Shown piece after piece: positions 1 through 64,000 of a stretch of 64,000 bases of DNA (the stretch's first letter is position 1; the number at the start of each line of letters is the position of its first letter). The translations under genes and the position numbers were made by a program. Origin of the DNA: Pseudomonas tensinigenes (lineage in GTDB: Bacteria; Pseudomonadota; Gammaproteobacteria; Pseudomonadales; Pseudomonadaceae); NCBI RefSeq assembly GCF_014268445.2, contig NZ_CP077089.1:5563501-5627500 (forward strand), written 5' to 3'. Below the pieces are notes generated by a model. It was given only the letters and a program-made list of their open reading frames with translations. It did no database searches and was not told the origin of the DNA.

Positions 1-334
1 TGCAACCTCGTCTTGTTATTGGATATGACCACCGAGTGTCGAAGCGTCGGCCGGTAGGCCTTGGCTGCTGTGAAACCGCGTCAGCTTCGTGGGCAAACGC
101 GTCTTGCAAGACAACCTGCAAGATCAGCGGGACGTGCAGTATAAAAACCTTGTTGCAGGTCTTTTCACTCTATAAACCACAAGATTCAGCGGGAGTTGCC
201 ACAAATGCACAAGCTGGCCGGGAAGATCAACTGGTAGCTGTAGGAAAACTCGCCACTAAAAACGGCGGCGAGTATTGCACAACCTTGGTGCGTCGTCTTT
301 TCAACGCGCGTTTTTTATCCTCAGGAATCTGGGA
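1..334. other. Window edge, no supported gene
   Basis: About 330 bases between the window start and the stop codon of the first toxin. Short open frames exist on the plus strand, but they have no ribosome binding site and resemble no family I recognise. The only structure I see is the small hairpin near 248-273, listed separately as a possible terminator of the toxin gene. Confidence 0.4.
243..273 (-). terminator. Possible rho-independent terminator of the first toxin gene
   Basis: ACTCGCC (248-254) pairs with GGCGAGT (267-273) as a 7-bp stem with a 12-base loop. Read on the minus strand the stem is followed by TTTTCC, about 60 bases past the toxin stop codon. The stem is short and the T tract is only four bases, so this is a weak terminator at best. 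Confidence 0.4.
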
Positions 335-3300
335 TCAAGCTGCGTTACTTTGCCGTGTCGGGTTGACCACGGTTTTCACGACCTTGGAACCGGTTCTGAT
401 GACCTTGTCCTGAAAAAAAGCCTTGGCCACTCGGGTTGGCTTGTCAAAAAAACCGGGATCTTTAACGGAATATTGGGCGATGGTCGGGGCACCATACTGG
501 GCTTGGTAGTGAAGCACCCATTCACCCGTAGTCCGCTCATATTTCATGTAAGCAAAACCCGTCAGAATCATGTACGCGTTGCCGTTTTCATCATTACGCA
601 AGCCGTAATCCGGAAACTCCATGGCGGCACTCAATCCCCAACCATGTTCGTCGCTGGGCAGATCGTTGTATTGAGCAGCTTCTTTGCCTGCTTCCACGTG
701 TCTTACGCGCAGGACGTTTTCCCCCATCTGATCGACGATAAAAGAGCAGCCGCTGAACCCAGGTGTAAACACATGATCGGGCTCACCCCATCGAGGGTGA
801 ACGGGAATGTCGACATATCCTCCCTGAGGCGCCCAATACCCCGATAACGCATTGGTCTGGTGTGGCAGTTCGTCAGGAGTGCTCCACACGCTGATAGCGT
901 TGAATTCGCCTTCAACCACGCCGGAAGTTGTCATCCTTTGCATGGAAAAAATCATCTGCCCTCCTCCTTCGGCATGGGTCATTTGCGGATCTATCTTGCG
1001 GATATCCGACCAGAACTGGGACTTGAAAAGATCAGTGCTGATAGAAAGATTATCGAATTGCGGGGCCGCCAGTGCCTGATGAATATTCGTCGGCCTGCTG
1101 GTGAAAGGGACAAATTCAAACTGCCCCCAGTCGTAGGAAAGATGGCGAACATCGTTGAGCGTGACCACTTCGATCCGAGGCTCCCACAGACCGTTGGGCA
1201 AACGCTCGCGCTGGAACGGCGGGCGCACCCAGACCGGCCTGCCAGAGGTACCTGGCTGCGGTTCGCCAGCGATGTCCGTCTCATGCGGATCACCGGTGAT
1301 ATTGCCGCCGAACAGCGACTGCGGTTGCCATTGATCCGGCGCCACTTGCCGATACCGGCGAGCCGCAAGTTCGTTGAAAGCGGAATCGACAAGGACGACG
1401 TCGACAACCTCCGCGTTAAGGGTGAAATCATTCTTGACGCGGTACACCGCCACCTTGCCCCGCTCATCGATATTGCGAATATAGCGGCGCTGTCCGTCAG
1501 CACTTTGCAAGATGCCTTTACCTGCCGGGCTGAGGCGGGACACTTCGGACGGCCTGACGGCATAGCGGCGAAACTGCCTGTTACTGAACCCGGCAGGTGT
1601 CGGTTCGACTTTTGTCGAAGGAGGTGGCAACGCATGTTGCCATTCGCCAGCCCCGTCTTGCTCAACCAGCGGCTGATAAGCCTGCGGTTTGTGCGGATGA
1701 AGAATTCTCGATTGCCCGGTGGCCGGTTCGATGACTGTCTCGAAGACGCCGTCCTCGACCTTCACATAGTGCTTGTTGCCGACCGCAAATTGATTCTGTG
1801 GATCAGGTTTCACGTCTGCCAACGAGACGTCGCTTCGATAAGGTGCCAGGTCAGGCTTCCACAAACGCTTCTGTCCAGCAGGCGTTTCAATCGGCGTGAA
1901 CTCCGAATGAACGCCGGCCAACAACGGAAGAGACGCCACACCAATACCGATATTTTCCAGCACGTCGGTGATGTGTTGCCAACCGGCTTCCTTATCGCCC
2001 TTGCTGAGTTCCTCAAGCCCTTCCAGCACTTCGTCCATCAGTTGCACGGCCGACACCCCGAGCATGACCAACCCCAATGGCGGGACGGCAAAAGACAGCA
2101 CATTGAGTGCGGCCAGGCCGACTTCGAGGAATACCGAGAGCAAGGACTGCTCATCCCGCACGTCGGCATCGGCATTGGACACAGCAGCATCGCGGGCATC
2201 GCTGAAAATCCGCTGGTTGAACTCGCGCTGCAATGTTGTCCAGATGTCATAGTGCTGAGCCCATGGATCACCCGATGGGTCCAGCACCCTGAGCTGCAAA
2301 AGAAAATCGGGCTGATGTTTTTGCCGACGGGTTTCATGATCCCACAGCCGTGGCTTGCCTGACGCCGTTGGAACCTCTTCGGTAAAGCTGTAGTAGAACG
2401 TCGAACGATCCTTGTAACGCATGAACCGGCTGAAGAACTGTTGATAGGCCGTTGGCGCTTTGGGCGAGTCACTTTCAGCGCGACGCACGAACTGTTCGAT
2501 CAAACGGGCCTTGAGTGCCGTCACTGTTGCGTAGTGCTTGACGGGATGATCGGGATCGTCGGGAATGTAAGCGATGAAACCGTTATTGGCGTAACCGTCA
2601 ACGGTCGGCAGCAGGTCGTCCAGAATGCTTTCATCGTCCGGGTCGGCGATCTCGAAAATGATACAGCTGTGCACGGGCAACTCATTGAAACTCAAGCTGC
2701 GATACCACAGCGTCTTACCGTCTACGTGAACGGGTTCCTTCCCTTCGACACTCGACATCAACGCTTCAAAATGTTCCCGGCGAATATCACCCTTACATAA
2801 TGCAATGTAACTCGCTGCCTTCAGCGCTGCTTTCTGGTAGTTGACGAACAGTTTATTCAGCTTGTCCCGAGCACTGCTGTCATCCCAGTGCAGTGCAGTA
2901 TGCAAATGGGCCTGATACTGTTTGCCGATATCAAGCAGCCTGCACAACTCAATAAACTCATGAACACCAAGTCCGACCTCGACAGTCCCCCTTCCAGACG
3001 CCGTCATATAGCAATTCGGCTTGAAGAAGAACATTGCCTTTTTTTCAGCCGGACAGTTATGCAGGGCGGCGTCAAGCAGCGAAGCGGGCGTAACTTGCGA
3101 GGTGTGAAAATCACTTTTACCGGACAAATCCACCTGCACCCGATTGACGTCCAGATCCAGGCCGGACCTTTCCTTGATGGCCCTTGTCAGCAATGGTGCG
3201 GCGAATTCATGAGGTGTTTTCACCGCTGCCATGGCGTTATTCAGCAACGTGTGCGCCGTCACACTTTCTTCTATCAGGCGTTGAGCTTCTTCGCGTTGTT

Positions 3301-3460
3301 TCGGCGACGCACTCTTTAACCATTGCGGTGCATTGGCATCAAAACCTTTTAACATCTCCAGATTTTCTTTTGACATTTTCAACAGTGGTGAAGGCGTTGC
3401 GGCGGCAACAATATCAACATGTTCGGCAATACTAAAAACCTGACCACGAAATTCAAACAT
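335..3460 (-). CDS. DUF6543 (dermonecrotic-type) toxin with CNF-like deamidase C-terminus
   Basis: A protein of about 1041 residues. The N-terminal two thirds match the DUF6543 module also present in the protein at 7093-12234: both have a 'DIGxQY' segment, a 'YIPDDPDHP' segment and a paired hydrophobic stretch (here about residues 455-540). The C-terminal region contains FSGC followed by a histidine 16 residues later (Cys905, His921). That resembles the SGC...His dyad of CNF1/DNT/BLF1-type glutamine deamidases, so I infer a host-GTPase or translation-factor deamidase, not proven. No signal peptide is visible. The ATG at 3460 is preferred; the frame extends to a TTG at 3550, and no strong ribosome binding site decides between them. 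It is divergent from the penicillin-binding protein gene. Confidence 0.75.
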   Translation of the reverse strand: MFEFRGQVFSIAEHVDIVAAATPSPLLKMSKENLEMLKGFDANAPQWLKSASPKQREEAQRLIEESVTAHTLLNNAMAAVKTPHEFAAPLLTRAIKERSGLDLDVNRVQVDLSGKSDFHTSQVTPASLLDAALHNCPAEKKAMFFFKPNCYMTASGRGTVEVGLGVHEFIELCRLLDIGKQYQAHLHTALHWDDSSARDKLNKLFVNYQKAALKAASYIALCKGDIRREHFEALMSSVEGKEPVHVDGKTLWYRSLSFNELPVHSCIIFEIADPDDESILDDLLPTVDGYANNGFIAYIPDDPDHPVKHYATVTALKARLIEQFVRRAESDSPKAPTAYQQFFSRFMRYKDRSTFYYSFTEEVPTASGKPRLWDHETRRQKHQPDFLLQLRVLDPSGDPWAQHYDIWTTLQREFNQRIFSDARDAAVSNADADVRDEQSLLSVFLEVGLAALNVLSFAVPPLGLVMLGVSAVQLMDEVLEGLEELSKGDKEAGWQHITDVLENIGIGVASLPLLAGVHSEFTPIETPAGQKRLWKPDLAPYRSDVSLADVKPDPQNQFAVGNKHYVKVEDGVFETVIEPATGQSRILHPHKPQAYQPLVEQDGAGEWQHALPPPSTKVEPTPAGFSNRQFRRYAVRPSEVSRLSPAGKGILQSADGQRRYIRNIDERGKVAVYRVKNDFTLNAEVVDVVLVDSAFNELAARRYRQVAPDQWQPQSLFGGNITGDPHETDIAGEPQPGTSGRPVWVRPPFQRERLPNGLWEPRIEVVTLNDVRHLSYDWGQFEFVPFTSRPTNIHQALAAPQFDNLSISTDLFKSQFWSDIRKIDPQMTHAEGGGQMIFSMQRMTTSGVVEGEFNAISVWSTPDELPHQTNALSGYWAPQGGYVDIPVHPRWGEPDHVFTPGFSGCSFIVDQMGENVLRVRHVEAGKEAAQYNDLPSDEHGWGLSAAMEFPDYGLRNDENGNAYMILTGFAYMKYERTTGEWVLHYQAQYGAPTIAQYSVKDPGFFDKPTRVAKAFFQDKVIRTGSKVVKTVVNPTRQSNAA

Positions 3461-3737
3461 GGCGTCATCCCAGACAACTAAAATTGAGCGCCGAGTTAAC
3501 ACCAAAACATTCAACAGCCGAAGTTCTCGAGTACTACCAGACTTTAGCAACTTGAATACATAAAAATAACCGCTGCTAAAAAGTTACACGTGTGTTTTTT
3601 TGATGCGAAGTCTCTCGACCCGCCCACATCGCATCGCATGTTCCGTGCCGTACCTCCCGGCCGGCCGCGACCGCACATTTTTTTCACCAGCGCCAACCAC
3701 CGTCTAAGCTTCAGACAGGTCCGATCAATCTGCGTAA

Positions 3738-6700
3738 ATGGATCAATCGACTATGGGCGCTTTGTGGCAAACCGATTCGAGTAAAGCCGTGGTTCCGACT
3801 GAACGTGTGGATGATCAAGCGCCTGTCCCTGAAAAACCCCGCCGCAGCCGGCACGGGTGGAAGGCTTTCTGGTTATTGCTGCTGATTATCGCAATCGTGG
3901 TAGGGCTGGCGGCTGCCAAGGAGATGCGTACCTCTCGTTTCCAGTCCCGTGAACTCAGCCAGTATGCGGCGTCCCTGACTTACAAGCTTGAGCCGGGGCC
4001 CAGCGAAGCGATCCGTTATCCGGGCAACGGGCCGTTCGATATGCGCCTGGGTTACAGCGCTCTCGATGAGTTTTTGCCGCGTCTGCTCAAGCGCAACTAT
4101 GTCGTGACCCAACAGACGCGTTTTTCGCCCGCCCTGCTCAGCTACACCGACAAAGGCCTGTTCGTGCCGTATTCGGAGAAGATCCAGGCCGGACTGTCGA
4201 TCACCGATTGCCGCGCCGCACCGCTGTACAAGTACAACTATCCGCAACAACTGTATTCGAATTTCGCGGCCATCCCGCCGGTGGTGGTCAGCAGCCTGCT
4301 GTTCATCGAAAACCGCTTTCTGCTCGACACCAAACAGCCGTTGGCCAACCCGGCCGTGGACTGGCCGCGGTTCGGCATGGCCGCGTGGTCGCAAGTGGCC
4401 AAGGTGCTGCGCCTGCCAGGACAGTCGGCCGGCGGCAGTACTCTGGCGACACAGCTGGAGAAATATCGGCATTCACCGGATGGCCTGACCGTGTCCGGTG
4501 CCGAGAAGATTCGCCAGATGATTTCCGCCAGCATTCGCGCTTATCAACCTGGCCCGCAAACCCTCGGTGCACGGCAAAACATCATTCGTGACTACCTCAA
4601 CAGCGTGCCGCTGTCGGCAGTGCCGGGTCACGGTGAAGTGCATGGCATGGCCGAAGGCTTGCGCGTCTGGTACGGCACCGACTTCAGTAAGGCCAACGAA
4701 CAGCTGAACAGCCCGGCGAGCGACCCGAAAACCATGGCGGAGAAAGGCCTGGCGTTGCGCGAAATGCTCTCGCTGATGATCGCCCAGCGTCGGCCGTCGC
4801 ATTACCTGACCAAGGGCCGCGAAGAACTCGCCGACCTCACCGACAGCCACTTGCGCCTGCTCAAGCAGAACGGCGTGATCGACACCGCCCTCGCCGATGC
4901 CGCCCTGGCCAGCACCGTCAGCTATCGCGACTGGCAGACCCAGCCGACCCTCCAGCCGATCGAAACCAACAAAGGCATCAGTGTTGCCCGCAGTCGTCTG
5001 GCAAGCATGCTCAACCGCCCGCTGTACGACCTCGATCGCCTCGATCTTTCGGCCACCAGCACCCTGCAAGGTGACCTGCAAACCCAAGCCACCGCCTACC
5101 TGAAAAAACTTGCCGACCCGGCCTACGCTGGCGAAATCGGTCTGCTCGGTGAACGCCTGCTGACACCCACCAGCACCACTCAGGTTCGTTACAGCTTCAC
5201 CCTGTTCGAACTGACCCCGGACGGCTCGCGCGTGCGGGTGCAGACCGACAGTACCGACCAGCCCTTCGATATCAACGAAGGCAGCAAGCTCGAACTGGGC
5301 TCCACGGCAAAGATGCGCGTGCTCACCACTTACCTGCAAATCATCGCCGAACTGCACGACAAGTACGCCGCCATGAGCGTGCCGGAACTGAAAAAAGTCG
5401 ATGTACCGGATCAGGACCGCCTCAGCCAATGGGTCATCGATTACCTGATCCAGAACAAGGATCACGACCTGTCGAAGATGCTCGGCGCCGCACTGGACCG
5501 CAAATACTCGGCCAGCCCCGGCGAGGCGTTTTTTACCGGCGGCGGGCTGCACGTATTCCACAACTTTCGCAAGGAAGACAACGGCCGCCTGCCGACCCTG
5601 CGTGATGCCCTGCGTGAGTCGATCAACCTGCCGTTCATTCGCCTGATGCGCGATGTCGTGCGCTATGTCACCTATTCCGGCCCCAACAGCAGCGCCGAAC
5701 TGCTCAAGGACGACCGCGACCCGCGGCGTCAGGAATACCTGGCGAATTTCGCCGACCGCGAAGGCACCTCATTCCTGCTCAAATTCTGGAAAAAGTACAA
5801 AAACAAAGATACCCAGGCGCGTCTCGAAACCTTCCTCGACAGCATGCGTCCGACGCCGATCCGCATGGCCGCCGTACACCGCTACCTGCTGCCCAATGCC
5901 AGCCAGGAAGACTTCAACAGTTTCGTGCGCTCGCACCTCAAAGGCGCCAAGCTCACCGAGAAGCTGACCGACGACCGCCTGATCAGGCTCTACGACGCCT
6001 ATGGCCCGGGTACCTACGACTTGCCGGATCAGGGCTTCATCGCCAAGGTGCACCCGCTCGACCTGTGGCTGATGGGCTATCTGCTAAGCAACCCGGACGC
6101 GACGTTCACGCAGATCGTCAAGGCCAGTCACTTCGAACGTCAGGAAGTCTACAGCTGGCTGTTCAAGAGCAAACACAAGGGTGCTCGCGACAGCCGCATC
6201 CGCACCATGCTCGAGATCGAGGCATTTCTGGAAATCCATCAGCGCTGGCAGCAAGTCGGCTACCCGTTCGATCATCTGGTGCCTTCGCTGGCCACCGCCA
6301 TCGGCAGCTCCGGCGACCGTCCGGCCGCACTCGCCGAGCTGATCGGCACCATCCTCAACGACGGCGTGCGCATGCCGACCCTGCGCATCGACAGCCTGCA
6401 CTTCGCTGCCGACACACCGTACGAAACCCGTCTGGTGAATGACCCGCATGTCGGCAAACGGGTAATGCCATCGGCAGTCGCCAATGCCATGCGCGAAGCA
6501 CTGTCGCAGGTGGTGGACGCCGGTACGGCGAAACGTGTTTCCGGCAGTTTCAAACTGGCCGATGGCAGTCCGCTGGCCATGGGTGGCAAGACCGGCACCG
6601 GCGACAACCGGATCGAAGCCATCGGTTCGGGTGGACGTATCCTCAGTTCGAAGTCGATCAACCGCACCGCGACCTTTGTGTTCTACATCGGCGATCACCA

Positions 6701-6899
6701 TTTCGGCACCCTCACCGCGTTCGTTCCGGGACGCTCGGCGGAGAACTTCAAATTCACCTCGGCCCTGCCGGTGCAGGTGCTCAAGGGCATGGCGCCGATT
6801 CTGACGCCTTACCTGCAACCGGGCAGCGACTCGCAATGCCGTCCGGTGGAGGCACCCCGCGTGGCCATGACCGGCCCGTTGCAGCCGTTAGCGAGGTAA
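3738..6899 (+). CDS. Bifunctional transglycosylase/transpeptidase (class A penicillin-binding protein)
   Basis: Peptidoglycan synthase of the inner membrane, 1053 residues. A single membrane segment lies at about 41-60. The glycosyltransferase family 51 part shows ENRFL (191-195, the EDRxF position) and AGGSTLATQ (231-239). The transpeptidase part has the serine motif STAK (522-525), SIN (628-630) and KTGT (951-954), so both active sites look intact. The spacing between SIN and KTG, more than 300 residues, is long for a class A enzyme and implies an inserted region of unknown role. An ATG at 3753 (MGALWQ) has a GGATC about 8 bases upstream and is an equally plausible start. It stands alone between two toxin genes. 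Confidence 0.85.
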   Translation: MDQSTMGALWQTDSSKAVVPTERVDDQAPVPEKPRRSRHGWKAFWLLLLIIAIVVGLAAAKEMRTSRFQSRELSQYAASLTYKLEPGPSEAIRYPGNGPFDMRLGYSALDEFLPRLLKRNYVVTQQTRFSPALLSYTDKGLFVPYSEKIQAGLSITDCRAAPLYKYNYPQQLYSNFAAIPPVVVSSLLFIENRFLLDTKQPLANPAVDWPRFGMAAWSQVAKVLRLPGQSAGGSTLATQLEKYRHSPDGLTVSGAEKIRQMISASIRAYQPGPQTLGARQNIIRDYLNSVPLSAVPGHGEVHGMAEGLRVWYGTDFSKANEQLNSPASDPKTMAEKGLALREMLSLMIAQRRPSHYLTKGREELADLTDSHLRLLKQNGVIDTALADAALASTVSYRDWQTQPTLQPIETNKGISVARSRLASMLNRPLYDLDRLDLSATSTLQGDLQTQATAYLKKLADPAYAGEIGLLGERLLTPTSTTQVRYSFTLFELTPDGSRVRVQTDSTDQPFDINEGSKLELGSTAKMRVLTTYLQIIAELHDKYAAMSVPELKKVDVPDQDRLSQWVIDYLIQNKDHDLSKMLGAALDRKYSASPGEAFFTGGGLHVFHNFRKEDNGRLPTLRDALRESINLPFIRLMRDVVRYVTYSGPNSSAELLKDDRDPRRQEYLANFADREGTSFLLKFWKKYKNKDTQARLETFLDSMRPTPIRMAAVHRYLLPNASQEDFNSFVRSHLKGAKLTEKLTDDRLIRLYDAYGPGTYDLPDQGFIAKVHPLDLWLMGYLLSNPDATFTQIVKASHFERQEVYSWLFKSKHKGARDSRIRTMLEIEAFLEIHQRWQQVGYPFDHLVPSLATAIGSSGDRPAALAELIGTILNDGVRMPTLRIDSLHFAADTPYETRLVNDPHVGKRVMPSAVANAMREALSQVVDAGTAKRVSGSFKLADGSPLAMGGKTGTGDNRIEAIGSGGRILSSKSINRTATFVFYIGDHHFGTLTAFVPGRSAENFKFTSALPVQVLKGMAPILTPYLQPGSDSQCRPVEAPRVAMTGPLQPLAR

Positions 6900-7092
6900 C
6901 AATTCGTGTCAGGCATTTCTGATTCAGCGTGACGTTTTTTCTCGCTCGCGGGTGGTATCCATGTATTTTTCAGATTCGAATTTTCGTCGGGTTAGCGCCC
7001 CGTAGCGCCACTTGCCCGCTGATCTTTGAACTTTTGTTTTACCCCCTCGCAGGTAGGCTGATCATTCCTCCAACAATCAAGGATGATTGGCC

Positions 7093-10000
7093 ATGTCTGA
7101 TTCCTCCGTGCCGGCAGCAACACCGGACAAAGGGCGGCACTACGACTTTATCGCCAGCGCAGTCGATGACAACTTCAAGACCGCCACGGTCGCTCGAGGC
7201 GAGGCACTGGCGGCGACGCCACTGAACACCCAAGCCTGGTACGCCAGCGCGCCGACTGCCTATCTGGAAAAGCTCAGAGTCGCCAATATCAAAGCCTGGG
7301 GTTCGCAGAACGAGGTCGACCGCTTGCTGGCCAGGATCGACCTGACCACCTTCGCCACCCCACTGCTGCAGGCCAGGCTCAAGGAACGCTACGGCATTGA
7401 ATTGACCAGCGACACCGACAGCGATAGCGACATCGAGCGAACGTGGCTGCACCTGTACATGCCAAAAAGCAATCCCTGGTATGCGTTCAACCTCTCCGAC
7501 GGCGTCACCGCCCGGCAGGTATCGCTGCTGCAAGCTGCCCTGCACAACTTCGCCAGCAACGAGCAGGTCGCGGACGGTTCGGACTTCATCAGCAAACCCG
7601 ACAAACTCGGCAACTTTGATGTGCTGCCGATCAGACAGACGATGAGCATCCGTCAGTTCCAGACGCTGTGCCGGGAACTGGACATCGGCGCACAGTACAA
7701 AAAGCACCTCGAAAGCTACCTGCTGCCGGATGAACCGGTCGCGAAGGCGGTGCTTCAACACAAAGTGACGCAAAGCCAGAAAGATGCCCTGGCGGTCGCC
7801 GCGCACATTGCGTTGCTCACCCACGACATCGAGTACGACGCCTACAAAACGCTGCTCGCGCTGGCCGAGGGGCAGACCCGGCTGATGCTCAACGGCCGAC
7901 GGCAGCAATGCTGCGACCTGTCGATGCTTGGTACGCGCCTGACCGGCATCCTGCTGCTGATCCCGGCGGTGCGCGACAGCCGCGGGATCAATCGATTGAT
8001 TGCCTACCTGCCCAACGACCCCGATCATCCACTCAAGGAATATCCGTCGCCGCAGGCTTTCCAGGCCGAGCTGGCGCGCCAGTTGCGCGAAAACAAAGTC
8101 AGCGCCGTGACCAGGCAAAGCTACCAGCAGTACTTCAGCCAGTTTGTCGACCAGCAGCAGCGCGGACACTTTTTTGCCGAACTTGAGCAACGCCTGTTTA
8201 TCGTCAGGTATCACCAAAAAGAGAATCCAGACGACAGCCGCCCGGCATGGCGCAAGGACGATGTGGCCAAGCCGCAACTGCAGTTGCAGCACGTGCCGCT
8301 GGCACCCGACTACTGGCCACACGCCTACCAGAAGAAACTCGACAATATCCTCAACGATGCCCGCGAACTGGCCGTGTCCACCGCCGATGCCGACAGCAAG
8401 GCGCGCTGGGCCTGGTGGGACAACTTCAAGAAGATCGTCTCGGACATCTTCAATGCCGCACTGTTGATCGCCACACCGTTCGTGCCGGGGCTGGGCGAAT
8501 TGATGATGGTTTACACGGCTTACCAGATCACCACCGACGTCATCGAAGGGTTGGTCGACCTCGCGCAGGGGCTCTGGCAGGAGATGGGCGAACACATCAT
8601 CAGTGTGGTCACCAACGTCATTCAACTGGCGGCATTCGGCGTCGGCAGCCAGATCGGCGCCGCCTTCAAGTTGAAGCTGTCACCGCTGGTCGAAGGCATG
8701 AAACCGGTGAAACTGCCCAATGGCAAACCGGCGCTGTGGCACCCGGATCTGGCCCCTTACGAACAAACGAAACTGATGCTGCCGGCCGCTTCGAAACCCG
8801 ACGGGCATGGCCTGCATCAGATGGGCCGCGAAACCCTGCTGCCATTGGAAGGCAAACTCTACAGCGTCGAAAAAGCCTCGACACAACCGACCTCGAAAAC
8901 GCACCGGATCAAACACCCGTCACGCCCCAACGCCTACCGGCCGAAGATCGAGCACAACGAGCATGGTGCCTGGCTGCACGAAGCCGAAAGTCCGCACGAC
9001 TGGGCGGATCAGACCCTAATGCAGCGCCTGGGCCACAACGTCGAACGGTTCACGCCCACTGAGCTTGAGCAGATCCGCATCAGCAGCGGCACCGCCACCG
9101 ATGCGTTGCGCCAGATGCATGACCACAACAGCCCGCCGCCACCCTTGCTGGCCGACACCATCAAGCGCTTTGGCACGTATGACGACGTCCAGCTATCAAG
9201 CACCCACATTCGCGACGGCCAGCCGCTTGCCCCCGACGCCGTCTGGTTTGAACCCATTACCACGGGCTTGCCCGGATGGCCTCGCGAGCGGGCGTTGCGG
9301 GTGTATGAGCATGCCGATTTGCGCGGGTATTCACGCCAATACGGCAATCCCGCTGCGACAGCGGCGAACACCCTGAACATCAGCCACGCAGAGCTTAACA
9401 ACGGCGAGTTGCCCGAACGCCTCGCAGGCTTTCTCGATGATGCCGAGTGCAAGGCCCTGCTCGGTCGTGACGTGGCGTCTGCGCAACGTCCCCAGGCCCT
9501 GCGCGATCTTTTGGCCGAGTCGGTGCTGGCCCGTCGGGGCGAGGTGGCCGAGCGCCTGTACCAGGCTGGCGAGCGCTCGAACAAGGCCGATATCCGCGTG
9601 GTGCAACAGACATTTCCTCAAATGCCGCTGACGCTGGCGGAAAAACTGCTGACCCAGGCCAGCCCCGCTGAAGTGCAGCGTATCGTCGATGACAACCGCT
9701 TGCCGCTGCGGATCAAGGCACAAGCCCGGGAACTGAATTTCGAAGCCTCCACTGCTCGCGCCTATGAGGGTTTTTATCGCGACGACAGCGTGGTGCCCGA
9801 CACCGAACGGCTGGCACTCAACGCACTCAAGGTGCACACCGATACCTTTGCCGATCTGCGCATTGAAGTGCGCGATGGCGTCCATGATGGTCCGTTGCGT
9901 TGCAGCGCGGGGGCGGATGACGCCACCCTTGTGCGGCGGCTCGTCCGTAATGAACACGGCCAGTACGAGGTGCTGGATGGCAACAACCGCGCCCTTCATG

Positions 10001-12234
10001 AACCCAGTGATTTTTATCAGGCCACGCTCGATGCTCTGCCCGAGGGCAAACGCACGGCACTGGGCGAAAAAGGCGCCGATGCTGGCCGGTTCAAGTCGTG
10101 GATCATGGAAACCACCGCAGCGCCGAGCGAGCGCAGAACCTTGTTGGCCGAACCGCCCATTCGCCGGGTAGCGACAGTTGAAACAGAAACGCTGGTGCGC
10201 GGCTGGCCGACATTCTTCGGTGAGCTTACGCCAGAGCAGAGGATCAAAAAGCTGTACCCAAAGATGAACGAAAGGCAGGTCGAGACGTTCATCAAGGTGC
10301 TCAAGCGCAACGGCGGTCACGAAGAGGCCATCCAGCGACTGGAGAACGATCGCAAGTCACTGAAAGACATCTTGCAGCGGTGGCGTGACAGCTATCGTCA
10401 GGACACCGACAGTTATGGAGAAACCATTCCAGGACCACCCGGTGAATACCTGCACAATGGCGGAAGGTATCTCGAGGAGCGCTTGCTCCAGTGTTTCGAA
10501 CGCCAAAGCGAGATATTCGGTGAACGCCGCAACCACCCGGAACAGGGCTACGCCCTGGACCTGTCCGCCGATTTTTCCGGCCCCGACCTTGAAAAATGGT
10601 GGCGGGCGCTGCGCCAGCAACCGGGCATCGACCTGCACCTGGCCCGGATCAGAGCCCTGAACCTCGACAATGCAAACTTTTCCAAAGCCGCCGATGGCTT
10701 GCTGAGCAGCTTCCCGCATCTGAATCAACTGAGCGCTCGCCAGTGCGGCCTGACCCAGGTGATACCGGCGATTGGCAGGATGCGTCAGCTTCGGGAGCTG
10801 GATCTGGCCGATAACAAAATCAGCCTGACCAGCCCTGCCGATGAGCCGTTCAGTGAGCTGACACAGCTGCAAACATTGAACCTGAACGGCAACCCCTTGC
10901 GCCATCCACCCGATATCGGGCGGATGGATCGGTTGAATGAGCTGAGTCTGGCCAACACCGATATCCAGACCTGGCCCCAAGGTCTGTTCAAGGTCGGTGA
11001 TATGGACACACCGCGTCTGCGCAGTTTCATGCTGGACATGCGCCAGGCGCCGATCGATACCCTGCCGCAGGTCACGCCCGGCTCCGACCAGGCGTTCATC
11101 CTCAGCCGGGCGCGATTCGATCCGGGCAGGCTTGCCCCTCTCGACCGGATCCGTTACGGCGACTACCGTGAGTCCACGGGTTTGACCGCGCAGCAAGTAC
11201 TATCACCCGCAGCCGGCAATGAGCTCTCCTATTGGCGAGATCTGCCCAAAGACCATGGGTTCAGCCCCTCGGCGCAACTCGCAAAGTACCGCGAGGAGTC
11301 CTGGCATGACGTGTGGGCAGAGCCCGGCTCCGAAGGCTTTTTTGCTGTCATCGCCTACCAGAAAAACAACGGGTTCTACCAGAACGCAGCGTCACGTCCC
11401 TACCTGACCAGGCGGGTCTGGGAAATGATCGATGCAGTCGCCGTTGATTCGCGACTGCGCGCAAAACTGTTCAGCGAAATCACCTCGCCACAAGACATCA
11501 ACAATGCCGGCGCCCAGCTTTTCAACGCCATGGGCATCGATGTGTTGGTGGCCAAAGCCTACGCCGAGTCGCCATCGGTCGAGGTGCTGGACGACAAACT
11601 GGTCCGGTTGGCCCATGGCGCTGCGCGTCTTGACCGAATGAGCGATCTGGCCAACGAGGAAGTCAGCCGCCAGGCACAAAGAACCCGGCTGGACCCGACG
11701 CAACCGCCACCGCATGAAATGGACGTGCATATCGCATTCGAGACAGGACTGGCCGAACGTCTGGAATTGCCCTGGCATGCCGAAAGCATTCCATTTCAAC
11801 CGGCCTCGGGTGTCAGCCAAAAGACCATCGATGCTGCCTACGACGCAATCATCAAACGTGAAGCCGGCGATGGATTGGTCAACGGCATGATCGACTTGTA
11901 CGGCGATGCCTTCTGGGAGCGTCATTTGCGCAACACCCACCCGGATCGTTACGCGACAAACGACATGCATGCCGCGAACAAGATCAGTCTGCTCGATGAA
12001 TTGCGCCAGGCGCAGGCGCAATGGGTTGACGAAAGTGATCTGTCGCGCCTGAACCCGCTCGCCCGTCGAATAATGCTTCTGGCAGATCAATTGCAGCTCG
12101 CCCACGTTGAGGTCTTCAGCGGCGAAAAAATGAGCCAGGCCCGTTACGACAGACTGGTGAAGGACATCGGTTATGCCCGCAACGATTTATCCCGAGAATT
12201 GACCCGCCAGGCGCTGAGCCGGGCCGGACTCTGA
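7093..12234 (+). CDS. DUF6543 toxin with LRRs and a cysteine-less NEL-type ubiquitin ligase domain
   Basis: A protein of 1713 residues. The ATG at 7093 has AAGGA 9 bases upstream; a TTG at 7087 in the same frame is less likely. A DUF6543 module fills about residues 20-650, with a hydrophobic pair at about 455-540. Leucine-rich repeats run about 1165-1310 (LRELDLADNKI, LQTLNLNGNPL). The C-terminus matches bacterial NEL E3 ligases (RRVWEMIDA, GLAERLELPW, SGVSQ). In active NELs the catalytic cysteine sits in a TCxD motif; here the aligned stretch is T-S-P-Q-D (1464-1468), with proline 1466 at the cysteine position. The last cysteine of the whole protein is at 1218, inside the LRRs. Ligase activity by the known mechanism is therefore not expected. 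Export route and target are unknown. Confidence 0.85.
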   Translation: MSDSSVPAATPDKGRHYDFIASAVDDNFKTATVARGEALAATPLNTQAWYASAPTAYLEKLRVANIKAWGSQNEVDRLLARIDLTTFATPLLQARLKERYGIELTSDTDSDSDIERTWLHLYMPKSNPWYAFNLSDGVTARQVSLLQAALHNFASNEQVADGSDFISKPDKLGNFDVLPIRQTMSIRQFQTLCRELDIGAQYKKHLESYLLPDEPVAKAVLQHKVTQSQKDALAVAAHIALLTHDIEYDAYKTLLALAEGQTRLMLNGRRQQCCDLSMLGTRLTGILLLIPAVRDSRGINRLIAYLPNDPDHPLKEYPSPQAFQAELARQLRENKVSAVTRQSYQQYFSQFVDQQQRGHFFAELEQRLFIVRYHQKENPDDSRPAWRKDDVAKPQLQLQHVPLAPDYWPHAYQKKLDNILNDARELAVSTADADSKARWAWWDNFKKIVSDIFNAALLIATPFVPGLGELMMVYTAYQITTDVIEGLVDLAQGLWQEMGEHIISVVTNVIQLAAFGVGSQIGAAFKLKLSPLVEGMKPVKLPNGKPALWHPDLAPYEQTKLMLPAASKPDGHGLHQMGRETLLPLEGKLYSVEKASTQPTSKTHRIKHPSRPNAYRPKIEHNEHGAWLHEAESPHDWADQTLMQRLGHNVERFTPTELEQIRISSGTATDALRQMHDHNSPPPPLLADTIKRFGTYDDVQLSSTHIRDGQPLAPDAVWFEPITTGLPGWPRERALRVYEHADLRGYSRQYGNPAATAANTLNISHAELNNGELPERLAGFLDDAECKALLGRDVASAQRPQALRDLLAESVLARRGEVAERLYQAGERSNKADIRVVQQTFPQMPLTLAEKLLTQASPAEVQRIVDDNRLPLRIKAQARELNFEASTARAYEGFYRDDSVVPDTERLALNALKVHTDTFADLRIEVRDGVHDGPLRCSAGADDATLVRRLVRNEHGQYEVLDGNNRALHEPSDFYQATLDALPEGKRTALGEKGADAGRFKSWIMETTAAPSERRTLLAEPPIRRVATVETETLVRGWPTFFGELTPEQRIKKLYPKMNERQVETFIKVLKRNGGHEEAIQRLENDRKSLKDILQRWRDSYRQDTDSYGETIPGPPGEYLHNGGRYLEERLLQCFERQSEIFGERRNHPEQGYALDLSADFSGPDLEKWWRALRQQPGIDLHLARIRALNLDNANFSKAADGLLSSFPHLNQLSARQCGLTQVIPAIGRMRQLRELDLADNKISLTSPADEPFSELTQLQTLNLNGNPLRHPPDIGRMDRLNELSLANTDIQTWPQGLFKVGDMDTPRLRSFMLDMRQAPIDTLPQVTPGSDQAFILSRARFDPGRLAPLDRIRYGDYRESTGLTAQQVLSPAAGNELSYWRDLPKDHGFSPSAQLAKYREESWHDVWAEPGSEGFFAVIAYQKNNGFYQNAASRPYLTRRVWEMIDAVAVDSRLRAKLFSEITSPQDINNAGAQLFNAMGIDVLVAKAYAESPSVEVLDDKLVRLAHGAARLDRMSDLANEEVSRQAQRTRLDPTQPPPHEMDVHIAFETGLAERLELPWHAESIPFQPASGVSQKTIDAAYDAIIKREAGDGLVNGMIDLYGDAFWERHLRNTHPDRYATNDMHAANKISLLDELRQAQAQWVDESDLSRLNPLARRIMLLADQLQLAHVEVFSGEKMSQARYDRLVKDIGYARNDLSRELTRQALSRAGL

Positions 12235-12247
12235 ATCTCGAACCAGG

Positions 12248-12269
12248 CCAGCCCCTTTCCGGGGGCTGG
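12248..12269. terminator. Hairpin between convergent genes
   Basis: CCAGCCCC (248-255 of the 12 kb block) pairs perfectly with GGGGCTGG (262-269) around a 6-base loop. It lies between the stop codons of the NEL-type toxin and the fimbrial operon. There is no following T run, so termination is inferred from position only. Confidence 0.4.
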
Positions 12270-12274
12270 TGACC

Positions 12275-13534
12275 TCAGCCCACCTCCGAATCCCAGATCA
12301 CCATGACGTTGCCCGAATAGCGGCGCGATGTTCCCTCCTTGATCATTTCATCCACCGCGTCACGGGCCACTTCGAAATGCAGCGTGCCGACCTTGCGATC
12401 CAGATAGAACCCGGGCTGAAACAACTCGGTGCCACTGCCATCGCGCAGCAACCGGCGGCGATTGACCGGCTGCCCCGCGCCATCGGTCAACCCGTTGGGC
12501 AGGCTGACGCTGATTTCCAGCGGTGCCTCATGACCGGCATTCGCTTCCCATAACGCGCAGTTGTTGCCCATGACGTACTGGCATTCGATGCTCATCTTGA
12601 AGCGGCTCGATGCCGAGATATTGAAGGTCTGATCGCGCAGCAGCCGGGTCGGCTTGCGCCCCTGATTCAACCAGGATTGCCAGCCCCCGAGCGGTTCCAG
12701 CACCACGCGGTTGGCGCCAGGGGGAATATCGACCTTCAGGGTGTGCGTGACCTTCAGATTGAAATTGAGGGTCAGCATCGAGTCGGACGGGATCATCACA
12801 TCGCCCATGTCGAAATCCAGGTTCGGGCCGACGGTGTAGGTGATGGAACCGGTGTAGTCGCCCGACTCCATCTTCAGCGGATCCGGTGTGCGCAGTTCGT
12901 AGGCATAACCGAAATACAGGTAGCGCATGGCCTGCGGAATGTCGAATAGCGCCTTTTTCGCACAGGTCCCGGCCCCTTCCGGTACTCTCCAGAAACTGTT
13001 GTAGCCCGAGGGGCCGGCGCTGTTCCATCCGACGCCCTGGCAGGGCGGCGGAGCATACGTCCAGCCACCGCCTTCCCACAGCTCGTCCCACCAGCCGCCT
13101 CCGGTCAATTCGTTCACCGGTCGCGGCAACGCCAGTTCGTGACCGATCCCGGCAATCCTGATCTGCAATTTGTGCGTATCGCCTGACGAATGGGTGACTT
13201 GCACATCCCGCCAATCCGACGGAATCCGCGCCATGCCGCCCTGACGCGGATCGGTATGGTTGGCCAGAATCGGCGCATTGGCCGCGAACGGAATGCGCGC
13301 GATCAGACTGAACAGACTGATCGGTTCACAAGCCTGCGGGATCTGGCGACAGAACCCCTCGGACGGCGTCTGGTTCTTGAACTGATTTCGTTGCGGGTTG
13401 GCAAAGTCCGGTTCGAAAGTGGCGTCAATGTCATGCACTTCAGCCGATGCCGCACCGGCCACCAGCGTCAGCACCAGACTGCTCCACGCGCTGCGCTTTG
13501 TCAGGCGAAGACACCTTGTGAACACATTACCCAT
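12275..13534 (-). CDS. CFA/I-type fimbrial tip adhesin (CfaE/CblD family), copy 3
   Basis: Secreted minor pilin/tip adhesin of the alternate chaperone-usher class, 419 residues with a signal peptide ending at ASA-EVHD. The ATG at 13534 has GGAGAA 6 bases upstream; the frame extends further, but that part is the intergenic region. It is a close tandem paralog of the gene at 13604-14845. The C-terminal half (pilin domain, from about TPDPLKM on) is almost identical, while the N-terminal adhesin half has diverged more, for example around the GWWDELWEGGGW stretch. It is the last gene of the fimbrial operon. The family caps the pilus and binds the receptor; the receptor here is unknown. Confidence 0.85.
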   Translation of the reverse strand: MGNVFTRCLRLTKRSAWSSLVLTLVAGAASAEVHDIDATFEPDFANPQRNQFKNQTPSEGFCRQIPQACEPISLFSLIARIPFAANAPILANHTDPRQGGMARIPSDWRDVQVTHSSGDTHKLQIRIAGIGHELALPRPVNELTGGGWWDELWEGGGWTYAPPPCQGVGWNSAGPSGYNSFWRVPEGAGTCAKKALFDIPQAMRYLYFGYAYELRTPDPLKMESGDYTGSITYTVGPNLDFDMGDVMIPSDSMLTLNFNLKVTHTLKVDIPPGANRVVLEPLGGWQSWLNQGRKPTRLLRDQTFNISASSRFKMSIECQYVMGNNCALWEANAGHEAPLEISVSLPNGLTDGAGQPVNRRRLLRDGSGTELFQPGFYLDRKVGTLHFEVARDAVDEMIKEGTSRRYSGNVMVIWDSEVG

Positions 13535-13603
13535 GGTCGTTCTCCATAATGACCTCGGAACATCCGAAGCTTCCCTGTCAACACGGCACAATCGCCAATT
13601 CAC

Positions 13604-14845
13604 CTAACTCACTTCCGAATCCCAGATCACCGTGACATTGCCCGAATAGCTGCGGGCATACCCGTCCTTGAGCATTTCATCCACCGCATCACGGGCCACC
13701 TCGAAATGCAGCGTGCCAACCTTGCGATCGAGATAGAAACCCGGCTGAAACAACTCGGTACCACTGCCATCGCGCCACAACCGACGGCGCTTGACCGGCT
13801 GCCCGGCGCTGTCAGTCAGGCCGTTGGGCAACGTGACGCTGACTTCCAGCGGGACACCATGGCCAGCGGTCGATTCCCATAGCGCGCAGTTGTTGCCCAT
13901 GACGTACTCGCATTCAATGTTCATCCTGAAACGGCTCGACGCCGAGATATTGAACGTCTGATCGCGCATCAGCCGGGTCGGCTTGCGCCCCTGGTTCAGC
14001 CAGGATTGCCAGCCCCCGAGCGGCTCCAGCACCACGCGGTTGCCGCCGGGAGGAATATCGACCTTCATGGTGTGCGTGACCTTCAGATTGAAGTTGAGGG
14101 TCAGAATCGAGTCGGACGGGATCATCACATCGCCCATGTCGAAATCCATGTTCGGGCCGACGGTGTAGGTGATGGAACCGGTGTAGTCGCCTGCATCCAT
14201 CTTCAGCGGATCCGGTGTGCGCAGTTCGTAGGCGTAGACGAAATACAGGTAGCGCATGGACAGCGGAATATCGAACTTTGCCTGCTTGCTACAGGCCCCC
14301 GCGCCCGTTGGCACTTTCCAGAAACTGTTGTAACCCACTTCTCCCGCGGAAAAAGTGCCGACACCCTGGCACGGCGCCGGGGCGTGCATCCACCCACCGC
14401 CCTCCCACAGGTCGTCCCACCCGCCACCGCCGGTCAACTCGGCCACCCGGTCCGGCAATTGCGTTTCATGACCGACACCGGCAATCCTCAACTGCACGAC
14501 CTGCGTATCACCGGAAGAGTGAGTGACGGTGATGTTCTGCCAATTGGAGGGGACTTTGGCCATGCCGCCTAGGCGAGGATCACTGTGATTGGCCTGAATG
14601 GGCGCGCTGGCCTCAAAGGAAATTCGTGCAATCAGGCTGAACAGTCCGAAAGGTTCACAAGCCCAGGGCGCTTGCCGGCAAAAACCCTCGGACTGTGTCT
14701 GATTCTTGAACTGATTCTTTTGCGGATTGGCAAAGTCAGGCTCGAAGGTCGCGTCAATGTTGTGCACTTCGGCCGCTGCCGCGACGCTGAACAACGTCAG
14801 CAAACCAATCCATGGCCGGATGCCCGGGGCGCTAAAAAAACTCAA
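13604..14845 (-). CDS. CFA/I-type fimbrial tip adhesin (CfaE/CblD family), copy 2, TTG start
   Basis: 413 residues with a signal peptide ending near VAAAA-EVHN. The start is TTG at 14845, with GGAGAACGCCC directly upstream. The same context (GGAGAACGACC) precedes the ATG of the downstream paralog, so the start position is conserved and only the codon differs. The body is a two-part adhesin-pilin protein close to its neighbour at 12275-13534, pointing to a fairly recent tandem duplication followed by divergence of the adhesin half. It lies 46 bases after the second pilin gene, in the same operon. Confidence 0.83.
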   Translation of the reverse strand: MSFFSAPGIRPWIGLLTLFSVAAAAEVHNIDATFEPDFANPQKNQFKNQTQSEGFCRQAPWACEPFGLFSLIARISFEASAPIQANHSDPRLGGMAKVPSNWQNITVTHSSGDTQVVQLRIAGVGHETQLPDRVAELTGGGGWDDLWEGGGWMHAPAPCQGVGTFSAGEVGYNSFWKVPTGAGACSKQAKFDIPLSMRYLYFVYAYELRTPDPLKMDAGDYTGSITYTVGPNMDFDMGDVMIPSDSILTLNFNLKVTHTMKVDIPPGGNRVVLEPLGGWQSWLNQGRKPTRLMRDQTFNISASSRFRMNIECEYVMGNNCALWESTAGHGVPLEVSVTLPNGLTDSAGQPVKRRRLWRDGSGTELFQPGFYLDRKVGTLHFEVARDAVDEMLKDGYARSYSGNVTVIWDSEVS

Positions 14846-14891
14846 GGGCGTTCTCCAAAAATATACCGATACCAGCGCTACACGCGCCGAC

Positions 14892-15392
14892 TCACTCGCC
14901 CGGCGCTCGGGCGCTGAACAGCAGCAGCACGTTGCCGGCGTAATCTCCGGCGCGGTAGCCGCCCTCCGGTCTGATCGGGTCGATTTGCAACAACACCCGA
15001 CTGCCCGCGGCGGCTTCGGCCTGCGACACCACCTGACGCGGCGCCATCTCAGCGCTCAACTCCACCTCGTTGAAGGTCACGCGCAGTCTGATATCGTCCG
15101 CCGGCCGACCGTTCGAAAGGTAGGGCGCGGACTCCAGGCGCGCCTCAATCGCACCGGTGTCGTGGCGCACGTCAAAGTATTTGCGCACACTGCTCAGGCT
15201 TGAGGTCGGGTGGTTCCAGTGCAGCTGCTGCGGCCGGTGAATCCAGTCCGGCTCCGCCGGAATGATGTAGAACGCTCGACTGGGGACGTTCAGTGTCACT
15301 TCGAAGGTGTGTTCTTCCCGAGCCGCCCAGGCCGCGTCGCTGGTCAAAGCCGCCGCGGCAATCAGCGCGACGACGGTGCATTGCTTGATCAT
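14892..15392 (-). CDS. CFA/I-type fimbrial subunit, second pilin
   Basis: A 166-residue secreted pilin of the CFA/I (CfaB/CblA) family. The signal peptide ends at AWA-AREEH. It shares with the first pilin (20063-20554) the early strand (TLNVPSRAFYIIP against SIVAHVPTNGFYVVP), a YFDVRHDTGAIEARL region aligned with FFDVRNNNGSVHASV, and the closing GDYAGNVLLLF against GDYTGVVALTF. It has no cysteines, as usual for donor-strand pilins of this class. Its place after the chaperone, away from the first pilin, suggests a minor or alternative subunit. Confidence 0.82.
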   Translation of the reverse strand: MIKQCTVVALIAAAALTSDAAWAAREEHTFEVTLNVPSRAFYIIPAEPDWIHRPQQLHWNHPTSSLSSVRKYFDVRHDTGAIEARLESAPYLSNGRPADDIRLRVTFNEVELSAEMAPRQVVSQAEAAAGSRVLLQIDPIRPEGGYRAGDYAGNVLLLFSARAPGE

Positions 15393-15426
15393 GTTGGTTA
15401 CCCGTAGCGTTCAATGAAAAGCAGAC

Positions 15427-16170
15427 CTAGCGGCTGCTGACCGTCAGGTTCTTCTTCTCGCTGCCCTCGATCAGAAAGAAGCGGTACGCACGGCCCTTCT
15501 CCTTATCGAAAGCGAAGGTTTTGCCCGCCAGCACATGGTGTTTGGTGGTCGCGCCGCAGTCGGTTTCGTTACTCAGCGAACAGCTTTTGAACTCGTCGAC
15601 GATCACCACGGTATTGCCGTCATTGCGCAGTTCGTAGCGACTGGCGGTTTCATTGATTGCCGTGGCGAAGCGTGCTTCCTTGGGGCGGACAAAGAACACC
15701 GTGCCAAACCCGGTCATCACGTTGACCCCGGCCGTCAGTGCCTTTTTGTAGTCTTCACGCTCTTCCTGGCTGACTGCGAACTCGTCTTCTTTTTCCGGCA
15801 CCACCGGCACGAACCGCACACGGAAGTAACGCTCGCGATCGCGTGCGCCCATGTACAGCAAACGGGTGCCCTGCATTCCCTGAGCCGGCACGATCAGCCG
15901 CGCCGGACTGGCCATCAAGCCGTTGCGCGAGGCGCCGTCGGCAGCGTTCTGAACCGGGATTTCCGTCGGTATGCCGTCGGCACCGTAGACAATTTCCAGC
16001 ACGTTGACCTTGACGAACGCAGTGGCGTCACCGCTGTTGAACACCCGTTTCAGGTAGGTACTTTTGTCGGCATCCAGATAGTCGTACACCGTACCGACAT
16101 TGATCTGCGGCCCGGCCTGCGCCGTCAGGCAAAACACGCTGAGCACGCCCAGCAAAAAACCACGGTTCAT
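15427..16170 (-). CDS. Fimbrial periplasmic chaperone (CfaA/CblB family)
   Basis: A 247-residue periplasmic chaperone for alternate (CS1-type) pili, which holds pilin subunits by donor-strand complementation before delivery to the usher. The ATG at 16170 begins a typical signal peptide ending at TAQA-GPQ; GGAG lies about 9 bases upstream. The frame runs open to 16344, but that region overlaps the preceding adhesin gene. An ATG at 16185 is the only other reasonable start. The chaperone sits in mid operon, between the first tip adhesin and the second pilin. Confidence 0.83.
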   Translation of the reverse strand: MNRGFLLGVLSVFCLTAQAGPQINVGTVYDYLDADKSTYLKRVFNSGDATAFVKVNVLEIVYGADGIPTEIPVQNAADGASRNGLMASPARLIVPAQGMQGTRLLYMGARDRERYFRVRFVPVVPEKEDEFAVSQEEREDYKKALTAGVNVMTGFGTVFFVRPKEARFATAINETASRYELRNDGNTVVIVDEFKSCSLSNETDCGATTKHHVLAGKTFAFDKEKGRAYRFFLIEGSEKKNLTVSSR

Positions 16171-16216
16171 CGTCTTCAACTCCATGAAAAAAGGAAAAAG
16201 GCCCCGGCCGGCACGT

Positions 16217-17431
16217 TCACACGTCCGAGTCCCAGATAACGGTGATATTGCCGCTGAGCGTGTCGGTGAAACCCGGCCGCAAAAGAAAGTCGATGGCATC
16301 CCTGGGCATCTCGAAACGCAATGAGCCGGCCTTGCGGTCCACATAAAAACCCGGTTGAAAAGGACCGACCCACGTGTTGTAAAGCAGTTTGAGCTGACTC
16401 ACCGTGCGCCCCATGGGCCCATCGATGCCGGCGGGCAGCGTGAGATAGGTTTCCACCTCGGTGACATTGCCTCTGGGGCTGCGCAATTTGCAGCGCGTAC
16501 CGCCCGTGGAGTCGCACAGGATCATGACCTTGAAGCGCGACGAGGCGGAGATGTAGAACAGTTGATCGCGAAAGATGCGTGTCGGCGGGCGGCCATTGTC
16601 GACCCAGCGCATCCAGCCGCCCTCGGGTTCGAGTAGCACTTTGTTGCCGCCCGGCGGCAGATCGACCTTGAGGGTGTGCTGCACGTCGAGCACGAAATCC
16701 AGATTCAGGCTGCCATCGTCCGGCGCCATCAACGGCCCCAGATCGAAATCGCCGCCGTTGCCGATGGAATACGCCAGCGAACCGGTGTAAAGACCCGATG
16801 ACATGCCTAACGGATTGGGCGTGCGCAACTCGTAGGCGAAATCCAGATTGTTGAAGTACATCGATGGAATGGTGAACGCGGCAATCTTGGTGCAGGCCGT
16901 TTCCACCGGCGTTTTCCAGAAAAACCGGTAGTAATTGGGCGTAAAGAAACCGACACCGCTATAGATACAGGGGGCAGGAGCATAGACCCAGCTGCTGCCG
17001 GTCCAGAGTTTCTGATGGCCTTCAAGCGGGTCGCTCACGCCCACCAGATTGGCCGCGGTGTCGCTCAACACAAATGTCGAACCGATGCCGATGATGCGGA
17101 TTTCGACGGTTTCGCTTTCCTGCGTCTCGGCATTGGTCACCGTCAGTTGCCGCCAATTGGCCGGTGCCTTGACCGTCACAGCGTCACCGGGCTGGAGAGT
17201 GCGGGTGGACTCGAAACGAATCGGAAATTGAATACTGAACATGCGGTTATCGGCGCACTCGCTCGGGGCAGCCTCGCAATACCCGCTGTTCGGCGTTTGG
17301 TTGATGAACACGTTTTTGCTCGGCTGCGACGGATCAGGCTGAAACAACGCGCGGATCTCCTGGCTCGCCGCCTCGGCGGCCGGCATCGCCAATGCCAGCC
17401 AGAGGCCCAGGCCATACGTGGACTTGTTCAT
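16217..17431 (-). CDS. CFA/I-type fimbrial tip adhesin (CfaE/CblD family), copy 1
   Basis: 404 residues with a signal peptide ending at AEA-ASQE. The ATG at 17431 follows the usher stop codon within a few bases, with AAGGCGGG upstream. It is more distant from the other two tip-adhesin copies, but keeps the family layout: FQPDPSQPSKNVFINQTPNS opening, YELRTPNPLGM before the pilin domain, FYISASSRFK, and the closing GNITVIWDSDV. As the copy next to the usher it is probably the ancestral tip adhesin of the operon. Confidence 0.83.
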   Translation of the reverse strand: MNKSTYGLGLWLALAMPAAEAASQEIRALFQPDPSQPSKNVFINQTPNSGYCEAAPSECADNRMFSIQFPIRFESTRTLQPGDAVTVKAPANWRQLTVTNAETQESETVEIRIIGIGSTFVLSDTAANLVGVSDPLEGHQKLWTGSSWVYAPAPCIYSGVGFFTPNYYRFFWKTPVETACTKIAAFTIPSMYFNNLDFAYELRTPNPLGMSSGLYTGSLAYSIGNGGDFDLGPLMAPDDGSLNLDFVLDVQHTLKVDLPPGGNKVLLEPEGGWMRWVDNGRPPTRIFRDQLFYISASSRFKVMILCDSTGGTRCKLRSPRGNVTEVETYLTLPAGIDGPMGRTVSQLKLLYNTWVGPFQPGFYVDRKAGSLRFEMPRDAIDFLLRPGFTDTLSGNITVIWDSDV

Positions 17432-17435
17432 CGAT

Positions 17436-19958
17436 TCAACCCGCCTTCTGTGCGGTGGCACTGACGTCAGCCACGGTGTCCGGCGTACAGCGCAGATCGC
17501 CGATCATCAGTACATTGTTTTCACTGCGGTACTGGTTGGCATCAAGGCGGAACTGACACAGCAACCGATTATCGCGACGGATTTCGAGGGTCGGCGAACC
17601 GGCGTTCATTTCCATTGAAAAGAACCCGTCGACCTCGGTCACGCCACGGCTGGCGTGGTTGATCACGTGATGGCCCTTGAGCGGCTGCCCTGCTTCATCG
17701 ATCAGTCGACCGAGCACTGTCAGGGTTTTCATCACACGGATCTTGCGATACTCCACCCCGCCTTTGTTCAGGTGATAGCGAGTGCGCGCCGGCTCGATCG
17801 TCGCCGCCGGTACGTGATTGCCTTCGAAATCGAAGCTCACCGAGCTGTTCTGATACGCGGTGATCGGGATGAAATTGCGCCCCGGTTTCAACGCCGCGCT
17901 GCCGCCGCTGTAATCGTCGGCACGCAAGGCGATATCGTCGATGTCCGACTCCACATCGACGATCATTCCGGCGCCGCGCATTTCGTACTGACTGGTCATC
18001 AACATCTGCTGACCGCCGACCACCAGCGTGCTGTCGAGGTTCAGGCCACCGGTGAAATTGCCGTTGTAGGACGAGCGCTGGATAAAGCCATCGCCATTGA
18101 CCGAATCGGTGCGGAAATTCGCCAGGCTGGACATGCCGACACCGTAGGTATCGGTCAACGCCGTGACCGAGACGTTTTGCAGCACATGATCCTTGAAGTC
18201 CTTGCGCCAGCCGATCGATCCGTTGTTGTCGCGGCTGCCGTCGCGAGCGGTGCGCGAACCGATGCTGCCGGTAATCTGCTGGCCGGGAGCGCCGAGCGCC
18301 AGATTGACGCTCAGGTCGACCCCGCGGTTGCGCGCATCGCCACTGCTGTAGCTGCCCGGCCGATCGAACAGTGACAAGCGCCAGCTGGCATCGCTGCCAA
18401 ACAGTTGGGTGCGTTGGGTCCACCCCAGATCCATGCCCAGGCCTTCGACATTGCCTTCGCTGTGCGACACCCGGGCGTTGAGGGTGTTCTTGCTGTTGAT
18501 GCGATGGTTGAGCGCCAGCGACGAGTTGCTGGTCTGGCCGATGAACACATTGCGCGGGCGAACCCGGGTGCCGTCGGGCAAGGTGTCATAGGTGTTGGTG
18601 GTATCGAGCCAGCTGCGGTTGTGGCTGATCACCACACTGCCGGATCCGTAGTTGTAGAGGCTTTGCAGATCCAGACCGGTGCCGTAATCCTCGGTCTTGT
18701 AGACGTTGGCGTAGAGACTCATGTGATTGGCCAGCGTCCAGTCGATGGACGTACCGTATTGCAGTTTTTCGCGGATCTGGCGCGCCGACAACCCGAGAAT
18801 CACCCGCGGGTGCAACAAGTAATTGAGCGCCGCCCCGGCGGTGGGGCTACCACTGGACTGCGTGTCCCAGTTGCTCAGCAGTTTGCTTTCCTCGCCGGCA
18901 AACACGTTGTAGCGCCAGCGCTCGTCGAGGTTGCGCCAGTTACTGGGCTTGTACACCAGCTCCTGAGTGGTCGAGGTGATCTGGCCGTCTTCGATCAGGC
19001 GCACCTCCACTTCATAAATACCGCCGGGCAAAGGCCGGGTGTCGAGGGTCTGCAAACCGGCAGGCACCGACTGGGTGTTGATCAACAGACCGTCACGCCA
19101 GATCTCCACCGAACCCTGACGGTTGGCAGTGACATAAATCGGATAAACGCTGGGCATCGGGCTGTTGATCGCCAGGCTGTCGGAGCTGCCGTACATGACC
19201 CCGACCGCCGTATCCGGGCTGGTGCCGAACGTGCGCGGCTGACGGGTCAGCCCCTCGGAATTGGGAGTGAAATAGCCCAGGCGAAAAAAACTGCCTTGCA
19301 GTTCGCGCTGGGTGTGCAGTTCGTGTACAGCGTGATAAAGCTTGTCGTCCGGCCCGCCAAGACGTGCCAGTTGCAGGTTCAGCGTCTGGCTCCAGTTACC
19401 CAGGCTGCCGCTGGCCTCAAGACCAAAGCGTCCGCCCAGATCCTGATCCTGGCCGCCGTTGAGGTTCAGTTGATTGCGCACCATCAAGCCATGGCTGCCA
19501 CCTTCGGGCTGCTCGTAATAACGCTTGGCTTCAAGGTCGCGCTCAGCGTTTGCGGTGAGAATCGAAACCAGAGAACTTTCCAGGTTGTAATGCACGGCCA
19601 GCACCTGATCCGGACAGGAACCGGTGCAGTTGCCCAGTGGCACGCCGGGCTTGAGATAAGCCGCCCATTTCTCGCGATCAGCGGGGCCGTAGCGGTTTTC
19701 ACTGGTGTCGGTGAATTCGAGCAGGGTGATGCGATCATCGCGGGACAACACCACCATGGCCTCGCCCAGGGGCTGATGATCGAGTTCGACCCGAACCGCC
19801 AGAGGCACATCAAAGAAGTGCTCCTCGAAATCTGCCGGCAGGCCTTTGGCCTGGGCCAACAGACTGCGCGGCGTAGTACCGGCAGAGTTGGAAGCCACGG
19901 CAGCGCTGGCACAAAACAACAGCGCAAGCGCAGCCGCGATGGGTGTCATCGGGAACAT
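17436..19958 (-). CDS. Fimbrial outer-membrane usher (CfaC/CblC family)
   Basis: An 840-residue outer membrane usher for CS1-type alternate chaperone-usher pili; it secretes and assembles the subunits. The signal peptide ends near AVASNSAG. The length fits the family, and the body is rich in beta-barrel strands with a region resembling the usher plug and carboxypeptidase-like domains (GGIYEVEVRLIEDGQ). The start could be three codons later at 19949. The stop overlaps the ribosome binding region of the tip adhesin, so the two are translationally close. It is the only usher in the operon and must serve all pilins and adhesins here. Confidence 0.88.
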   Translation of the reverse strand: MFPMTPIAAALALLFCASAAVASNSAGTTPRSLLAQAKGLPADFEEHFFDVPLAVRVELDHQPLGEAMVVLSRDDRITLLEFTDTSENRYGPADREKWAAYLKPGVPLGNCTGSCPDQVLAVHYNLESSLVSILTANAERDLEAKRYYEQPEGGSHGLMVRNQLNLNGGQDQDLGGRFGLEASGSLGNWSQTLNLQLARLGGPDDKLYHAVHELHTQRELQGSFFRLGYFTPNSEGLTRQPRTFGTSPDTAVGVMYGSSDSLAINSPMPSVYPIYVTANRQGSVEIWRDGLLINTQSVPAGLQTLDTRPLPGGIYEVEVRLIEDGQITSTTQELVYKPSNWRNLDERWRYNVFAGEESKLLSNWDTQSSGSPTAGAALNYLLHPRVILGLSARQIREKLQYGTSIDWTLANHMSLYANVYKTEDYGTGLDLQSLYNYGSGSVVISHNRSWLDTTNTYDTLPDGTRVRPRNVFIGQTSNSSLALNHRINSKNTLNARVSHSEGNVEGLGMDLGWTQRTQLFGSDASWRLSLFDRPGSYSSGDARNRGVDLSVNLALGAPGQQITGSIGSRTARDGSRDNNGSIGWRKDFKDHVLQNVSVTALTDTYGVGMSSLANFRTDSVNGDGFIQRSSYNGNFTGGLNLDSTLVVGGQQMLMTSQYEMRGAGMIVDVESDIDDIALRADDYSGGSAALKPGRNFIPITAYQNSSVSFDFEGNHVPAATIEPARTRYHLNKGGVEYRKIRVMKTLTVLGRLIDEAGQPLKGHHVINHASRGVTEVDGFFSMEMNAGSPTLEIRRDNRLLCQFRLDANQYRSENNVLMIGDLRCTPDTVADVSATAQKAG

Positions 19959-20062
19959 GAACTCTCACTCTGATTAGAACGGTGGAAGTCCGCCGGGACA
20001 GACTGTGCTGCCCCCGCGGTGAACGCTGACAGAACGTCAGCGTTTGTTGCCGGATCAATCGA

Positions 20063-20554
20063 TCAAGGCGTACCGACCGGTGGAACGGCGTCGAAGGTCA
20101 GCGCTACAACACCGGTGTAATCACCCGGCTGAAAGTTGGAACCGATGGCGCTGATCTTCAGTGGCGCGCGGAAGTTAACGTCGGACTCAGACTCGCCTAC
20201 GACTTCCTGAGGGGTGGTGGTGAGGGCTTTGTTGTTGATCGCGACCTGGAGATCAATGCTGTTGGCACCCGAGATCAGTTTTGGCGCACTGTCCACGCTG
20301 GCATGGACCGAACCGTTGTTGTTGCGCACATCGAAGAAACCGTTGACTTCGCCCATCCTGCCGGTGCCCGGCTGGTAGCTCATGTCCTGATCCTTGTTAA
20401 CCAGATCGGGATCAGTCGGCACCACGTAGAAGCCGTTGGTCGGCACGTGAGCGACGATGCTGATCGAGTGAGCGGCTTCACCCGCGGCGAACGCTCCCGA
20501 AGAGCCCAGCGCCAGAAGTGCCAAAGGAGCAGCGATTGCGATTTTCTTGAACAT
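20063..20554 (-). CDS. CFA/I-type major fimbrial subunit
   Basis: A 163-residue secreted pilin, CfaB/CblA family. The signal peptide ends at AFA-AGEAAHS. It is first in the operon, as expected for the most abundant subunit, with AAGG about 9 bases before the ATG. The closing GDYTGVVALTF is the typical last strand of this family. A 100-base gap separates it from the usher, longer than the other gaps in the operon. Confidence 0.87.
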   Translation of the reverse strand: MFKKIAIAAPLALLALGSSGAFAAGEAAHSISIVAHVPTNGFYVVPTDPDLVNKDQDMSYQPGTGRMGEVNGFFDVRNNNGSVHASVDSAPKLISGANSIDLQVAINNKALTTTPQEVVGESESDVNFRAPLKISAIGSNFQPGDYTGVVALTFDAVPPVGTP

Positions 20555-20589
20555 CGTTCAGTACCTTGTTTTCTTTATTGAGAAGGAGT

Positions 20590-20650
20590 GCATTGAAAGT
20601 TCAAGAAGCGGTCAGGGGAGTTGAGCCAAATCAACTTGCACTTTCAATGC
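20590..20650. promoter_or_regulatory. Inverted repeat upstream of the fimbrial operon
   Basis: GCATTGAAAGT (20590-20600) and ACTTTCAATGC (20640-20650) are perfect 11-bp inverted copies, 39 bases apart, 36-96 bases upstream of the major pilin start. The inner arm overlaps TTGAAC, a possible -35 element on the minus strand (a TCAATA at 17 bases spacing would be the weak -10). An operator for a fimbrial regulator is an inference. Confidence 0.45.
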
Positions 20651-21005
20651 CGGGGCATCATCGACTGTTGCCTCTGGAAAGTAAGCAAGTAACTTCCTAT
20701 AAGCGCGTAGTTCAACAACCCTATGACCCGCAAGAAAAAAGAACAAAAAATCGATATTCAAAACAGTGACTGTAAGTTCCGCCCTACATACAGATAAAGT
20801 TAAAAAACCATACAGCACTTGCGCCCTTGCACGGCAAGGGATCAGTTGAAACTTTAGAATACTTGCTCGAATAAATAGAGTGATGACTTTAACTTCAAAG
20901 TTATTCTTCGCCAGACATTCGCCGAAAAAGACCTGTTGCATTCGCGCAAGACAGCGCCGCTCGTCTGCTGATCGAGGATCGGAGAAAAAACGCCTTGCAC
21001 CCTCG

Positions 21006-21021
21006 TTAAGATATATCTTAA
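21006..21021. promoter_or_regulatory. Perfect 16-bp palindrome, probable PadR operator
   Basis: TTAAGATATATCTTAA is its own reverse complement. It lies 33 bases upstream of the PadR start, with a related half site (TTGTATCTAAA) just downstream. The position suits autoregulation, as known for the YqjI (NfeR) type of PadR regulator, which represses itself and its ferric reductase gene. Confidence 0.6.
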
Positions 21022-21053
21022 GTTGTATCTAAACACGACGAGAGAAGATCGAG

Positions 21054-21629
21054 ATGAGAGACCATCATTCCCCCCACCGTGAGCACGGCGACGGCCGTGA
21101 CGGCTTTGAGAAACGCCCCGGACGCGAGCGCGGCGGCCGTGGCCCCCGGGTGTTTGCCCCCGGTGATCTGAAATTGCTGTTGCTGGCACTGGTTGCCGAA
21201 CAGCCGTGCCACGGCTACGACCTGATCCGCCAGATCGAAGGCATGTTCGACGGCGCGTACAGCCCCAGCCCCGGCGTGATCTATCCGACCCTGACCTTTC
21301 TTGAAGAGAGCGAAATGATCAGCGGCGACGCCGAGGGCGGCAAGAAACGCTACAGCGTGACCGATGCCGGGCGCCTGTCCCTGAGCGAACAAGCCGTGGC
21401 GCTGGACGGCGTGCGCATGCGCATCGACGTCAGCAAACGTTCGCTGCGTGGCCATGATCGGCCGCTGGAAATCCACGAAGCCGTACACAACCTGCGCCAT
21501 GCCCTGCAAATGCACCACGGCCGCTGGAGCCCGGCAGAAATCCTGCGCGTGCGTGACCTGCTCAACGACACCGCCAAAGCCATCGTCGACGGCCCTGCCG
21601 TTCAACCTGTTCAGGAGAAAGCCGAATGA
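21054..21629 (+). CDS. PadR-family regulator, YqjI/NfeR-like
   Basis: A 191-residue transcriptional repressor. An N-terminal tail rich in His, Asp and Arg (MRDHHSPHREHGDGRD) precedes a PadR winged helix (about 35-115: LLLALVAEQPCHGYDLIRQI, SPGVIYPTLTFLE) and a C-terminal helix pair. The His-rich tail and the linked ferric reductase are the hallmarks of YqjI, a metal-responsive PadR protein in enterobacteria. Its stop overlaps the start of the next gene (ATGA), so the two are cotranscribed. Nickel or iron response is inferred from the family. Confidence 0.85.
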   Translation: MRDHHSPHREHGDGRDGFEKRPGRERGGRGPRVFAPGDLKLLLLALVAEQPCHGYDLIRQIEGMFDGAYSPSPGVIYPTLTFLEESEMISGDAEGGKKRYSVTDAGRLSLSEQAVALDGVRMRIDVSKRSLRGHDRPLEIHEAVHNLRHALQMHHGRWSPAEILRVRDLLNDTAKAIVDGPAVQPVQEKAE

Positions 21630-22414
21630 CCGCAGTCGATACCCAAACCATTCACCGCGTGATGCACGAAATCAAACGCCGCAAGCTTGAAGTGCTGCGC
21701 GTGGTCGACCTGACGCCGCGCATGCGCCGCATCACCCTCGGCGGGCCGGAGCTGGCCGGGTTTATCAGCCTGGGCACTGACGATCACGTCAAACTGTTGT
21801 TCCCGCAGAACGCTGAACAGGCGGCGGCGCTGGAGACCATGGTGCTCGGCGCCGGCAAGGACGACGGACCGAAGCCGGAAATGCGCGACTACACCCCGCG
21901 TCGTTATGACCTCGATGCGCTGGAACTGGACATCGATTTTGTTCTGCACGGTGACGGCCCTGCGTCAACCTGGGCCGAGCAAGCTGAACCGGGGCAATTC
22001 CTGCATATCGGCGGCCCGCGCGGCTCGATGATCGTCCCGGATATTTTCGACAGCTATTTGCTGATCGGCGACGAAACCGCCCTGCCCGCCATCGCCCGCC
22101 GCCTCGAAGGCCTGGCGGCCAATCGCAAGGCGCTGGTGGTGATCGAAGTGGAAAACGGCGCCGAGCAGCAAGTGCTGGAAAGCCCGGCGCAGGTCAATGT
22201 GATCTGGGTGCTGCGCGAAGGCAGCAAGGACAATCTGCTGGCGACGGTGAAGCAATTGCAGGTGCCCAAGGGCAATCTGTATGCGTGGGTCGCGACCGAA
22301 ACGAAAGTTTCACGGCAGATTCGCCGGGTGCTGATCGATGAGCACGGGCTGGATGAACAACTGATCAAAGCCGTCGGCTACTGGCGCGCCGAAGGCACTT
22401 CCGAAGAGGAGTAA
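21626..22414 (+). CDS. Siderophore-interacting protein, NADPH-dependent ferric-chelate reductase
   Basis: A 262-residue cytoplasmic flavoprotein of the SIP/ViuB/YqjH family, which reduces ferric siderophores to release iron. It shows the FAD-binding barrel (RDYTPRRYD at about 92-100), the IGDETALPAI motif and a C-terminal YWRAEG typical of the family. The start overlaps the PadR stop by 4 bases, indicating translational coupling and joint regulation. Confidence 0.88.
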   Translation: MTAVDTQTIHRVMHEIKRRKLEVLRVVDLTPRMRRITLGGPELAGFISLGTDDHVKLLFPQNAEQAAALETMVLGAGKDDGPKPEMRDYTPRRYDLDALELDIDFVLHGDGPASTWAEQAEPGQFLHIGGPRGSMIVPDIFDSYLLIGDETALPAIARRLEGLAANRKALVVIEVENGAEQQVLESPAQVNVIWVLREGSKDNLLATVKQLQVPKGNLYAWVATETKVSRQIRRVLIDEHGLDEQLIKAVGYWRAEGTSEEE

Positions 22415-22422
22415 ATCCCCAG

Positions 22423-22504
22423 ATCAAAAGATCGCAGCCTTCGGCAGCTCCTACATTGGAATGCGTACACCTGTAGGAGCTGCCGAAGGCTGCGATCTTT
22501 TGAT
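22423..22504. repeat. REP-type inverted repeat (GATCGCAGCCTTCGGCAGCTCC family)
   Basis: Two perfect 33-base arms (22423-22455 and 22472-22504) separated by 16 bases form a very strong hairpin. It lies between the convergent ferric reductase and Pr6Pr genes and ends 3 bases before the latter's stop codon; it probably also serves as a two-way terminator. Confidence 0.85.
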
Positions 22505-22506
22505 TT

Positions 22507-23139
22507 TCATCGCCGTAATCGGTCCAAGCCAATGACCAACAACCCAATCACCACAAATCCCACCAAAATCCCCCCGGCATTGAGCAGCACCTGTGGATAA
22601 CCCAACACCGCCACATCAATGAACGGATATGCATACGCGCCGAGCAAATGCCCGCGCAGCAACGCGTAAATGAAATACACCAGCGGATAAATCAGCCACA
22701 CCGGCAGATGCCACCAGCGCAAAGTGCCCTTGGGCACGCACAACCACCAATACCCCAGAAACAGCAACGGCATCACGTCGTGCAGCAACTCGTCAGCGAT
22801 AAATTGCCAGCCTTCCGGGTGCCACAAATGCCGCAGCAAAATGCTATAGGCAAGCCCGACCACAGCAATGCTCACGGCAATCCCGCTACTCACCCATGGC
22901 TGCAAAAACCAGCGGCGCACAGCAGACTCACGCTCGGTCACCGCGCAGGTCAACACCGTCGCCACCAACGTATTGGTCAGAATCGTGAAATAACTGAAAA
23001 AGCTCACCAACCCGCCCAACAGGCTGGCGCCGACGCTCAAACGCGCGAAGAAAATCAGGTACAGCTGAATGCCCAATCCCGCCCAGCACAGTACGGCTGC
23101 GCAGGTGATCAGGCGACGACGCCAACAACCGGCGTGCAT
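22507..23139 (-). CDS. Pr6Pr-family membrane protein
   Basis: A 210-residue inner membrane protein with about six hydrophobic segments (for example LITCAAVLCWAGLGIQLYL, GILVGFVVIGLLVIGL). Conserved features of the Pr6Pr family seen are FFSYFTILTN near residue 50 and the LLHDVMPLLFLGYW segment. The function of the family is unknown. Its ATG lies one base after the stop of the upstream VF530 gene (TGACATG), so the pair is an operon. Confidence 0.78.
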   Translation of the reverse strand: MHAGCWRRRLITCAAVLCWAGLGIQLYLIFFARLSVGASLLGGLVSFFSYFTILTNTLVATVLTCAVTERESAVRRWFLQPWVSSGIAVSIAVVGLAYSILLRHLWHPEGWQFIADELLHDVMPLLFLGYWWLCVPKGTLRWWHLPVWLIYPLVYFIYALLRGHLLGAYAYPFIDVAVLGYPQVLLNAGGILVGFVVIGLLVIGLDRLRR

Positions 23140-23140
23140 G

Positions 23141-23371
23141 TCAGAGCGGTCGTTTGGTGCGCATCAACTTCACGTACAGACGCTCGACCTTCTCCCGTGC
23201 CCATGGGGTTTTGCGCAGGAATGTCAGGCTCGACTTGATGCTCGGATCACTCTTGAAGCAGCGAATATCGATGCGCTCGGCCAGCCCCGACCATTCGTAA
23301 TGAGTGACCAGGGCGTTGAGGATCTGTTCAAGGGTCACGCCGTGCAGCGGATCGGGGGTTTGTTCGTTCAT
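23141..23371 (-). CDS. VF530-family DNA-binding protein (DUF2132)
   Basis: A 76-residue protein with the family core [19 protein letters not shown] and a C-terminal [11 protein letters not shown] helix. VF530 proteins have a small helical fold and are annotated as DNA-binding; their role is not established. It is the first gene of a two-gene operon with the Pr6Pr protein. Confidence 0.82.
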
Positions 23372-23671
23372 GCCAGGCCTTTGGGCGAAGTGAAAATGCA
23401 GAAGCCGCGCACCTTAGCCGAGGGGGTGATCGGGTGGAAGGCCTACCTTCAAATGTAGGCCAACCTGAGAAGATCGCAGGCCACAACACGGGCCACAATG
23501 CGCCCGTTTGCCGCACTGTTACCGAATCCGAAACGCTGCATGTTCACAAAAGGCCTTTGTCTTTTTGTAACAGATCATTATCCTGCCGCCCTTCCGCTGA
23601 ATCGCTTCACTGCCTGCGACTTATTGAAGCACTCAGCTCGCACCCCGAAAACACCAAAAAAAGACTTAGCC
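23372..23671. other. Divergent intergenic region before oprB
   Basis: 300 bases between the VF530 start and the OprB start. Open frames extend OprB upstream to 23498, but the signal peptide begins only at 23672. It must contain the oprB promoter. I see no clear operator or terminator. Confidence 0.4.
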
Positions 23672-25033
23672 ATGCCCGATTTCTCCTTCTCCCGAGACAG
23701 CGCTATTTCAGCCCTGCGCACCCTTGGCGGCTGCACCGCCCTCGGCCTCGCCACCTGTGTTCAAGCGGCGCCCGCGTTCGACAGTGACTCACCGTACATG
23801 CTCGGTGACTGGAACGGCACGCGCACCGAACTCTCGGAAAAAGGCTACGACTTCAAACTCGATTACACCGGCGAAATGGGCAGCAACCTGCACGGCGGCT
23901 ACGACCACGACCGCACCGCGCGTTACAGCGATCAGTTCGGTCTGGGCACACACCTCGACCTGCAAAAGATCCTCGGCTGGGACGACGCCGAGTTTCAACT
24001 GACCATCACCAAGCGCAGCGGCAACAACATCAGCAACGACCGCATCAACGATCCGCGCGTTGGCGGCTTCACCTCGGCCCAGGAAGTCTGGGGCCGTGGC
24101 CAGACCACGCGCCTGACGCAGATGTGGTACCAGCAGAAATTCTTCGATCAGAAACTCGACATCAAGGTCGGCCGTTTCGGCGAAGGCGAAGACTTCAACA
24201 GCTTCCCGTGCGACTTCCAGAACCTCGCGTTCTGCGGCTCGCAGGTCGGCAACTGGGTCGGTGGCATCTGGTACAACTGGCCGGTCAGCCAATGGGCGCT
24301 GCGCGTCAAATATCACCTGACCCCGGAACTGTACGCACAGGTCGGCGCCTACGAGCAGAACCCGTCGAACCTAGATCGCGGCAACGGTTTCAAACTGAGC
24401 GGCAGCGGCACCCAGGGCGCGATCCTGCCGATCGAACTGGTGTGGACGCCGAAGCTCAACGGCCTGCCGGGCGAATACCGCGCCGGTTACTACTACAGCA
24501 ACGCCAAGGCCAGCGACGTCTATAAAGACAGCCACGGCCAACCGGCCGCCCTCAGCGGCGAAGCCTATCGCAGCGCGTCGAGCAAACACGGCGTATGGCT
24601 GGGCATCCAGCAGCAGATCACCAGCATGGCCAGCGATAACAGTCGCGGCTTGAGCGTGTTCGCCAACGGCACGATGCACGACAAGAAAACCAACGCGATC
24701 GACAACTACGTGCAGGCCGGCATCACCTATAAAGGCCCGTTCGATGCCCGCGCCAAGGATGACATCGGTTTCGCCCTCGCCCGCGTGCACGTCAACCCGG
24801 CCTTCCGCAAAAACGCCGAAGCGAGCAACCGTGCGAATGCGGTCTACGACTATGACGATCCGTCCTTTCTGCCACCGCAAGACACCGAATACAGCGCCGA
24901 ACTCTATTACGGCGTGCACGTCACCAACTGGCTGACCGTGCGCCCGAACCTGCAATACATCCGCCACCCCGGTGGCGTGAACAACGTCGACGACGCCCTG
25001 ATCGGCGGGATCAAGATCCAGTCCTCGTTCTAA
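23672..25033 (+). CDS. oprB: Carbohydrate-selective outer membrane porin OprB
   Basis: A 453-residue outer membrane beta-barrel for diffusion of glucose and related sugars. The signal peptide ends near CVQA-AP (about residue 33). The mature part opens with MLGDWNGTRTELSEKGYDF, the hallmark of OprB, and ends in IKIQSSF with a terminal Phe for barrel assembly. The two cysteines of PCDFQNLAFCGS are kept. The start was chosen at the signal peptide; the upstream extension is not conserved-looking. It lies just upstream of gcd, so it probably feeds glucose to the periplasmic oxidation pathway. Confidence 0.88.
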   Translation: MPDFSFSRDSAISALRTLGGCTALGLATCVQAAPAFDSDSPYMLGDWNGTRTELSEKGYDFKLDYTGEMGSNLHGGYDHDRTARYSDQFGLGTHLDLQKILGWDDAEFQLTITKRSGNNISNDRINDPRVGGFTSAQEVWGRGQTTRLTQMWYQQKFFDQKLDIKVGRFGEGEDFNSFPCDFQNLAFCGSQVGNWVGGIWYNWPVSQWALRVKYHLTPELYAQVGAYEQNPSNLDRGNGFKLSGSGTQGAILPIELVWTPKLNGLPGEYRAGYYYSNAKASDVYKDSHGQPAALSGEAYRSASSKHGVWLGIQQQITSMASDNSRGLSVFANGTMHDKKTNAIDNYVQAGITYKGPFDARAKDDIGFALARVHVNPAFRKNAEASNRANAVYDYDDPSFLPPQDTEYSAELYYGVHVTNWLTVRPNLQYIRHPGGVNNVDDALIGGIKIQSSF

Positions 25034-25051
25034 AGCAATACGCAAATCCAT

Positions 25052-25141
25052 TGTAGGAGTGAGCCTGCTCGCGATAGCGGTGTTTCAGGCGACATCTCCA
25101 GAGACTGACGCACCGCCATCGCGAGCAGGCTCACTCCTACA
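25052..25141. repeat. REP pair (TGTAGGAGTGAGCCTGCTCG family)
   Basis: Inverted arms TGTAGGAGTGAGCCTGCTCG (from 25052) and its complement (to 25141), each at least 23 bases. It lies between oprB and gcd. The same family recurs at 62128-62217, and with two base changes at 27751-27840 and 60271-60334. Confidence 0.88.
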
Positions 25142-25252
25142 CAAATGAATTTCGTTAGCTAGACAAGTTTTTATCTGAACCATGCCTGTGCCAAATCGTC
25201 ATCTAAAGTGACTACAGCGCGGGACTACATAAACGTCACGGAGAATCACACT

Positions 25253-27664
25253 ATGAGCACCGAAAGTGCTTCGAGTCGGGGCCGTTTGCTACCGAGCCTG
25301 CTCGGCATTCTGCTTCTACTGATGGGCCTGGCCATGTTGGCCGGAGGGGTCAAGCTGAGCATGCTCGGCGGCTCGCTGTACTACCTGCTGGCCGGTATCG
25401 GCATTGCACTGAGCGGCATTCTGCTGCTGATGCGCCGTCGCGCGGCGCTGGGCCTGTACGCCATCGTCTTGTTTGCCAGCACCGTTTGGGCGCTGTGGGA
25501 AGTCGGTCTGGACTGGTGGCAACTGGTGCCACGTCTGGCCCTGTGGTTTGTCCTCGGCTTCGTGATGTTGCTGCCGTGGTTCCGCCGTCCGCTGCTGCTT
25601 GACGGCCCGGCGCCGATGGGCACTGGCGGTTTGACCGTCGCCGTGGTTCTGGCCGGCGTCACCGCTCTGGCCAGCCTGTTCACCCACCCGGGCGAAACCT
25701 TCGGCGAACTGGGCCGCGACACTGCGGACACCACCAGCACCGCGCCAGCCATGCCCGATGGCGACTGGCAGGCCTATGGCCGCACCGAGTTCGGTGACCG
25801 TTACTCGCCGCTGAAGCAGATTACCCCGGCCAACGTCGGCAAGCTGCAAGAAGCCTGGCGCATCCAGACCGGCGACCTGCCGACCGCTGATGACCCGGTT
25901 GAGCTGACCAACGAAAACACCCCGCTGAAAGCCAACGGCATGATCTACGCCTGCACCGCGCACAGCAAAGTGTTGGCCCTGGACCCGGACACCGGCAAAG
26001 AACTGTGGCGCTTCGACCCACAGATCAAGAGCCCGGTCGGCTTCAAAGGCTTCGCCCACATGACTTGCCGTGGCGTGTCGTACTACGACGAAGCCGCTTA
26101 TGCCAAGTCTGAAAACGCTGCCTCGGCGGTGATTTCCGAGGCTGGCAAAGCCGTTGCGCAGGCTTGCCCGCGTCGTCTGTACCTGCCAACCGCTGATGCC
26201 CGTCTGATCGCACTGAACGCCGACACCGGCAAGATCTGCGAAGGCTTCGGCAACAAAGGCGTGGTTGACCTGACCCAAGGTATCGGCCCGTTCACCGCTG
26301 GTGGCTACTACTCCACCTCGCCGGCGGCGATTACCCGTGATCTGGTGATCATGGGCGGTCACGTGACCGACAACGAATCGACCAACGAGCCATCGGGCGT
26401 GATCCGCGCTTTCGACGTGCGCGACGGTCACCTCGTGTGGAACTGGGACAGCGACAAGCCAGACGCCACCGAGCCTTTGGCACCGGGCGAAACCTACAGC
26501 CGCAACTCGGCGAACATGTGGTCGCTGGCCAGCGTCGACGAAAAACTCGGCATGGTTTACCTGCCACTGGGCAACCAGACCCCAGACCAGTGGGGCGCCG
26601 ACCGCACCCCGGGCGCCGAGAAATTCAGCGCCGGCGTCGTAGCCCTCGACCTGGCCACCGGTAAAGTGCGCTGGAACTACCAGTTCACCCACCACGACCT
26701 GTGGGACATGGACGTTGGCAGCCAGCCAACCCTGCTCGACATGAAAACCGCCGACGGCGTGAAACCTGCGCTGATCGCCCCGACCAAACAGGGCAGCCTG
26801 TACGTCCTCGACCGTCGTGACGGCACGCCGATCATTCCGATCAAGGAAATCCCGGTCCCGCAAGGCGCCGTCAAAGGCGACCACACTGCACCGACCCAGG
26901 CCCGTTCGGACCTCAACCTGCTGGCCCCGGAACTCACCGAAAAAGCCATGTGGGGCGCAAGCCCGTTCGACCAGATGCTGTGCCGCATCCAGTTCAAGGA
27001 ACTGCGTTATGAAGGCCAGTACACCCCGCCGTCGGAACAGGGCAGCCTGATCTACCCGGGTAACGTCGGCGTGTTCAACTGGGGCGGCGTTTCGGTCGAT
27101 CCGGTTCGCCAGATGCTGTTCACCAGCCCGAACTACATGGCTTTCGTTTCGAAAATGGTGCCACGCGAGCAAGTCGCCGCCGGCAGCAAACGCGAAAGCG
27201 AAACCGCTGGCGTGCAACCGAACACTGGCGCGCCATACGCCGTGATCATGCACCCGTTCATGTCGCCACTCGGCGTACCGTGCCAGGCCCCGGCCTGGGG
27301 CTACGTTGCCGGTATCGACCTGACCACCGGCAAAGTCGTGTGGAAACGCAAAAACGGCACCAGCCGCGACAGCTCGCCAATCCCGATCGGCTTCACCTTG
27401 GGCGTGCCGAGCATGGGCGGCTCTATGGTCACGGCTGGCGGCGTCGGCTTCCTCAGCGGCACCCTCGACCAGTACCTGCGTGCGTACGACGTGAACAGCG
27501 GTAAAGAGCTGTGGAAATCGCGTCTGCCGGCAGGTGGTCAAGCGACCCCGATGACCTACACCGGCAGGGACGGCAAGCAATACGTGCTGCTGGTTGTCGG
27601 TGGTCACGGCTCGCTGGGCACCAAGATGGGTGACTACGTGATTGCGTACAAACTGCCGGAATAA
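25253..27664 (+). CDS. gcd: Membrane-bound PQQ-dependent glucose dehydrogenase
   Basis: An 803-residue inner membrane quinoprotein that oxidises glucose to gluconolactone in the periplasm and passes electrons to ubiquinone. The N-terminal 140 residues hold about five membrane helices. The remainder is the eight-bladed PQQ propeller, with repeats such as VLALDPDTGKELWRFDP and VVALDLATGKVRWNYQF. The ATG at 25253 has GGAGA about 9 bases upstream; the frame opens earlier at 25208. It is followed by a strong terminator. Confidence 0.92.
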   Translation: MSTESASSRGRLLPSLLGILLLLMGLAMLAGGVKLSMLGGSLYYLLAGIGIALSGILLLMRRRAALGLYAIVLFASTVWALWEVGLDWWQLVPRLALWFVLGFVMLLPWFRRPLLLDGPAPMGTGGLTVAVVLAGVTALASLFTHPGETFGELGRDTADTTSTAPAMPDGDWQAYGRTEFGDRYSPLKQITPANVGKLQEAWRIQTGDLPTADDPVELTNENTPLKANGMIYACTAHSKVLALDPDTGKELWRFDPQIKSPVGFKGFAHMTCRGVSYYDEAAYAKSENAASAVISEAGKAVAQACPRRLYLPTADARLIALNADTGKICEGFGNKGVVDLTQGIGPFTAGGYYSTSPAAITRDLVIMGGHVTDNESTNEPSGVIRAFDVRDGHLVWNWDSDKPDATEPLAPGETYSRNSANMWSLASVDEKLGMVYLPLGNQTPDQWGADRTPGAEKFSAGVVALDLATGKVRWNYQFTHHDLWDMDVGSQPTLLDMKTADGVKPALIAPTKQGSLYVLDRRDGTPIIPIKEIPVPQGAVKGDHTAPTQARSDLNLLAPELTEKAMWGASPFDQMLCRIQFKELRYEGQYTPPSEQGSLIYPGNVGVFNWGGVSVDPVRQMLFTSPNYMAFVSKMVPREQVAAGSKRESETAGVQPNTGAPYAVIMHPFMSPLGVPCQAPAWGYVAGIDLTTGKVVWKRKNGTSRDSSPIPIGFTLGVPSMGGSMVTAGGVGFLSGTLDQYLRAYDVNSGKELWKSRLPAGGQATPMTYTGRDGKQYVLLVVGGHGSLGTKMGDYVIAYKLPE

Positions 27665-27683
27665 GTTTTAACCGGTAGTGATG

Positions 27684-27719
27684 AAGGCGATGTCCCGAAA
27701 GAGACATCGCCTTTTTTTT
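27684..27719 (+). terminator. Rho-independent terminator of gcd
   Basis: AAGGCGATGTC (27684-27694) pairs with GACATCGCCTT (27703-27713) around an 8-base loop and is followed by a run of eight T. It starts 20 bases after the gcd stop codon. Confidence 0.92.
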
Positions 27720-27750
27720 ACACGCCATTTCTGCATACACCTGAGGACCC

Positions 27751-27840
27751 TGTGGGAGCGAGCCTGCTCGCGAAGGCGTCAGCACATTCAACATCTACGG
27801 TGCCTGACACACCGCTTTCGCGAGCAGGCTCGCTCCCACA
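27751..27840. repeat. REP pair (TGTGGGAGCGAGCCTGCTCG family)
   Basis: Inverted arms at 27751-27773 and 27818-27840 flank a 44-base centre. It lies downstream of the gcd terminator and matches the unit at 60271-60334. Confidence 0.88.
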
Positions 27841-28077
27841 GGTTGAAAAGTGTTTATCTGTGGGAAATGTGTTCGTCCTACAGACGTTGAAAGTGGCGCG
27901 GAGTTTTCCGACAAGTCGCGTCGGTTGTGCCTCGGAAATCGGCTGGATAGGCTCGGGGGGTCGCTGCAAATTCAGCGATGGGGCGTCGCGGCCCGAGCAG
28001 TTCATTCGATTTGATGCATAATCGCCGGCCCAAACTGAAGCGCTCAGGTGCTTGTTGTTTGGTTTGATGGTGGCTGT

Positions 28078-28181
28078 GCGCGGGATACCTTCGGGTATGC
28101 CGAGATTGCCGAATGGCTCGGTCCGCGACCCCGCGTACAGCTGCCACCCTCTGTCGCGTCGCGGTGATTGAGAGTGACAGC
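28078..28181 (+). ncRNA. Candidate structured 5' leader RNA upstream of the DUF6124 gene
   Basis: The 130 bases before the gene fold into an ordered structure by eye. Stem P1 is GCGCGGG (28078-28084) with CCCGCGT (28130-28136). Inside it are ATACC-TTCG-GGTAT (28085-28098), a UUCG-tetraloop hairpin, and CCGAG (28100-28104) with CTCGG (28117-28121). A third hairpin joins GCTGCCACCCTC (28140-28151) to GAGAGTGACAGC (28170-28181) with two mismatches. The element ends about 13 bases before the GGAG ribosome binding site. I recall similar leaders before this gene family in other Pseudomonas, but cannot verify it here. It could be a cis-regulatory RNA or a protein binding site. Confidence 0.55.
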
Positions 28182-28206
28182 CCCACTTATCATTCGGAGC
28201 TTCACC

Positions 28207-28572
28207 ATGAAAAAACCGACACCCAATCCGCCCGAAACCGAAGACACCACCCCCTACGAATTCCCCGGCTCGAAGCGATTCCACGAAGCCGCCGAACGCG
28301 CCCTCGACCACTACCTCAAGCCCAACGCATTAACCCTGCGCTTCCACAAACCCAGCACCATGTTCCAGGTCGCCCCCGAGCAGGACAGCGAAAGCCTGCT
28401 GGTCCACGCCTGCGAATCCCTGGCCCAAGCCAGCCTCATGACCAGCGACATCGCCGCCTACATCGACCTGCCGCAGCGGAGGACGATTCTGGCGATCCAG
28501 CAGATCATCATGCTCGCCGAACTGGCCGTGAACCGCGTTCTGGATAATGTCGAGATAACAACGCAAAACTGA
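28207..28572 (+). CDS. DUF6124 (formerly DUF3077-like) family protein
   Basis: A 121-residue protein of unknown function found mainly in Pseudomonas. It has an N-terminal polar stretch (MKKPTPNPPETEDTTPYEF), then helical segments with ESLLVHACESLAQASLMTSD and IQQIIMLAELAVNRVLD, the most conserved parts. No membrane segment or signal peptide is seen. The ATG at 28207 has GGAG about 8 bases upstream; the frame extends to 28168 but that overlaps the structured leader. Confidence 0.75.
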   Translation: MKKPTPNPPETEDTTPYEFPGSKRFHEAAERALDHYLKPNALTLRFHKPSTMFQVAPEQDSESLLVHACESLAQASLMTSDIAAYIDLPQRRTILAIQQIIMLAELAVNRVLDNVEITTQN

Positions 28573-28667
28573 TGGATGATGCGCTGTGCGCGTGTGGGTT
28601 CGTTCATAGGTTGCACAACCCGACACGCGCACGACCTCCTCGCCAAAGAGCGGAAGAGGCATTTACA

Positions 28668-29066
28668 TCATTCGTTTCGCAAATCAAAGCACCCGCGAAT
28701 ATCTATGCTGCCGGCGTACGGATCATTAACCACTACATGGAAAGACATCTTGTAGTGCTGAGCTGCCGTATCAAAATCGATAGTAAACGTACCGTCCTTG
28801 GCTGTAGCTTTTTCCAGGTCATGGCCTGATTTGGCGATATACAACATCTCATGGAACGTCGCTGACTCGGTTGATGGATTGCGCCTCACATTAAAGTACA
28901 GAGTTCTGAAAACGTCGGGATCCAGTCCCGCCTCTGACCCCGAACAGTGATAATACTCGCCATCGAAATAGACATTAACCCTGGTCGGAGCGAAGTCAGG
29001 GCGCCCCTGAATCCTGGCAGTAAACGTGCCCGTCGTACTGGAAGTTACAACTTTCTCGATCGTCAT
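28668..29066 (-). CDS. Orphan protein, unknown function (possible quorum-sensing target)
   Basis: 132 residues from the ATG at 29066, which has GGAAC about 7 bases upstream; the ATG at 29078 gives 4 more residues but has no clear ribosome binding site. It is not recognised as any family. The composition is strand-rich and soluble with no signal peptide (TGTFTARIQGRPDFAPTRV opening, FHVVVNDPYAGSIDI near the end) and two cysteines. It is divergent from 29359-29811, and a lux-box-like palindrome lies about 60 bases upstream. It looks like a small secreted or structural protein, but that is a guess. Confidence 0.6.
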   Translation of the reverse strand: MTIEKVVTSSTTGTFTARIQGRPDFAPTRVNVYFDGEYYHCSGSEAGLDPDVFRTLYFNVRRNPSTESATFHEMLYIAKSGHDLEKATAKDGTFTIDFDTAAQHYKMSFHVVVNDPYAGSIDIRGCFDLRNE

Positions 29067-29127
29067 ACTCAGTTCCATTGAATTTCGAAGTTGAAGGACG
29101 ATCGTCTCGGAAAATCGATAAATACGT

Positions 29128-29147
29128 AACTGTCAGACCTGACAGGT
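29128..29147 (-). promoter_or_regulatory. Lux-box-like palindrome A
   Basis: AACTGTCAGACCTGACAGGT: inner arms CTGTCA and TGACAG, 4 bases apart, fitting the CT-N12-AG pattern of LuxR-type binding sites. It is centred about 60 bases upstream of the ATG at 29078. The second copy lies 148 bases away, in front of the divergent gene. Confidence 0.6.
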
Positions 29148-29275
29148 ATCTAGATCAAATAGAGATAATGCAGCGAAGTTGCTATAGCCGCAGTGCCTAA
29201 GCCTCCGATCTTTGATCAACATCGTGGCTCCTATATAACCCGTATCAAGAGACGTCATCGCGAACAAGTATAAAA

Positions 29276-29295
29276 CCCTGTCAGATATGACAGGT
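29276..29295 (+). promoter_or_regulatory. Lux-box-like palindrome B
   Basis: CCCTGTCAGATATGACAGGT carries the same arms as site A, CTGTCA and TGACAG with 4 bases between, again CT-N12-AG. It is centred about 73 bases upstream of the ATG at 29359. Two matched sites, one per divergent gene, support real regulation. No luxI or luxR gene lies in the window. Confidence 0.62.
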
Positions 29296-29358
29296 CACCG
29301 TTTTTAATTTTCCTCTCAGACTTCCTTCTCCAACCAAATCAATAAAAGGAAGCTCCCC

Positions 29359-29811
29359 ATGACCAATCCAAACGCATCCCCAGCCGTATGGGTAAACGGT
29401 ATTCTTAACGTCGATGTCAAAGGCACCATTGGCGACACGCCAGTCAAGCTGACCAGCTTCCTGACGACCAGCCTTAGTACGTCTTTCAACCAGCTTGGCG
29501 GTTACAATTTTTCTTTCGAAGATAACCACAGTTCATCGAGCCGACGATCACTCACCATCTCGCTTCGCAAGCTGCTGGATCCTTCAATCGCTGGCTACTT
29601 TGAATATGTCGTGACCGAACGAGGTCTTCAGCCTTATGACTATGAAGTGACATCCTCTTCCGGCATTGCTGTAAGTCAACTCAATAGCGGCCTGTACTTA
29701 TATTCCCTCGACAACTTGCAAATTTCCGCCAAGGCAGTCCACGGTGATGAAACGCGTGAGCTCACCGGTAACGGATACTTTTTTCTCCAAGAGCTGACTT
29801 ACCCTATCTAA
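29359..29811 (+). CDS. Orphan protein, unknown function (possible quorum-sensing target)
   Basis: 150 residues, not recognised. The ATG at 29359 has AGGAAG about 8 bases upstream. It is rich in Ser, Thr and Asn with alternating hydrophobic residues (LTSFLTTSLSTSFNQLGGY, YLYSLDNLQISAKAV), suggesting a beta-sandwich; no cysteines, signal peptide or membrane segment. Codon use is less GC-rich than the surrounding genes, hinting at acquisition. It is divergent from 28668-29066 and preceded by lux-box-like site B. Confidence 0.65.
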   Translation: MTNPNASPAVWVNGILNVDVKGTIGDTPVKLTSFLTTSLSTSFNQLGGYNFSFEDNHSSSSRRSLTISLRKLLDPSIAGYFEYVVTERGLQPYDYEVTSSSGIAVSQLNSGLYLYSLDNLQISAKAVHGDETRELTGNGYFFLQELTYPI

Positions 29812-29890
29812 CAAGCAGGTCAGGACTTCATTCATCGGGTTAATCGTGCGTCTGCCTTTTCGTTACATGGAGGGAACTGACGGAGGACGC

Positions 29891-30090
29891 ACGCCGACAT
29901 GAATACCGAGTCGAACTCAGACTCTGAATCAGATCAAAAGCCCCTCACCCTAGCCCTCTCCCGGTGGGAGAGGGGACTGACCGAAGTGTTTGGGAGAAGT
30001 ACGCCGACGTGCGATGCCGAGTTGAACTCGGACTTTGAAAAGCCCACAAATCGGCCCCCTCTCCCTCGGGAGAGGGCTGGGGTGAGGGGC
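29891..30090. repeat. Composite REP array, CCCTCTCCC/GGGAGAGGG type
   Basis: REP hairpins CCCTCTCCC-GGTGGGAGAGG (from 29941) and CCCTCTCCCTCGGGAGAGGG (to 30090), opening with CCCCTCACCC and closing with its complement. Between and before them is a 40-base direct repeat (ACGCCGAC...GAGTTGAACTC...GAAAAG, at about 29891 and 30001). The same spacer occurs in reverse orientation in the array at 36385-36738. Confidence 0.8.
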
Positions 30091-30180
30091 GAATCCACCA
30101 CAAATCCAAAGCCGACCAAGCTGTGCTCCTCACCACTCAACAGGATGAGCGTTAGCTCGGCTGCAGCTTTTGATCTGTAA

Positions 30181-30500
30181 GGCGACGTCGGAAGGCTGAG
30201 TGGAGGGATTGATCCGGGCGTGGGAGCGCAGCGACCGTTTGGCGCAGCCAAACACAGCGAGAGGAGGTGCAGCGAAGCAAACCGTAGGCGCTGCGCCCGG
30301 ATCGATCCCGCAGCGAAGGAACCCCGAGCCCCAGCGAGCTGGCCGCACGTAGGAGCAAGCGTTTTTTGCTTACTTTTTTTGGCGTTTGAAAAAAAGTGAG
30401 TCGCCGTAAGGGCGAAACCCTAAGCCGCCGTTACCTAAACAACGGATATACACACCAAACACCCCCAACATGGTCGGCCCAAAGGCCGCCAAGTCAAAGC
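30181..30500. repeat. Conserved intergenic element with nested hairpins
   Basis: About 320 bases without a gene. It contains AGCAA-GCGTTTT-TTGCT, then ACTTTTTTT pairing with AAAAAAAGT (about 30370-30400), then CGCCGTAAGGGCG, and ends in CGGCC-CAAA-GGCCG (about 30473-30487). I recognise this text from intergenic regions of other fluorescens-group genomes, where it is often miscalled as small genes. Open frames on either strand look spurious. Function unknown. Confidence 0.55.
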
Positions 30501-30608
30501 GTGAACCCTGTCAAAACCCTGAACACACAAGCAGAAACACCGCCCCCCCATTGAAACCACCCAAGCCCTGCCCCATCTAAGACCCATACCCCATTGCGCA
30601 GGTGCCCC

Positions 30609-33026
30609 ATGAGCGACCAGCAAGAATTCCCGGAAAACCCCGACGACTACACCGAAGCCGAAAACATCGAACACACCTCCTCCGGCAAAGGCCTCGCCCT
30701 GCCAGGCCAAAACCTGCCGGACAAGGTCTACATCATCCCGATCCACAACCGCCCGTTCTTCCCGGCGCAAGTCCTGCCGGTCATCGTCAACGAAGAACCC
30801 TGGGCCGAAACCCTCGAACTGGTCAGCAAATCCGAACACCACTCCCTGGCCCTGTTCTTCATGGACACGCCCCAGGAAGACCCGCGCCACTTCGACACCG
30901 GCGCCCTGCCGCAGTACGGCACCCTGGTCAAAGTCCACCACGCCAGCCGTGAAAACGGCAAACTGCAATTCGTCGCCCAAGGCTTGAGCCGCGTACGCAT
31001 CAAAACCTGGCTCAAACACCACCGCCCACCGTATCTGGTGGAGGTCGAATACCCGCACCAGCCGACCGAGCCGACCGACGAGGTCAAGGCCTACGGCATG
31101 GCGCTGATCAATGCGATCAAAGAACTGCTGCCGCTCAACCCGCTGTACAGCGAAGAGCTGAAGAACTACCTCAACCGCTTCAGCCCCAACGACCCGTCGC
31201 CGCTGACCGACTTCGCCGCCGCGCTGACCTCGGCCACCGGCCCCGAGCTGCAAGAAGTGCTCGACTGCGTGCCGATGCTCAAGCGCATGGAAAAAGTCCT
31301 GCCGATGCTGCGCAAGGAAGTCGAAGTCGCGCGCCTGCAAAAAGAAATTTCCGCCGAAGTTAACCGCAAGATCGGCGAGCATCAGCGCGAGTTCTTCCTC
31401 AAGGAACAACTCAAGGTCATCCAGCAGGAACTCGGTCTGACCAAGGACGACCGCAGCGCCGACCTTGAACAGTTCGAACAGCGCCTGGAAGGCAAAGTCC
31501 TGCCGGCGCAGGTGCAGAAACGCCTCGAAGAGGAAATGAACAAACTGTCGATCCTCGAGACCGGCTCGCCGGAGTACGCGGTCACCCGCAACTACCTCGA
31601 CTGGGCGACCTCGGTGCCGTGGGGCGTGTACGGCGAGGACAAACTCGACCTCAAGCACGCGCGCAAAATCCTCGACAAACACCACGCAGGCCTTGACGAC
31701 ATCAAGGATCGCATCCTCGAATTCCTCGCCGTCGGTGCTTATAAAGGCGAAATCAGCGGCTCCATCGTGCTGCTGGTCGGCCCGCCGGGTGTGGGTAAAA
31801 CCAGCGTCGGCAAATCCATCGCCGAATCCCTCGGCCGGCCGTTCTACCGCTTCAGCCTCGGCGGTATGCGCGACGAAGCCGAGATCAAGGGCCATCGCCG
31901 CACCTACATCGGTGCGCAGCCGGGCAAACTGGTGCAGGCGTTGAAAGACGTCGAAGTGATGAACCCGGTGATCATGCTCGACGAGATCGACAAGATGGGC
32001 CAGAGCTACCAGGGCGACCCGGCCTCGGCGCTGCTGGAAACCCTCGACCCGGAGCAGAACGTCGAATTCCTCGACCACTACCTCGACCTGCGCATGGACC
32101 TGTCGAAAGTCCTGTTCGTTTGCACCGCCAACACCCTCGATTCGATTCCCGGCCCACTGCTGGACCGCATGGAAGTGATTCGCCTGTCCGGCTACATCAC
32201 CGAAGAAAAAGTCGCCATCGCCAAGCGTCACCTGTGGCCGAAGTTGCTGGAAAAGGCTGGCGTGTCCAAGGGCAGCCTGAGCATCAGCGACACCGCGCTC
32301 AAAGCCTTGATCGACGGTTACGCCCGTGAAGCCGGGGTGCGCCAGCTCGAGAAACAAATGGGCAAACTGGTGCGCAAAGCGGTGATGAAGCTCATTGATG
32401 ACCCGAAAGCGGTGATCAAACTCGGGCCGAAAGACCTCGAAGCGTCACTCGGCCATCCGGTGTTTCGTAACGAACAAGTGCTGTCCGGCACCGGCGTCAT
32501 CACCGGTCTGGCCTGGACCAGCATGGGCGGCGCGACTCTGCCGATCGAAGCGACGCGGATTCACACGCTCAACCGCGGCTTCAAACTCACCGGGCAATTG
32601 GGTGATGTAATGAAGGAGTCGGCAGAGATCGCCTACAGCTACGTCAGCTCGCACCTGAAACAATTCGGCGGCGACGCGAAGTTCTTCGACGAAGCCTTCG
32701 TCCACCTGCACGTGCCGGAAGGTGCCACACCAAAAGACGGCCCGAGCGCCGGCGTGACCATGGCCAGCGCCCTGCTCTCCCTCGCGCGCAATCAAGCGCC
32801 GAAAAAAGGCGTGGCGATGACCGGCGAACTGACGTTGACCGGGCATGTGCTGCCGATTGGCGGGGTGCGTGAGAAGGTGATTGCGGCGCGCCGGCAGAAG
32901 ATTTTCGAGCTGATTTTGCCGGAGCCGAATCGGGGTAATTTTGAGGAGTTGCCGGATTATCTGAAGGAAGGGATAACCGTGCATTTCGCCAAGCGGTTTG
33001 CCGATGTGGCGAAGGTACTGTTCTGA
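30609..33026 (+). CDS. lon: ATP-dependent protease Lon (second, shorter-linker type)
   Basis: An 805-residue cytoplasmic AAA+ serine protease for damaged and regulatory proteins. The N-terminal LON substrate domain spans about 40-240, Walker A GPPGVGKT is 391-398, Walker B is VIMLDEID, and the catalytic dyad is Ser713 (PKDGPSAG) with Lys756 (GGVREK), 43 residues apart as expected. The ATG at 30609 starts MSDQQEFPEN. Pseudomonas commonly carry two Lon proteins; the acidic N-terminal extension suggests this is the one not linked to clpX. The neighbours are unrelated repeat arrays, not clp genes. Confidence 0.93.
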   Translation: MSDQQEFPENPDDYTEAENIEHTSSGKGLALPGQNLPDKVYIIPIHNRPFFPAQVLPVIVNEEPWAETLELVSKSEHHSLALFFMDTPQEDPRHFDTGALPQYGTLVKVHHASRENGKLQFVAQGLSRVRIKTWLKHHRPPYLVEVEYPHQPTEPTDEVKAYGMALINAIKELLPLNPLYSEELKNYLNRFSPNDPSPLTDFAAALTSATGPELQEVLDCVPMLKRMEKVLPMLRKEVEVARLQKEISAEVNRKIGEHQREFFLKEQLKVIQQELGLTKDDRSADLEQFEQRLEGKVLPAQVQKRLEEEMNKLSILETGSPEYAVTRNYLDWATSVPWGVYGEDKLDLKHARKILDKHHAGLDDIKDRILEFLAVGAYKGEISGSIVLLVGPPGVGKTSVGKSIAESLGRPFYRFSLGGMRDEAEIKGHRRTYIGAQPGKLVQALKDVEVMNPVIMLDEIDKMGQSYQGDPASALLETLDPEQNVEFLDHYLDLRMDLSKVLFVCTANTLDSIPGPLLDRMEVIRLSGYITEEKVAIAKRHLWPKLLEKAGVSKGSLSISDTALKALIDGYAREAGVRQLEKQMGKLVRKAVMKLIDDPKAVIKLGPKDLEASLGHPVFRNEQVLSGTGVITGLAWTSMGGATLPIEATRIHTLNRGFKLTGQLGDVMKESAEIAYSYVSSHLKQFGGDAKFFDEAFVHLHVPEGATPKDGPSAGVTMASALLSLARNQAPKKGVAMTGELTLTGHVLPIGGVREKVIAARRQKIFELILPEPNRGNFEELPDYLKEGITVHFAKRFADVAKVLF

Positions 33027-33040
33027 CCGGTAGCCGGTAG

Positions 33041-33348
33041 CCCCTCACCCCAGCCCTCTCCCCCAGGAGAGGGAGCCGACCGAGCTGTCTAGCGCTATGC
33101 ACCGACCTGAAACACCGGGTCGATTATGGATTCGCTGACGCACGCTCAGGTCGGCGTACCTCGCCAATATCCCCCGATCAGTCCCCTCTCCCCCCAGGAG
33201 AGGGAGCCAACCGAGCGGTCTTGCGCTATGCGCCGACCTGAAACACCGGGTCGATTATGGATTCGCTGACGCACGCTCAGGTCGGCGTACCTCGCCAATA
33301 TCCCCCGATCAGTCCCCTCTCCCTCTGGGAGAGGGCTAGGGTGAGGGC
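33041..33348. repeat. Tandem REP array with 131-bp period
   Basis: Two imperfect direct copies of a 131-base unit (GCGCTATGC starts at 33092 and again at 33223), each holding a CCCTCTCC...GGAGAGGG hairpin and a spacer with CCGGGTCGATTATGGATTCG. The array opens with CCCCTCACCC and closes with its complement. It fills the gap between lon and the chagasin-like gene. Confidence 0.85.
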
Positions 33349-33422
33349 TTGGCGTTGTCACACTTTGTCTCATCTTCAGTTATGCTCGCCGTTCGTCGTG
33401 AACACCCGGAGCCGCTGACCTT

Positions 33423-33815
33423 ATGTCCCCCACTCGCCTGTTTCTCCCCCTCGCCCTCTCGTTGCTGGCCGCTTGCGCCACACAACCAAAACACAACGTG
33501 ACCGTGGAAAAACAAAGCGAATGCCCCGTACGGCTGACCAACGGGCAAAACCTCATCATCATGCTGCCAAGCAACCCGACTACCGGTTACCGCTGGGCCA
33601 TTCAGGACTCGGCTGGCGGCGTGCTGCGCGCACTCAGCCCCGAGGTTTACAGCAATCCGGAAGATGCCGGTGTGGTCGGTGCAGCAGGTCTGTCGACCTG
33701 GCGCTTCCAGGCCTTCGCCCCCGGCACCGGCCGTCTACGCCTGACCTCGCAACAGCCATGGGCGCCGGAAGTGCTGCCGGTGGAAACCTTTGACTGCGCC
33801 ATTTCGGTGAATTGA
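33423..33815 (+). CDS. Chagasin-family (I42) peptidase inhibitor, lipoprotein
   Basis: 130 residues with a lipoprotein signal (LLAAC, Cys18). Family I42 inhibitors block papain-like cysteine proteases with three loops. The first loop motif NPTTGY is present (about 51-56), followed by GLSTWRF and QPW in the positions of the GxxxWxF and RPW loops, slightly altered. It is a periplasmic or outer membrane-anchored protein. Its stop overlaps the next gene's start region, so the two are cotranscribed. Confidence 0.82.
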   Translation: MSPTRLFLPLALSLLAACATQPKHNVTVEKQSECPVRLTNGQNLIIMLPSNPTTGYRWAIQDSAGGVLRALSPEVYSNPEDAGVVGAAGLSTWRFQAFAPGTGRLRLTSQQPWAPEVLPVETFDCAISVN

Positions 33816-33817
33816 TC

Positions 33818-34456
33818 GTGGGCTGGCTGATTCTGGCGCTGATGGGCGCGGTGACGTTTCTCTACGGCGTCAGCACCCATGCGGCGCTGCTGTGCCTGCT
33901 GGTCAAACCGTTGCCAGTGCTGGCGTTACTCGGCTGGTTGCACGATGCGCCGCCCAGCGACTATCGGCGCTGGATCAGTCTGGGTCTGATTTTCTCGCTG
34001 CTGGGTGATGTGTTGCTGGCGTGGCCGGGCGATCTGTTCGTGTTTGGCCTCGGTGCGTTTCTGGTTGCGCATCTGGCTTATCTGAAGGCTTATCTGAGTG
34101 ACTGCAAGCGTCTGGCAATATTGCCGCTGGTGCTTGCCCTGGGAGTGGGTGCGGTGCTGCTGGGGATTCTGATTTCCAGCGGTCTTGGGCCATTGCTGGT
34201 GCCGGTGATTGTTTATGGCACGGCGATCAGCGCGATGCTCTGGCGCGCGCTGGCCCGTTTGGGCACCGATGTGCCGAAACGCTCGGCGTTGCTGGCGGCG
34301 GGCGGTGCGCTGGCGTTTGTGTTCTCGGACAGCGTGATCGGTATTGATCGCTTCGTATCGCCATTCCGCGCCGCGCCATACGTCATCATCCTCAGCTACT
34401 GGCTGGGCCAGTGGGGCATTGCAGCCTCCGCTTTCTCCCAAACTAAACGGATCTGA
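33818..34456 (+). CDS. Lysoplasmalogenase (YhhN family)
   Basis: A 212-residue integral membrane protein with about eight helices, family YhhN/TMEM86, which hydrolyses the vinyl ether bond of lysoplasmalogens. Motifs seen: GLIFSLLGDVLLAWP and ALAFVFSDSVIGIDRF, with the family's conserved aspartates. The start is taken as GTG at 33818 with GGTGA 7 bases upstream; a TTG at 33812 overlapping the preceding stop is too close to that site. The stop codon TGA forms the first bases of a downstream repeat. Confidence 0.78.
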   Translation: MGWLILALMGAVTFLYGVSTHAALLCLLVKPLPVLALLGWLHDAPPSDYRRWISLGLIFSLLGDVLLAWPGDLFVFGLGAFLVAHLAYLKAYLSDCKRLAILPLVLALGVGAVLLGILISSGLGPLLVPVIVYGTAISAMLWRALARLGTDVPKRSALLAAGGALAFVFSDSVIGIDRFVSPFRAAPYVIILSYWLGQWGIAASAFSQTKRI

Positions 34457-34564
34457 TCGTTCCCACGCTCCGCGTGGGAATGCATCCTGTGACGCTCTGC
34501 GTCACTTGCGCAGGGACGCGGAGCGTCCGGGGCGGCATTCCCACGCAGAGCGTGGGAACGATCA
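34454..34564. repeat. REP pair (GATCGTTCCCACGCTC family)
   Basis: Outer arms TGATCGTTCCCACGCTC (34454-34470) and their complement (34548-34564), with smaller internal palindromes (CCACGCTCCGCGTGG). The first three bases are the lysoplasmalogenase stop codon. It probably ends transcription from that gene. Confidence 0.87.
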
Positions 34565-34657
34565 CTGGCAAAAAAACGCTTTATCAGACAACCCAAGCAT
34601 CCCGCCGCCACTTTGGCTAAAATGCCGGCCTTTTCCACCGACACCGCCGGAACCGCC

Positions 34658-35401
34658 GTGAGCAAAGAACCCGATCGTATTTTCGCCAAGCCCTTGGCTC
34701 AGGTACCTGACTTCGCCTTCAACGAAGACGTGGTGCGGGTGTTCCCGGACATGATCAAGCGCTCGGTGCCGGGTTACCCGACCATCGTCGAAAACCTCGG
34801 CGTGCTCGCGGCGCAGTTCGCCCAGCCGAACAGCGTGCTCTATGACCTCGGCTCATCGCTGGGCGCGGTCACTCAAGCCCTGCGTCGTCACGTGCGCACC
34901 GACGGTTGCAGGGTGATCGCTGTGGATAACTCTGCAGCGATGGTCGAACGCTGCCGCGAATACCTCAACGGTCAGGACTCGATGTTCCAGGAGTTGCTGC
35001 CGGTCGAAGTGATCGAAGGCGACATTCTCGCCCTCGATTTTCAACCTGCTTCGGTGGTGGCGCTGAACTTCACCCTGCAATTCATCGCCCCGGATCAGCG
35101 TACGGCATTGCTCTCGCGCATTCGCCAAGCGCTGCTGCCGGGCGGCGCATTGATTCTCTCGGAGAAGCTGCGCTTCAACGATACCGAAGAACATGCGCTG
35201 CTCACCGATCTGCACGTTGCCTTCAAACGCGCCAACGGCTACAGCGAACTGGAAATCGCCCAGAAGCGCAGCGCCATCGAAAACGTCATGAAGCCCGACA
35301 GCCTCGAAGAACACCGCGAACGCCTGCTGGCCGCCGGGTTCTCGAAAGTCGTGCCGTGGTTCCAGTGTCTTAACTTTGCCTCGTTGATTGCCTTGCCATG
35401 A
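34658..35401 (+). CDS. cmoA: Carboxy-S-adenosyl-L-methionine synthase
   Basis: 247 residues from GTG at 34658 ([13 protein letters not shown]), matching the usual CmoA N-terminus; an ATG at 34622 would add 12 residues. It converts SAM and prephenate to carboxy-SAM for tRNA wobble uridine modification. Class I methyltransferase fold with [12 protein letters not shown] (SAM loop) and [21 protein letters not shown] is the CmoA signature. The stop overlaps the cmoB ATG by 4 bases. Confidence 0.93.
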
Positions 35402-36354
35402 TTGATCTGTCCCCCCTCGCCCGCCGTCTCGCCGGCACACCGCTGGCCGAATGGGCCAACACCCTGCAGGCGCAACTCGACAAGAAAATGGAGAAAGGTC
35501 ACGGCGATCTGGAGCGCTGGCAAAGTGCGCTGGACGCCTTGCCGAAGATTCAGCCGAGCGAAGTGGATCTGCTCAACGGTTTGAAACTCGACACCGATTG
35601 CGACGAGGCAACCCGCGCGCAAATGCGCACCGCGTTGATGGGCCTGTCGCCGTGGCGCAAAGGGCCGTTCGACTTGTTTGGTGTGCACGTCGACACTGAA
35701 TGGCGTTCGGACTGGAAATGGTCGCGCGTCGCCCCGCATCTGGATCTGAAGGGCAAACGCATCCTCGATGTCGGCTGCGGCAACGGCTACTACATGTGGC
35801 GCATGCTCGGTGCCGGCGCGAACAGCGTGATTGGTGTTGACCCGAACTGGTTGTTCTTCTGCCAGTTCCAGGCGGTGCAACGTTATCTGTCAGAGCCGAA
35901 TGCCTGGCACCTGCCCTTTCCGTTCGAAGACCTGCCGCCGAACCTTGAAGGTTTCGACACGGTGTTTTCCATGGGTGTGTTCTACCACCGTCGCTCGCCG
36001 ATCGAGCATTTGCTGGCGCTGAAGGATTGCCTGGTCAAGGGCGGCGAACTGGTGCTGGAAACGCTGGTGGTCGAAGGCGACAAGCATCAGGTGCTGGTGC
36101 CGGAAGATCGCTACGCGCAGATGCGTAACGTGTGGTTCCTGCCGTCGGTGCCGGCGCTGGAGTTGTGGTTGCGTCGTGCGGGGTTTACCGACATTCGTTG
36201 CGTGGATGTGAGCACCACGACGGTTGAAGAACAGCGCGGTACCGAGTGGATGAAGTATCAGTCGTTGAGTGATTTCCTTGATCCGGAAGATCACAGCAAA
36301 ACCATCGAAGGGTTGCCGGCGCCGATGCGCGCGGTGATTGTCGCTCGTAAATAA
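35398..36354 (+). CDS. cmoB: tRNA U34 carboxymethyltransferase
   Basis: 318 residues. It transfers the carboxymethyl group of carboxy-SAM to 5-hydroxyuridine at position 34 of tRNA, giving cmo5U. It has an N-terminal helical domain and a Rossmann methyltransferase domain with [15 protein letters not shown] (about 122-136). Further family marks are [18 protein letters not shown] and [12 protein letters not shown]. It is translationally coupled to cmoA and followed by a REP array. Confidence 0.95.
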
Positions 36355-36384
36355 TCCAATCGCCCAAACACCGCAGTGAGCCCA

Positions 36385-36738
36385 CCCCTCACCCCAGCCC
36401 TCTCCCCAAGGAGAGGGAGCCGATCTTTGGGCTTTTCAAGATCTGAGTTCAACTCAATATCCTGGTCGCTATATCTCTGCCAATCGCCTCGCTCAGTCCC
36501 CTCTCTCCCCGGGAGAGGGAGCCGATCTTTGGGCTTTTCAAGATCTGGGCTCAACTCGATATCCTGGTCGCCATATTTCTGCCAATCACCTCGGTCAGTC
36601 CCCTGTACCTCTGGAAGAGGGAGCTGATCGTTGAGCTTTTCAAAACTTGAGTTCGACTCGGAATCTCAGGTCGGCGGACCTCGCCCATCCAGCTCGGTCA
36701 GTCCCCTCTCCCTCCGGGAGAGGGTTAGGGTGAGGGGC
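36385..36738. repeat. Tandem REP array with 102-bp period
   Basis: Three direct units with a 102-base period (GAGCCGATCTTTGGG near 36418 and 36520, GAGCTGATCGTTGAG near 36621) plus a partial fourth. Each holds a CCCTCTCC/GGAGAGGG hairpin and the spacer GCTTTTCAAGATCTG-AG. The spacer is the reverse complement of that at 29891-30060. The right end overlaps the last codons of tadA. Confidence 0.87.
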
Positions 36739-37225
36739 TTTTGGCTCTTCGGGCGCGGAAGAATTCGGTGAGCACCGCGCCACACTCCTCCGCCAACACC
36801 CCCCCCTCATACAACACCCGGTGATTCAAAAAGCCCTGGGTAAAAAACTGCCCCTGACTCTGCACAATCCCCGCCTTCGGTTCCAGCGCGCCATACACCA
36901 CTCGAGCCACTCGCGAATGCACGATCAACCCGGCGCACATGCTGCACGGTTCCAGCGTCACATACAGCGTGCTGCCCGGCAGGCGATAGTTATCCACCGC
37001 CTGCGCCGCCGCACGGATGGCGACCATTTCTGCGTGGGCACTCGGGTCGCTGGTGATGATCGGGCAGTTGAAACCGCGCCCGATGATCTCGCCGTCCTGC
37101 ACCAGCACCGCGCCCACCGGCACTTCGCCGAGGGCTGCGCCTTGTGCGGCGAGGGTCAGGGCTTCGCGCATGAAATCGCGGTCACGGCTACGGTCGATGA
37201 TCGCCGCAGGGCGAATCTGGCGCAT
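36725..37225 (-). CDS. tadA: tRNA adenosine(34) deaminase
   Basis: A 166-residue zinc deaminase that makes inosine at the wobble position of tRNA-Arg. Zinc and catalytic motifs are present: SAHAEM (His and catalytic Glu) and PCSMC. The ATG at 37225 overlaps the stop of the upstream multicopper oxidase gene (TGATG). The last codons (KSPSP-stop) are encoded by the edge of the REP array, so the C-terminal tail seems to have been replaced by repeat sequence. Confidence 0.92.
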   Translation of the reverse strand: MRQIRPAAIIDRSRDRDFMREALTLAAQGAALGEVPVGAVLVQDGEIIGRGFNCPIITSDPSAHAEMVAIRAAAQAVDNYRLPGSTLYVTLEPCSMCAGLIVHSRVARVVYGALEPKAGIVQSQGQFFTQGFLNHRVLYEGGVLAEECGAVLTEFFRARRAKSPSP

Positions 37226-38601
37226 CACTTCACCTCGATGGCGGCCATCAGGCCGGTTTCCATGTGATCGATCACGTGGCAGTGGAACATCCACACACCC
37301 GGATTATCGGCCACCAACGCCACTTGCGCGCGCTCGTTCTTGCCCAGCAGATAGGTGTCGGTGAAGTACGGAATGATCTTGTGCCGGTTCGACGCGATCA
37401 CCTTGAAACTCATACCGTGCAGGTGGATCGGGTGCTGATACTGGGTCATGTTCTTCAATTCGAAGATGTAGCTCTGCCCCAGTTTCAGACTGGCAATCGG
37501 CCGGTCGGCGCAGGTCTTGTCGGTGATGTCCCACGCTTTGCCGTTGATCTGCCACAGACTCGGCGGCCGGCCATTGTCGACGTTGACCGACACCGAACCG
37601 ACCCATTCGAAATTGAAGTTGAGTTTCTCGGCATTGGCCAGGTCCGGCTCAGCCACCGGGTTGGCCGGCAACGCTTTTGGCCAGTCGCTCGGCGCATCGT
37701 TATTGGCCACCGAACGCAGCGTGCCCAGACGCACCGGGCCGTTGCGCAGCGACAATTCTTCGCCCGCCGCCGGCGCCTTGATTGCCAGACAAATACGCAT
37801 ACCCGGGCCAAGCCAGTATTCCTTGCCCAACGGCCGCGGTTCGACGGGGTTGCCGTCCAGCGCATAGATCTGCGCTTCGACGCCGGGAATGTTGATGCGG
37901 TAAGTCAGCGTGTTGTCGAGGTTGAGCAAACGCACCCGGGTGATCTGCCCGGCAGGCAAATCAATCACCGGCAACGGCACACCATTGATCGTCGACAGTC
38001 GCCCCGCCGTGCCGCCGCGCGCGGCTTCTCGCGGGATACTGAACTCGACGAAGTTGCCTTCGTCGTCGATATGCCAATTCTTCAGGCTCAGGGTCTTTTC
38101 GTATTTGAAACCGGTTGGCTCGCGCTCTTCGATGATCAGCGGCCCGACCAATCCGCGCCCCAATTCTTCGCTGCTGCTGACGTGCGGGTGATACCAATAG
38201 CTGCCGGCATCCGGCACGCGGAACTTGTAATCGAAGTATTCGCCCGGCAACACCGGCAGCTGCGACACGTACGGTACGCCGTCCATTTCCAGCGGCAGGC
38301 GAATGCCATGCCAGTGAATCGTGGTCGCCACCGGCAAATGGTTGATGAAGCGCACTCGCAGCCATTCACCCTGACGAACACGCAGCTCGGTGCCCGGCGC
38401 CGATGGGCCGAACGCCCAGGCCTCGGTCTTGTGCCCCGGGACCAGCTCGACGTCCAGCGGTGCGGCGATCAGTTCATAGTCGTGGCCCGCCTCGGCGTCG
38501 GCCATTTTGCCCAGCCAGTAACGCGACGCGCCCCCCGCACCAATGCCAACGACAACAAGACCGGCCAGGCCACCGAGGATTTGGCGACGGGTAAAGGACA
38601 T
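37225..38601 (-). CDS. Multicopper oxidase, Tat-exported
   Basis: 458 residues. A twin-arginine signal (TRRQILGG at about 4-11) sends it folded to the periplasm. Copper ligand motifs: HWHG (96-99), WYHPH (136-140), HPIHLHG (about 392-398) and HCHVIDHMETGLM near the C-terminus, with methionine as axial type 1 ligand. All four copper sites look intact. It is not CopA or CueO by motif, lacking their Met-rich insertion; substrate unknown. It is coupled to tadA by a TGATG overlap. Confidence 0.88.
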   Translation of the reverse strand: MSFTRRQILGGLAGLVVVGIGAGGASRYWLGKMADAEAGHDYELIAAPLDVELVPGHKTEAWAFGPSAPGTELRVRQGEWLRVRFINHLPVATTIHWHGIRLPLEMDGVPYVSQLPVLPGEYFDYKFRVPDAGSYWYHPHVSSSEELGRGLVGPLIIEEREPTGFKYEKTLSLKNWHIDDEGNFVEFSIPREAARGGTAGRLSTINGVPLPVIDLPAGQITRVRLLNLDNTLTYRINIPGVEAQIYALDGNPVEPRPLGKEYWLGPGMRICLAIKAPAAGEELSLRNGPVRLGTLRSVANNDAPSDWPKALPANPVAEPDLANAEKLNFNFEWVGSVSVNVDNGRPPSLWQINGKAWDITDKTCADRPIASLKLGQSYIFELKNMTQYQHPIHLHGMSFKVIASNRHKIIPYFTDTYLLGKNERAQVALVADNPGVWMFHCHVIDHMETGLMAAIEVK

Positions 38602-38718
38602 GAACTCAACTACCTCACGTATCAGCGACGGACCCTGAAGGCCCGTAAAAGGCGAATACGATACACCTGCGGTTGAGAAACAGTAAGGGCGACCTGAGGC
38701 CGCACTTACCCTTCGGGA

Positions 38719-39009
38719 TCAGGGCCGCAGGCCGGTAATCAAGTGCACTACGCCACGTTCCTGCAGCATGACACCCGCGACACCGGCATCGCTCAGCGCC
38801 TGGCGATCCATACGCGTCAGATCGCGCAACGTCACCCGCACCCGAGTCAACGCCACCGGTTGCTGCGACTTGAGGTTATCCGCGCCTCCAAGTGCCGCGA
38901 TGATCGCTGCGCTCAATCCACTGTCAGGCTCGGCCTGCACTTTCGGTACGTCGGCCACGAGATCCGGAGTCAGGGCTTTCCAGAACGCCTTCTGCAATTT
39001 ATCGAACAT
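38719..39009 (-). CDS. EIIB-like PTS protein lacking the phosphorylated cysteine
   Basis: 96 residues resembling the glucose-type EIIB fold (AALGGADNLKSQQPVALTRVRV, then DAGVAGVMLQ). In true EIIB the motif is Cys-x-Thr-Arg-x-Arg; here the cysteine position is Ala53 (A-L-T-R-V-R), and the protein has no cysteine at all. It cannot carry phosphate in the usual way, so a regulatory or binding role is likely. It is the last gene of the trehalose cluster, 2 bases after the EIIA-HPr-EI gene. Confidence 0.72.
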   Translation of the reverse strand: MFDKLQKAFWKALTPDLVADVPKVQAEPDSGLSAAIIAALGGADNLKSQQPVALTRVRVTLRDLTRMDRQALSDAGVAGVMLQERGVVHLITGLRP

Positions 39010-39011
39010 GT

Positions 39012-41549
39012 TCAGTTCTCCAGAACCGGTAAAGTATCGGCTGCCGCCTCGTGATACAGGTGCAGCGCCTCACGCACTTGTTCAGCACTCTCGAGCCCCA
39101 GCACTTGTTCGGCTATGGCCTTGCAGTCGAGCAGATTCACCTCGCGCACCGCCGCTTTGATCGCGGGAATCTGCGGCACGCTCACGGACAACTCATCCAC
39201 GCCAAGCCCCAGCAGTAGCGGCACCGCGAGCCGCTCGGAGGCCATCGCACCACACACGCCCACCCATTTGCCATGGGCGTGCGCGGCTTCGACGGTCATG
39301 GCAATCAGGCGCAGTACCGAGGGATGAAAGCTGTCCGCCTGACTGGCCAGGCGCGGATGATCGCGATCCATCGCCAGGGTGTATTGCGTCAGATCGTTGG
39401 TGCCGATCGAAAAAAAATCCACATGCGGCGCAAATCGGTCAGCCATCAATGCCGCCGCCGGGACTTCGATCATGATACCCAGCTTCGGCAGTTGGCCAAG
39501 ATTCAGCGCCCGGGCTTGCTCCTCCAGTATCTGCCGGGCCTGACGCAATTCCGCAAGCTGGGTAACCATCGGCAACATGATGTGCAGACGCGTCAGGCCG
39601 ACACTGCCGAGGATCGCCCGAAACTGCTCGCGCAACAGGTCCGGTCGCGCCAGACACAATCGGATCCCGCGCAGTCCGAGGAACGGATTGGTTTCACTGT
39701 CCATCGGCACGTACGCCAGCGGCTTGTCGCCGCCGACATCCAGCGTGCGCACCACCAGATTATGCGCGGGGCCTACCGCCCGGGCGATGGCGTTGTAGGT
39801 CGACACTTGTTCGTCGCGCGTGGGGGCATGATTGCGATCCAGATACAGAAACTCCGAACGCAAAAGCCCCACGCCTGCAGCGCCCAAGGTCATCGCCTGC
39901 TCGGTTTCGCTCAGCGATGCGACGTTGGCTGTCACCTCGACGTGATGCCCGTCGCGGGTATGGGCCGCCAGCGCCGCCTGCGCGTGTTCATGCTGATGGC
40001 GCAGACGTTGTCGCTCATGCCGGGCCTGCCATTGACTGATGACTACGGCACCCGGATTCAGCTGCAACTCGCCTTTGTCGGCATCGAGTAATACCTGGGC
40101 GCCATTGGCTAACGCGAGCATTTGCGCAGGCATCCCGCAGATCGCTGGCAGACCCCACGCTCGGGCCAGAATGGCCACATGACTGGTCGCCCCGCCGCCC
40201 ACCGTGGCGAACCCCAACACCTTGTCGGTATCGAGTCCGGCGGTTTGCGAAGGCGTCAGTTGATCGGCGATCAGGATTGTCCCGGCCGGCAGCGCCAGCG
40301 CCTGCTCGCTGACCCCGAGGATCAGTTTCAGGACCCGCGAGCCGACATCAGCCAGATCCGCCGCCCTTTCCGCCAGCAACGAAGTCCCGAGTTGCTGGAA
40401 AAGTACCGCTGTCGACTCGGTGGCTGCGCGCCAGGCAAACGCTGCACTTTTGCCCTCAACGATCAACGCCTGAGCCTGATCGAGCAGGCCTGGATCGGCG
40501 AGGAGTTCCTGGTGCGCCTTGAAAATTTCCGCCTGAGCGTCGCTGCCGGCAATGTCGCGCAGATGCTGCAAGGCCATATCGGCCTCGATCAGCGCGTTTG
40601 CCAGTGTTTCGCGCTCAATATGCGGACCGACGCCAAACGTATTCACCTCGAGCCTCGGCTCGCTGATCTGCATCACTTGCCCCAACGCCGAACCGGGTGA
40701 GGCACAGACCCCGCGTAGCACCGTCAGGGTTTCTGGCTCGACGGACTCGACTGTCGCCGCCGTCGTCGGAGCGGTCACCGCTTCGCCGCATCCCTCGGCC
40801 AGCAATCGGGCCAGCGTGTTGACCGCGACATCCGCGTCTTCGCCCAGCGCACTCACCTGCACGCTGTCACCCCAAGCCGTCTGCAACGCCATGATCGCCA
40901 CCAATGACTTGGCGTTGGCTTCAGCCTGCTGTCTGTGCAAATAAATCCGCGCCGAAAAAGCCTTTGCCGCCTGCGCCAGAACGGCCGCCGGACGTGCGTG
41001 CAGACCATTGGGGTTGGGCAGTCTCAGCAACGGCGAAAACAGCCTTTCACCTTCGGCCCCCACCGACGCTTCGCTGGTCACCTCTGGATTGGCAAGGCTC
41101 AGCAGCGGCTGGCCGGTTTCGACCAGACCGGTTGGCGCGGCCAGCCAAGTGAATGGCTCACCGCTGACCACCAACATCAGGGTCATCAGGCTGCGGGCGT
41201 GCAGCGCAATGTAATCGGCGTCGAACTCGATCAGCGCCTGCCCGGCTTCAACCCGCTGACCTTCCTCGACCCGTCGGCTAAACCCCTGCCCCGCCAGGTT
41301 CACCGTATCCAGACCGATGTGCATCAATACCTGAACTCCGTTGTCATCGGTGATGCTCACCGCATGCCCGCTGGCCTGCACGGTGCTGACCACCCCGGCC
41401 AGCGGCGCGCACAGCGTTGCCGAAGTCGGGTCGATGCACAGGCCGTCGCCGATCACTCGGCTGGAGAACACTTGATCCGGCACTTGATCAAGCGGTATCA
41501 GCACGCCGGACAAAGGTGCCAGCAATTGCAATTGTTGGGGTGTGGCCAT
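39012..41549 (-). CDS. PTS EIIA-HPr-enzyme I fusion (NagF-like)
   Basis: An 845-residue cytoplasmic phosphotransferase. The order is EIIA-Glc domain (about 8-150, LMHIGLDTV with the active His), HPr (about 170-255, NPNGLHARPAA with its His) and enzyme I (about 285-845, GGATSHVAILARAWGLPAI with the active His, and the PEP-binding barrel with LGLRGIRLCL). It thus brings phosphate from PEP to the EIIB of the trehalose transporter. The architecture is that of NagF in the GlcNAc system of P. aeruginosa. The ATG at 41549 has AGGTGA 7 bases upstream. Confidence 0.9.
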   Translation of the reverse strand: MATPQQLQLLAPLSGVLIPLDQVPDQVFSSRVIGDGLCIDPTSATLCAPLAGVVSTVQASGHAVSITDDNGVQVLMHIGLDTVNLAGQGFSRRVEEGQRVEAGQALIEFDADYIALHARSLMTLMLVVSGEPFTWLAAPTGLVETGQPLLSLANPEVTSEASVGAEGERLFSPLLRLPNPNGLHARPAAVLAQAAKAFSARIYLHRQQAEANAKSLVAIMALQTAWGDSVQVSALGEDADVAVNTLARLLAEGCGEAVTAPTTAATVESVEPETLTVLRGVCASPGSALGQVMQISEPRLEVNTFGVGPHIERETLANALIEADMALQHLRDIAGSDAQAEIFKAHQELLADPGLLDQAQALIVEGKSAAFAWRAATESTAVLFQQLGTSLLAERAADLADVGSRVLKLILGVSEQALALPAGTILIADQLTPSQTAGLDTDKVLGFATVGGGATSHVAILARAWGLPAICGMPAQMLALANGAQVLLDADKGELQLNPGAVVISQWQARHERQRLRHQHEHAQAALAAHTRDGHHVEVTANVASLSETEQAMTLGAAGVGLLRSEFLYLDRNHAPTRDEQVSTYNAIARAVGPAHNLVVRTLDVGGDKPLAYVPMDSETNPFLGLRGIRLCLARPDLLREQFRAILGSVGLTRLHIMLPMVTQLAELRQARQILEEQARALNLGQLPKLGIMIEVPAAALMADRFAPHVDFFSIGTNDLTQYTLAMDRDHPRLASQADSFHPSVLRLIAMTVEAAHAHGKWVGVCGAMASERLAVPLLLGLGVDELSVSVPQIPAIKAAVREVNLLDCKAIAEQVLGLESAEQVREALHLYHEAAADTLPVLEN

Positions 41550-41611
41550 GGACGTCACCTGCAGTTTGTTCTCTGAAGTGCCCGTGGAGCGCAACGCCCC
41601 ACCAGCATCGC

Positions 41612-42835
41612 TTATTTCCACCAGTATTCGACCTGCAATCCGACGTTCGCACCGTGGCGAGCGGTGCCGAAGGCACCGGTGTCCGACAGCGCCGAGCCCT
41701 TGGCCAGTTCATTGGCCGCCCGCTTGGCGGCCTCGTTCCAGGTGGCGTAGGTGTAATACAGACGCACCTCGGGCCGCGCCCAGAATTCCGGCCCCTTGGG
41801 GGACCAGGTTGGGGCCACGGTGAACTTGCTCAGCTTGCGCGTGCCGCCCGCTGCTTCGACTTGATCGTGGCCCAGCTCGGTCACCAGTTTGAATTGTTCG
41901 GTGAGCGCATAAGTCGGCCGCACACCCAGGGATATCCAGTTCTGGTCAGCGCCGTCCGGGCGAATGTCTTTCTGATACACCGCCTCGATCTGACCACCGA
42001 AGCGCGGCGTCACCTGCCAATCGAAAAACTCGACGATCCGGTAACTCTTGTTGCTGTCGTCCAGCCTGACGTTGCCGGTGTAGCCCAACCCGGTGCCGGG
42101 CCCTTCCCCGTATTGCAGGGCGAGTTTGTTCTTGCCGCCGAAAAAGTCCTTCTGCACATGCTGGGTGGTGACCGCCCAGCCCCGGTGTGCATCGCGACTG
42201 TCGGGTTTGGCGATGAAGCTCAAGCCGAACTCAAGCGCTCCGCCCGGATTGCTATCGAACCCGGCCACGTTGAAGTCGTGCCGGTTGATGTAGTCCTTCT
42301 GGTACAGGTTGTCCTTGCGTGAAAAGGCGTAGCTGTATTTCAGATCGCCGATCAGTACGTCTTCGACGCCGCCACCCGTGGCGCTCTGGTTCCAGTAATA
42401 GAAGTCGGAAATGTGGATGTCATTACGTTTGTAGTAGCGACGCCCGGCCCACAGTGAACCACCGTTGAGCGCAGGCAGGTTCGACCACTGTGTGTACAGC
42501 TGTGGCAGGCGCACCGAGCCGTTGTCTTCGTTGAACGTCAGGCTGTGGTTGTAGCGGTTGTACAACGAGGCCATGCCGTCGACGCTGAACACCGAGCCGT
42601 CGTCGAAGGTGTACAGATCCTGACGCAACTCCAGTTCGCCGTACTGCTCGCATTCGTTACCCAGGCGGTATTTGGTTTGCGCCCCCGGCAACTGAAAACA
42701 CGATTGGCCGCCGCCCTTGAGCGAGTTGCCGAAGCCACTGCGCAGGTAACCGCCGAACTCCAGCGCGGGTGACGACTGTGGGAGCGCGAGGCATATACCT
42801 GCGATTGCAAGGCTGCGATTTATTGTTGTTTTCAT
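41612..42835 (-). CDS. Maltoporin-like (LamB family) outer membrane porin
   Basis: A 407-residue outer membrane beta-barrel with signal peptide ending near SPA-LEFGG. LamB features: LEFGGYLRSGFGNS at the mature N-terminus, a Cys pair in the first loop (SCFQLPG, NECEQYGEL), WAGRRYYKRNDIHISDFYYW, and a closing VGLQVEYWWK. In this cluster its likely substrate is trehalose or other alpha-glucosides. The ATG at 42835 begins the signal peptide MKTTINRS; an ATG 12 bases upstream lacks a ribosome binding site. Confidence 0.87.
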   Translation of the reverse strand: MKTTINRSLAIAGICLALPQSSPALEFGGYLRSGFGNSLKGGGQSCFQLPGAQTKYRLGNECEQYGELELRQDLYTFDDGSVFSVDGMASLYNRYNHSLTFNEDNGSVRLPQLYTQWSNLPALNGGSLWAGRRYYKRNDIHISDFYYWNQSATGGGVEDVLIGDLKYSYAFSRKDNLYQKDYINRHDFNVAGFDSNPGGALEFGLSFIAKPDSRDAHRGWAVTTQHVQKDFFGGKNKLALQYGEGPGTGLGYTGNVRLDDSNKSYRIVEFFDWQVTPRFGGQIEAVYQKDIRPDGADQNWISLGVRPTYALTEQFKLVTELGHDQVEAAGGTRKLSKFTVAPTWSPKGPEFWARPEVRLYYTYATWNEAAKRAANELAKGSALSDTGAFGTARHGANVGLQVEYWWK

Positions 42836-42944
42836 AAGCCATCCCATTGTTTTTATTGTGTGCTTGCATGAATTCAGCGCGCAAAACTCCCCCGCGCAGG
42901 GCTCTGCGTGTTTTTTTTGGAAACGTTGGTGTTGCTGTCAGGGA

Positions 42945-44594
42945 TCAGGAATCGATCAGATGCAGGACGAACGATTCGTAAGGTCGCAACGTTATCTGTC
43001 GACGGCGCAACGGGCCGTCCGGGTAATTGCTGATCAACTGGCGCTGGCTCATCGACTCGCTGATGACCGTCGATGGCAATTGCACTTCACAGGTTGTCCC
43101 GTAGAAGTTGTTCACCACCAACAAACGCTCGGCGTCACCTTCACGCACATAAGCCCAGACTTGCGGATGCTCAAGCAGCAATTGCCGGTACTGCCCCTCG
43201 GTGATCAAAGACTCGCGGCGACGCAGCGCGATCAGATGACGGTAGTGATGCAGCACCGAGCCCGGGTCGTCGAGCTGATTGGCGACGTTGATCTGCGCGG
43301 CATTGGCGGGTACTCCGATCCACGGTTCGCCACTGCTGAAACCGGCGTTTGGCCCGGTGTCCCAGTGCATCGGTGTGCGACCGTTATCGCGCGACTTCTG
43401 CATGATCGCCGCCATGTTGTCGGCATCGCTGCTGCCGGCTTCGCGCTTGAGGCGAAAGATATTCAGCGTCTCGACATCGCGATAATGCTCGATCGATTCA
43501 AACCCCGGATTGGTCATGCCCAACTCTTCGCCCTGATACACGAACGGCGTGCCCTGTAAAAAGTGCAGCGCGGTGCCGAGCATCTTTGCCGAGAGTTCGC
43601 GGTACTCGCCGTCATTGCCGAATCGCGAGACCACTCGTGGTTGATCGTGGTTACACCAGAACAATGCGTTCCAGCCACCGCCGGCCTGCATGCCGGTCTG
43701 CCAGTCGGACAGAATGCGCTTGAGCTGGAGGAAGTCGAAATCGGCACGTACCCATTTCTGCAGGTTCGGATAATCGACTTTCAGATGGTGAAAGTTGAAG
43801 GTCATCGACAGTTCTTTCGACTGCGGATTGGAGTACCGGATGCAGTGTTCGAGGCGGGTGGATGACATCTCGCCGACGTTGATCAGGTCATGCCCTTCGA
43901 AGACCTCGCGGTGCATCTGTTGCAGGTATTCGTGAACGTTTGGCCCGTCGGTGTAAAAGCGTCGGCCGTCGCTGTGGTCTTCGGGGAAGTCGGCAGGTTT
44001 GGAGATCAGGTTGATCACGTCCAGACGAAAGCCGCCCACGCCCTTGTCGCGCCAGAAGCGCATCATCTTGAACACTTCAGCGCGCACCTTGGGATTGTCC
44101 CAATTCAGGTCCGCCTGGGTGTGGTCGAACAGATGCAGGAAGTATTGGCCGGTCTGGGCTTCGTACTCCCAGGCAGAACCACCGAACTTGGATTCCCAGT
44201 TGTTCGGCTGATCACGCCAGATATAGAAATCGCGATAAGGATTGTCGAGGCTGCTGCGCGCCTGCTGGAACCATTCGTGCTCGATCGAGGTGTGATTGAC
44301 CACGATGTCGAGCATCAACTTGATGCCGCGTTTGCCGGCTTCGGCAATCAGCAACTCGCAGTCGGCCATGCTGCCGTAACTCGGGTCGATCGCGTAGTAA
44401 TCGCTGATATCGTAGCCGTTGTCACGTTGCGGCGAACGCAGGAATGGCGTGATCCACAAACAGTCGACACCCAGCCAGTGCAGGTAGTCGAGTTTGGCGA
44501 CAATGCCGAGCAGATCACCGGTCGGATTGCCGGCGTGGCTGTGGAAACTCTTTGGGTAGATCTGGTAGATCACTGAACGTTGCCAGTCTTGCAT
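42945..44594 (-). CDS. treC: Alpha,alpha-phosphotrehalase
   Basis: A 549-residue cytoplasmic GH13 enzyme that splits trehalose 6-phosphate into glucose and glucose 6-phosphate. Catalytic regions are GFRLDVINLI (nucleophile Asp), NVGEMSS (acid/base Glu) and NHDQPR. It opens with WQRSVIYQIYPKSF and has DIVVNHTS. The ATG at 44594 has AGAGGA upstream. It follows the EIIBC gene by 43 bases, giving the transport-then-cleavage order seen in treBC operons. Confidence 0.92.
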   Translation of the reverse strand: MQDWQRSVIYQIYPKSFHSHAGNPTGDLLGIVAKLDYLHWLGVDCLWITPFLRSPQRDNGYDISDYYAIDPSYGSMADCELLIAEAGKRGIKLMLDIVVNHTSIEHEWFQQARSSLDNPYRDFYIWRDQPNNWESKFGGSAWEYEAQTGQYFLHLFDHTQADLNWDNPKVRAEVFKMMRFWRDKGVGGFRLDVINLISKPADFPEDHSDGRRFYTDGPNVHEYLQQMHREVFEGHDLINVGEMSSTRLEHCIRYSNPQSKELSMTFNFHHLKVDYPNLQKWVRADFDFLQLKRILSDWQTGMQAGGGWNALFWCNHDQPRVVSRFGNDGEYRELSAKMLGTALHFLQGTPFVYQGEELGMTNPGFESIEHYRDVETLNIFRLKREAGSSDADNMAAIMQKSRDNGRTPMHWDTGPNAGFSSGEPWIGVPANAAQINVANQLDDPGSVLHHYRHLIALRRRESLITEGQYRQLLLEHPQVWAYVREGDAERLLVVNNFYGTTCEVQLPSTVISESMSQRQLISNYPDGPLRRRQITLRPYESFVLHLIDS

Positions 44595-44637
44595 GGCACA
44601 TTTTCCTCTTGAATTTACGAGTCCTGCAGGTGCGACT

Positions 44638-46080
44638 TCAGGCAACCCGGTAACCAGGCCGGACAATCTTCATGCTCAGCGCACAGGTCAGAACGAACGG
44701 CACAACCATGGCAATCAGCATCCCGATCACAAACATCGGGATGAACTGCGGCATGATCGAGATGAAACCCGGCAGGCCGCCGACGCCGATGGCCGACGCC
44801 TGAATCTTGTTCAGCGAAAGGAAAATGCAACCCAAAGCGGAGCCGGCCAGTGCCGCGTAGAACGGAAACTTGTAGCGCAGATTGACACCGAACATCGCGG
44901 GTTCGGTGATACCGAAGTAGGCAGAAATAGCCGAGGTCGACGCCATGCTCTTGTCCCGTGCACTACGGGTCATCCAGAACACCGCCAGGGCGGCACTGCC
45001 TTGAGCGAGGTTGGACATGACGATCATTGGCCAGATGAAGGTGCCACCTTGGGTCGAGATCAATTGCAGGTCGACCGCGAGGAACATGTGGTGCATGCCG
45101 GTGATGACCAGCGGCGCATACAGCAGACCGAAAATCGCGCCCCCGACCATCGGCGCCAGGTCAAACAGCATGACCAGGCCCTCGGTGATGAAAATGCCGA
45201 TGTGACGGGTCAACGGGCCGATCACCGCCAGCGCCAGCACGCCGGTGACGACGATGGTGGTGATCGGTACCACCAGTAATTGCACCGCGTTGGGTACGCG
45301 CGCGCGCAACCATTTTTCGATGACACTCATGACGTATGCGGCCAGCAATATCGGCAGGATCTGACCCTGGTAACCGACTTTCTCGACTTCAAACAGGCCG
45401 AGAATGTCGAAGTACGGCATTTGCTGACCGTCGAGCCCGGCCACGGCCTTGCCGTAGTTCCAGGCATTGAGCAGGTCCGGGTGAACCAGCATCAGGCCCA
45501 GCACGATGCCGAGGATTTCACTGCCGCCAAAGCGCTTGGCCGCCGACCAGCCCACCAGCGCCGGCAGAAAGACAAAGGAGGTGTTGGCCATCAGATTGAT
45601 CAGGCTCCAGAGCCCGTCGAGCTTCGGGTAGGCATCCAGCAGCGTCTGCCCTTCGATGAACATGCCCTTGGCACCGAGCAGATTATTGATGCCCATCAGC
45701 AGGCCGGCAATGATCAGCGCCGGGAGGATCGGCATGAACACATCGGAAAACACCCGCACCAGACGCTGCATGGCGTTGATCTTTTCGGCGCTTTTCTGTT
45801 TGACGTCAGCGATGGTCGAGGCGGCGAGACCTGTTTGACGGCGCAGCTCGGCGTAGACTTTCTCCACCTCGCCCGGCCCGATCACCACCTGGTACAAACC
45901 ACCGGTGAAGAACGAGCCTTTGACCAGATCGATCTGATTGAGCGTGGCGCTGTCGACCAGCCCCGGATTCTTCAACGCCAGGCGCAAACGCGTGACGCAG
46001 TGCGCGGCCTGTTCGAGATTTTCGCTACCGCCAAGGCTTTGCAACAGCTCTCTGGCGATATTCGGATAATCGTGGCTCAT
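44638..46080 (-). CDS. treP: PTS trehalose transporter EIIBC
   Basis: A 480-residue inner membrane permease. The EIIB domain (about 1-90) has its phosphorylated Cys28 in AAHCVTRLRL. The EIIC domain follows with about ten membrane helices; family marks are LMANTSFVFLPALVGWSAAKRFGG and FGITEPAMFGVN. It imports trehalose as trehalose 6-phosphate. The ATG at 46080 has GGAAG 8 bases upstream. It is the first gene of the operon, divergent from treR across a composite operator. Confidence 0.92.
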   Translation of the reverse strand: MSHDYPNIARELLQSLGGSENLEQAAHCVTRLRLALKNPGLVDSATLNQIDLVKGSFFTGGLYQVVIGPGEVEKVYAELRRQTGLAASTIADVKQKSAEKINAMQRLVRVFSDVFMPILPALIIAGLLMGINNLLGAKGMFIEGQTLLDAYPKLDGLWSLINLMANTSFVFLPALVGWSAAKRFGGSEILGIVLGLMLVHPDLLNAWNYGKAVAGLDGQQMPYFDILGLFEVEKVGYQGQILPILLAAYVMSVIEKWLRARVPNAVQLLVVPITTIVVTGVLALAVIGPLTRHIGIFITEGLVMLFDLAPMVGGAIFGLLYAPLVITGMHHMFLAVDLQLISTQGGTFIWPMIVMSNLAQGSAALAVFWMTRSARDKSMASTSAISAYFGITEPAMFGVNLRYKFPFYAALAGSALGCIFLSLNKIQASAIGVGGLPGFISIMPQFIPMFVIGMLIAMVVPFVLTCALSMKIVRPGYRVA

Positions 46081-46129
46081 GCTAGTTCTTCCGCTGTGGA
46101 TTGTTGTTATTGGCAGCATGCCGAAGCGA

Positions 46130-46158
46130 AAAGTACTCGTCTGTACGAGTTAATGCAA
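46130..46158 (-). promoter_or_regulatory. Probable treP promoter
   Basis: On the minus strand TTGCAT (-35) is followed after 17 bases by TACTTT (-10), about 50 bases upstream of the treP ATG. The TreR operator palindrome covers the spacer and both sides of the -35, so repressor binding would block RNA polymerase. Confidence 0.55.
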
Positions 46159-46176
46159 CAACTCGTACAGACGAGT
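46135..46176. promoter_or_regulatory. TreR operator, composite palindrome
   Basis: A perfect inverted repeat: ACTCGTCTGTACGAGTT (46135-46151) and AACTCGTACAGACGAGT (46160-46176), 8 bases apart. Each arm is itself a palindrome (ACTCGT and ACGAGT around 4 bases), so there are two full dimer sites. Position between treP and treR fits control of both genes. Confidence 0.8.
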
Positions 46177-46314
46177 TTGTTTTTGTATGTTTTTGCCGGA
46201 TCAACCGGGATATTTCCTACTTCACCTTCAGGCGATTCCAATCCCTGAATGGACAAAGCCCTACCCTGCCCTTAAGGTTCGAAGCTTTGAGTTCAGCCGG
46301 CAGCGAGCACCTCC

Positions 46315-47019
46315 ATGAGTAAATACAACCAGATCTATAGCGATCTGCTGGCCAGCATTACCACCGAACGCCTGGAACGCGGCGCGCGACTACCCTCCGA
46401 AACCGAACTGATGGACAGCTATCAGGCCAGCCGCGGCACCGTCCGCAAGGCGATCGAGCTGCTGCAGGAACGCGGTTTCGCGCAGAAGGTGCATGGCAAA
46501 GGTACGTTCGTCCTGTCGACCAACCCGATCGAGTTTCAACTCGGTGGCATTGTCAGTTTTCAGGAAACCTATCCGCGGCTGGGGAATGACGTCAGCACCG
46601 ACGTCGTCGAGCTGACTCAGTTCGCGCTTGAAGGCAGTCTGCTCGAGCACATCAAGGCCGAGCCCGGCAGCCTTATAACCCGGGTCAAACGTGTACGGCG
46701 GATTGATGGCAAACGGGTCATCCTCGACATCAATCATTTTGTCACCGAGGTTATTCCCGGCCTGTCCCTCGATATCGCCGAGCAATCGATCTACGCCTAT
46801 ATCGAACAGACCCTGCAGCTGCAGATCGCTTACGCCCAGCGCACCATCGAAGCACAGCCACGCAGCAGGGATGACCAGTTGCATCTGGATCTCGATGGCC
46901 AGAGCCACGTGATCGTGGTCAGCAACCAGACATTCCTGCAGGACGGCCGGCAATTCGAATACACCGAGTCACGGCACACCCTCGACAAGTTCTACTTCTC
47001 CGACGTGGCCCGGCGCTGA
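46315..47019 (+). CDS. treR: Trehalose operon repressor, GntR/HutC family
   Basis: 234 residues. An N-terminal GntR winged helix (about 5-70: RLPSETELMDSYQASRGTVR) and a C-terminal UTRA ligand domain, which in TreR binds trehalose 6-phosphate. It is divergent from the trehalose operon with the composite palindrome between. The ribosome binding site is weak, in keeping with low repressor levels. Confidence 0.9.
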   Translation: MSKYNQIYSDLLASITTERLERGARLPSETELMDSYQASRGTVRKAIELLQERGFAQKVHGKGTFVLSTNPIEFQLGGIVSFQETYPRLGNDVSTDVVELTQFALEGSLLEHIKAEPGSLITRVKRVRRIDGKRVILDINHFVTEVIPGLSLDIAEQSIYAYIEQTLQLQIAYAQRTIEAQPRSRDDQLHLDLDGQSHVIVVSNQTFLQDGRQFEYTESRHTLDKFYFSDVARR

Positions 47020-47049
47020 CCCCTGCACATTTCGAACGGCAATGTGCGG

Positions 47050-47120
47050 TACATAGGTAGTGCACTCCCCTTGAGCGATTGAGCCATGCTCGGCGTTCAT
47101 TTCTCAAGGATGGAGAAAGC
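47050..47120 (+). repeat. Duplicated 5' region of tandem toxin A
   Basis: The 71 bases upstream of toxin A share an ordered set of words with the 74 bases upstream of toxin B (50300-50373): TACATA, AGTGCA, CTTGAGC, CATGCT and GGATGGAGAA before the ATG. The gene duplication carried its own control region, so both may be under the same regulator. Confidence 0.65.
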
Positions 47121-50100
47121 ATGAAATCGCCCGAACAGCGCCCTCTGCCGAATGCAGCAGACAAAGCCTCTCTCAAAGCCATGGCTGCGACAGTCGTTCA
47201 AATGTGCCCAGGCCTTCACGACGAGGCGCATCAAGTCGCCCGCGAGTTGCTGGAGCGTAAGCACCTGAAGGGGATCGATCCGGACCGGGTCTATTTCCAT
47301 CGATTCAAATCTGCGCAAAGCAGCACCCGCTCGTTTACCGGCTGGGAGCACATCCGCGAAAAGCCCTACGAATCGATAACCCTCACACAACTGGTGATTC
47401 ATCGCTTTCGGGCCACCGATCAGGACAACGCTGACCTGCTGGATCTCTATGCCGGTTTCTATACCGACGGCCCCGACAACGAAAATTTCGATCACCGCAA
47501 TGAATGTCGCCTGCACGGCAACGAGGTACTCGACGCCTTCTGGGACATCGACTTCAGCACGCGGTACCACAACCAGCTGACGGCCTTCTGGAACACCCAC
47601 GGCAATGATTTTCGCACGCTGGCCAAATGCACTTTTCTCAGCCGTGCGGTGCAGGCACTTGAACTCAAGCAACTGACCGACAGTGATTTCCAGTGCCTCG
47701 TCGGCGCGCTGATCGGGCCTGTCACCTGGCCAGTGACCCTGGCAATGATGCAATCGAGCCACACCGTGGACGGTGACGTGCGCGCTTTCGATATCAGTGG
47801 ACATGTCGCCACCAATCTCCTGCGCGTCGTCGCTCCCTCTGGCCGGCAAATCATCTATATGCCCGGTGAAGAGTTGGCATTCGTCGTCAGGCAAACGCCG
47901 GCGGACATGCACTGGTGGGTGCTCGAGCAGATGAATCAAATTACTCGGCGGCAGAACTTCTTCAGTCACTTTCCACTCGCCGAACGTCAGCGAATGACCG
48001 AGAACATCACCGATCTGATGAACCGGCTGGTGAGCACCTGGGGCCACGCCGATCATCATCTGATCAATCAGCACAACCTGGCGCTCAGTGGTGATGCGTT
48101 CAGTGGATTACGTGACACCACCCGCAGTGCAATGTTCGCCGAAGCCAGCCTGTCGCTGACGTCCAACGGCGATCTGCGTAAAAAACTGTGGATCGGCTAT
48201 TTGAGCGCCGGCCTCAAGGTGTTCGGCCCGATGGCCGCTGTCGGCTGGCCTGTTGCGCTGCCGGTGATTGGCGCCGGCATTGCCAGCGTGGGCTTGAACA
48301 TCGATCAGGCGGTCAACGGCAAAACCGCCAGCGAACGCAAGGCTGGGGTGCTTGGCGCCGTGGCGAGCGGGATTGAAACGCTGTTCAATCTCCCGTTCCT
48401 CAAAGGCACCGGTGCAATGCTCGAGACAGGCGTACAGGTCGAAGCGGCCGAGGCAACGGAAATGGCGGAGCTGATCGAGTCAGAGTCGGCCGTGGAACCG
48501 GAGCCGCCTGTCGATACGCAGCAAATCATGGTTCCGGATAGCCCCGACGTCTTCGTTTCTGAACCTGATCCCCCCAGACTGATTCCGGCGGCCAGCGCGC
48601 CGCCGCCACAGGTTCCGCACAAATACCTGTGCAATGAACTGCTCGACGGTTTGCAAGCGGAAAGCGAACCTGGACAGTTCGAAGGTATTTTTCGACTTGA
48701 TGCTGATCCTCCCTACGCCGTCCTGCTGGATGAAAATCCTTACTACGTCAAATATTTCACCGACTCGCGTGGGGGTGGCTATTGGGCAATCGTTGACCCT
48801 GAGCGACCCAATCAGCTTGTTCATTCATTACCGATTCGCCTGAATGCCGAAGGTCTGTGGGAGCGTATGCGATCGCTGGGCCTTTCGGGCGGCGGGCAGT
48901 GCATGGGCAAGGCGTGTGCCCCGGATATCGCGCTCGACACCTTTGAACCCCCAGCGCCCGAAGTGGCTGTCGAACCGGAGTTCGAATCAGCCGCGACAGT
49001 CGTGCGCCCGATCCGCATCGTGCCCTCTGCCTACGATATCGAGCCGACGGTGCGCCGTTCGATAAAAGGCTGGGCGCTGAACCTGAACGAAACCCATGCC
49101 CAACTGCTGCCCGATGCCTCCGGCGCGTTGAGCATGGCCGACCCCTTTGAGCTCTACGCGGTGAGCAAGCGCAAACTGCTGCAGACCGCCGCCAGAAAAT
49201 TCTTCAGCAATCTTCCATGGATTACCTCGCCTGCGCGACCGCCAACGCCAGAAATCACGGCACCGCTGGACATTCCCGGCCTGTTGGATCGCATCTTTGA
49301 ATCAGCCTCGGGGCTGGTGGTGGGCGAAACCCTGGATCGTATCGCCAGCATGCGCTTCATGATTGAAAACATGCCCGCTCTGGCCAGGCACGCAAAAACC
49401 CTCTACATGCGCGGGATCCTCAGTGACTTCGCTCAAGTGGAATTGAACCGCTACTTCACGTCCGGCACCCTGTCGGCGGATCTGCAAACCTACCTGAGCA
49501 GCCTGGGCACCGATCCGGCGGGGCTCTTCAATGCATTGGAACTGGTCAAGGTTGCCAGGCAAAACGGTGTTCGTATCCAGGGGATTGATTGCGCCGCAAG
49601 CTACAAGATGAAGTCCCCGCTATCGCCCTATGACGAGCAGATGATCGGTACTTATCTGGCGAGCGACCTCATGACGGGAGACACCTACCTCAACAGCCCC
49701 CGGAAATGGATCGTGCTGATCAGTGCGCAAAACACCAACACGCTCAGAGGCCTTGCCGGTATCAGCGAAATAAAGGGTGGCATCGGGTTGCGCATCGAAG
49801 AAGTCGGGATGGAAACGACCATGGACATCGAGGCTGATCCGGGTATCGAAGTGCGTCGTGGATCATTTCCAAACGGCTCTGCATCACCGGGCAATAACGA
49901 CGTGCTGCGCGCTGACCTGCGTCTACGCGTACCGGCCGAACCGGTGAACTGGACTGAGAATACGTTAGAGAACCTGTTGCACAGGCGCGGCATGTTCATG
50001 CTCAGAAAAATCGCCGATACCTACACCGTGGTGCACCGCAGCAAGCAAGGCATGCTCGTGCGAACGCGCGTGAGTCAACTGCCGGATGGAAGCGTTTCGT

Positions 50101-50213
50101 TGCACCGCCCGTCATGGCCGCAAGTGAACGATGTCCCGTTCGCCAGCATCGAGCAAATGTCTAACCGATTGATCGAAATGGGCCTGACATTACAAAGCCG
50201 TCTTCCGGACTGA
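47121..50213 (+). CDS. Large toxin A, membrane-targeted effector type with degenerate TIKI/ChaN-like domain
   Basis: 1030 residues. The ATG at 47121 has GGAGA 6 bases upstream. It has an N-terminal toxin module (to about 330), a hydrophobic region (about 360-400, KVFGPMAAVGWPVALPVIGAG), a Pro/Glu-rich linker, a conserved cap module (GQFEGIFRLD, YWAIVDPERPNQL, GGGQCMGKAC) and a C-terminal domain like that of Pseudomonas MTED toxins, related to the TIKI/ChaN/erythromycin-esterase superfamily. That fold uses histidines in GExH and a late GNSH-type motif. Here they read VGETL (Leu738) and SAQN (869-871), so both are lost. No secretion signal. A close paralog follows directly. Confidence 0.7.
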   Translation: MKSPEQRPLPNAADKASLKAMAATVVQMCPGLHDEAHQVARELLERKHLKGIDPDRVYFHRFKSAQSSTRSFTGWEHIREKPYESITLTQLVIHRFRATDQDNADLLDLYAGFYTDGPDNENFDHRNECRLHGNEVLDAFWDIDFSTRYHNQLTAFWNTHGNDFRTLAKCTFLSRAVQALELKQLTDSDFQCLVGALIGPVTWPVTLAMMQSSHTVDGDVRAFDISGHVATNLLRVVAPSGRQIIYMPGEELAFVVRQTPADMHWWVLEQMNQITRRQNFFSHFPLAERQRMTENITDLMNRLVSTWGHADHHLINQHNLALSGDAFSGLRDTTRSAMFAEASLSLTSNGDLRKKLWIGYLSAGLKVFGPMAAVGWPVALPVIGAGIASVGLNIDQAVNGKTASERKAGVLGAVASGIETLFNLPFLKGTGAMLETGVQVEAAEATEMAELIESESAVEPEPPVDTQQIMVPDSPDVFVSEPDPPRLIPAASAPPPQVPHKYLCNELLDGLQAESEPGQFEGIFRLDADPPYAVLLDENPYYVKYFTDSRGGGYWAIVDPERPNQLVHSLPIRLNAEGLWERMRSLGLSGGGQCMGKACAPDIALDTFEPPAPEVAVEPEFESAATVVRPIRIVPSAYDIEPTVRRSIKGWALNLNETHAQLLPDASGALSMADPFELYAVSKRKLLQTAARKFFSNLPWITSPARPPTPEITAPLDIPGLLDRIFESASGLVVGETLDRIASMRFMIENMPALARHAKTLYMRGILSDFAQVELNRYFTSGTLSADLQTYLSSLGTDPAGLFNALELVKVARQNGVRIQGIDCAASYKMKSPLSPYDEQMIGTYLASDLMTGDTYLNSPRKWIVLISAQNTNTLRGLAGISEIKGGIGLRIEEVGMETTMDIEADPGIEVRRGSFPNGSASPGNNDVLRADLRLRVPAEPVNWTENTLENLLHRRGMFMLRKIADTYTVVHRSKQGMLVRTRVSQLPDGSVSLHRPSWPQVNDVPFASIEQMSNRLIEMGLTLQSRLPD

Positions 50214-50299
50214 CAGCGTGGCCCGAGACAGCCGCTGCCCTGCCCTCGGGAGCCGTTGCTCAGCGGGATCACGCCATCCGTCGGCCTTGCAGCATGCAA

Positions 50300-50373
50300 T
50301 ACATATGCAGTGCATCGCTCTTGAGCTGTTCGGTCATGCTTGATTCTCGTTTTCCCCATGGATGGAGAAGTAC
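50300..50373 (+). repeat. Duplicated 5' region of tandem toxin B
   Basis: Counterpart of 47050-47120: TACATA, AGTGCA, CTTGAGC, CATGCT and GGATGGAGAA in the same order and at nearly the same distances. The 86 bases before it (50214-50299) show no terminator, so toxin B may also be read from toxin A's promoter. Confidence 0.65.
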
Positions 50374-53300
50374 ATGAACACTCCCGAACGCCGTTTGCTG
50401 CCGAACGCAGCTGACAAGGCCAGCCTCAGGGCAATCGCTACATCACTCGTGCAGGCTTGCCCCAGCCTGCTGGAGGCGGCCCGTGAGATCGCCCTTCAAT
50501 TGCTGATCGACAAAGGACTGCCGGGCCTTGATCCGGACCGTGTCTATTTCCATCGATTCAGGGCCGCGCAGAGCAGCAACCTGACCTTCACCGGCTGGGA
50601 ACATCTGCTGGAAAAGCCCTATGAATCGTTGACCCTCACCCAACTGGTAATCCAGCGCTTTCGCGCCACCGATCAGGACAATGCCGATCTGCTGGGGCTG
50701 TACTGCGGCTTTTACGCAGACGGGCCGCAGGCCGACAACTTCAATCAGGATAATGAAATTCGACTGCTGGGCAGTGATGTGCTGCAGGCGTTCTGGAATA
50801 TCGATTTCAGCAGCCGCTACACTCGGCAACTGACCACTTACTGGCAAACCTCGTCGCACCATTTCCGCACACTGGCCAAGTGCAATTTTCTCAGCCTGGC
50901 AGTACAGGCGCTGCAACAGGGCCACCTTGACGGTACAGATTTTCAGCGCGTGATCGATTCGGTTATCGGCTCCGTGACCTGGCCTGTCACCCTGCAAATG
51001 CTACAAGCCTCGCACCCGGTGGGCGCTCATGTACGCGCGCTGGATCTTGATGGGCACGTCGCCACCCATGCGCTGCGTTTCGTTGAGGACAGTGGTCGGC
51101 AAACCCTTTACTTACCCGGCGAAGTGCAACCCTTTCGGCTGATGGAAGATCAAGCGGATCTGCACTGGTGGATGCTTGAACAGATGAATACGGAGGATAA
51201 GCGCAAGATCTTCATGAACCGCTTCTCCCTGGCCGACCGCAACCGGATGGGCGAAAAACTCAATGACCTGATGACTCGCCTGGTCAGCACCTGGGGTCAT
51301 AGCGATCACCGGATGATCAACCACAGCAACGTCACCATCAGCGGTGACGCGTTCACCTGGTTAAGCGATTCGACACGCAACGCCATGTTTGCCGAAGCAG
51401 ACATGGCGCTGACCTCCAACAGTGATCTGCGCAAAAAACTCTGGATGGGTTACCTCAGTGCCGGTCTCAGGGTATTCGGCCCGATGGCAACCGTAGGATG
51501 GCCGCTGGCACTGCCGGTGATTGGCGCCGGGATCGCCAACATGGGGTTGAACATCGATCTGGCGGTCAACGGCAGGACGGCTGTCGAGCGCAAGGCCGGC
51601 ACCCTTGGCGCGGTGCTCAACGGCATTGAAGTACTGTTCAACGTTCCGTTCCTGATCGGTACCGGCGCGCATCTGGAAGTGGGCCCGCAGGTCGAGTTTG
51701 CCGAAGCCGAAGAAATGGCCGGACTGATCGAGTTCACCTCGGGCAACGATCCATTTCTGCCACCGCTGGATCAGGCGCCCTTGCTGACCACTGACGAGGA
51801 GACTGACGAGATGGCCAACGACATCCCCATCGAGACATCACCCCGCCCCACGCTGCACGGTCCGCTCGCGCCACAGATTCCTGCCCGCTACCAGTGCAAC
51901 GAATTGCTTGATCGTTTTTCTGTAGAGACCAAGTCCGGGAAGTTTCAAGGCATTTACCGACTCGGCAACGCTCAGCCCTATGCCATCGAGATCGAAGGCA
52001 ACGCGTATTACGTGCGGTACTTCGACGCCTCCGGGGACAGTGGCAACTGGGCCATCGTCGATCCGGAACACCCCAACCAGTTCGCGTATTCATTGCCAGT
52101 GCGTTTCAGCGCAACCGGCAAATGGGAGCGCACGCCGGCGCTGCGTCTCAGAGGCGGCGGGCAGTGCGTGGGCACGCCATGTGCGTCAGAAATCGAACTG
52201 ACCTCGCAGGTCATCTCATCAACCCCGTCGCCAGGCCTGCCATTGGTCGAACCGGTGCCATCCACTGCCCGTCCGCTGCGCCTGGTGACCACCCTCGGTG
52301 ATATTGGAGAGCTGGACGCGGCCAAACTGAAAAAGTGGGCAATGAACCTGCCCCAGGATTCTGCCGATATGGCGAACATCGTCCCAGACCATCCATCTGA
52401 CGAAGAACAATTCACGCTGTTTTTCAGCCAAAAACGCACACGACTCCTGAACGAAGCCAAAGAGCATTACTCAGAGCTGGACTGGACCAATCTGCCTGCG
52501 CGTCCGGTAATACCCGAAGTCAGTCACTCGATGTCGACCGATGAACTCATTGATCGCGTCTTCGAGAAAACGATGGGGCTGGTGGTGGGGGAAACCCTCG
52601 ATCGCATCACCAGCATGCGATTCATGATCAGCAACATGCCAGCGTTTGCACGACACATCACGACGCTCTACGTGGGTGACCTGCTGAGCGATTTTGCCCA
52701 GATGGATCTGAACGGTTTCTACACGAGCGGGCAGATGTCAGAGGATCTGCGGATTTATCTGGGCAGTCTCGGAACCGATCCAGACGAGACGTTCAACATC
52801 CTCGAACTGGTCAAGACCGCGCAGGCAAATGACGTACGCGTTCAAGGCCTGGGTTGCGCGGCGATCTCCAAAATGAAAGTGCCGCTCACCTCGATTGAGG
52901 AGCAAATGATGAACGCTCAGCAGATGAACAGAATCATGTGGGGCGACGCACTCCTCAATCGACCGGGCAAATGGGTAGCCTTGATCGATGCACAGAACAC
53001 CAATAACTTCAGAAACCTGCCAGGCATCAGCGAACTCAGAGGCGGTATCGGCTTGCGTATCGAAGAATCCTTACCTTCGGAAGTGCCAGGAGTCAGCATC
53101 GACCCGGGAGTCAAGGTGGCTCGCGGGCCCTTCGACAATGGTGCATCGACCCGCAACTCGTTCGACTACCTTTACGCTGACCTGCGTCTGCAAATCGACG
53201 CGCCGCCGGTGATATGGACAGAGCAAGCGCAGGCACGCCTGCTCCATCGCAATGGGATGTACCTGGTCGAGAAATCGCAAAACGGTTACACGCTGGTGCG

Positions 53301-53478
53301 GCGCGGCAGTACAGGCAGCATTGTTCGAACGCCGGTGAACCTGACGCAGGACGGCCAGGCTTATATCTGGCTTCAGTCAATGCCGCGCATCAGTGGCGTA
53401 TTGTTTCCAGATATCGCAGCGTTATCTCAGCGCCTGATAGAAATAGGCCTGAAACTGCAAAGTCGCTTACCCACCTGA
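50374..53478 (+). CDS. Large toxin B, paralog of toxin A
   Basis: 1034 residues. The ATG at 50374 has GGAGA close upstream; another ATG lies 12 bases earlier. It is collinear with toxin A throughout: identical LPNAADKASL opening, RFRATDQDNADLL, STWGHSDHRMINHSN, the hydrophobic KVF/RVFGPMA region, the GGGQCVG module and a C-terminal VVGETLDR domain. The same two histidines are replaced (GETL at 739-742, and IDAQNTN near 873), so the loss predates the duplication. The linkers (about 450-520) have diverged most. The function of the pair is unknown; toxin-like by family only. Confidence 0.7.
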   Translation: MNTPERRLLPNAADKASLRAIATSLVQACPSLLEAAREIALQLLIDKGLPGLDPDRVYFHRFRAAQSSNLTFTGWEHLLEKPYESLTLTQLVIQRFRATDQDNADLLGLYCGFYADGPQADNFNQDNEIRLLGSDVLQAFWNIDFSSRYTRQLTTYWQTSSHHFRTLAKCNFLSLAVQALQQGHLDGTDFQRVIDSVIGSVTWPVTLQMLQASHPVGAHVRALDLDGHVATHALRFVEDSGRQTLYLPGEVQPFRLMEDQADLHWWMLEQMNTEDKRKIFMNRFSLADRNRMGEKLNDLMTRLVSTWGHSDHRMINHSNVTISGDAFTWLSDSTRNAMFAEADMALTSNSDLRKKLWMGYLSAGLRVFGPMATVGWPLALPVIGAGIANMGLNIDLAVNGRTAVERKAGTLGAVLNGIEVLFNVPFLIGTGAHLEVGPQVEFAEAEEMAGLIEFTSGNDPFLPPLDQAPLLTTDEETDEMANDIPIETSPRPTLHGPLAPQIPARYQCNELLDRFSVETKSGKFQGIYRLGNAQPYAIEIEGNAYYVRYFDASGDSGNWAIVDPEHPNQFAYSLPVRFSATGKWERTPALRLRGGGQCVGTPCASEIELTSQVISSTPSPGLPLVEPVPSTARPLRLVTTLGDIGELDAAKLKKWAMNLPQDSADMANIVPDHPSDEEQFTLFFSQKRTRLLNEAKEHYSELDWTNLPARPVIPEVSHSMSTDELIDRVFEKTMGLVVGETLDRITSMRFMISNMPAFARHITTLYVGDLLSDFAQMDLNGFYTSGQMSEDLRIYLGSLGTDPDETFNILELVKTAQANDVRVQGLGCAAISKMKVPLTSIEEQMMNAQQMNRIMWGDALLNRPGKWVALIDAQNTNNFRNLPGISELRGGIGLRIEESLPSEVPGVSIDPGVKVARGPFDNGASTRNSFDYLYADLRLQIDAPPVIWTEQAQARLLHRNGMYLVEKSQNGYTLVRRGSTGSIVRTPVNLTQDGQAYIWLQSMPRISGVLFPDIAALSQRLIEIGLKLQSRLPT

Positions 53479-53499
53479 AAGGATTCGCGCGGCGATTGA

Positions 53500-53536
53500 A
53501 ACGAAAAACCCCTGGCCTGGGCCAGGGGTTTTCGTT
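53500..53536. terminator. Rho-independent terminator, probably the original guaA terminator
   Basis: AACGAAAAACCCCTGGC (53500-53516) and GCCAGGGGTTTTCGTT (53521-53536) form a long stem with a 4-base loop and T/A tracts on both sides. It lies between toxin B and the displaced guaA fragment. It can serve toxin B on the plus strand and was probably the guaA terminator before the island entered. Confidence 0.85.
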
Positions 53537-53567
53537 CACTCAATACCAGCTTCGACGCGCGGCAGGA

Positions 53568-53810
53568 TCACTCCCACTCAATCGTCGCCGGCGGCTTGCT
53601 CGATACGTCGTAAGTGACGCGGGAGATGCCTTCGATTTCATTGATGATGCGGCCGGAGACGGTTTCCAGCAGTTCGTAAGGCAGGTGAGCCCAACGTGCG
53701 GTCATGAAGTCGATGGTTTCCACGGCACGCAGGGCAACGACCCAAGCGTAACGACGGCCGTCGCCAACAACGCCAACCGATTTCACTGGCTGGAATACTA
53801 CGAAAACTTG
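53568..53810 (-). pseudogene. Displaced guaA 3' fragment
   Basis: It encodes the last 80 or so residues of GMP synthase (from about [17 protein letters not shown] to [14 protein letters not shown]), identical in protein sequence to guaA apart from the upstream edge. It has no start, and the upstream sequence diverges beyond 53795. It lies next to what looks like the original guaA terminator, so this is the chromosomal end that the island pushed aside (attL). Confidence 0.88.
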
Positions 53811-54052
53811 ACTGAATCTGTGGGAATTTCGTCGCCCTTGAAGGCACACTTGACCAATAACGTCACCACTCGCCTGGGCTATAGACAAGCGCCTTGTCGC
53901 TCATCCCCGTTTTTTTCTGGTGAAGCAGCTTGTTACCGTTGAGAGAAACAACAACCTGACAAAAAGCGAAAACCTTACGTAAAATGCCGCCGTGGCTATG
54001 GAACACCTTCCTTCTAATCCCTATGAAACTAGGGGTTCCGCTCTCCACACCG

Positions 54053-54075
54053 CGCCTGCTTCTAGCAGGCGTTTT
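54053..54075 (+). terminator. Hairpin with T run in the leader of the TerD-like gene
   Basis: CGCCTGC (54053-54059) pairs with GCAGGCG (54065-54071) around TTCTA, followed by TTTTC. It lies 65 bases before the TerD-like gene. It could be an attenuator in the leader, or the terminator of a lost upstream gene. Confidence 0.55.
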
Positions 54076-54139
54076 CATATCAGCTGTAGACACGATGCTG
54101 CAGCTCGCTCACGACGACGACCCAAGGAGAAAATCAAGC

Positions 54140-56212
54140 ATGAATCAGGAGCTGTTCCTGCGTCGCCGTAGCAAAGTTCACGTCCCTATGGGCACTGGCG
54201 GTGCCACGCGTGCTCAGGTCGCATCGGCTGTCCGTGAAGTCGCCGCGTTCCGATGCGTACTTTCAGAGCCTCTGATTGAGCAAATCGGCATGTTGTCAGC
54301 GACAGAACTCAAGTACTGGCTGCGTAGCATTGTCGGAGTGCTTCGGCGCAGGAATGGCGCTCATGTGCACCACCGGCCGTTTTATCCTGACTTTCCAGAA
54401 CAGGTTCTGACGGCCACAGAGGGGGAGTTGTACCTAAACGCCGTCATGCATTACCTCACGCTTCGACGTTTACCAAAGACTGAAGAATCTCGACCTCCAC
54501 TGCTTGAGGGCAACCTCATACCCTGGGTTATCGAACCGGGGAGCATCCATCAGTTCGAGTCACTGCTCGAACCGCTGTTGTCATCGCGCACCTCGCTCTC
54601 CGAGGAGGAAACCGCTGATGTCCTCTGGTTTGTCCGAGAGTACAAACGCGATGTGTTCCGTTTGCTGCCTGAGGACATCCCTTTCCGAGAGATCCGTGCA
54701 CAGTTGGGCGGCGCACTTATCCTGCATGCAGCCGACGATGCACGGGTGGACGCATTCCTGGAGCGCAACGTCGAAACGGCGACGGATGTGCTACGACTCG
54801 CGGTCGCCCTGAGTGGCGGAGACGTATCGCTGACGACAGCGTCGACACGTTTCAAAACGATGAAGCGCTCGATGCGCCGCCTGTTGTTGCGCCTGCTCGA
54901 CTCAATACCCATCGCTACAGAAGATGTGATGCGCCATGCCGAACGCTGGAAACGTCTCGCTGAAGTACTGCATCCAGGCGACTACGCCGATAAGTACCCA
55001 CGAGCACTAGCCGCCATCACGGCAGCGCGCCGCAACGAAGCGCCAGCCACTTTTGGTTCACGTGTCGAAACACTGCTGGCCCAGCGCGACATCGCCGCGC
55101 TTACGCCCATACTACAGAGCCGTCCTGGTGAGTTCGCACGACGGCTGGACGTAGCGCTACGGCGCACGACGGGACCGGAGTCGGTTCTCAAGGCGTTCGA
55201 GGCGGTGGCGACACAAGTGTCCTCACCGGTCCTGCTGCAATTGCTGGCCCAGGTACGCGCTCCGCGCCCCCTACCGCTACGGGCATTCACGCCGAAAGGC
55301 TCATTCGCCAAAGTCTATGGCATCAAGGATCGCCGCGAACCCATCACTCCCGAGGTGTTGGCTCGCGCAGCCCAAATCTGCGAACACGCTCTCCTAGTGC
55401 GTTTTGCGTCGCTGTCGCCACTTGGCCGCTGTTTCATCGATCCCGCGTTAAGCGAATACAAGGTGCCGCTGGCGCAGCGTGCCTCATCGAAGTCGCTACG
55501 TACGCTGGTGCGGGGCAGTCGCTTGCCTATGCCTGATACACGTTTCATTCGCCTGTTTCTGTGGTGGAAGAATGGCAGCCAACGCACGGACATCGACTTG
55601 TCCGCCGCTTTTTTCGACGCCAACTTCGTCTTCAAACAAACAGTCGCGTACTACAACCTGAAGGATTTCGGCGGTTGCCACAGCGGCGACATCACCGACG
55701 CGCCCGACGGAGCTTCGGAGTTTATCGACCTCGATATTGATGTCCTGATCGAACAGGGTATTCGCTACGTAGTCACGTCCATCAACTCATACACCGAGCA
55801 ACCGTACTGCGATCTTCCAGAATGCTTCGCGGGCTGGATGGCCCGCGCCGACACGATGTCGGGTGAAGTATTCGAACCGCGATCGGTGTTCGACCGGATC
55901 GATATCGCATCCGACACCGTAATTTGCCTGCCTTTCGTGATGGACTTGCAGGAACGACGCATGATTTGGGCCGACCTGGGGCTTACTTCATCGCCGCGCT
56001 GGAACAACGTCGGGAACAACCTCAGTGGGGTATCGCTGATGCTGCAGGCCTTAGTGCACACACCACGTCCGGATCTGGAAACCCTGTTCGACTTGCATGT
56101 TCGAGCACGGGGGGAACGAGTGATCTCACCGCAACAGGCAGAGGCGGTGTTTGCACCTGATCAAGGGATAACGCCGTTCGATACGGATTTGATTCGATCG
56201 CGGTTTCTCTGA
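54140..56212 (+). CDS. TerD-like domain protein, MXAN_6230/SCO0854-like family
   Basis: 690 residues. The ATG at 54140 has AAGGAG about 10 bases upstream; the frame opens earlier at 53984. It starts FLRRRSKVHVPMGTGGATR as in MXAN_6230/SCO0854 proteins, has a helical middle part, and ends (about 490-640) in a TerD-type stress domain: TDIDLSAAFFDANF, HSGDITDAPDGASEFIDLD, DLPECFAGWM. TerD domains bind calcium and belong to tellurite and stress or phage-defence loci. The RING cysteines of the family's actinobacterial and myxobacterial members are not evident. It is the sole cargo of the guaA island, convergent with guaA. Codon use looks less GC-biased than its neighbours. Role unknown. Confidence 0.75.
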   Translation: MNQELFLRRRSKVHVPMGTGGATRAQVASAVREVAAFRCVLSEPLIEQIGMLSATELKYWLRSIVGVLRRRNGAHVHHRPFYPDFPEQVLTATEGELYLNAVMHYLTLRRLPKTEESRPPLLEGNLIPWVIEPGSIHQFESLLEPLLSSRTSLSEEETADVLWFVREYKRDVFRLLPEDIPFREIRAQLGGALILHAADDARVDAFLERNVETATDVLRLAVALSGGDVSLTTASTRFKTMKRSMRRLLLRLLDSIPIATEDVMRHAERWKRLAEVLHPGDYADKYPRALAAITAARRNEAPATFGSRVETLLAQRDIAALTPILQSRPGEFARRLDVALRRTTGPESVLKAFEAVATQVSSPVLLQLLAQVRAPRPLPLRAFTPKGSFAKVYGIKDRREPITPEVLARAAQICEHALLVRFASLSPLGRCFIDPALSEYKVPLAQRASSKSLRTLVRGSRLPMPDTRFIRLFLWWKNGSQRTDIDLSAAFFDANFVFKQTVAYYNLKDFGGCHSGDITDAPDGASEFIDLDIDVLIEQGIRYVVTSINSYTEQPYCDLPECFAGWMARADTMSGEVFEPRSVFDRIDIASDTVICLPFVMDLQERRMIWADLGLTSSPRWNNVGNNLSGVSLMLQALVHTPRPDLETLFDLHVRARGERVISPQQAEAVFAPDQGITPFDTDLIRSRFL

Positions 56213-56333
56213 TACGTATGCCAGCGTTTGCGATCGATTGAGAACTACGACCCTTGCTTCGGTGCTCCCACCAAAAAATGCCAGTCATCCTCACTGAGTG
56301 GCCGTTCGCTCCAGAGCACTATGAGAAACTCAA

Positions 56334-56369
56334 AAAAAATGCCTGATGCATAAGCACCAGGCATTTTTT
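56334..56369. terminator. Two-way terminator between the TerD-like gene and guaA
   Basis: AAAAAATGCCTG (56334-56345) and CAGGCATTTTTT (56358-56369) form a perfect 12-bp stem with A and T tracts, functional on either strand. It was probably brought in by the island and now ends the guaBA transcript. Confidence 0.88.
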
Positions 56370-56401
56370 GTTTCAGCCGATCGGCCCTGAGGCCGGAGGC
56401 A

Positions 56402-57979
56402 TCACTCCCACTCAATCGTCGCCGGCGGCTTGCTCGATACGTCGTAAGTGACGCGGGAGATGCCTTCGATTTCATTGATGATGCGGCCGGAGACGGTTTC
56501 CAGCAGTTCGTAAGGCAGGTGAGCCCAACGCGCGGTCATGAAGTCGATGGTTTCCACGGCACGCAGGGCAACCACCCAAGCGTAACGACGGCCGTCGCCA
56601 ACAACGCCAACCGATTTCACTGGCTGGAACACGACGAAGGCTTGGCTGACCTTGTGGTACCAGTCGGCTTTGCGCAGTTCTTCGATGAAGATGTGGTCGG
56701 CACGACGCAGCAGGTCGGCGTATTCCTTTTTCACTTCACCGAGGATACGCACGCCCAGGCCCGGGCCCGGGAACGGGTGACGGTAGACCATGTCGTACGG
56801 CAGGCCGAGTTCCAGGCCCAGACGACGGACTTCGTCCTTGAACAGTTCGCGCAGTGGCTCGACCAGTTTCAGGTTCATCTCTTCCGGCAGGCCGCCCACG
56901 TTGTGGTGCGACTTGATCACGTGAGCCTTGCCGCTTTTCGCGCCAGCCGACTCGATCACGTCCGGGTAGATGGTGCCCTGCGCGAGGTACTTGATGTTTT
57001 CCAGTTTGTTCGACTGGGCATCGAATACGTCGATGAAGGTACGACCGATGATCTTGCGCTTCTTCTCTGGGTCGGCTTCGCCGGCCAGGTTGTTGAGGAA
57101 CTGATCTTCAGCGTTGGCGCGAATGACTTTGACGCCCATGTTCTCGGCGAACATGGCCATCACTTGCTCGCCTTCGTGCAGACGCAGCAGGCCGTTGTCG
57201 ACGAAGACGCAGGTCAGTTGATCGCCAATGGCTTTGTGCAGCAGCGCGGCAACCACCGAGGAGTCAACGCCGCCGGACAGACCCAGCAGCACGTTGTCGG
57301 TGCCGACTTGTGCGCGGATGTTGGCAATGGCGTCTTCAGCGATCTTCGACGGCGTCCACAGGGCTTCACAGCCGCAGATGTCGAGAACGAAACGCGAGAG
57401 GATGCGACCGCCCTGTTTGGTGTGGGTCACTTCCGGGTGGAACTGCACGCCGTAGTAGCCACGGTCGTCGTTGAACATGCCGGCGATCGGGCAGCTTGGG
57501 GTGCTGGCGAGGATGTGGAAGTCTTCCGGCATCTTGGTGACCTTGTCACCATGGCTCATCCACACGTCGAGGCTGAACAGGCCGTCAGCGTCGATGTGGT
57601 CTTCGATGCCGTCGAGCAGGCGGCTCTTGCCAACCACGTCAACGCGGGCGTAACCGAACTCACGCAGTTCGGAACCTTCAACCTTGCCGCCCAGTTGCTC
57701 GGCCATGGTCTGCATGCCGTAGCAGATACCGAAGACCGGTACGCCCAGGTCGAACACTGCCTGTGGGCAGCGCGGGCTGTCGGCGACGTGCACGGACTCG
57801 GGGCCGCCGGCGAGGATGACGCCTTTAGGAGCGAATTCGCGGATCGCATCTTCGTCCATGTCGAACGGGTGCAGTTCGCAGTACACACCGATTTCGCGCA
57901 CGCGGCGGGCAATCAGTTGGGTGTATTGCGAGCCGAAGTCGAGGATCAGGATGCGGTGAGCGTGAATATCGAGGGCCAT
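56402..57979 (-). CDS. guaA: GMP synthase (glutamine-hydrolysing)
   Basis: 525 residues, last step of GMP synthesis: XMP to GMP with glutamine and ATP. An N-terminal class I amidotransferase domain (GICYGMQ with the catalytic Cys, GVQFHPEV), an ATP pyrophosphatase domain with the P-loop SGGVDSS, and the dimerisation domain ending [10 protein letters not shown]. The ATG at 57979 ([19 protein letters not shown]) is the usual start. It is the second gene of the guaBA operon. Its last 229 bases are duplicated at 53567, so the present 3' end probably came with the island. Confidence 0.96.
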
Positions 57980-58041
57980 GGTAGAGCTCTGAAAAGCAGT
58001 TGCAAGCTTCAAGCTGCAAGCTGCAAGTTATCGGAAGCTGC

Positions 58042-58068
58042 GCGGTAGCTGCATGAATGCAGTACCGC
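58042..58068. repeat. Intercistronic hairpin between guaB and guaA
   Basis: GCGGTA-G-CTGCAT and ATGCAG-TACCGC pair perfectly apart from one bulged base, with a 2-base loop. It sits in a stretch of GCTTGCAGCTT-like words between guaB and guaA and may tune guaA expression or mRNA stability. Confidence 0.6.
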
Positions 58069-58104
58069 TTGCAGCTTATAGCTTGTGGCTTATAGCTGTC
58101 GGCG

Positions 58105-59652
<1,548 letters not shown>

Positions 59653-59691
59653 TTAATATCAATGTTGCTGATGTACGGGAAATCCCCGGCC

Positions 59692-60240
59692 TTACAGCTC
59701 CACCTTGACCCAAGAGACAGGTTGATCGAGCCAATCGGCGAACTCATCGATAAAGCTCTGCTTGAAGCCCGCCTCCAGCCAGTTGTTGAAGATGAAACCG
59801 AGGTTGGAAAACGCGCACTCCTGCAAATACAGAAAGCCGTTGATATCGTCTTCATGCCCGCATTCGGGGCAGGTGAAGTTGTCGGTGCGACCCGGAAACC
59901 ACTCTTCGAGGCTTTCGAACAGTGCTTCGCCAACTTCACGACGGCACTCGGCGCAACCGGCCTCTTCGAGGAAGCCTTTGGCCGGGGTATAGATACAACG
60001 CTTGGTGACGATCTCCAGCCCGTTGATCGGCTCCCCGAAAGGCAGCGCTTGTGGATGCAGGACCACGGCACGCGCGCCGTCGGCAATCGCGTAAGCCATG
60101 CGGTTGCCGGTGCGGCCACAAGTGCTCAGCTCTTCCTTGATGATGTTCTTGCGCACCAGCCAGCGCACGATCGCCCGGGCCCGGGGTTCGTGGACCGGCA
60201 GGGTGGAGATTTTCGGGACGATGATGCTTTGCGAATTCAT
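59692..60240 (-). CDS. Zinc-ribbon protein of unknown function
   Basis: A 182-residue protein conserved in Pseudomonas, often carried in databases under the misleading label 'sugar ABC transporter ATPase'; it has no Walker motifs. Two Cys pairs (GCAECRRE at about 95-100 and FTCPECGHED at about 122-130) suggest a zinc ribbon. The N-terminus (ARAIVRWLVRKNIIKEELS) is helical and could be a winged-helix-like part. A role in nucleic acid or protein binding is possible. The ATG at 60240 has AGGAC 7 bases upstream. Confidence 0.72.
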   Translation of the reverse strand: MNSQSIIVPKISTLPVHEPRARAIVRWLVRKNIIKEELSTCGRTGNRMAYAIADGARAVVLHPQALPFGEPINGLEIVTKRCIYTPAKGFLEEAGCAECRREVGEALFESLEEWFPGRTDNFTCPECGHEDDINGFLYLQECAFSNLGFIFNNWLEAGFKQSFIDEFADWLDQPVSWVKVEL

Positions 60241-60270
60241 GGAGAGTCCTGCGGTGTGGCTGCTGACGCC

Positions 60271-60334
60271 TTCGCGAGCAGGCTCGCTCCCACAATGGAA
60301 TGCAGTTCCCTGTGGGAGCGAGCCTGCTCGCGAA
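60271..60334. repeat. REP pair (TGTGGGAGCGAGCCTGCTCG family)
   Basis: Inverted arms at 60271-60294 and 60311-60334, 24 bases each, separated by 16 bases. Same family as 27751-27840. It lies between the TauE permease stop and the zinc-ribbon gene start. Confidence 0.88.
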
Positions 60335-60376
60335 GAGGCCTTAAAGGCCGGCAGCTTAATCCCTGACGAAATCCGG

Positions 60377-61144
60377 TCAAGTGCTGAGGTAGCGCCCGAT
60401 CAACGCCAGCCCGCTCGCCAGCACCAGCCATGTCACCAAACGCACAAACGCCTCACGCGACAAGCGCAGGGTCAACCGCCGCCCGATCCACAACCCCAAC
60501 GCCATGGCCGGTAACAAACACAGCGCCAGTATCAACAAGGGTAGCTCGGCATACACACCGGCGATGGCGAACAGGCTCAAACGCACCACCGTGCTGCAAC
60601 TGATCAGCGCACTTTGCGTGGCCCGGGCCGCGTCTTTGGGCAAGCGGCTGTTGAGATAGATCGCATAGAGAAAGCCGCCACTGCCAAACAGCGCGCCGAA
60701 CAATCCGCCCACCGTCCCCATCGGCACTGCCCACCCCGCAGACAATTGCGTCGGCCGCGCTTTCACCCACAGGCTGTAAACCGCGTAAGCGCTGATAAAC
60801 AGCCCCATCAACAACAGCAACAGATCGGATTTGAGGTTGAGCAAGAAAATCACCCCCAATGTGCAACCCGCCGCCATGCACGGCAGCAGCCGTAACAATT
60901 CCGGTTTGGCCACATCCCGCCGCGACGGCAGCAGGTTGCCGAACGCCGCGACAAAGTCCAGTAGTACCAGCAGAGGCACGATTTTCGACAGCGGCATGAA
61001 TAGAATCAGAATCGGCCCCGCCACCAGCGCCGTGCCGAATCCGGCGATACCGAACACGATGTAAGCCAGGGCGATGCCCAGCCCGATCACCGCCCAACCG
61101 CCGGGGCCCCACGCCCACTCACTCAACAACCCCGCCACGCTCAT
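60377..61144 (-). CDS. Sulfite exporter TauE/SafE family permease
   Basis: A 255-residue inner membrane protein with about eight helices, two repeats of four as in TauE/SafE (IAGFGTALVAGPILILFMP near the start, GGLFGALFGSGGFLYAIYLN in the middle). The family exports sulfite or organosulfur anions; the substrate here is unknown. The ATG at 61144 has GGAAG 8 bases upstream. It is divergent from a LysR regulator with a shared operator-like palindrome. Confidence 0.83.
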   Translation of the reverse strand: MSVAGLLSEWAWGPGGWAVIGLGIALAYIVFGIAGFGTALVAGPILILFMPLSKIVPLLVLLDFVAAFGNLLPSRRDVAKPELLRLLPCMAAGCTLGVIFLLNLKSDLLLLLMGLFISAYAVYSLWVKARPTQLSAGWAVPMGTVGGLFGALFGSGGFLYAIYLNSRLPKDAARATQSALISCSTVVRLSLFAIAGVYAELPLLILALCLLPAMALGLWIGRRLTLRLSREAFVRLVTWLVLASGLALIGRYLST

Positions 61145-61195
61145 CGATGCGCTTCCTTAATAAGCCTGTGATGACTTTAGCCAGCGCCGAGGGTT

Positions 61196-61218
61196 GCGAC
61201 TAATATCTTAAAAGTCGC
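61196..61218. promoter_or_regulatory. LysR-type binding site
   Basis: GCGACT (61196-61201) and AGTCGC (61213-61218) are inverted around an AT-rich 11-base spacer, matching the T-N11-A pattern of LysR sites. It lies between the divergent permease and regulator genes, 27 bases before the regulator ATG. Confidence 0.65.
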
Positions 61219-61244
61219 TTACCCATCTCAAAAAGGCATGTCTG

Positions 61245-62132
61245 ATGCTTTCAACCCGTCAACTGCGTTACTTCGTCGAAATCGCTGAGTGCGGCAGCTT
61301 CAGTTCGGCAGCCGAACGGTTGTTTATTGCGCAATCGGCGCTGAGCCGGCAGATCAAGGACATGGAGACGCGGCTGCAAACCCCACTGTTCGAACGAACC
61401 GCGCGCCAGCCTCGCCTGACAGCGGCAGGCGAGGCGTTTTTGCCGCGCGCCAGAAATCTGCTCAATGAGTTGAGCAAGGCCAGTGCCATGGCCACTGAAG
61501 TCGGTAACGGTCAGCTCGGCACGTTGCGCCTCAGCCATTCCAGCACCGTGTCGATCAGCGGTCGTTTGCTCAGCGACATCGACGCTTATCTGCAGCAGCA
61601 ACCTGGCGTGTCGCTGGATATCGGCAAACTGTCTTCGGAAGCGCAACTCGAAGAACTCGCCGAAGGACGCCTTGATGTCGGCCTGCTGCGCCTGCCAGTG
61701 TTGCGCCAGCGTGAAGGGATTCAGATTGTGCCGCTGTTCACTGAGCGATTGCTGCTGGCGGTACCGATGGATCATCGATTGGCCGCGGCTGAGCGTGTCG
61801 ATCTGGCCCAACTGAAGGACGAAGCGTTCATCTCGATTCCGCATCCGCATCGCGGTGGCTTGAGTTATCTGTGTGCCGATCTGTGCATGCGTCAGGGTTT
61901 CTTCCCGAAAGCGGCGCGGGTGATGTCGCGCAAAACCACGCAATTGCAGCTGATTCAGGCCGGTTTCGGCATCGCCCTGCTGCCGGAATCGATGCAGGAC
62001 ATCGCCCCGAGCGGCGTACGATTTCTGCCGCTGACCGATCCCGATTGCCACACCACCGTCGCCCTCGCCTATCGACAGAATCCCACACCCCTGATTCACC
62101 ACTTCATCGAAACCTTCAACCCCCCCTTGTAG
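61245..62132 (+). CDS. LysR-family transcriptional regulator
   Basis: 295 residues. An N-terminal winged helix (LRYFVEIAECGSFSSAAERL, then LSRQIKDMETRL) and a periplasmic-binding-like effector domain from about 90 on. It probably controls the divergent TauE-type permease through the palindrome between them. The stop codon TAG lies inside the arm of a REP repeat (TTGTAGGAGTG), so the present C-terminus was set by that repeat. Confidence 0.87.
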   Translation: MLSTRQLRYFVEIAECGSFSSAAERLFIAQSALSRQIKDMETRLQTPLFERTARQPRLTAAGEAFLPRARNLLNELSKASAMATEVGNGQLGTLRLSHSSTVSISGRLLSDIDAYLQQQPGVSLDIGKLSSEAQLEELAEGRLDVGLLRLPVLRQREGIQIVPLFTERLLLAVPMDHRLAAAERVDLAQLKDEAFISIPHPHRGGLSYLCADLCMRQGFFPKAARVMSRKTTQLQLIQAGFGIALLPESMQDIAPSGVRFLPLTDPDCHTTVALAYRQNPTPLIHHFIETFNPPL

Positions 62133-62217
62133 GAGTGAGCCTGCTCGCGATAGCGGTTGAGCATTCAACCTATCCTGCGACTGACACACCGCTATCGCGA
62201 GCAGGCTCACTCCTACA
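62128..62217. repeat. REP pair (TGTAGGAGTGAGCCTGCTCG family)
   Basis: 29-base inverted arms at 62128-62156 and 62189-62217. The left arm overlaps the last codon and stop of the LysR gene. Same family as 25052-25141. Confidence 0.9.
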
Positions 62218-62263
62218 GGGGACTTGTGGTGATTCAACGGCAAATGCCTTTAAACTGCGCCCC

Positions 62264-63643
62264 ATGATTAAAGATCCCTTTGCAAGACTTGGTCTGGACC
62301 GTGAAGTCCTGACTGTCAGCCAGCTCAACGGCCGCGCGCGGGTGTTGCTCGAAGACGTGTTCAGCAACATCTGGGTCGAAGGCGAAATCTCCAACCTCGC
62401 CCGTCCGGCGTCCGGCCACATCTATTTCACCCTCAAGGACAGCGGCGCGCAGGTGCGTTGCGCGCTGTTCCGGCAGAACGCGGCGCGGGTGCGTCAGGCG
62501 TTGAAGGACGGCCTGGCGGTGAAGGTGCGTGGCAAGGTTTCGCTGTTCGAAGGCCGTGGCGACTATCAACTGATCCTCGACACCGTCGAACCTGCCGGTG
62601 ACGGCGCGCTGCGCCTGGCCTTCGATGCGCTGAAAGAAAAGCTCAGCGCCGAAGGTCTGTTCAGTGCCGAACGCAAAGTGCCGTTGCCAGCACATCCGCA
62701 ACGCATCGGCATTATCAGTTCGCCAACTGGCGCGGTGATTCGCGACATCATCAGCGTGTTCCGCCGCCGTGCGCCGCAGGTGCAACTGACGCTGATCCCC
62801 ACCGCCGTACAGGGCCGCGAAGCCACCGCGCAAATCGTCCGCGCCCTGAAAATGGCCGATGCCCGTGGTTTCGACGCACTGATCCTTGCCCGTGGCGGCG
62901 GCTCGCTGGAAGACCTCTGGTGCTTCAACGAAGAAGCCGTGGCCCGCGCCGTCGATGCCTGCGTGACGCCAATTGTCAGCGCCGTCGGTCACGAAACCGA
63001 TGTGTCGATCAGTGACTTTGTCGCTGACGTGCGCGCACCGACGCCGTCCGCCGCCGCTGAGTTGCTCGCGCCCGATTCCAGTCATTTGATCCGTCAGGTC
63101 GAAAGCCTGCATCGCCGCCTGGTGATGCGCATGCGTGACCGTTTGATGCGTGATCGCCTGCGTCTGGAAGGTATGGCCCGTCGCTTGCGTCATCCTGGCG
63201 AACGTCTGCGCCAGCAGGCGCAGCGTCTGGACGATCTGGACATGCGCATGCGCCGGGCGTTCGAGCGTCATCTCAATACCCGTCGCGAACGCCTGATCCG
63301 CCTGGAAACCCGTCTCGCCGGGCAACATCCGGGACGGCAACTGGCGATGTTGCGTCAGCGCCTCGACAGCCTCGCCGAACGCTTGCCCCGGGCCATGCGC
63401 GAAGGCCTGAAGAATCGTCGACTGCAACTGCACAGCCAGATGCAGACGCTGCATGTGGTCAGCCCGTTGGCAACGCTCGGTCGCGGTTACAGCATTCTGC
63501 TCGATGAGCGCGGCCATGCGATCCGCAACGCCGCGCAAACCCACACCGGCCAGCGCCTTAAAGCCAAACTCGGCGAAGGCGAGTTGCAAGTGCGCGTCGA
63601 GGACAATCACCTGACGCCCGTCACCCTCTCATTACTGGACTGA
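62264..63643 (+). CDS. xseA: Exodeoxyribonuclease VII large subunit
   Basis: 459 residues. Catalytic subunit of the nuclease that degrades single-stranded DNA with XseB. An N-terminal OB fold (VSQLNGRARVLLEDVFSNIW, GHIYFTLKDSGAQVRC), a nuclease domain with PTGAVIRDI, ARGGGSLEDLW and GHETD, then a long coiled coil rich in Arg and Leu (about 275-390). The frame is open far upstream but begins properly at 62264, IKDPFARLGL. Confidence 0.93.
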   Translation: MIKDPFARLGLDREVLTVSQLNGRARVLLEDVFSNIWVEGEISNLARPASGHIYFTLKDSGAQVRCALFRQNAARVRQALKDGLAVKVRGKVSLFEGRGDYQLILDTVEPAGDGALRLAFDALKEKLSAEGLFSAERKVPLPAHPQRIGIISSPTGAVIRDIISVFRRRAPQVQLTLIPTAVQGREATAQIVRALKMADARGFDALILARGGGSLEDLWCFNEEAVARAVDACVTPIVSAVGHETDVSISDFVADVRAPTPSAAAELLAPDSSHLIRQVESLHRRLVMRMRDRLMRDRLRLEGMARRLRHPGERLRQQAQRLDDLDMRMRRAFERHLNTRRERLIRLETRLAGQHPGRQLAMLRQRLDSLAERLPRAMREGLKNRRLQLHSQMQTLHVVSPLATLGRGYSILLDERGHAIRNAAQTHTGQRLKAKLGEGELQVRVEDNHLTPVTLSLLD

Positions 63644-63646
63644 TCC

Positions 63647-64000
63647 ATGCCGCGTTTTCTGGCTCCACTGTTTTTGCTCTGTCTGACCTTTAACGCCCAC
63701 GCCGACAGTTACATCACCCGGCTGCTGAACAAACCGGTGCCGGGCGGCGTCGCGGTGGTTGATCTGGGCGCGGCTGCACAGGCGCCGAAAGCCACGTATC
63801 AGGGCAAACCGGTGCTGGTGGTAAAAGAGCAGAACAACTGGCTGGCGATCGTCGGTGTGCCGCTGACGGTCAAACCCGGCGCGCAACAGATCAGCAGTGG
63901 CGGGCGCAATCTGCCGTTCACCGTGGGCAACAAAAAATACCCCGAACAGCGCATTACTCTGAAGAACAAGCAGCAAGTAAACCCGGATCAGTCGAACCTC
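63647..64000 (+). CDS. M23-type peptidase, N-terminal part (runs off the window)
   Basis: 118 residues are visible. A signal peptide (LAPLFLLCLTFNAHA) is followed by DSYITRLLNKPVPGGVAVV and GKPVLVVKEQNNWLAIVGVP, the N-terminal region of Pseudomonas M23 (LytM-like) peptidoglycan endopeptidases next to xseA. The catalytic domain lies beyond the window. It starts 4 bases after the xseA stop, so the two are probably cotranscribed. Confidence 0.75.
   Translation, partial: MPRFLAPLFLLCLTFNAHADSYITRLLNKPVPGGVAVVDLGAAAQAPKATYQGKPVLVVKEQNNWLAIVGVPLTVKPGAQQISSGGRNLPFTVGNKKYPEQRITLKNKQQVNPDQSNL

Follow-up and report, generated by a model that had tools for sequence, protein, structure and literature searches.

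The window analysed here, a 64,000-nt stretch of the Pseudomonas tensinigenes genome, carries an intact guaA gene on the minus strand (56402–57979; ORF list and repeat search) whose 3' end, up to position 56657, recurs as a direct repeat on the same strand at 53567–53803. With decayed ends excluded, the two copies form a 237-bp pair (98.3%, four mismatches) that starts at the guaA stop codon and extends into the coding part of the gene. The left copy decays over about 20 bp further, to 53823, and a repeat search that includes the decayed ends aligns 53560–53823 with 56394–56657 (264 nt, 95%). Between the repeats, a plus-strand gene (54140–56212) encodes a 690-aa protein of the same superfamily as NCBIfam NF041916. 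It converges on guaA, and a terminator-like hairpin of 16 pairs separates the two (56334–56369). This is the only gene-sized ORF of the insert, and no integrase was found among the insert's ORFs. A sequence-only reading had described guaA 3' repeats framing an integrase-free segment with one 690-residue gene and its terminator, and the repeats, ORFs and hairpin bear out that description.

Just outside the insert, a hairpin at 53500–53540 (terminator-like site 53507–53523) corresponds to the old guaA terminator. Two Pseudomonas relatives, G373 (L320) and G111 (L321), have an empty site, where guaA is accompanied by the same pair of ToxA_N genes and by a hairpin that matches by eye, with no insert. 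Because a similar hairpin lies directly behind guaA in both empty sites, the left repeat copy is the displaced guaA end, as had been proposed from the fragment's place beside the old terminator. The empty sites, which the suggested comparison of the guaA 3' region across Pseudomonas was meant to reveal, also rule out a local duplication without insertion. The locus thus resembles guaA-targeting genomic islands in its doubled guaA 3' end and in the existence of empty sites, but differs from them in lacking an integrase. In 11 relatives, the stretch separating the gene from guaA has 41 ORFs; no integrase appeared among the 25 of their 36 families that were listed.

The gene is present in 30 of 398 Pseudomonas genomes, a patchy distribution, and its history does not follow that of guaA (Pearson correlation 0.18, 253 pairs). 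Insertion, empty sites and patchiness agree with the earlier proposal of an integration hotspot, but doubled guaA ends do not extend it to a busy one. The guaA 3' end is matched twice in 17 of the 398 genomes; because a second copy lies nearby, within the 12–16 kb piece, in just three of the 11 fetched from those 17 (the three being G000, G183 and G203), these genomes are no proof of a busy hotspot, and we dropped them as a sign of one. In the closer Pseudomonas, guaA lies within the piece in 29 of 31 loci (L032–L060, L063, L076) and is absent from the available piece in L053 and L063. Loci of other genera, together with the diverged Pseudomonas-labelled loci L068 and L082, have no guaA in the piece. 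The same gene at unrelated fixed positions, named by the sequence-only reading as evidence against an island, is therefore not what the closer Pseudomonas display but is found outside them. We infer that the integrase-free module at guaA has passed from one Pseudomonas to another, probably through recombination within the adjoining guaA sequence.

A conserved RNA structure, identified by covariation, occupies positions 53988–54052 on the plus strand, upstream of the 690-aa gene. It is about 65 nt long and consists of a helix P1, an asymmetric internal loop with CUA on its 5' side and four nucleotides on its 3' side, a 10-bp helix P2 and an apical loop with CUUCCUUCU. An intrinsic-terminator-like hairpin of nine pairs, six of them G-C, follows directly 3' (54052–54072, plus strand); by eye, such a hairpin also stands behind the RNA in Pseudomonas loci. 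The covariance model R1 scores the window's RNA at 69.5 bits, and this is the only copy in the window genome at E ≤ 1. Among the 33 bacterial copies, double-sided changes affect 13 of the 18 pairs, 99.4% of helix-2 cells are paired, and double-sided-change cells number 142 against 42.5 in shuffles; the covariation score of these copies was reached by none of 500 shuffles. Viral copies were sought with a pattern of 15 fixed bases. Because many single pattern matches should be chance, the analysis kept just those pieces that the model confirmed, 41 of 80 among the matches listed. The resulting alignment of 94 copies (88 distinct) among the matches listed, which was fitted to the RNA model and in which some pieces duplicate one another, gives a covariation score of 0.735 against 0.195, reached by none of 500 shuffles. 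Double-sided changes occur in 16 of its 18 pairs, a count reached by 12 of 500 shuffles. No Rfam 15 family matches over the RNA, which rules out a known riboswitch or other Rfam RNA, and no paper on it was found in a literature search covering sources other than one RNA-repair and one Ter review.

The RNA and the gene tightly co-occur, in Pseudomonas and also in distantly related bacteria and large phages. The RNA lies beside the gene in 47 of 50 sources (the window and 49 loci), a count in which 33 of the bacterial copies had built the RNA model; in the three RNA-less sources the contig breaks off 7, 113 and 1 nt from the gene. A motif scan of the remaining 31 loci, those of the closer Pseudomonas, found the RNA in all 31. 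Among 396 Pseudomonas genomes the RNA is present in 28, comprising all 27 with a non-remnant gene and one orphan. In 40 whole genomes the RNA has 55 matches at E ≤ 0.01, every one of them located at the gene, which rules out a general regulon. The association extends to 14 phage and plasmid records, chosen by us from 44 with a homologue and not used to find the motif: the RNA occurs at E < 1e-3 in 11 of them, RING forms included, and all 16 matches in those 11 share the strand of the gene and lie no more than 500 bp from it. Matches in the other three records are weak (Weasels2, E 0.11; RpAliso, 0.013; LpeD, 0.33). Six plasmid RING forms, five from Streptomyces or Kitasatospora and one from Variovorax, also have the RNA. 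Because this conserved structured RNA goes with the gene wherever sequence sufficed, the cargo is not the single gene that had been supposed.

In the window and in most bacterial loci the RNA stands directly in front of the gene, a placement that would suit a leader acting in cis through the terminator, be it a riboswitch, an attenuator or an autoregulatory site, with the protein otherwise making no use of the RNA. The terminator hairpin behind the RNA in Pseudomonas fits this explanation, and the window's single RNA copy with its terminator would also suit attenuation. TTTT follows within 45 nt 3' of the RNA in 37 of 52 bacterial copies inspected, as a raw count without a control. The only sigma-70-like promoter found in 53480–56420 (CTGACA-18-TAAAAT; 53956–53985, plus strand) lies just 5' of the RNA; because shuffled sequence yields a mean of 1.2 such sites, it is weak as evidence alone. 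By eye, most of the Pseudomonas loci inspected have a similar stretch in front of the RNA. Against a leader, viral RNA copies, all on the gene's strand, lie upstream or downstream of the gene (47/24/1 of 72 among the matches listed), and five loci have the RNA downstream only (L181, L198 and the plasmid loci L341, L343 and L348). Because of these 24 downstream viral copies and the downstream-only loci, the RNA is not merely a leader. RNA copies are also interleaved with tRNA genes in L171, and one copy lies behind another gene in L110. Most riboswitches also occur away from one gene family, whereas the RNA described here is confined to its gene in the 40 genomes and belongs to no Rfam class. 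We consider a purely cis-acting role unlikely, and infer instead a separate RNA.

The protein scores 475.9 bits against NF041916 (MXAN_6230/SCO0854). It is homologous to this RING domain protein over most of its length, but the score falls below the curated 600-bit cut-off (tested for the window protein) and the best-matching stretch reaches to position 759 of the 842 in the profile. The RING is missing from the window protein and from its 690-aa relatives, which stop short of it. Phage relatives match phrog_33734 in all seven cases scanned. Profile-profile comparison with 13 TerD proteins places a TerD-like domain at residues 454–556 (55499–55807, plus strand; hhalign probability 95.7, E 9e-9), including the DIDLSA and HSGDI segments (DxD, HxGD), and D484, D486 and H514–D517 are invariant across 42 aligned homologues. 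Pfam TerD (PF02342) gives no match in the window protein at E ≤ 10 by hmmscan. The 'TerD-like' label given earlier thus stands for some 100 residues by hhalign and not by the Pfam model. The protein shares this domain with the TerD proteins of tellurite-resistance loci, but here the domain is only a small part of the protein and the insert contains no other ter gene. No relative with a solved structure was found at E ≤ 1.

The sequence-only reading had suggested that the gene, as the solitary cargo of an integration hotspot, may be a one-gene module for defence or stress. The guaA insertion with its empty sites, the patchy distribution and the weak correlation with guaA history are in keeping with such a cargo. 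The RNA that accompanies the gene wherever this could be checked speaks against it, as do the phages that themselves carry the RNA-gene module and the PADLOC search, in which no family matched the 690-aa protein at E ≤ 1 (PADLOC-DB of 2023). Positive evidence for a defence role is absent, and some neighbourhoods point instead to RNA repair or tRNA genes; we judge this explanation improbable.

Linkage to RNA-repair or tRNA genes is observed in part of the loci. In four betaproteobacterial loci (L064, L084, L088, L090), rtcB and rtcA lie beside the RNA-gene pair. The order in L064 is rtcR, Rsr, YrlA, rtcB, rtcA, RNA, gene; in the other three it is rtcB, RNA, gene, rtcA, with rtcR also shown in L088, YrlA in L084 and RlaP in L090. 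These four stand among 49 bacterial loci outside guaA, several of them truncated by contig ends, and most neighbours are unrelated. A Variovorax RING form adjoins rtcR, and phage locus L189 has an RtcB homologue.

These neighbourhoods invite comparison with Ro60 (Rsr) and Y RNA, encoded in rsr-yrlBA-rtcBA operons, where a protein gene likewise has a dedicated small RNA alongside. In the four loci the pair described here sits with rtcB and rtcA, and in L064 both pairs share one operon. The components nevertheless differ. The RNA is a hairpin of 65 positions as opposed to the 114-position YrlA model, neither YrlA nor any other Y RNA of Rfam matches over it, and YrlA is a separate gene in two of the four rtc loci, L064 and L084. 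The protein has a TerD-like domain and no detectable TROVE: hhalign against only five TROVE sequences gives a probability of 0.2, which lends no support to homology, and Pfam TROVE is listed for none of the 42 homologues. The module, moreover, mostly occurs without rtc genes nearby. A jumbo-phage review (PMC7824862) reports TROVE proteins in phages.

We think it somewhat probable that the RNA and the protein form a particle for RNA or tRNA maintenance. The insert carries a two-part module made up of the ~65-nt structured RNA and the 690-aa protein with its C-terminal TerD-like domain. The protein is predicted to bind the RNA, the number of copies (one or several) varying with the host, and the particle may maintain or repair structured RNA, for example tRNA, or control its quality. 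It would work as Ro60-Y RNA does, although its RNA is unrelated and no TROVE domain is detectable in its protein. Such a particle would be a second RNA-protein pair in the rtc RNA-repair setting and would assign a role to a family whose members are so far called just 'TerD' or 'RING domain-containing'. The RNA, absent from Rfam 15, is linked in its occurrence to a single protein family, as tightly as the samples can show.

A type III-like toxin-antitoxin, in which RNA repeats restrain the protein, would share much of this layout. ToxIN has the order promoter, RNA repeats, terminator, protein gene, and here a promoter, one to several RNA copies, a terminator and the protein gene likewise form one short unit, which occurs in phages and, at guaA, on an insert of patchy distribution. 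The protein, however, is larger, at 690 aa with a TerD-like domain, and a search for a ToxN-like endoribonuclease gave no Pfam or PADLOC toxin match. The RNAs, furthermore, stand on either side of the gene and within tRNA arrays, and some loci have RNA-repair neighbours, the module lying inside RNA-repair operons. A toxin-antitoxin role is very doubtful.

It is about evenly balanced whether the module represents a new ribonucleoprotein class across many bacterial phyla and large phages, in which an RNA with a CUUCCUUCU loop and 10-bp helix and a TerD-domain protein with or without RING would serve RNA repair or tRNA protection, with phages using it in tRNA arrays, perhaps against host tRNA-cleaving defences. 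Such a particle would also explain the multi-copy element in phage tRNA clusters. All 142 tRNA/tmRNA genes in the viral pieces among the matches listed are on the RNA's strand, and 34 of the 94 RNA copies among the matches listed lie within 300 nt of such a gene, compared with 17.8 ± 3.2 at random places. In phage Weasels2 the gene adjoins a tRNA cluster and RtcB is encoded 3 kb away, and in RpAliso it lies inside a tRNA cluster, next to a tRNA nucleotidyltransferase.

The sole gene-sized fitting frame between the two guaA repeats encodes a 690-residue protein (54140-56212, forward strand) and is preceded by a structured RNA (53988-54052, forward strand). Inspection of the leaders of homologues obtained through protein search alone revealed this RNA motif, which ranges from Pseudomonas to Paenibacillus, Verrucomicrobia, Planctomycetota and records titled Cyanobacteria. 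When 33 copies are aligned, a helix P1 leads through an asymmetric internal loop (3 and 4 nt) into a 10-bp helix P2, which is capped by an 18-27-nt apical loop that contains UUCCUUCU (CUUCCUUCU including the closing part of P2). Across these copies the written structure is paired in 93.1% of cells, 13 of 18 pairs carry double-sided changes, and the covariation score reaches 0.654; shuffles give 0.186, and slid versions 0.150 or less. Rfam 15 yields no match over the RNA in ten loci at gathering thresholds, nor in the window and three other loci at permissive thresholds. In the window, the RNA starts directly behind the lone promoter-like site in 53480-56420 (shuffle mean, 1.2 such sites), and a terminator-like hairpin lies directly 3' of it.

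A model of the RNA, R1, was run on the window and 49 loci and matches in 47 of these 50 sources; in the three sources without a match the gene lies 7, 113 and 1 nt from the contig end. The remaining 31 loci, from closer Pseudomonas, are all positive in a motif scan. Searches of 40 whole genomes return 55 matches at E<=0.01, all within about 2 kb of the gene. Among 396 Pseudomonas genomes the RNA occurs in 28, namely the 27 with a non-remnant gene plus G313, whose RNA (L352 6868-6932) is an orphan, the gene being absent from the 14 kb fetched, and perhaps a relic. A test set outside motif discovery (14 records chosen from the 44 phage and plasmid records with a homologue, filters off) gives 16 matches at E<1e-3 in 11 of the 14. 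Every one of these matches shares the gene's strand and lies less than 500 bp from it, 10 upstream and 6 downstream. Weak matches come from Weasels2 (E 0.11), RpAliso (0.013) and LpeD (0.33). The RNA also accompanies homologues with a C-terminal RING. We regard the RNA structure and the RNA-gene partnership, taken jointly, as almost certainly real. A further RNA copy, which has a T-run, lies in locus L110 (8112-8177), 1.8 kb from the main copy and behind a 524-aa gene that we read as putatively glutamate-synthase-like. Two Armatimonadota records (L094, L105) each contain four consecutive copies, in some of which the apical loop is long.

Scanning virus contigs for the pattern yields at least 80 loci (L156-L235). 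Among the viral loci listed, R1 finds 94 RNA copies at E<=0.1 in 41, counts that overstate independence because some pieces duplicate one another (L163 = L177 = L221; L162 = L231; L193 = L214). The gene or part of it is present in 28 loci, and among the matches listed 72 copies surround those 28 genes: 47 upstream, 24 downstream, one overlapping the open frame, and none on the strand opposite the gene. Copies are downstream only in viral L181 and L198 and plasmid L341, L343 and L348, as well as in L160, L220 and L228, whose upstream side is cut off. A whole-record check of 16 virus records finds the gene in 10 and not in the other six (7-61 kb). The RNA is probably more than a leader of the gene. 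For the window's single copy a cis-regulatory leader role is possible; should the RNA prove a leader, it would be a new instance of a kind already known. RNA and protein could conceivably also stand in a toxin-antitoxin relation.

Genes for tRNA or tmRNA occur in 26 of the 41 listed viral pieces, all 142 on the RNA's strand, and 34 of the 94 copies have one within 300 nt; random places drawn from the same pieces give 17.8±3.2, with a maximum of 29 in 500 draws. In L171, tRNAs and RNA copies alternate. Most bacterial loci scanned for tRNAs are without any, which makes the tRNA link mainly a phage trait. tmRNA genes lie near the RNA-gene pair in three phage pieces (L156 4738-5049, L189 7798-8154, L196 6028-6373).

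No Pfam family fits the 690-aa protein. Its score against NF041916, the RING-form family (MXAN_6230/SCO0854), is 475.9 bits, below the cut-off of 600, and it is without the RING end. A TerD-like domain spans residues 454-556 (hhalign probability 95.7 against 13 motif-chosen TerD sequences). Comparison with five TROVE sequences finds no similarity (hhalign probability 0.2), and solved structures include no relative at E<=1. The simplest account of the module is a protein with its own dedicated small RNA, which the protein probably binds. The pair would work like Ro60 and Y RNA, but membership tests place it with neither. The RNA and, judged by sequence, the protein fall outside described RNA-protein particles.

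Neighbours of the pair are mostly unrelated, with loci linked to the RNA-repair genes rtcB, rtcA and rtcR as the striking exception. Pelomonas L064 has the order rtcR, Rsr (Ro60), YrlA, a gene lacking any Pfam match, rtcB, rtcA, RNA and gene; downstream, tRNA genes form a dense array with a GOLLD RNA (13577-17768, reverse strand). Three Variovorax loci read rtcB, RNA, gene, rtcA, with RtcR (L088), YrlA (L084) or RlaP (L090) nearby and, in L088 and L090, a protein of beta-lactamase fold whose tRNase Z match is below threshold; rtcR also adjoins a Variovorax RING form. Phage L189 encodes an RtcB homologue (30% identity), Weasels2 has a tRNA cluster, then the gene, then RtcB about 3 kb behind, RpAliso has a tRNA nucleotidyltransferase near the gene, and a Vibrio plasmid has an RNA ligase about 3 kb from it. 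A passage of PMC7790460 describes the Salmonella rsr-yrlBA-rtcBA operon as responding to damaged tRNA. Passages of a jumbo-phage review connect RNA repair with TROVE proteins and RNA ligases and record stand-alone TerD genes in actinobacterial phages, naming no RNA with those TROVE, RNA-ligase or TerD genes (PMC7824862). We put forward tentatively that the pair acts in RNA repair or tRNA maintenance.

The sequence-only reading had taken the guaA repeats for an island with a solitary TerD-like cargo, a displaced guaA end and no integrase. The duplicated 3' end (53567-53803, and the end of intact guaA at 56402-57979, reverse strand) measures 237 bp with 4 mismatches. A search of relatives for empty guaA sites found two, G373 and G111, which share the pair of ToxA_N genes, a comparable terminator hairpin and guaA, and have nothing in between; these bear out that the segment is an insertion and the left copy the displaced end. 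Inspection of the reading frames between the window's two copies likewise upholds the lack of an integrase, and none occurs among the 25 of 36 families listed for 41 ORFs between gene and guaA in 11 relatives. We infer that the insert probably moves by recombination in guaA homology. The window's copies are 98.3% alike, against 92.8-97.5% for the relatives compared, and the two copies of G183 are likewise closer to each other (95.2%), as gene conversion or homology-based integration would predict. At least one match to the guaA end exists in 393 of 398 Pseudomonas genomes, and two in 17; 11 of these 17 were fetched, and the second copy lies inside the fetched piece in three.

The gene occurs in 30 of the 398 genomes, split into two frames in two (G040, G273) and as remnants beside guaA sequence in three (L029, L030 and L031, from G059, G121 and G290), which indicates that the module is also undergoing loss. 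Of the 31 loci from closer Pseudomonas that come with flanks (L032-L060, L063, L076), 29 include guaA in the piece, 13 of them at most 300 bp from the gene and the remaining 16 at distances of up to about 10 kb; the pieces of L068 and L082, labelled Pseudomonas at only 51-52% identity, contain none. On the gene's far side, L009 retains 82 bp and L045 36 bp of guaA, shorter fragments than the window's, and inspection by eye shows even smaller traces in L033 and L043. These remains, together with sequence behind the fragment that the window and L003 share by eye, suggest a single old insertion, eroded later. Gene and guaA distances hardly correlate (23 loci, Pearson 0.18 over 253 pairs), which suggests exchange of the gene between species. 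The gene remains under purifying selection: relative to position 3, changes at codon positions 1+2 stand at a ratio of 0.26, compared with 0.058 for guaA.

In L332 (G055) two ToxA_N genes enclose the gene, which is not directly beside guaA, and material may therefore have been added later at guaA. The window's two large adjoining ToxA_N (dermonecrotic toxin N-terminal) genes occupy 47115-50213 and 50362-53478 on the forward strand, and their relatives adjoin guaA in many fetched Pseudomonas pieces, in variable number and order.
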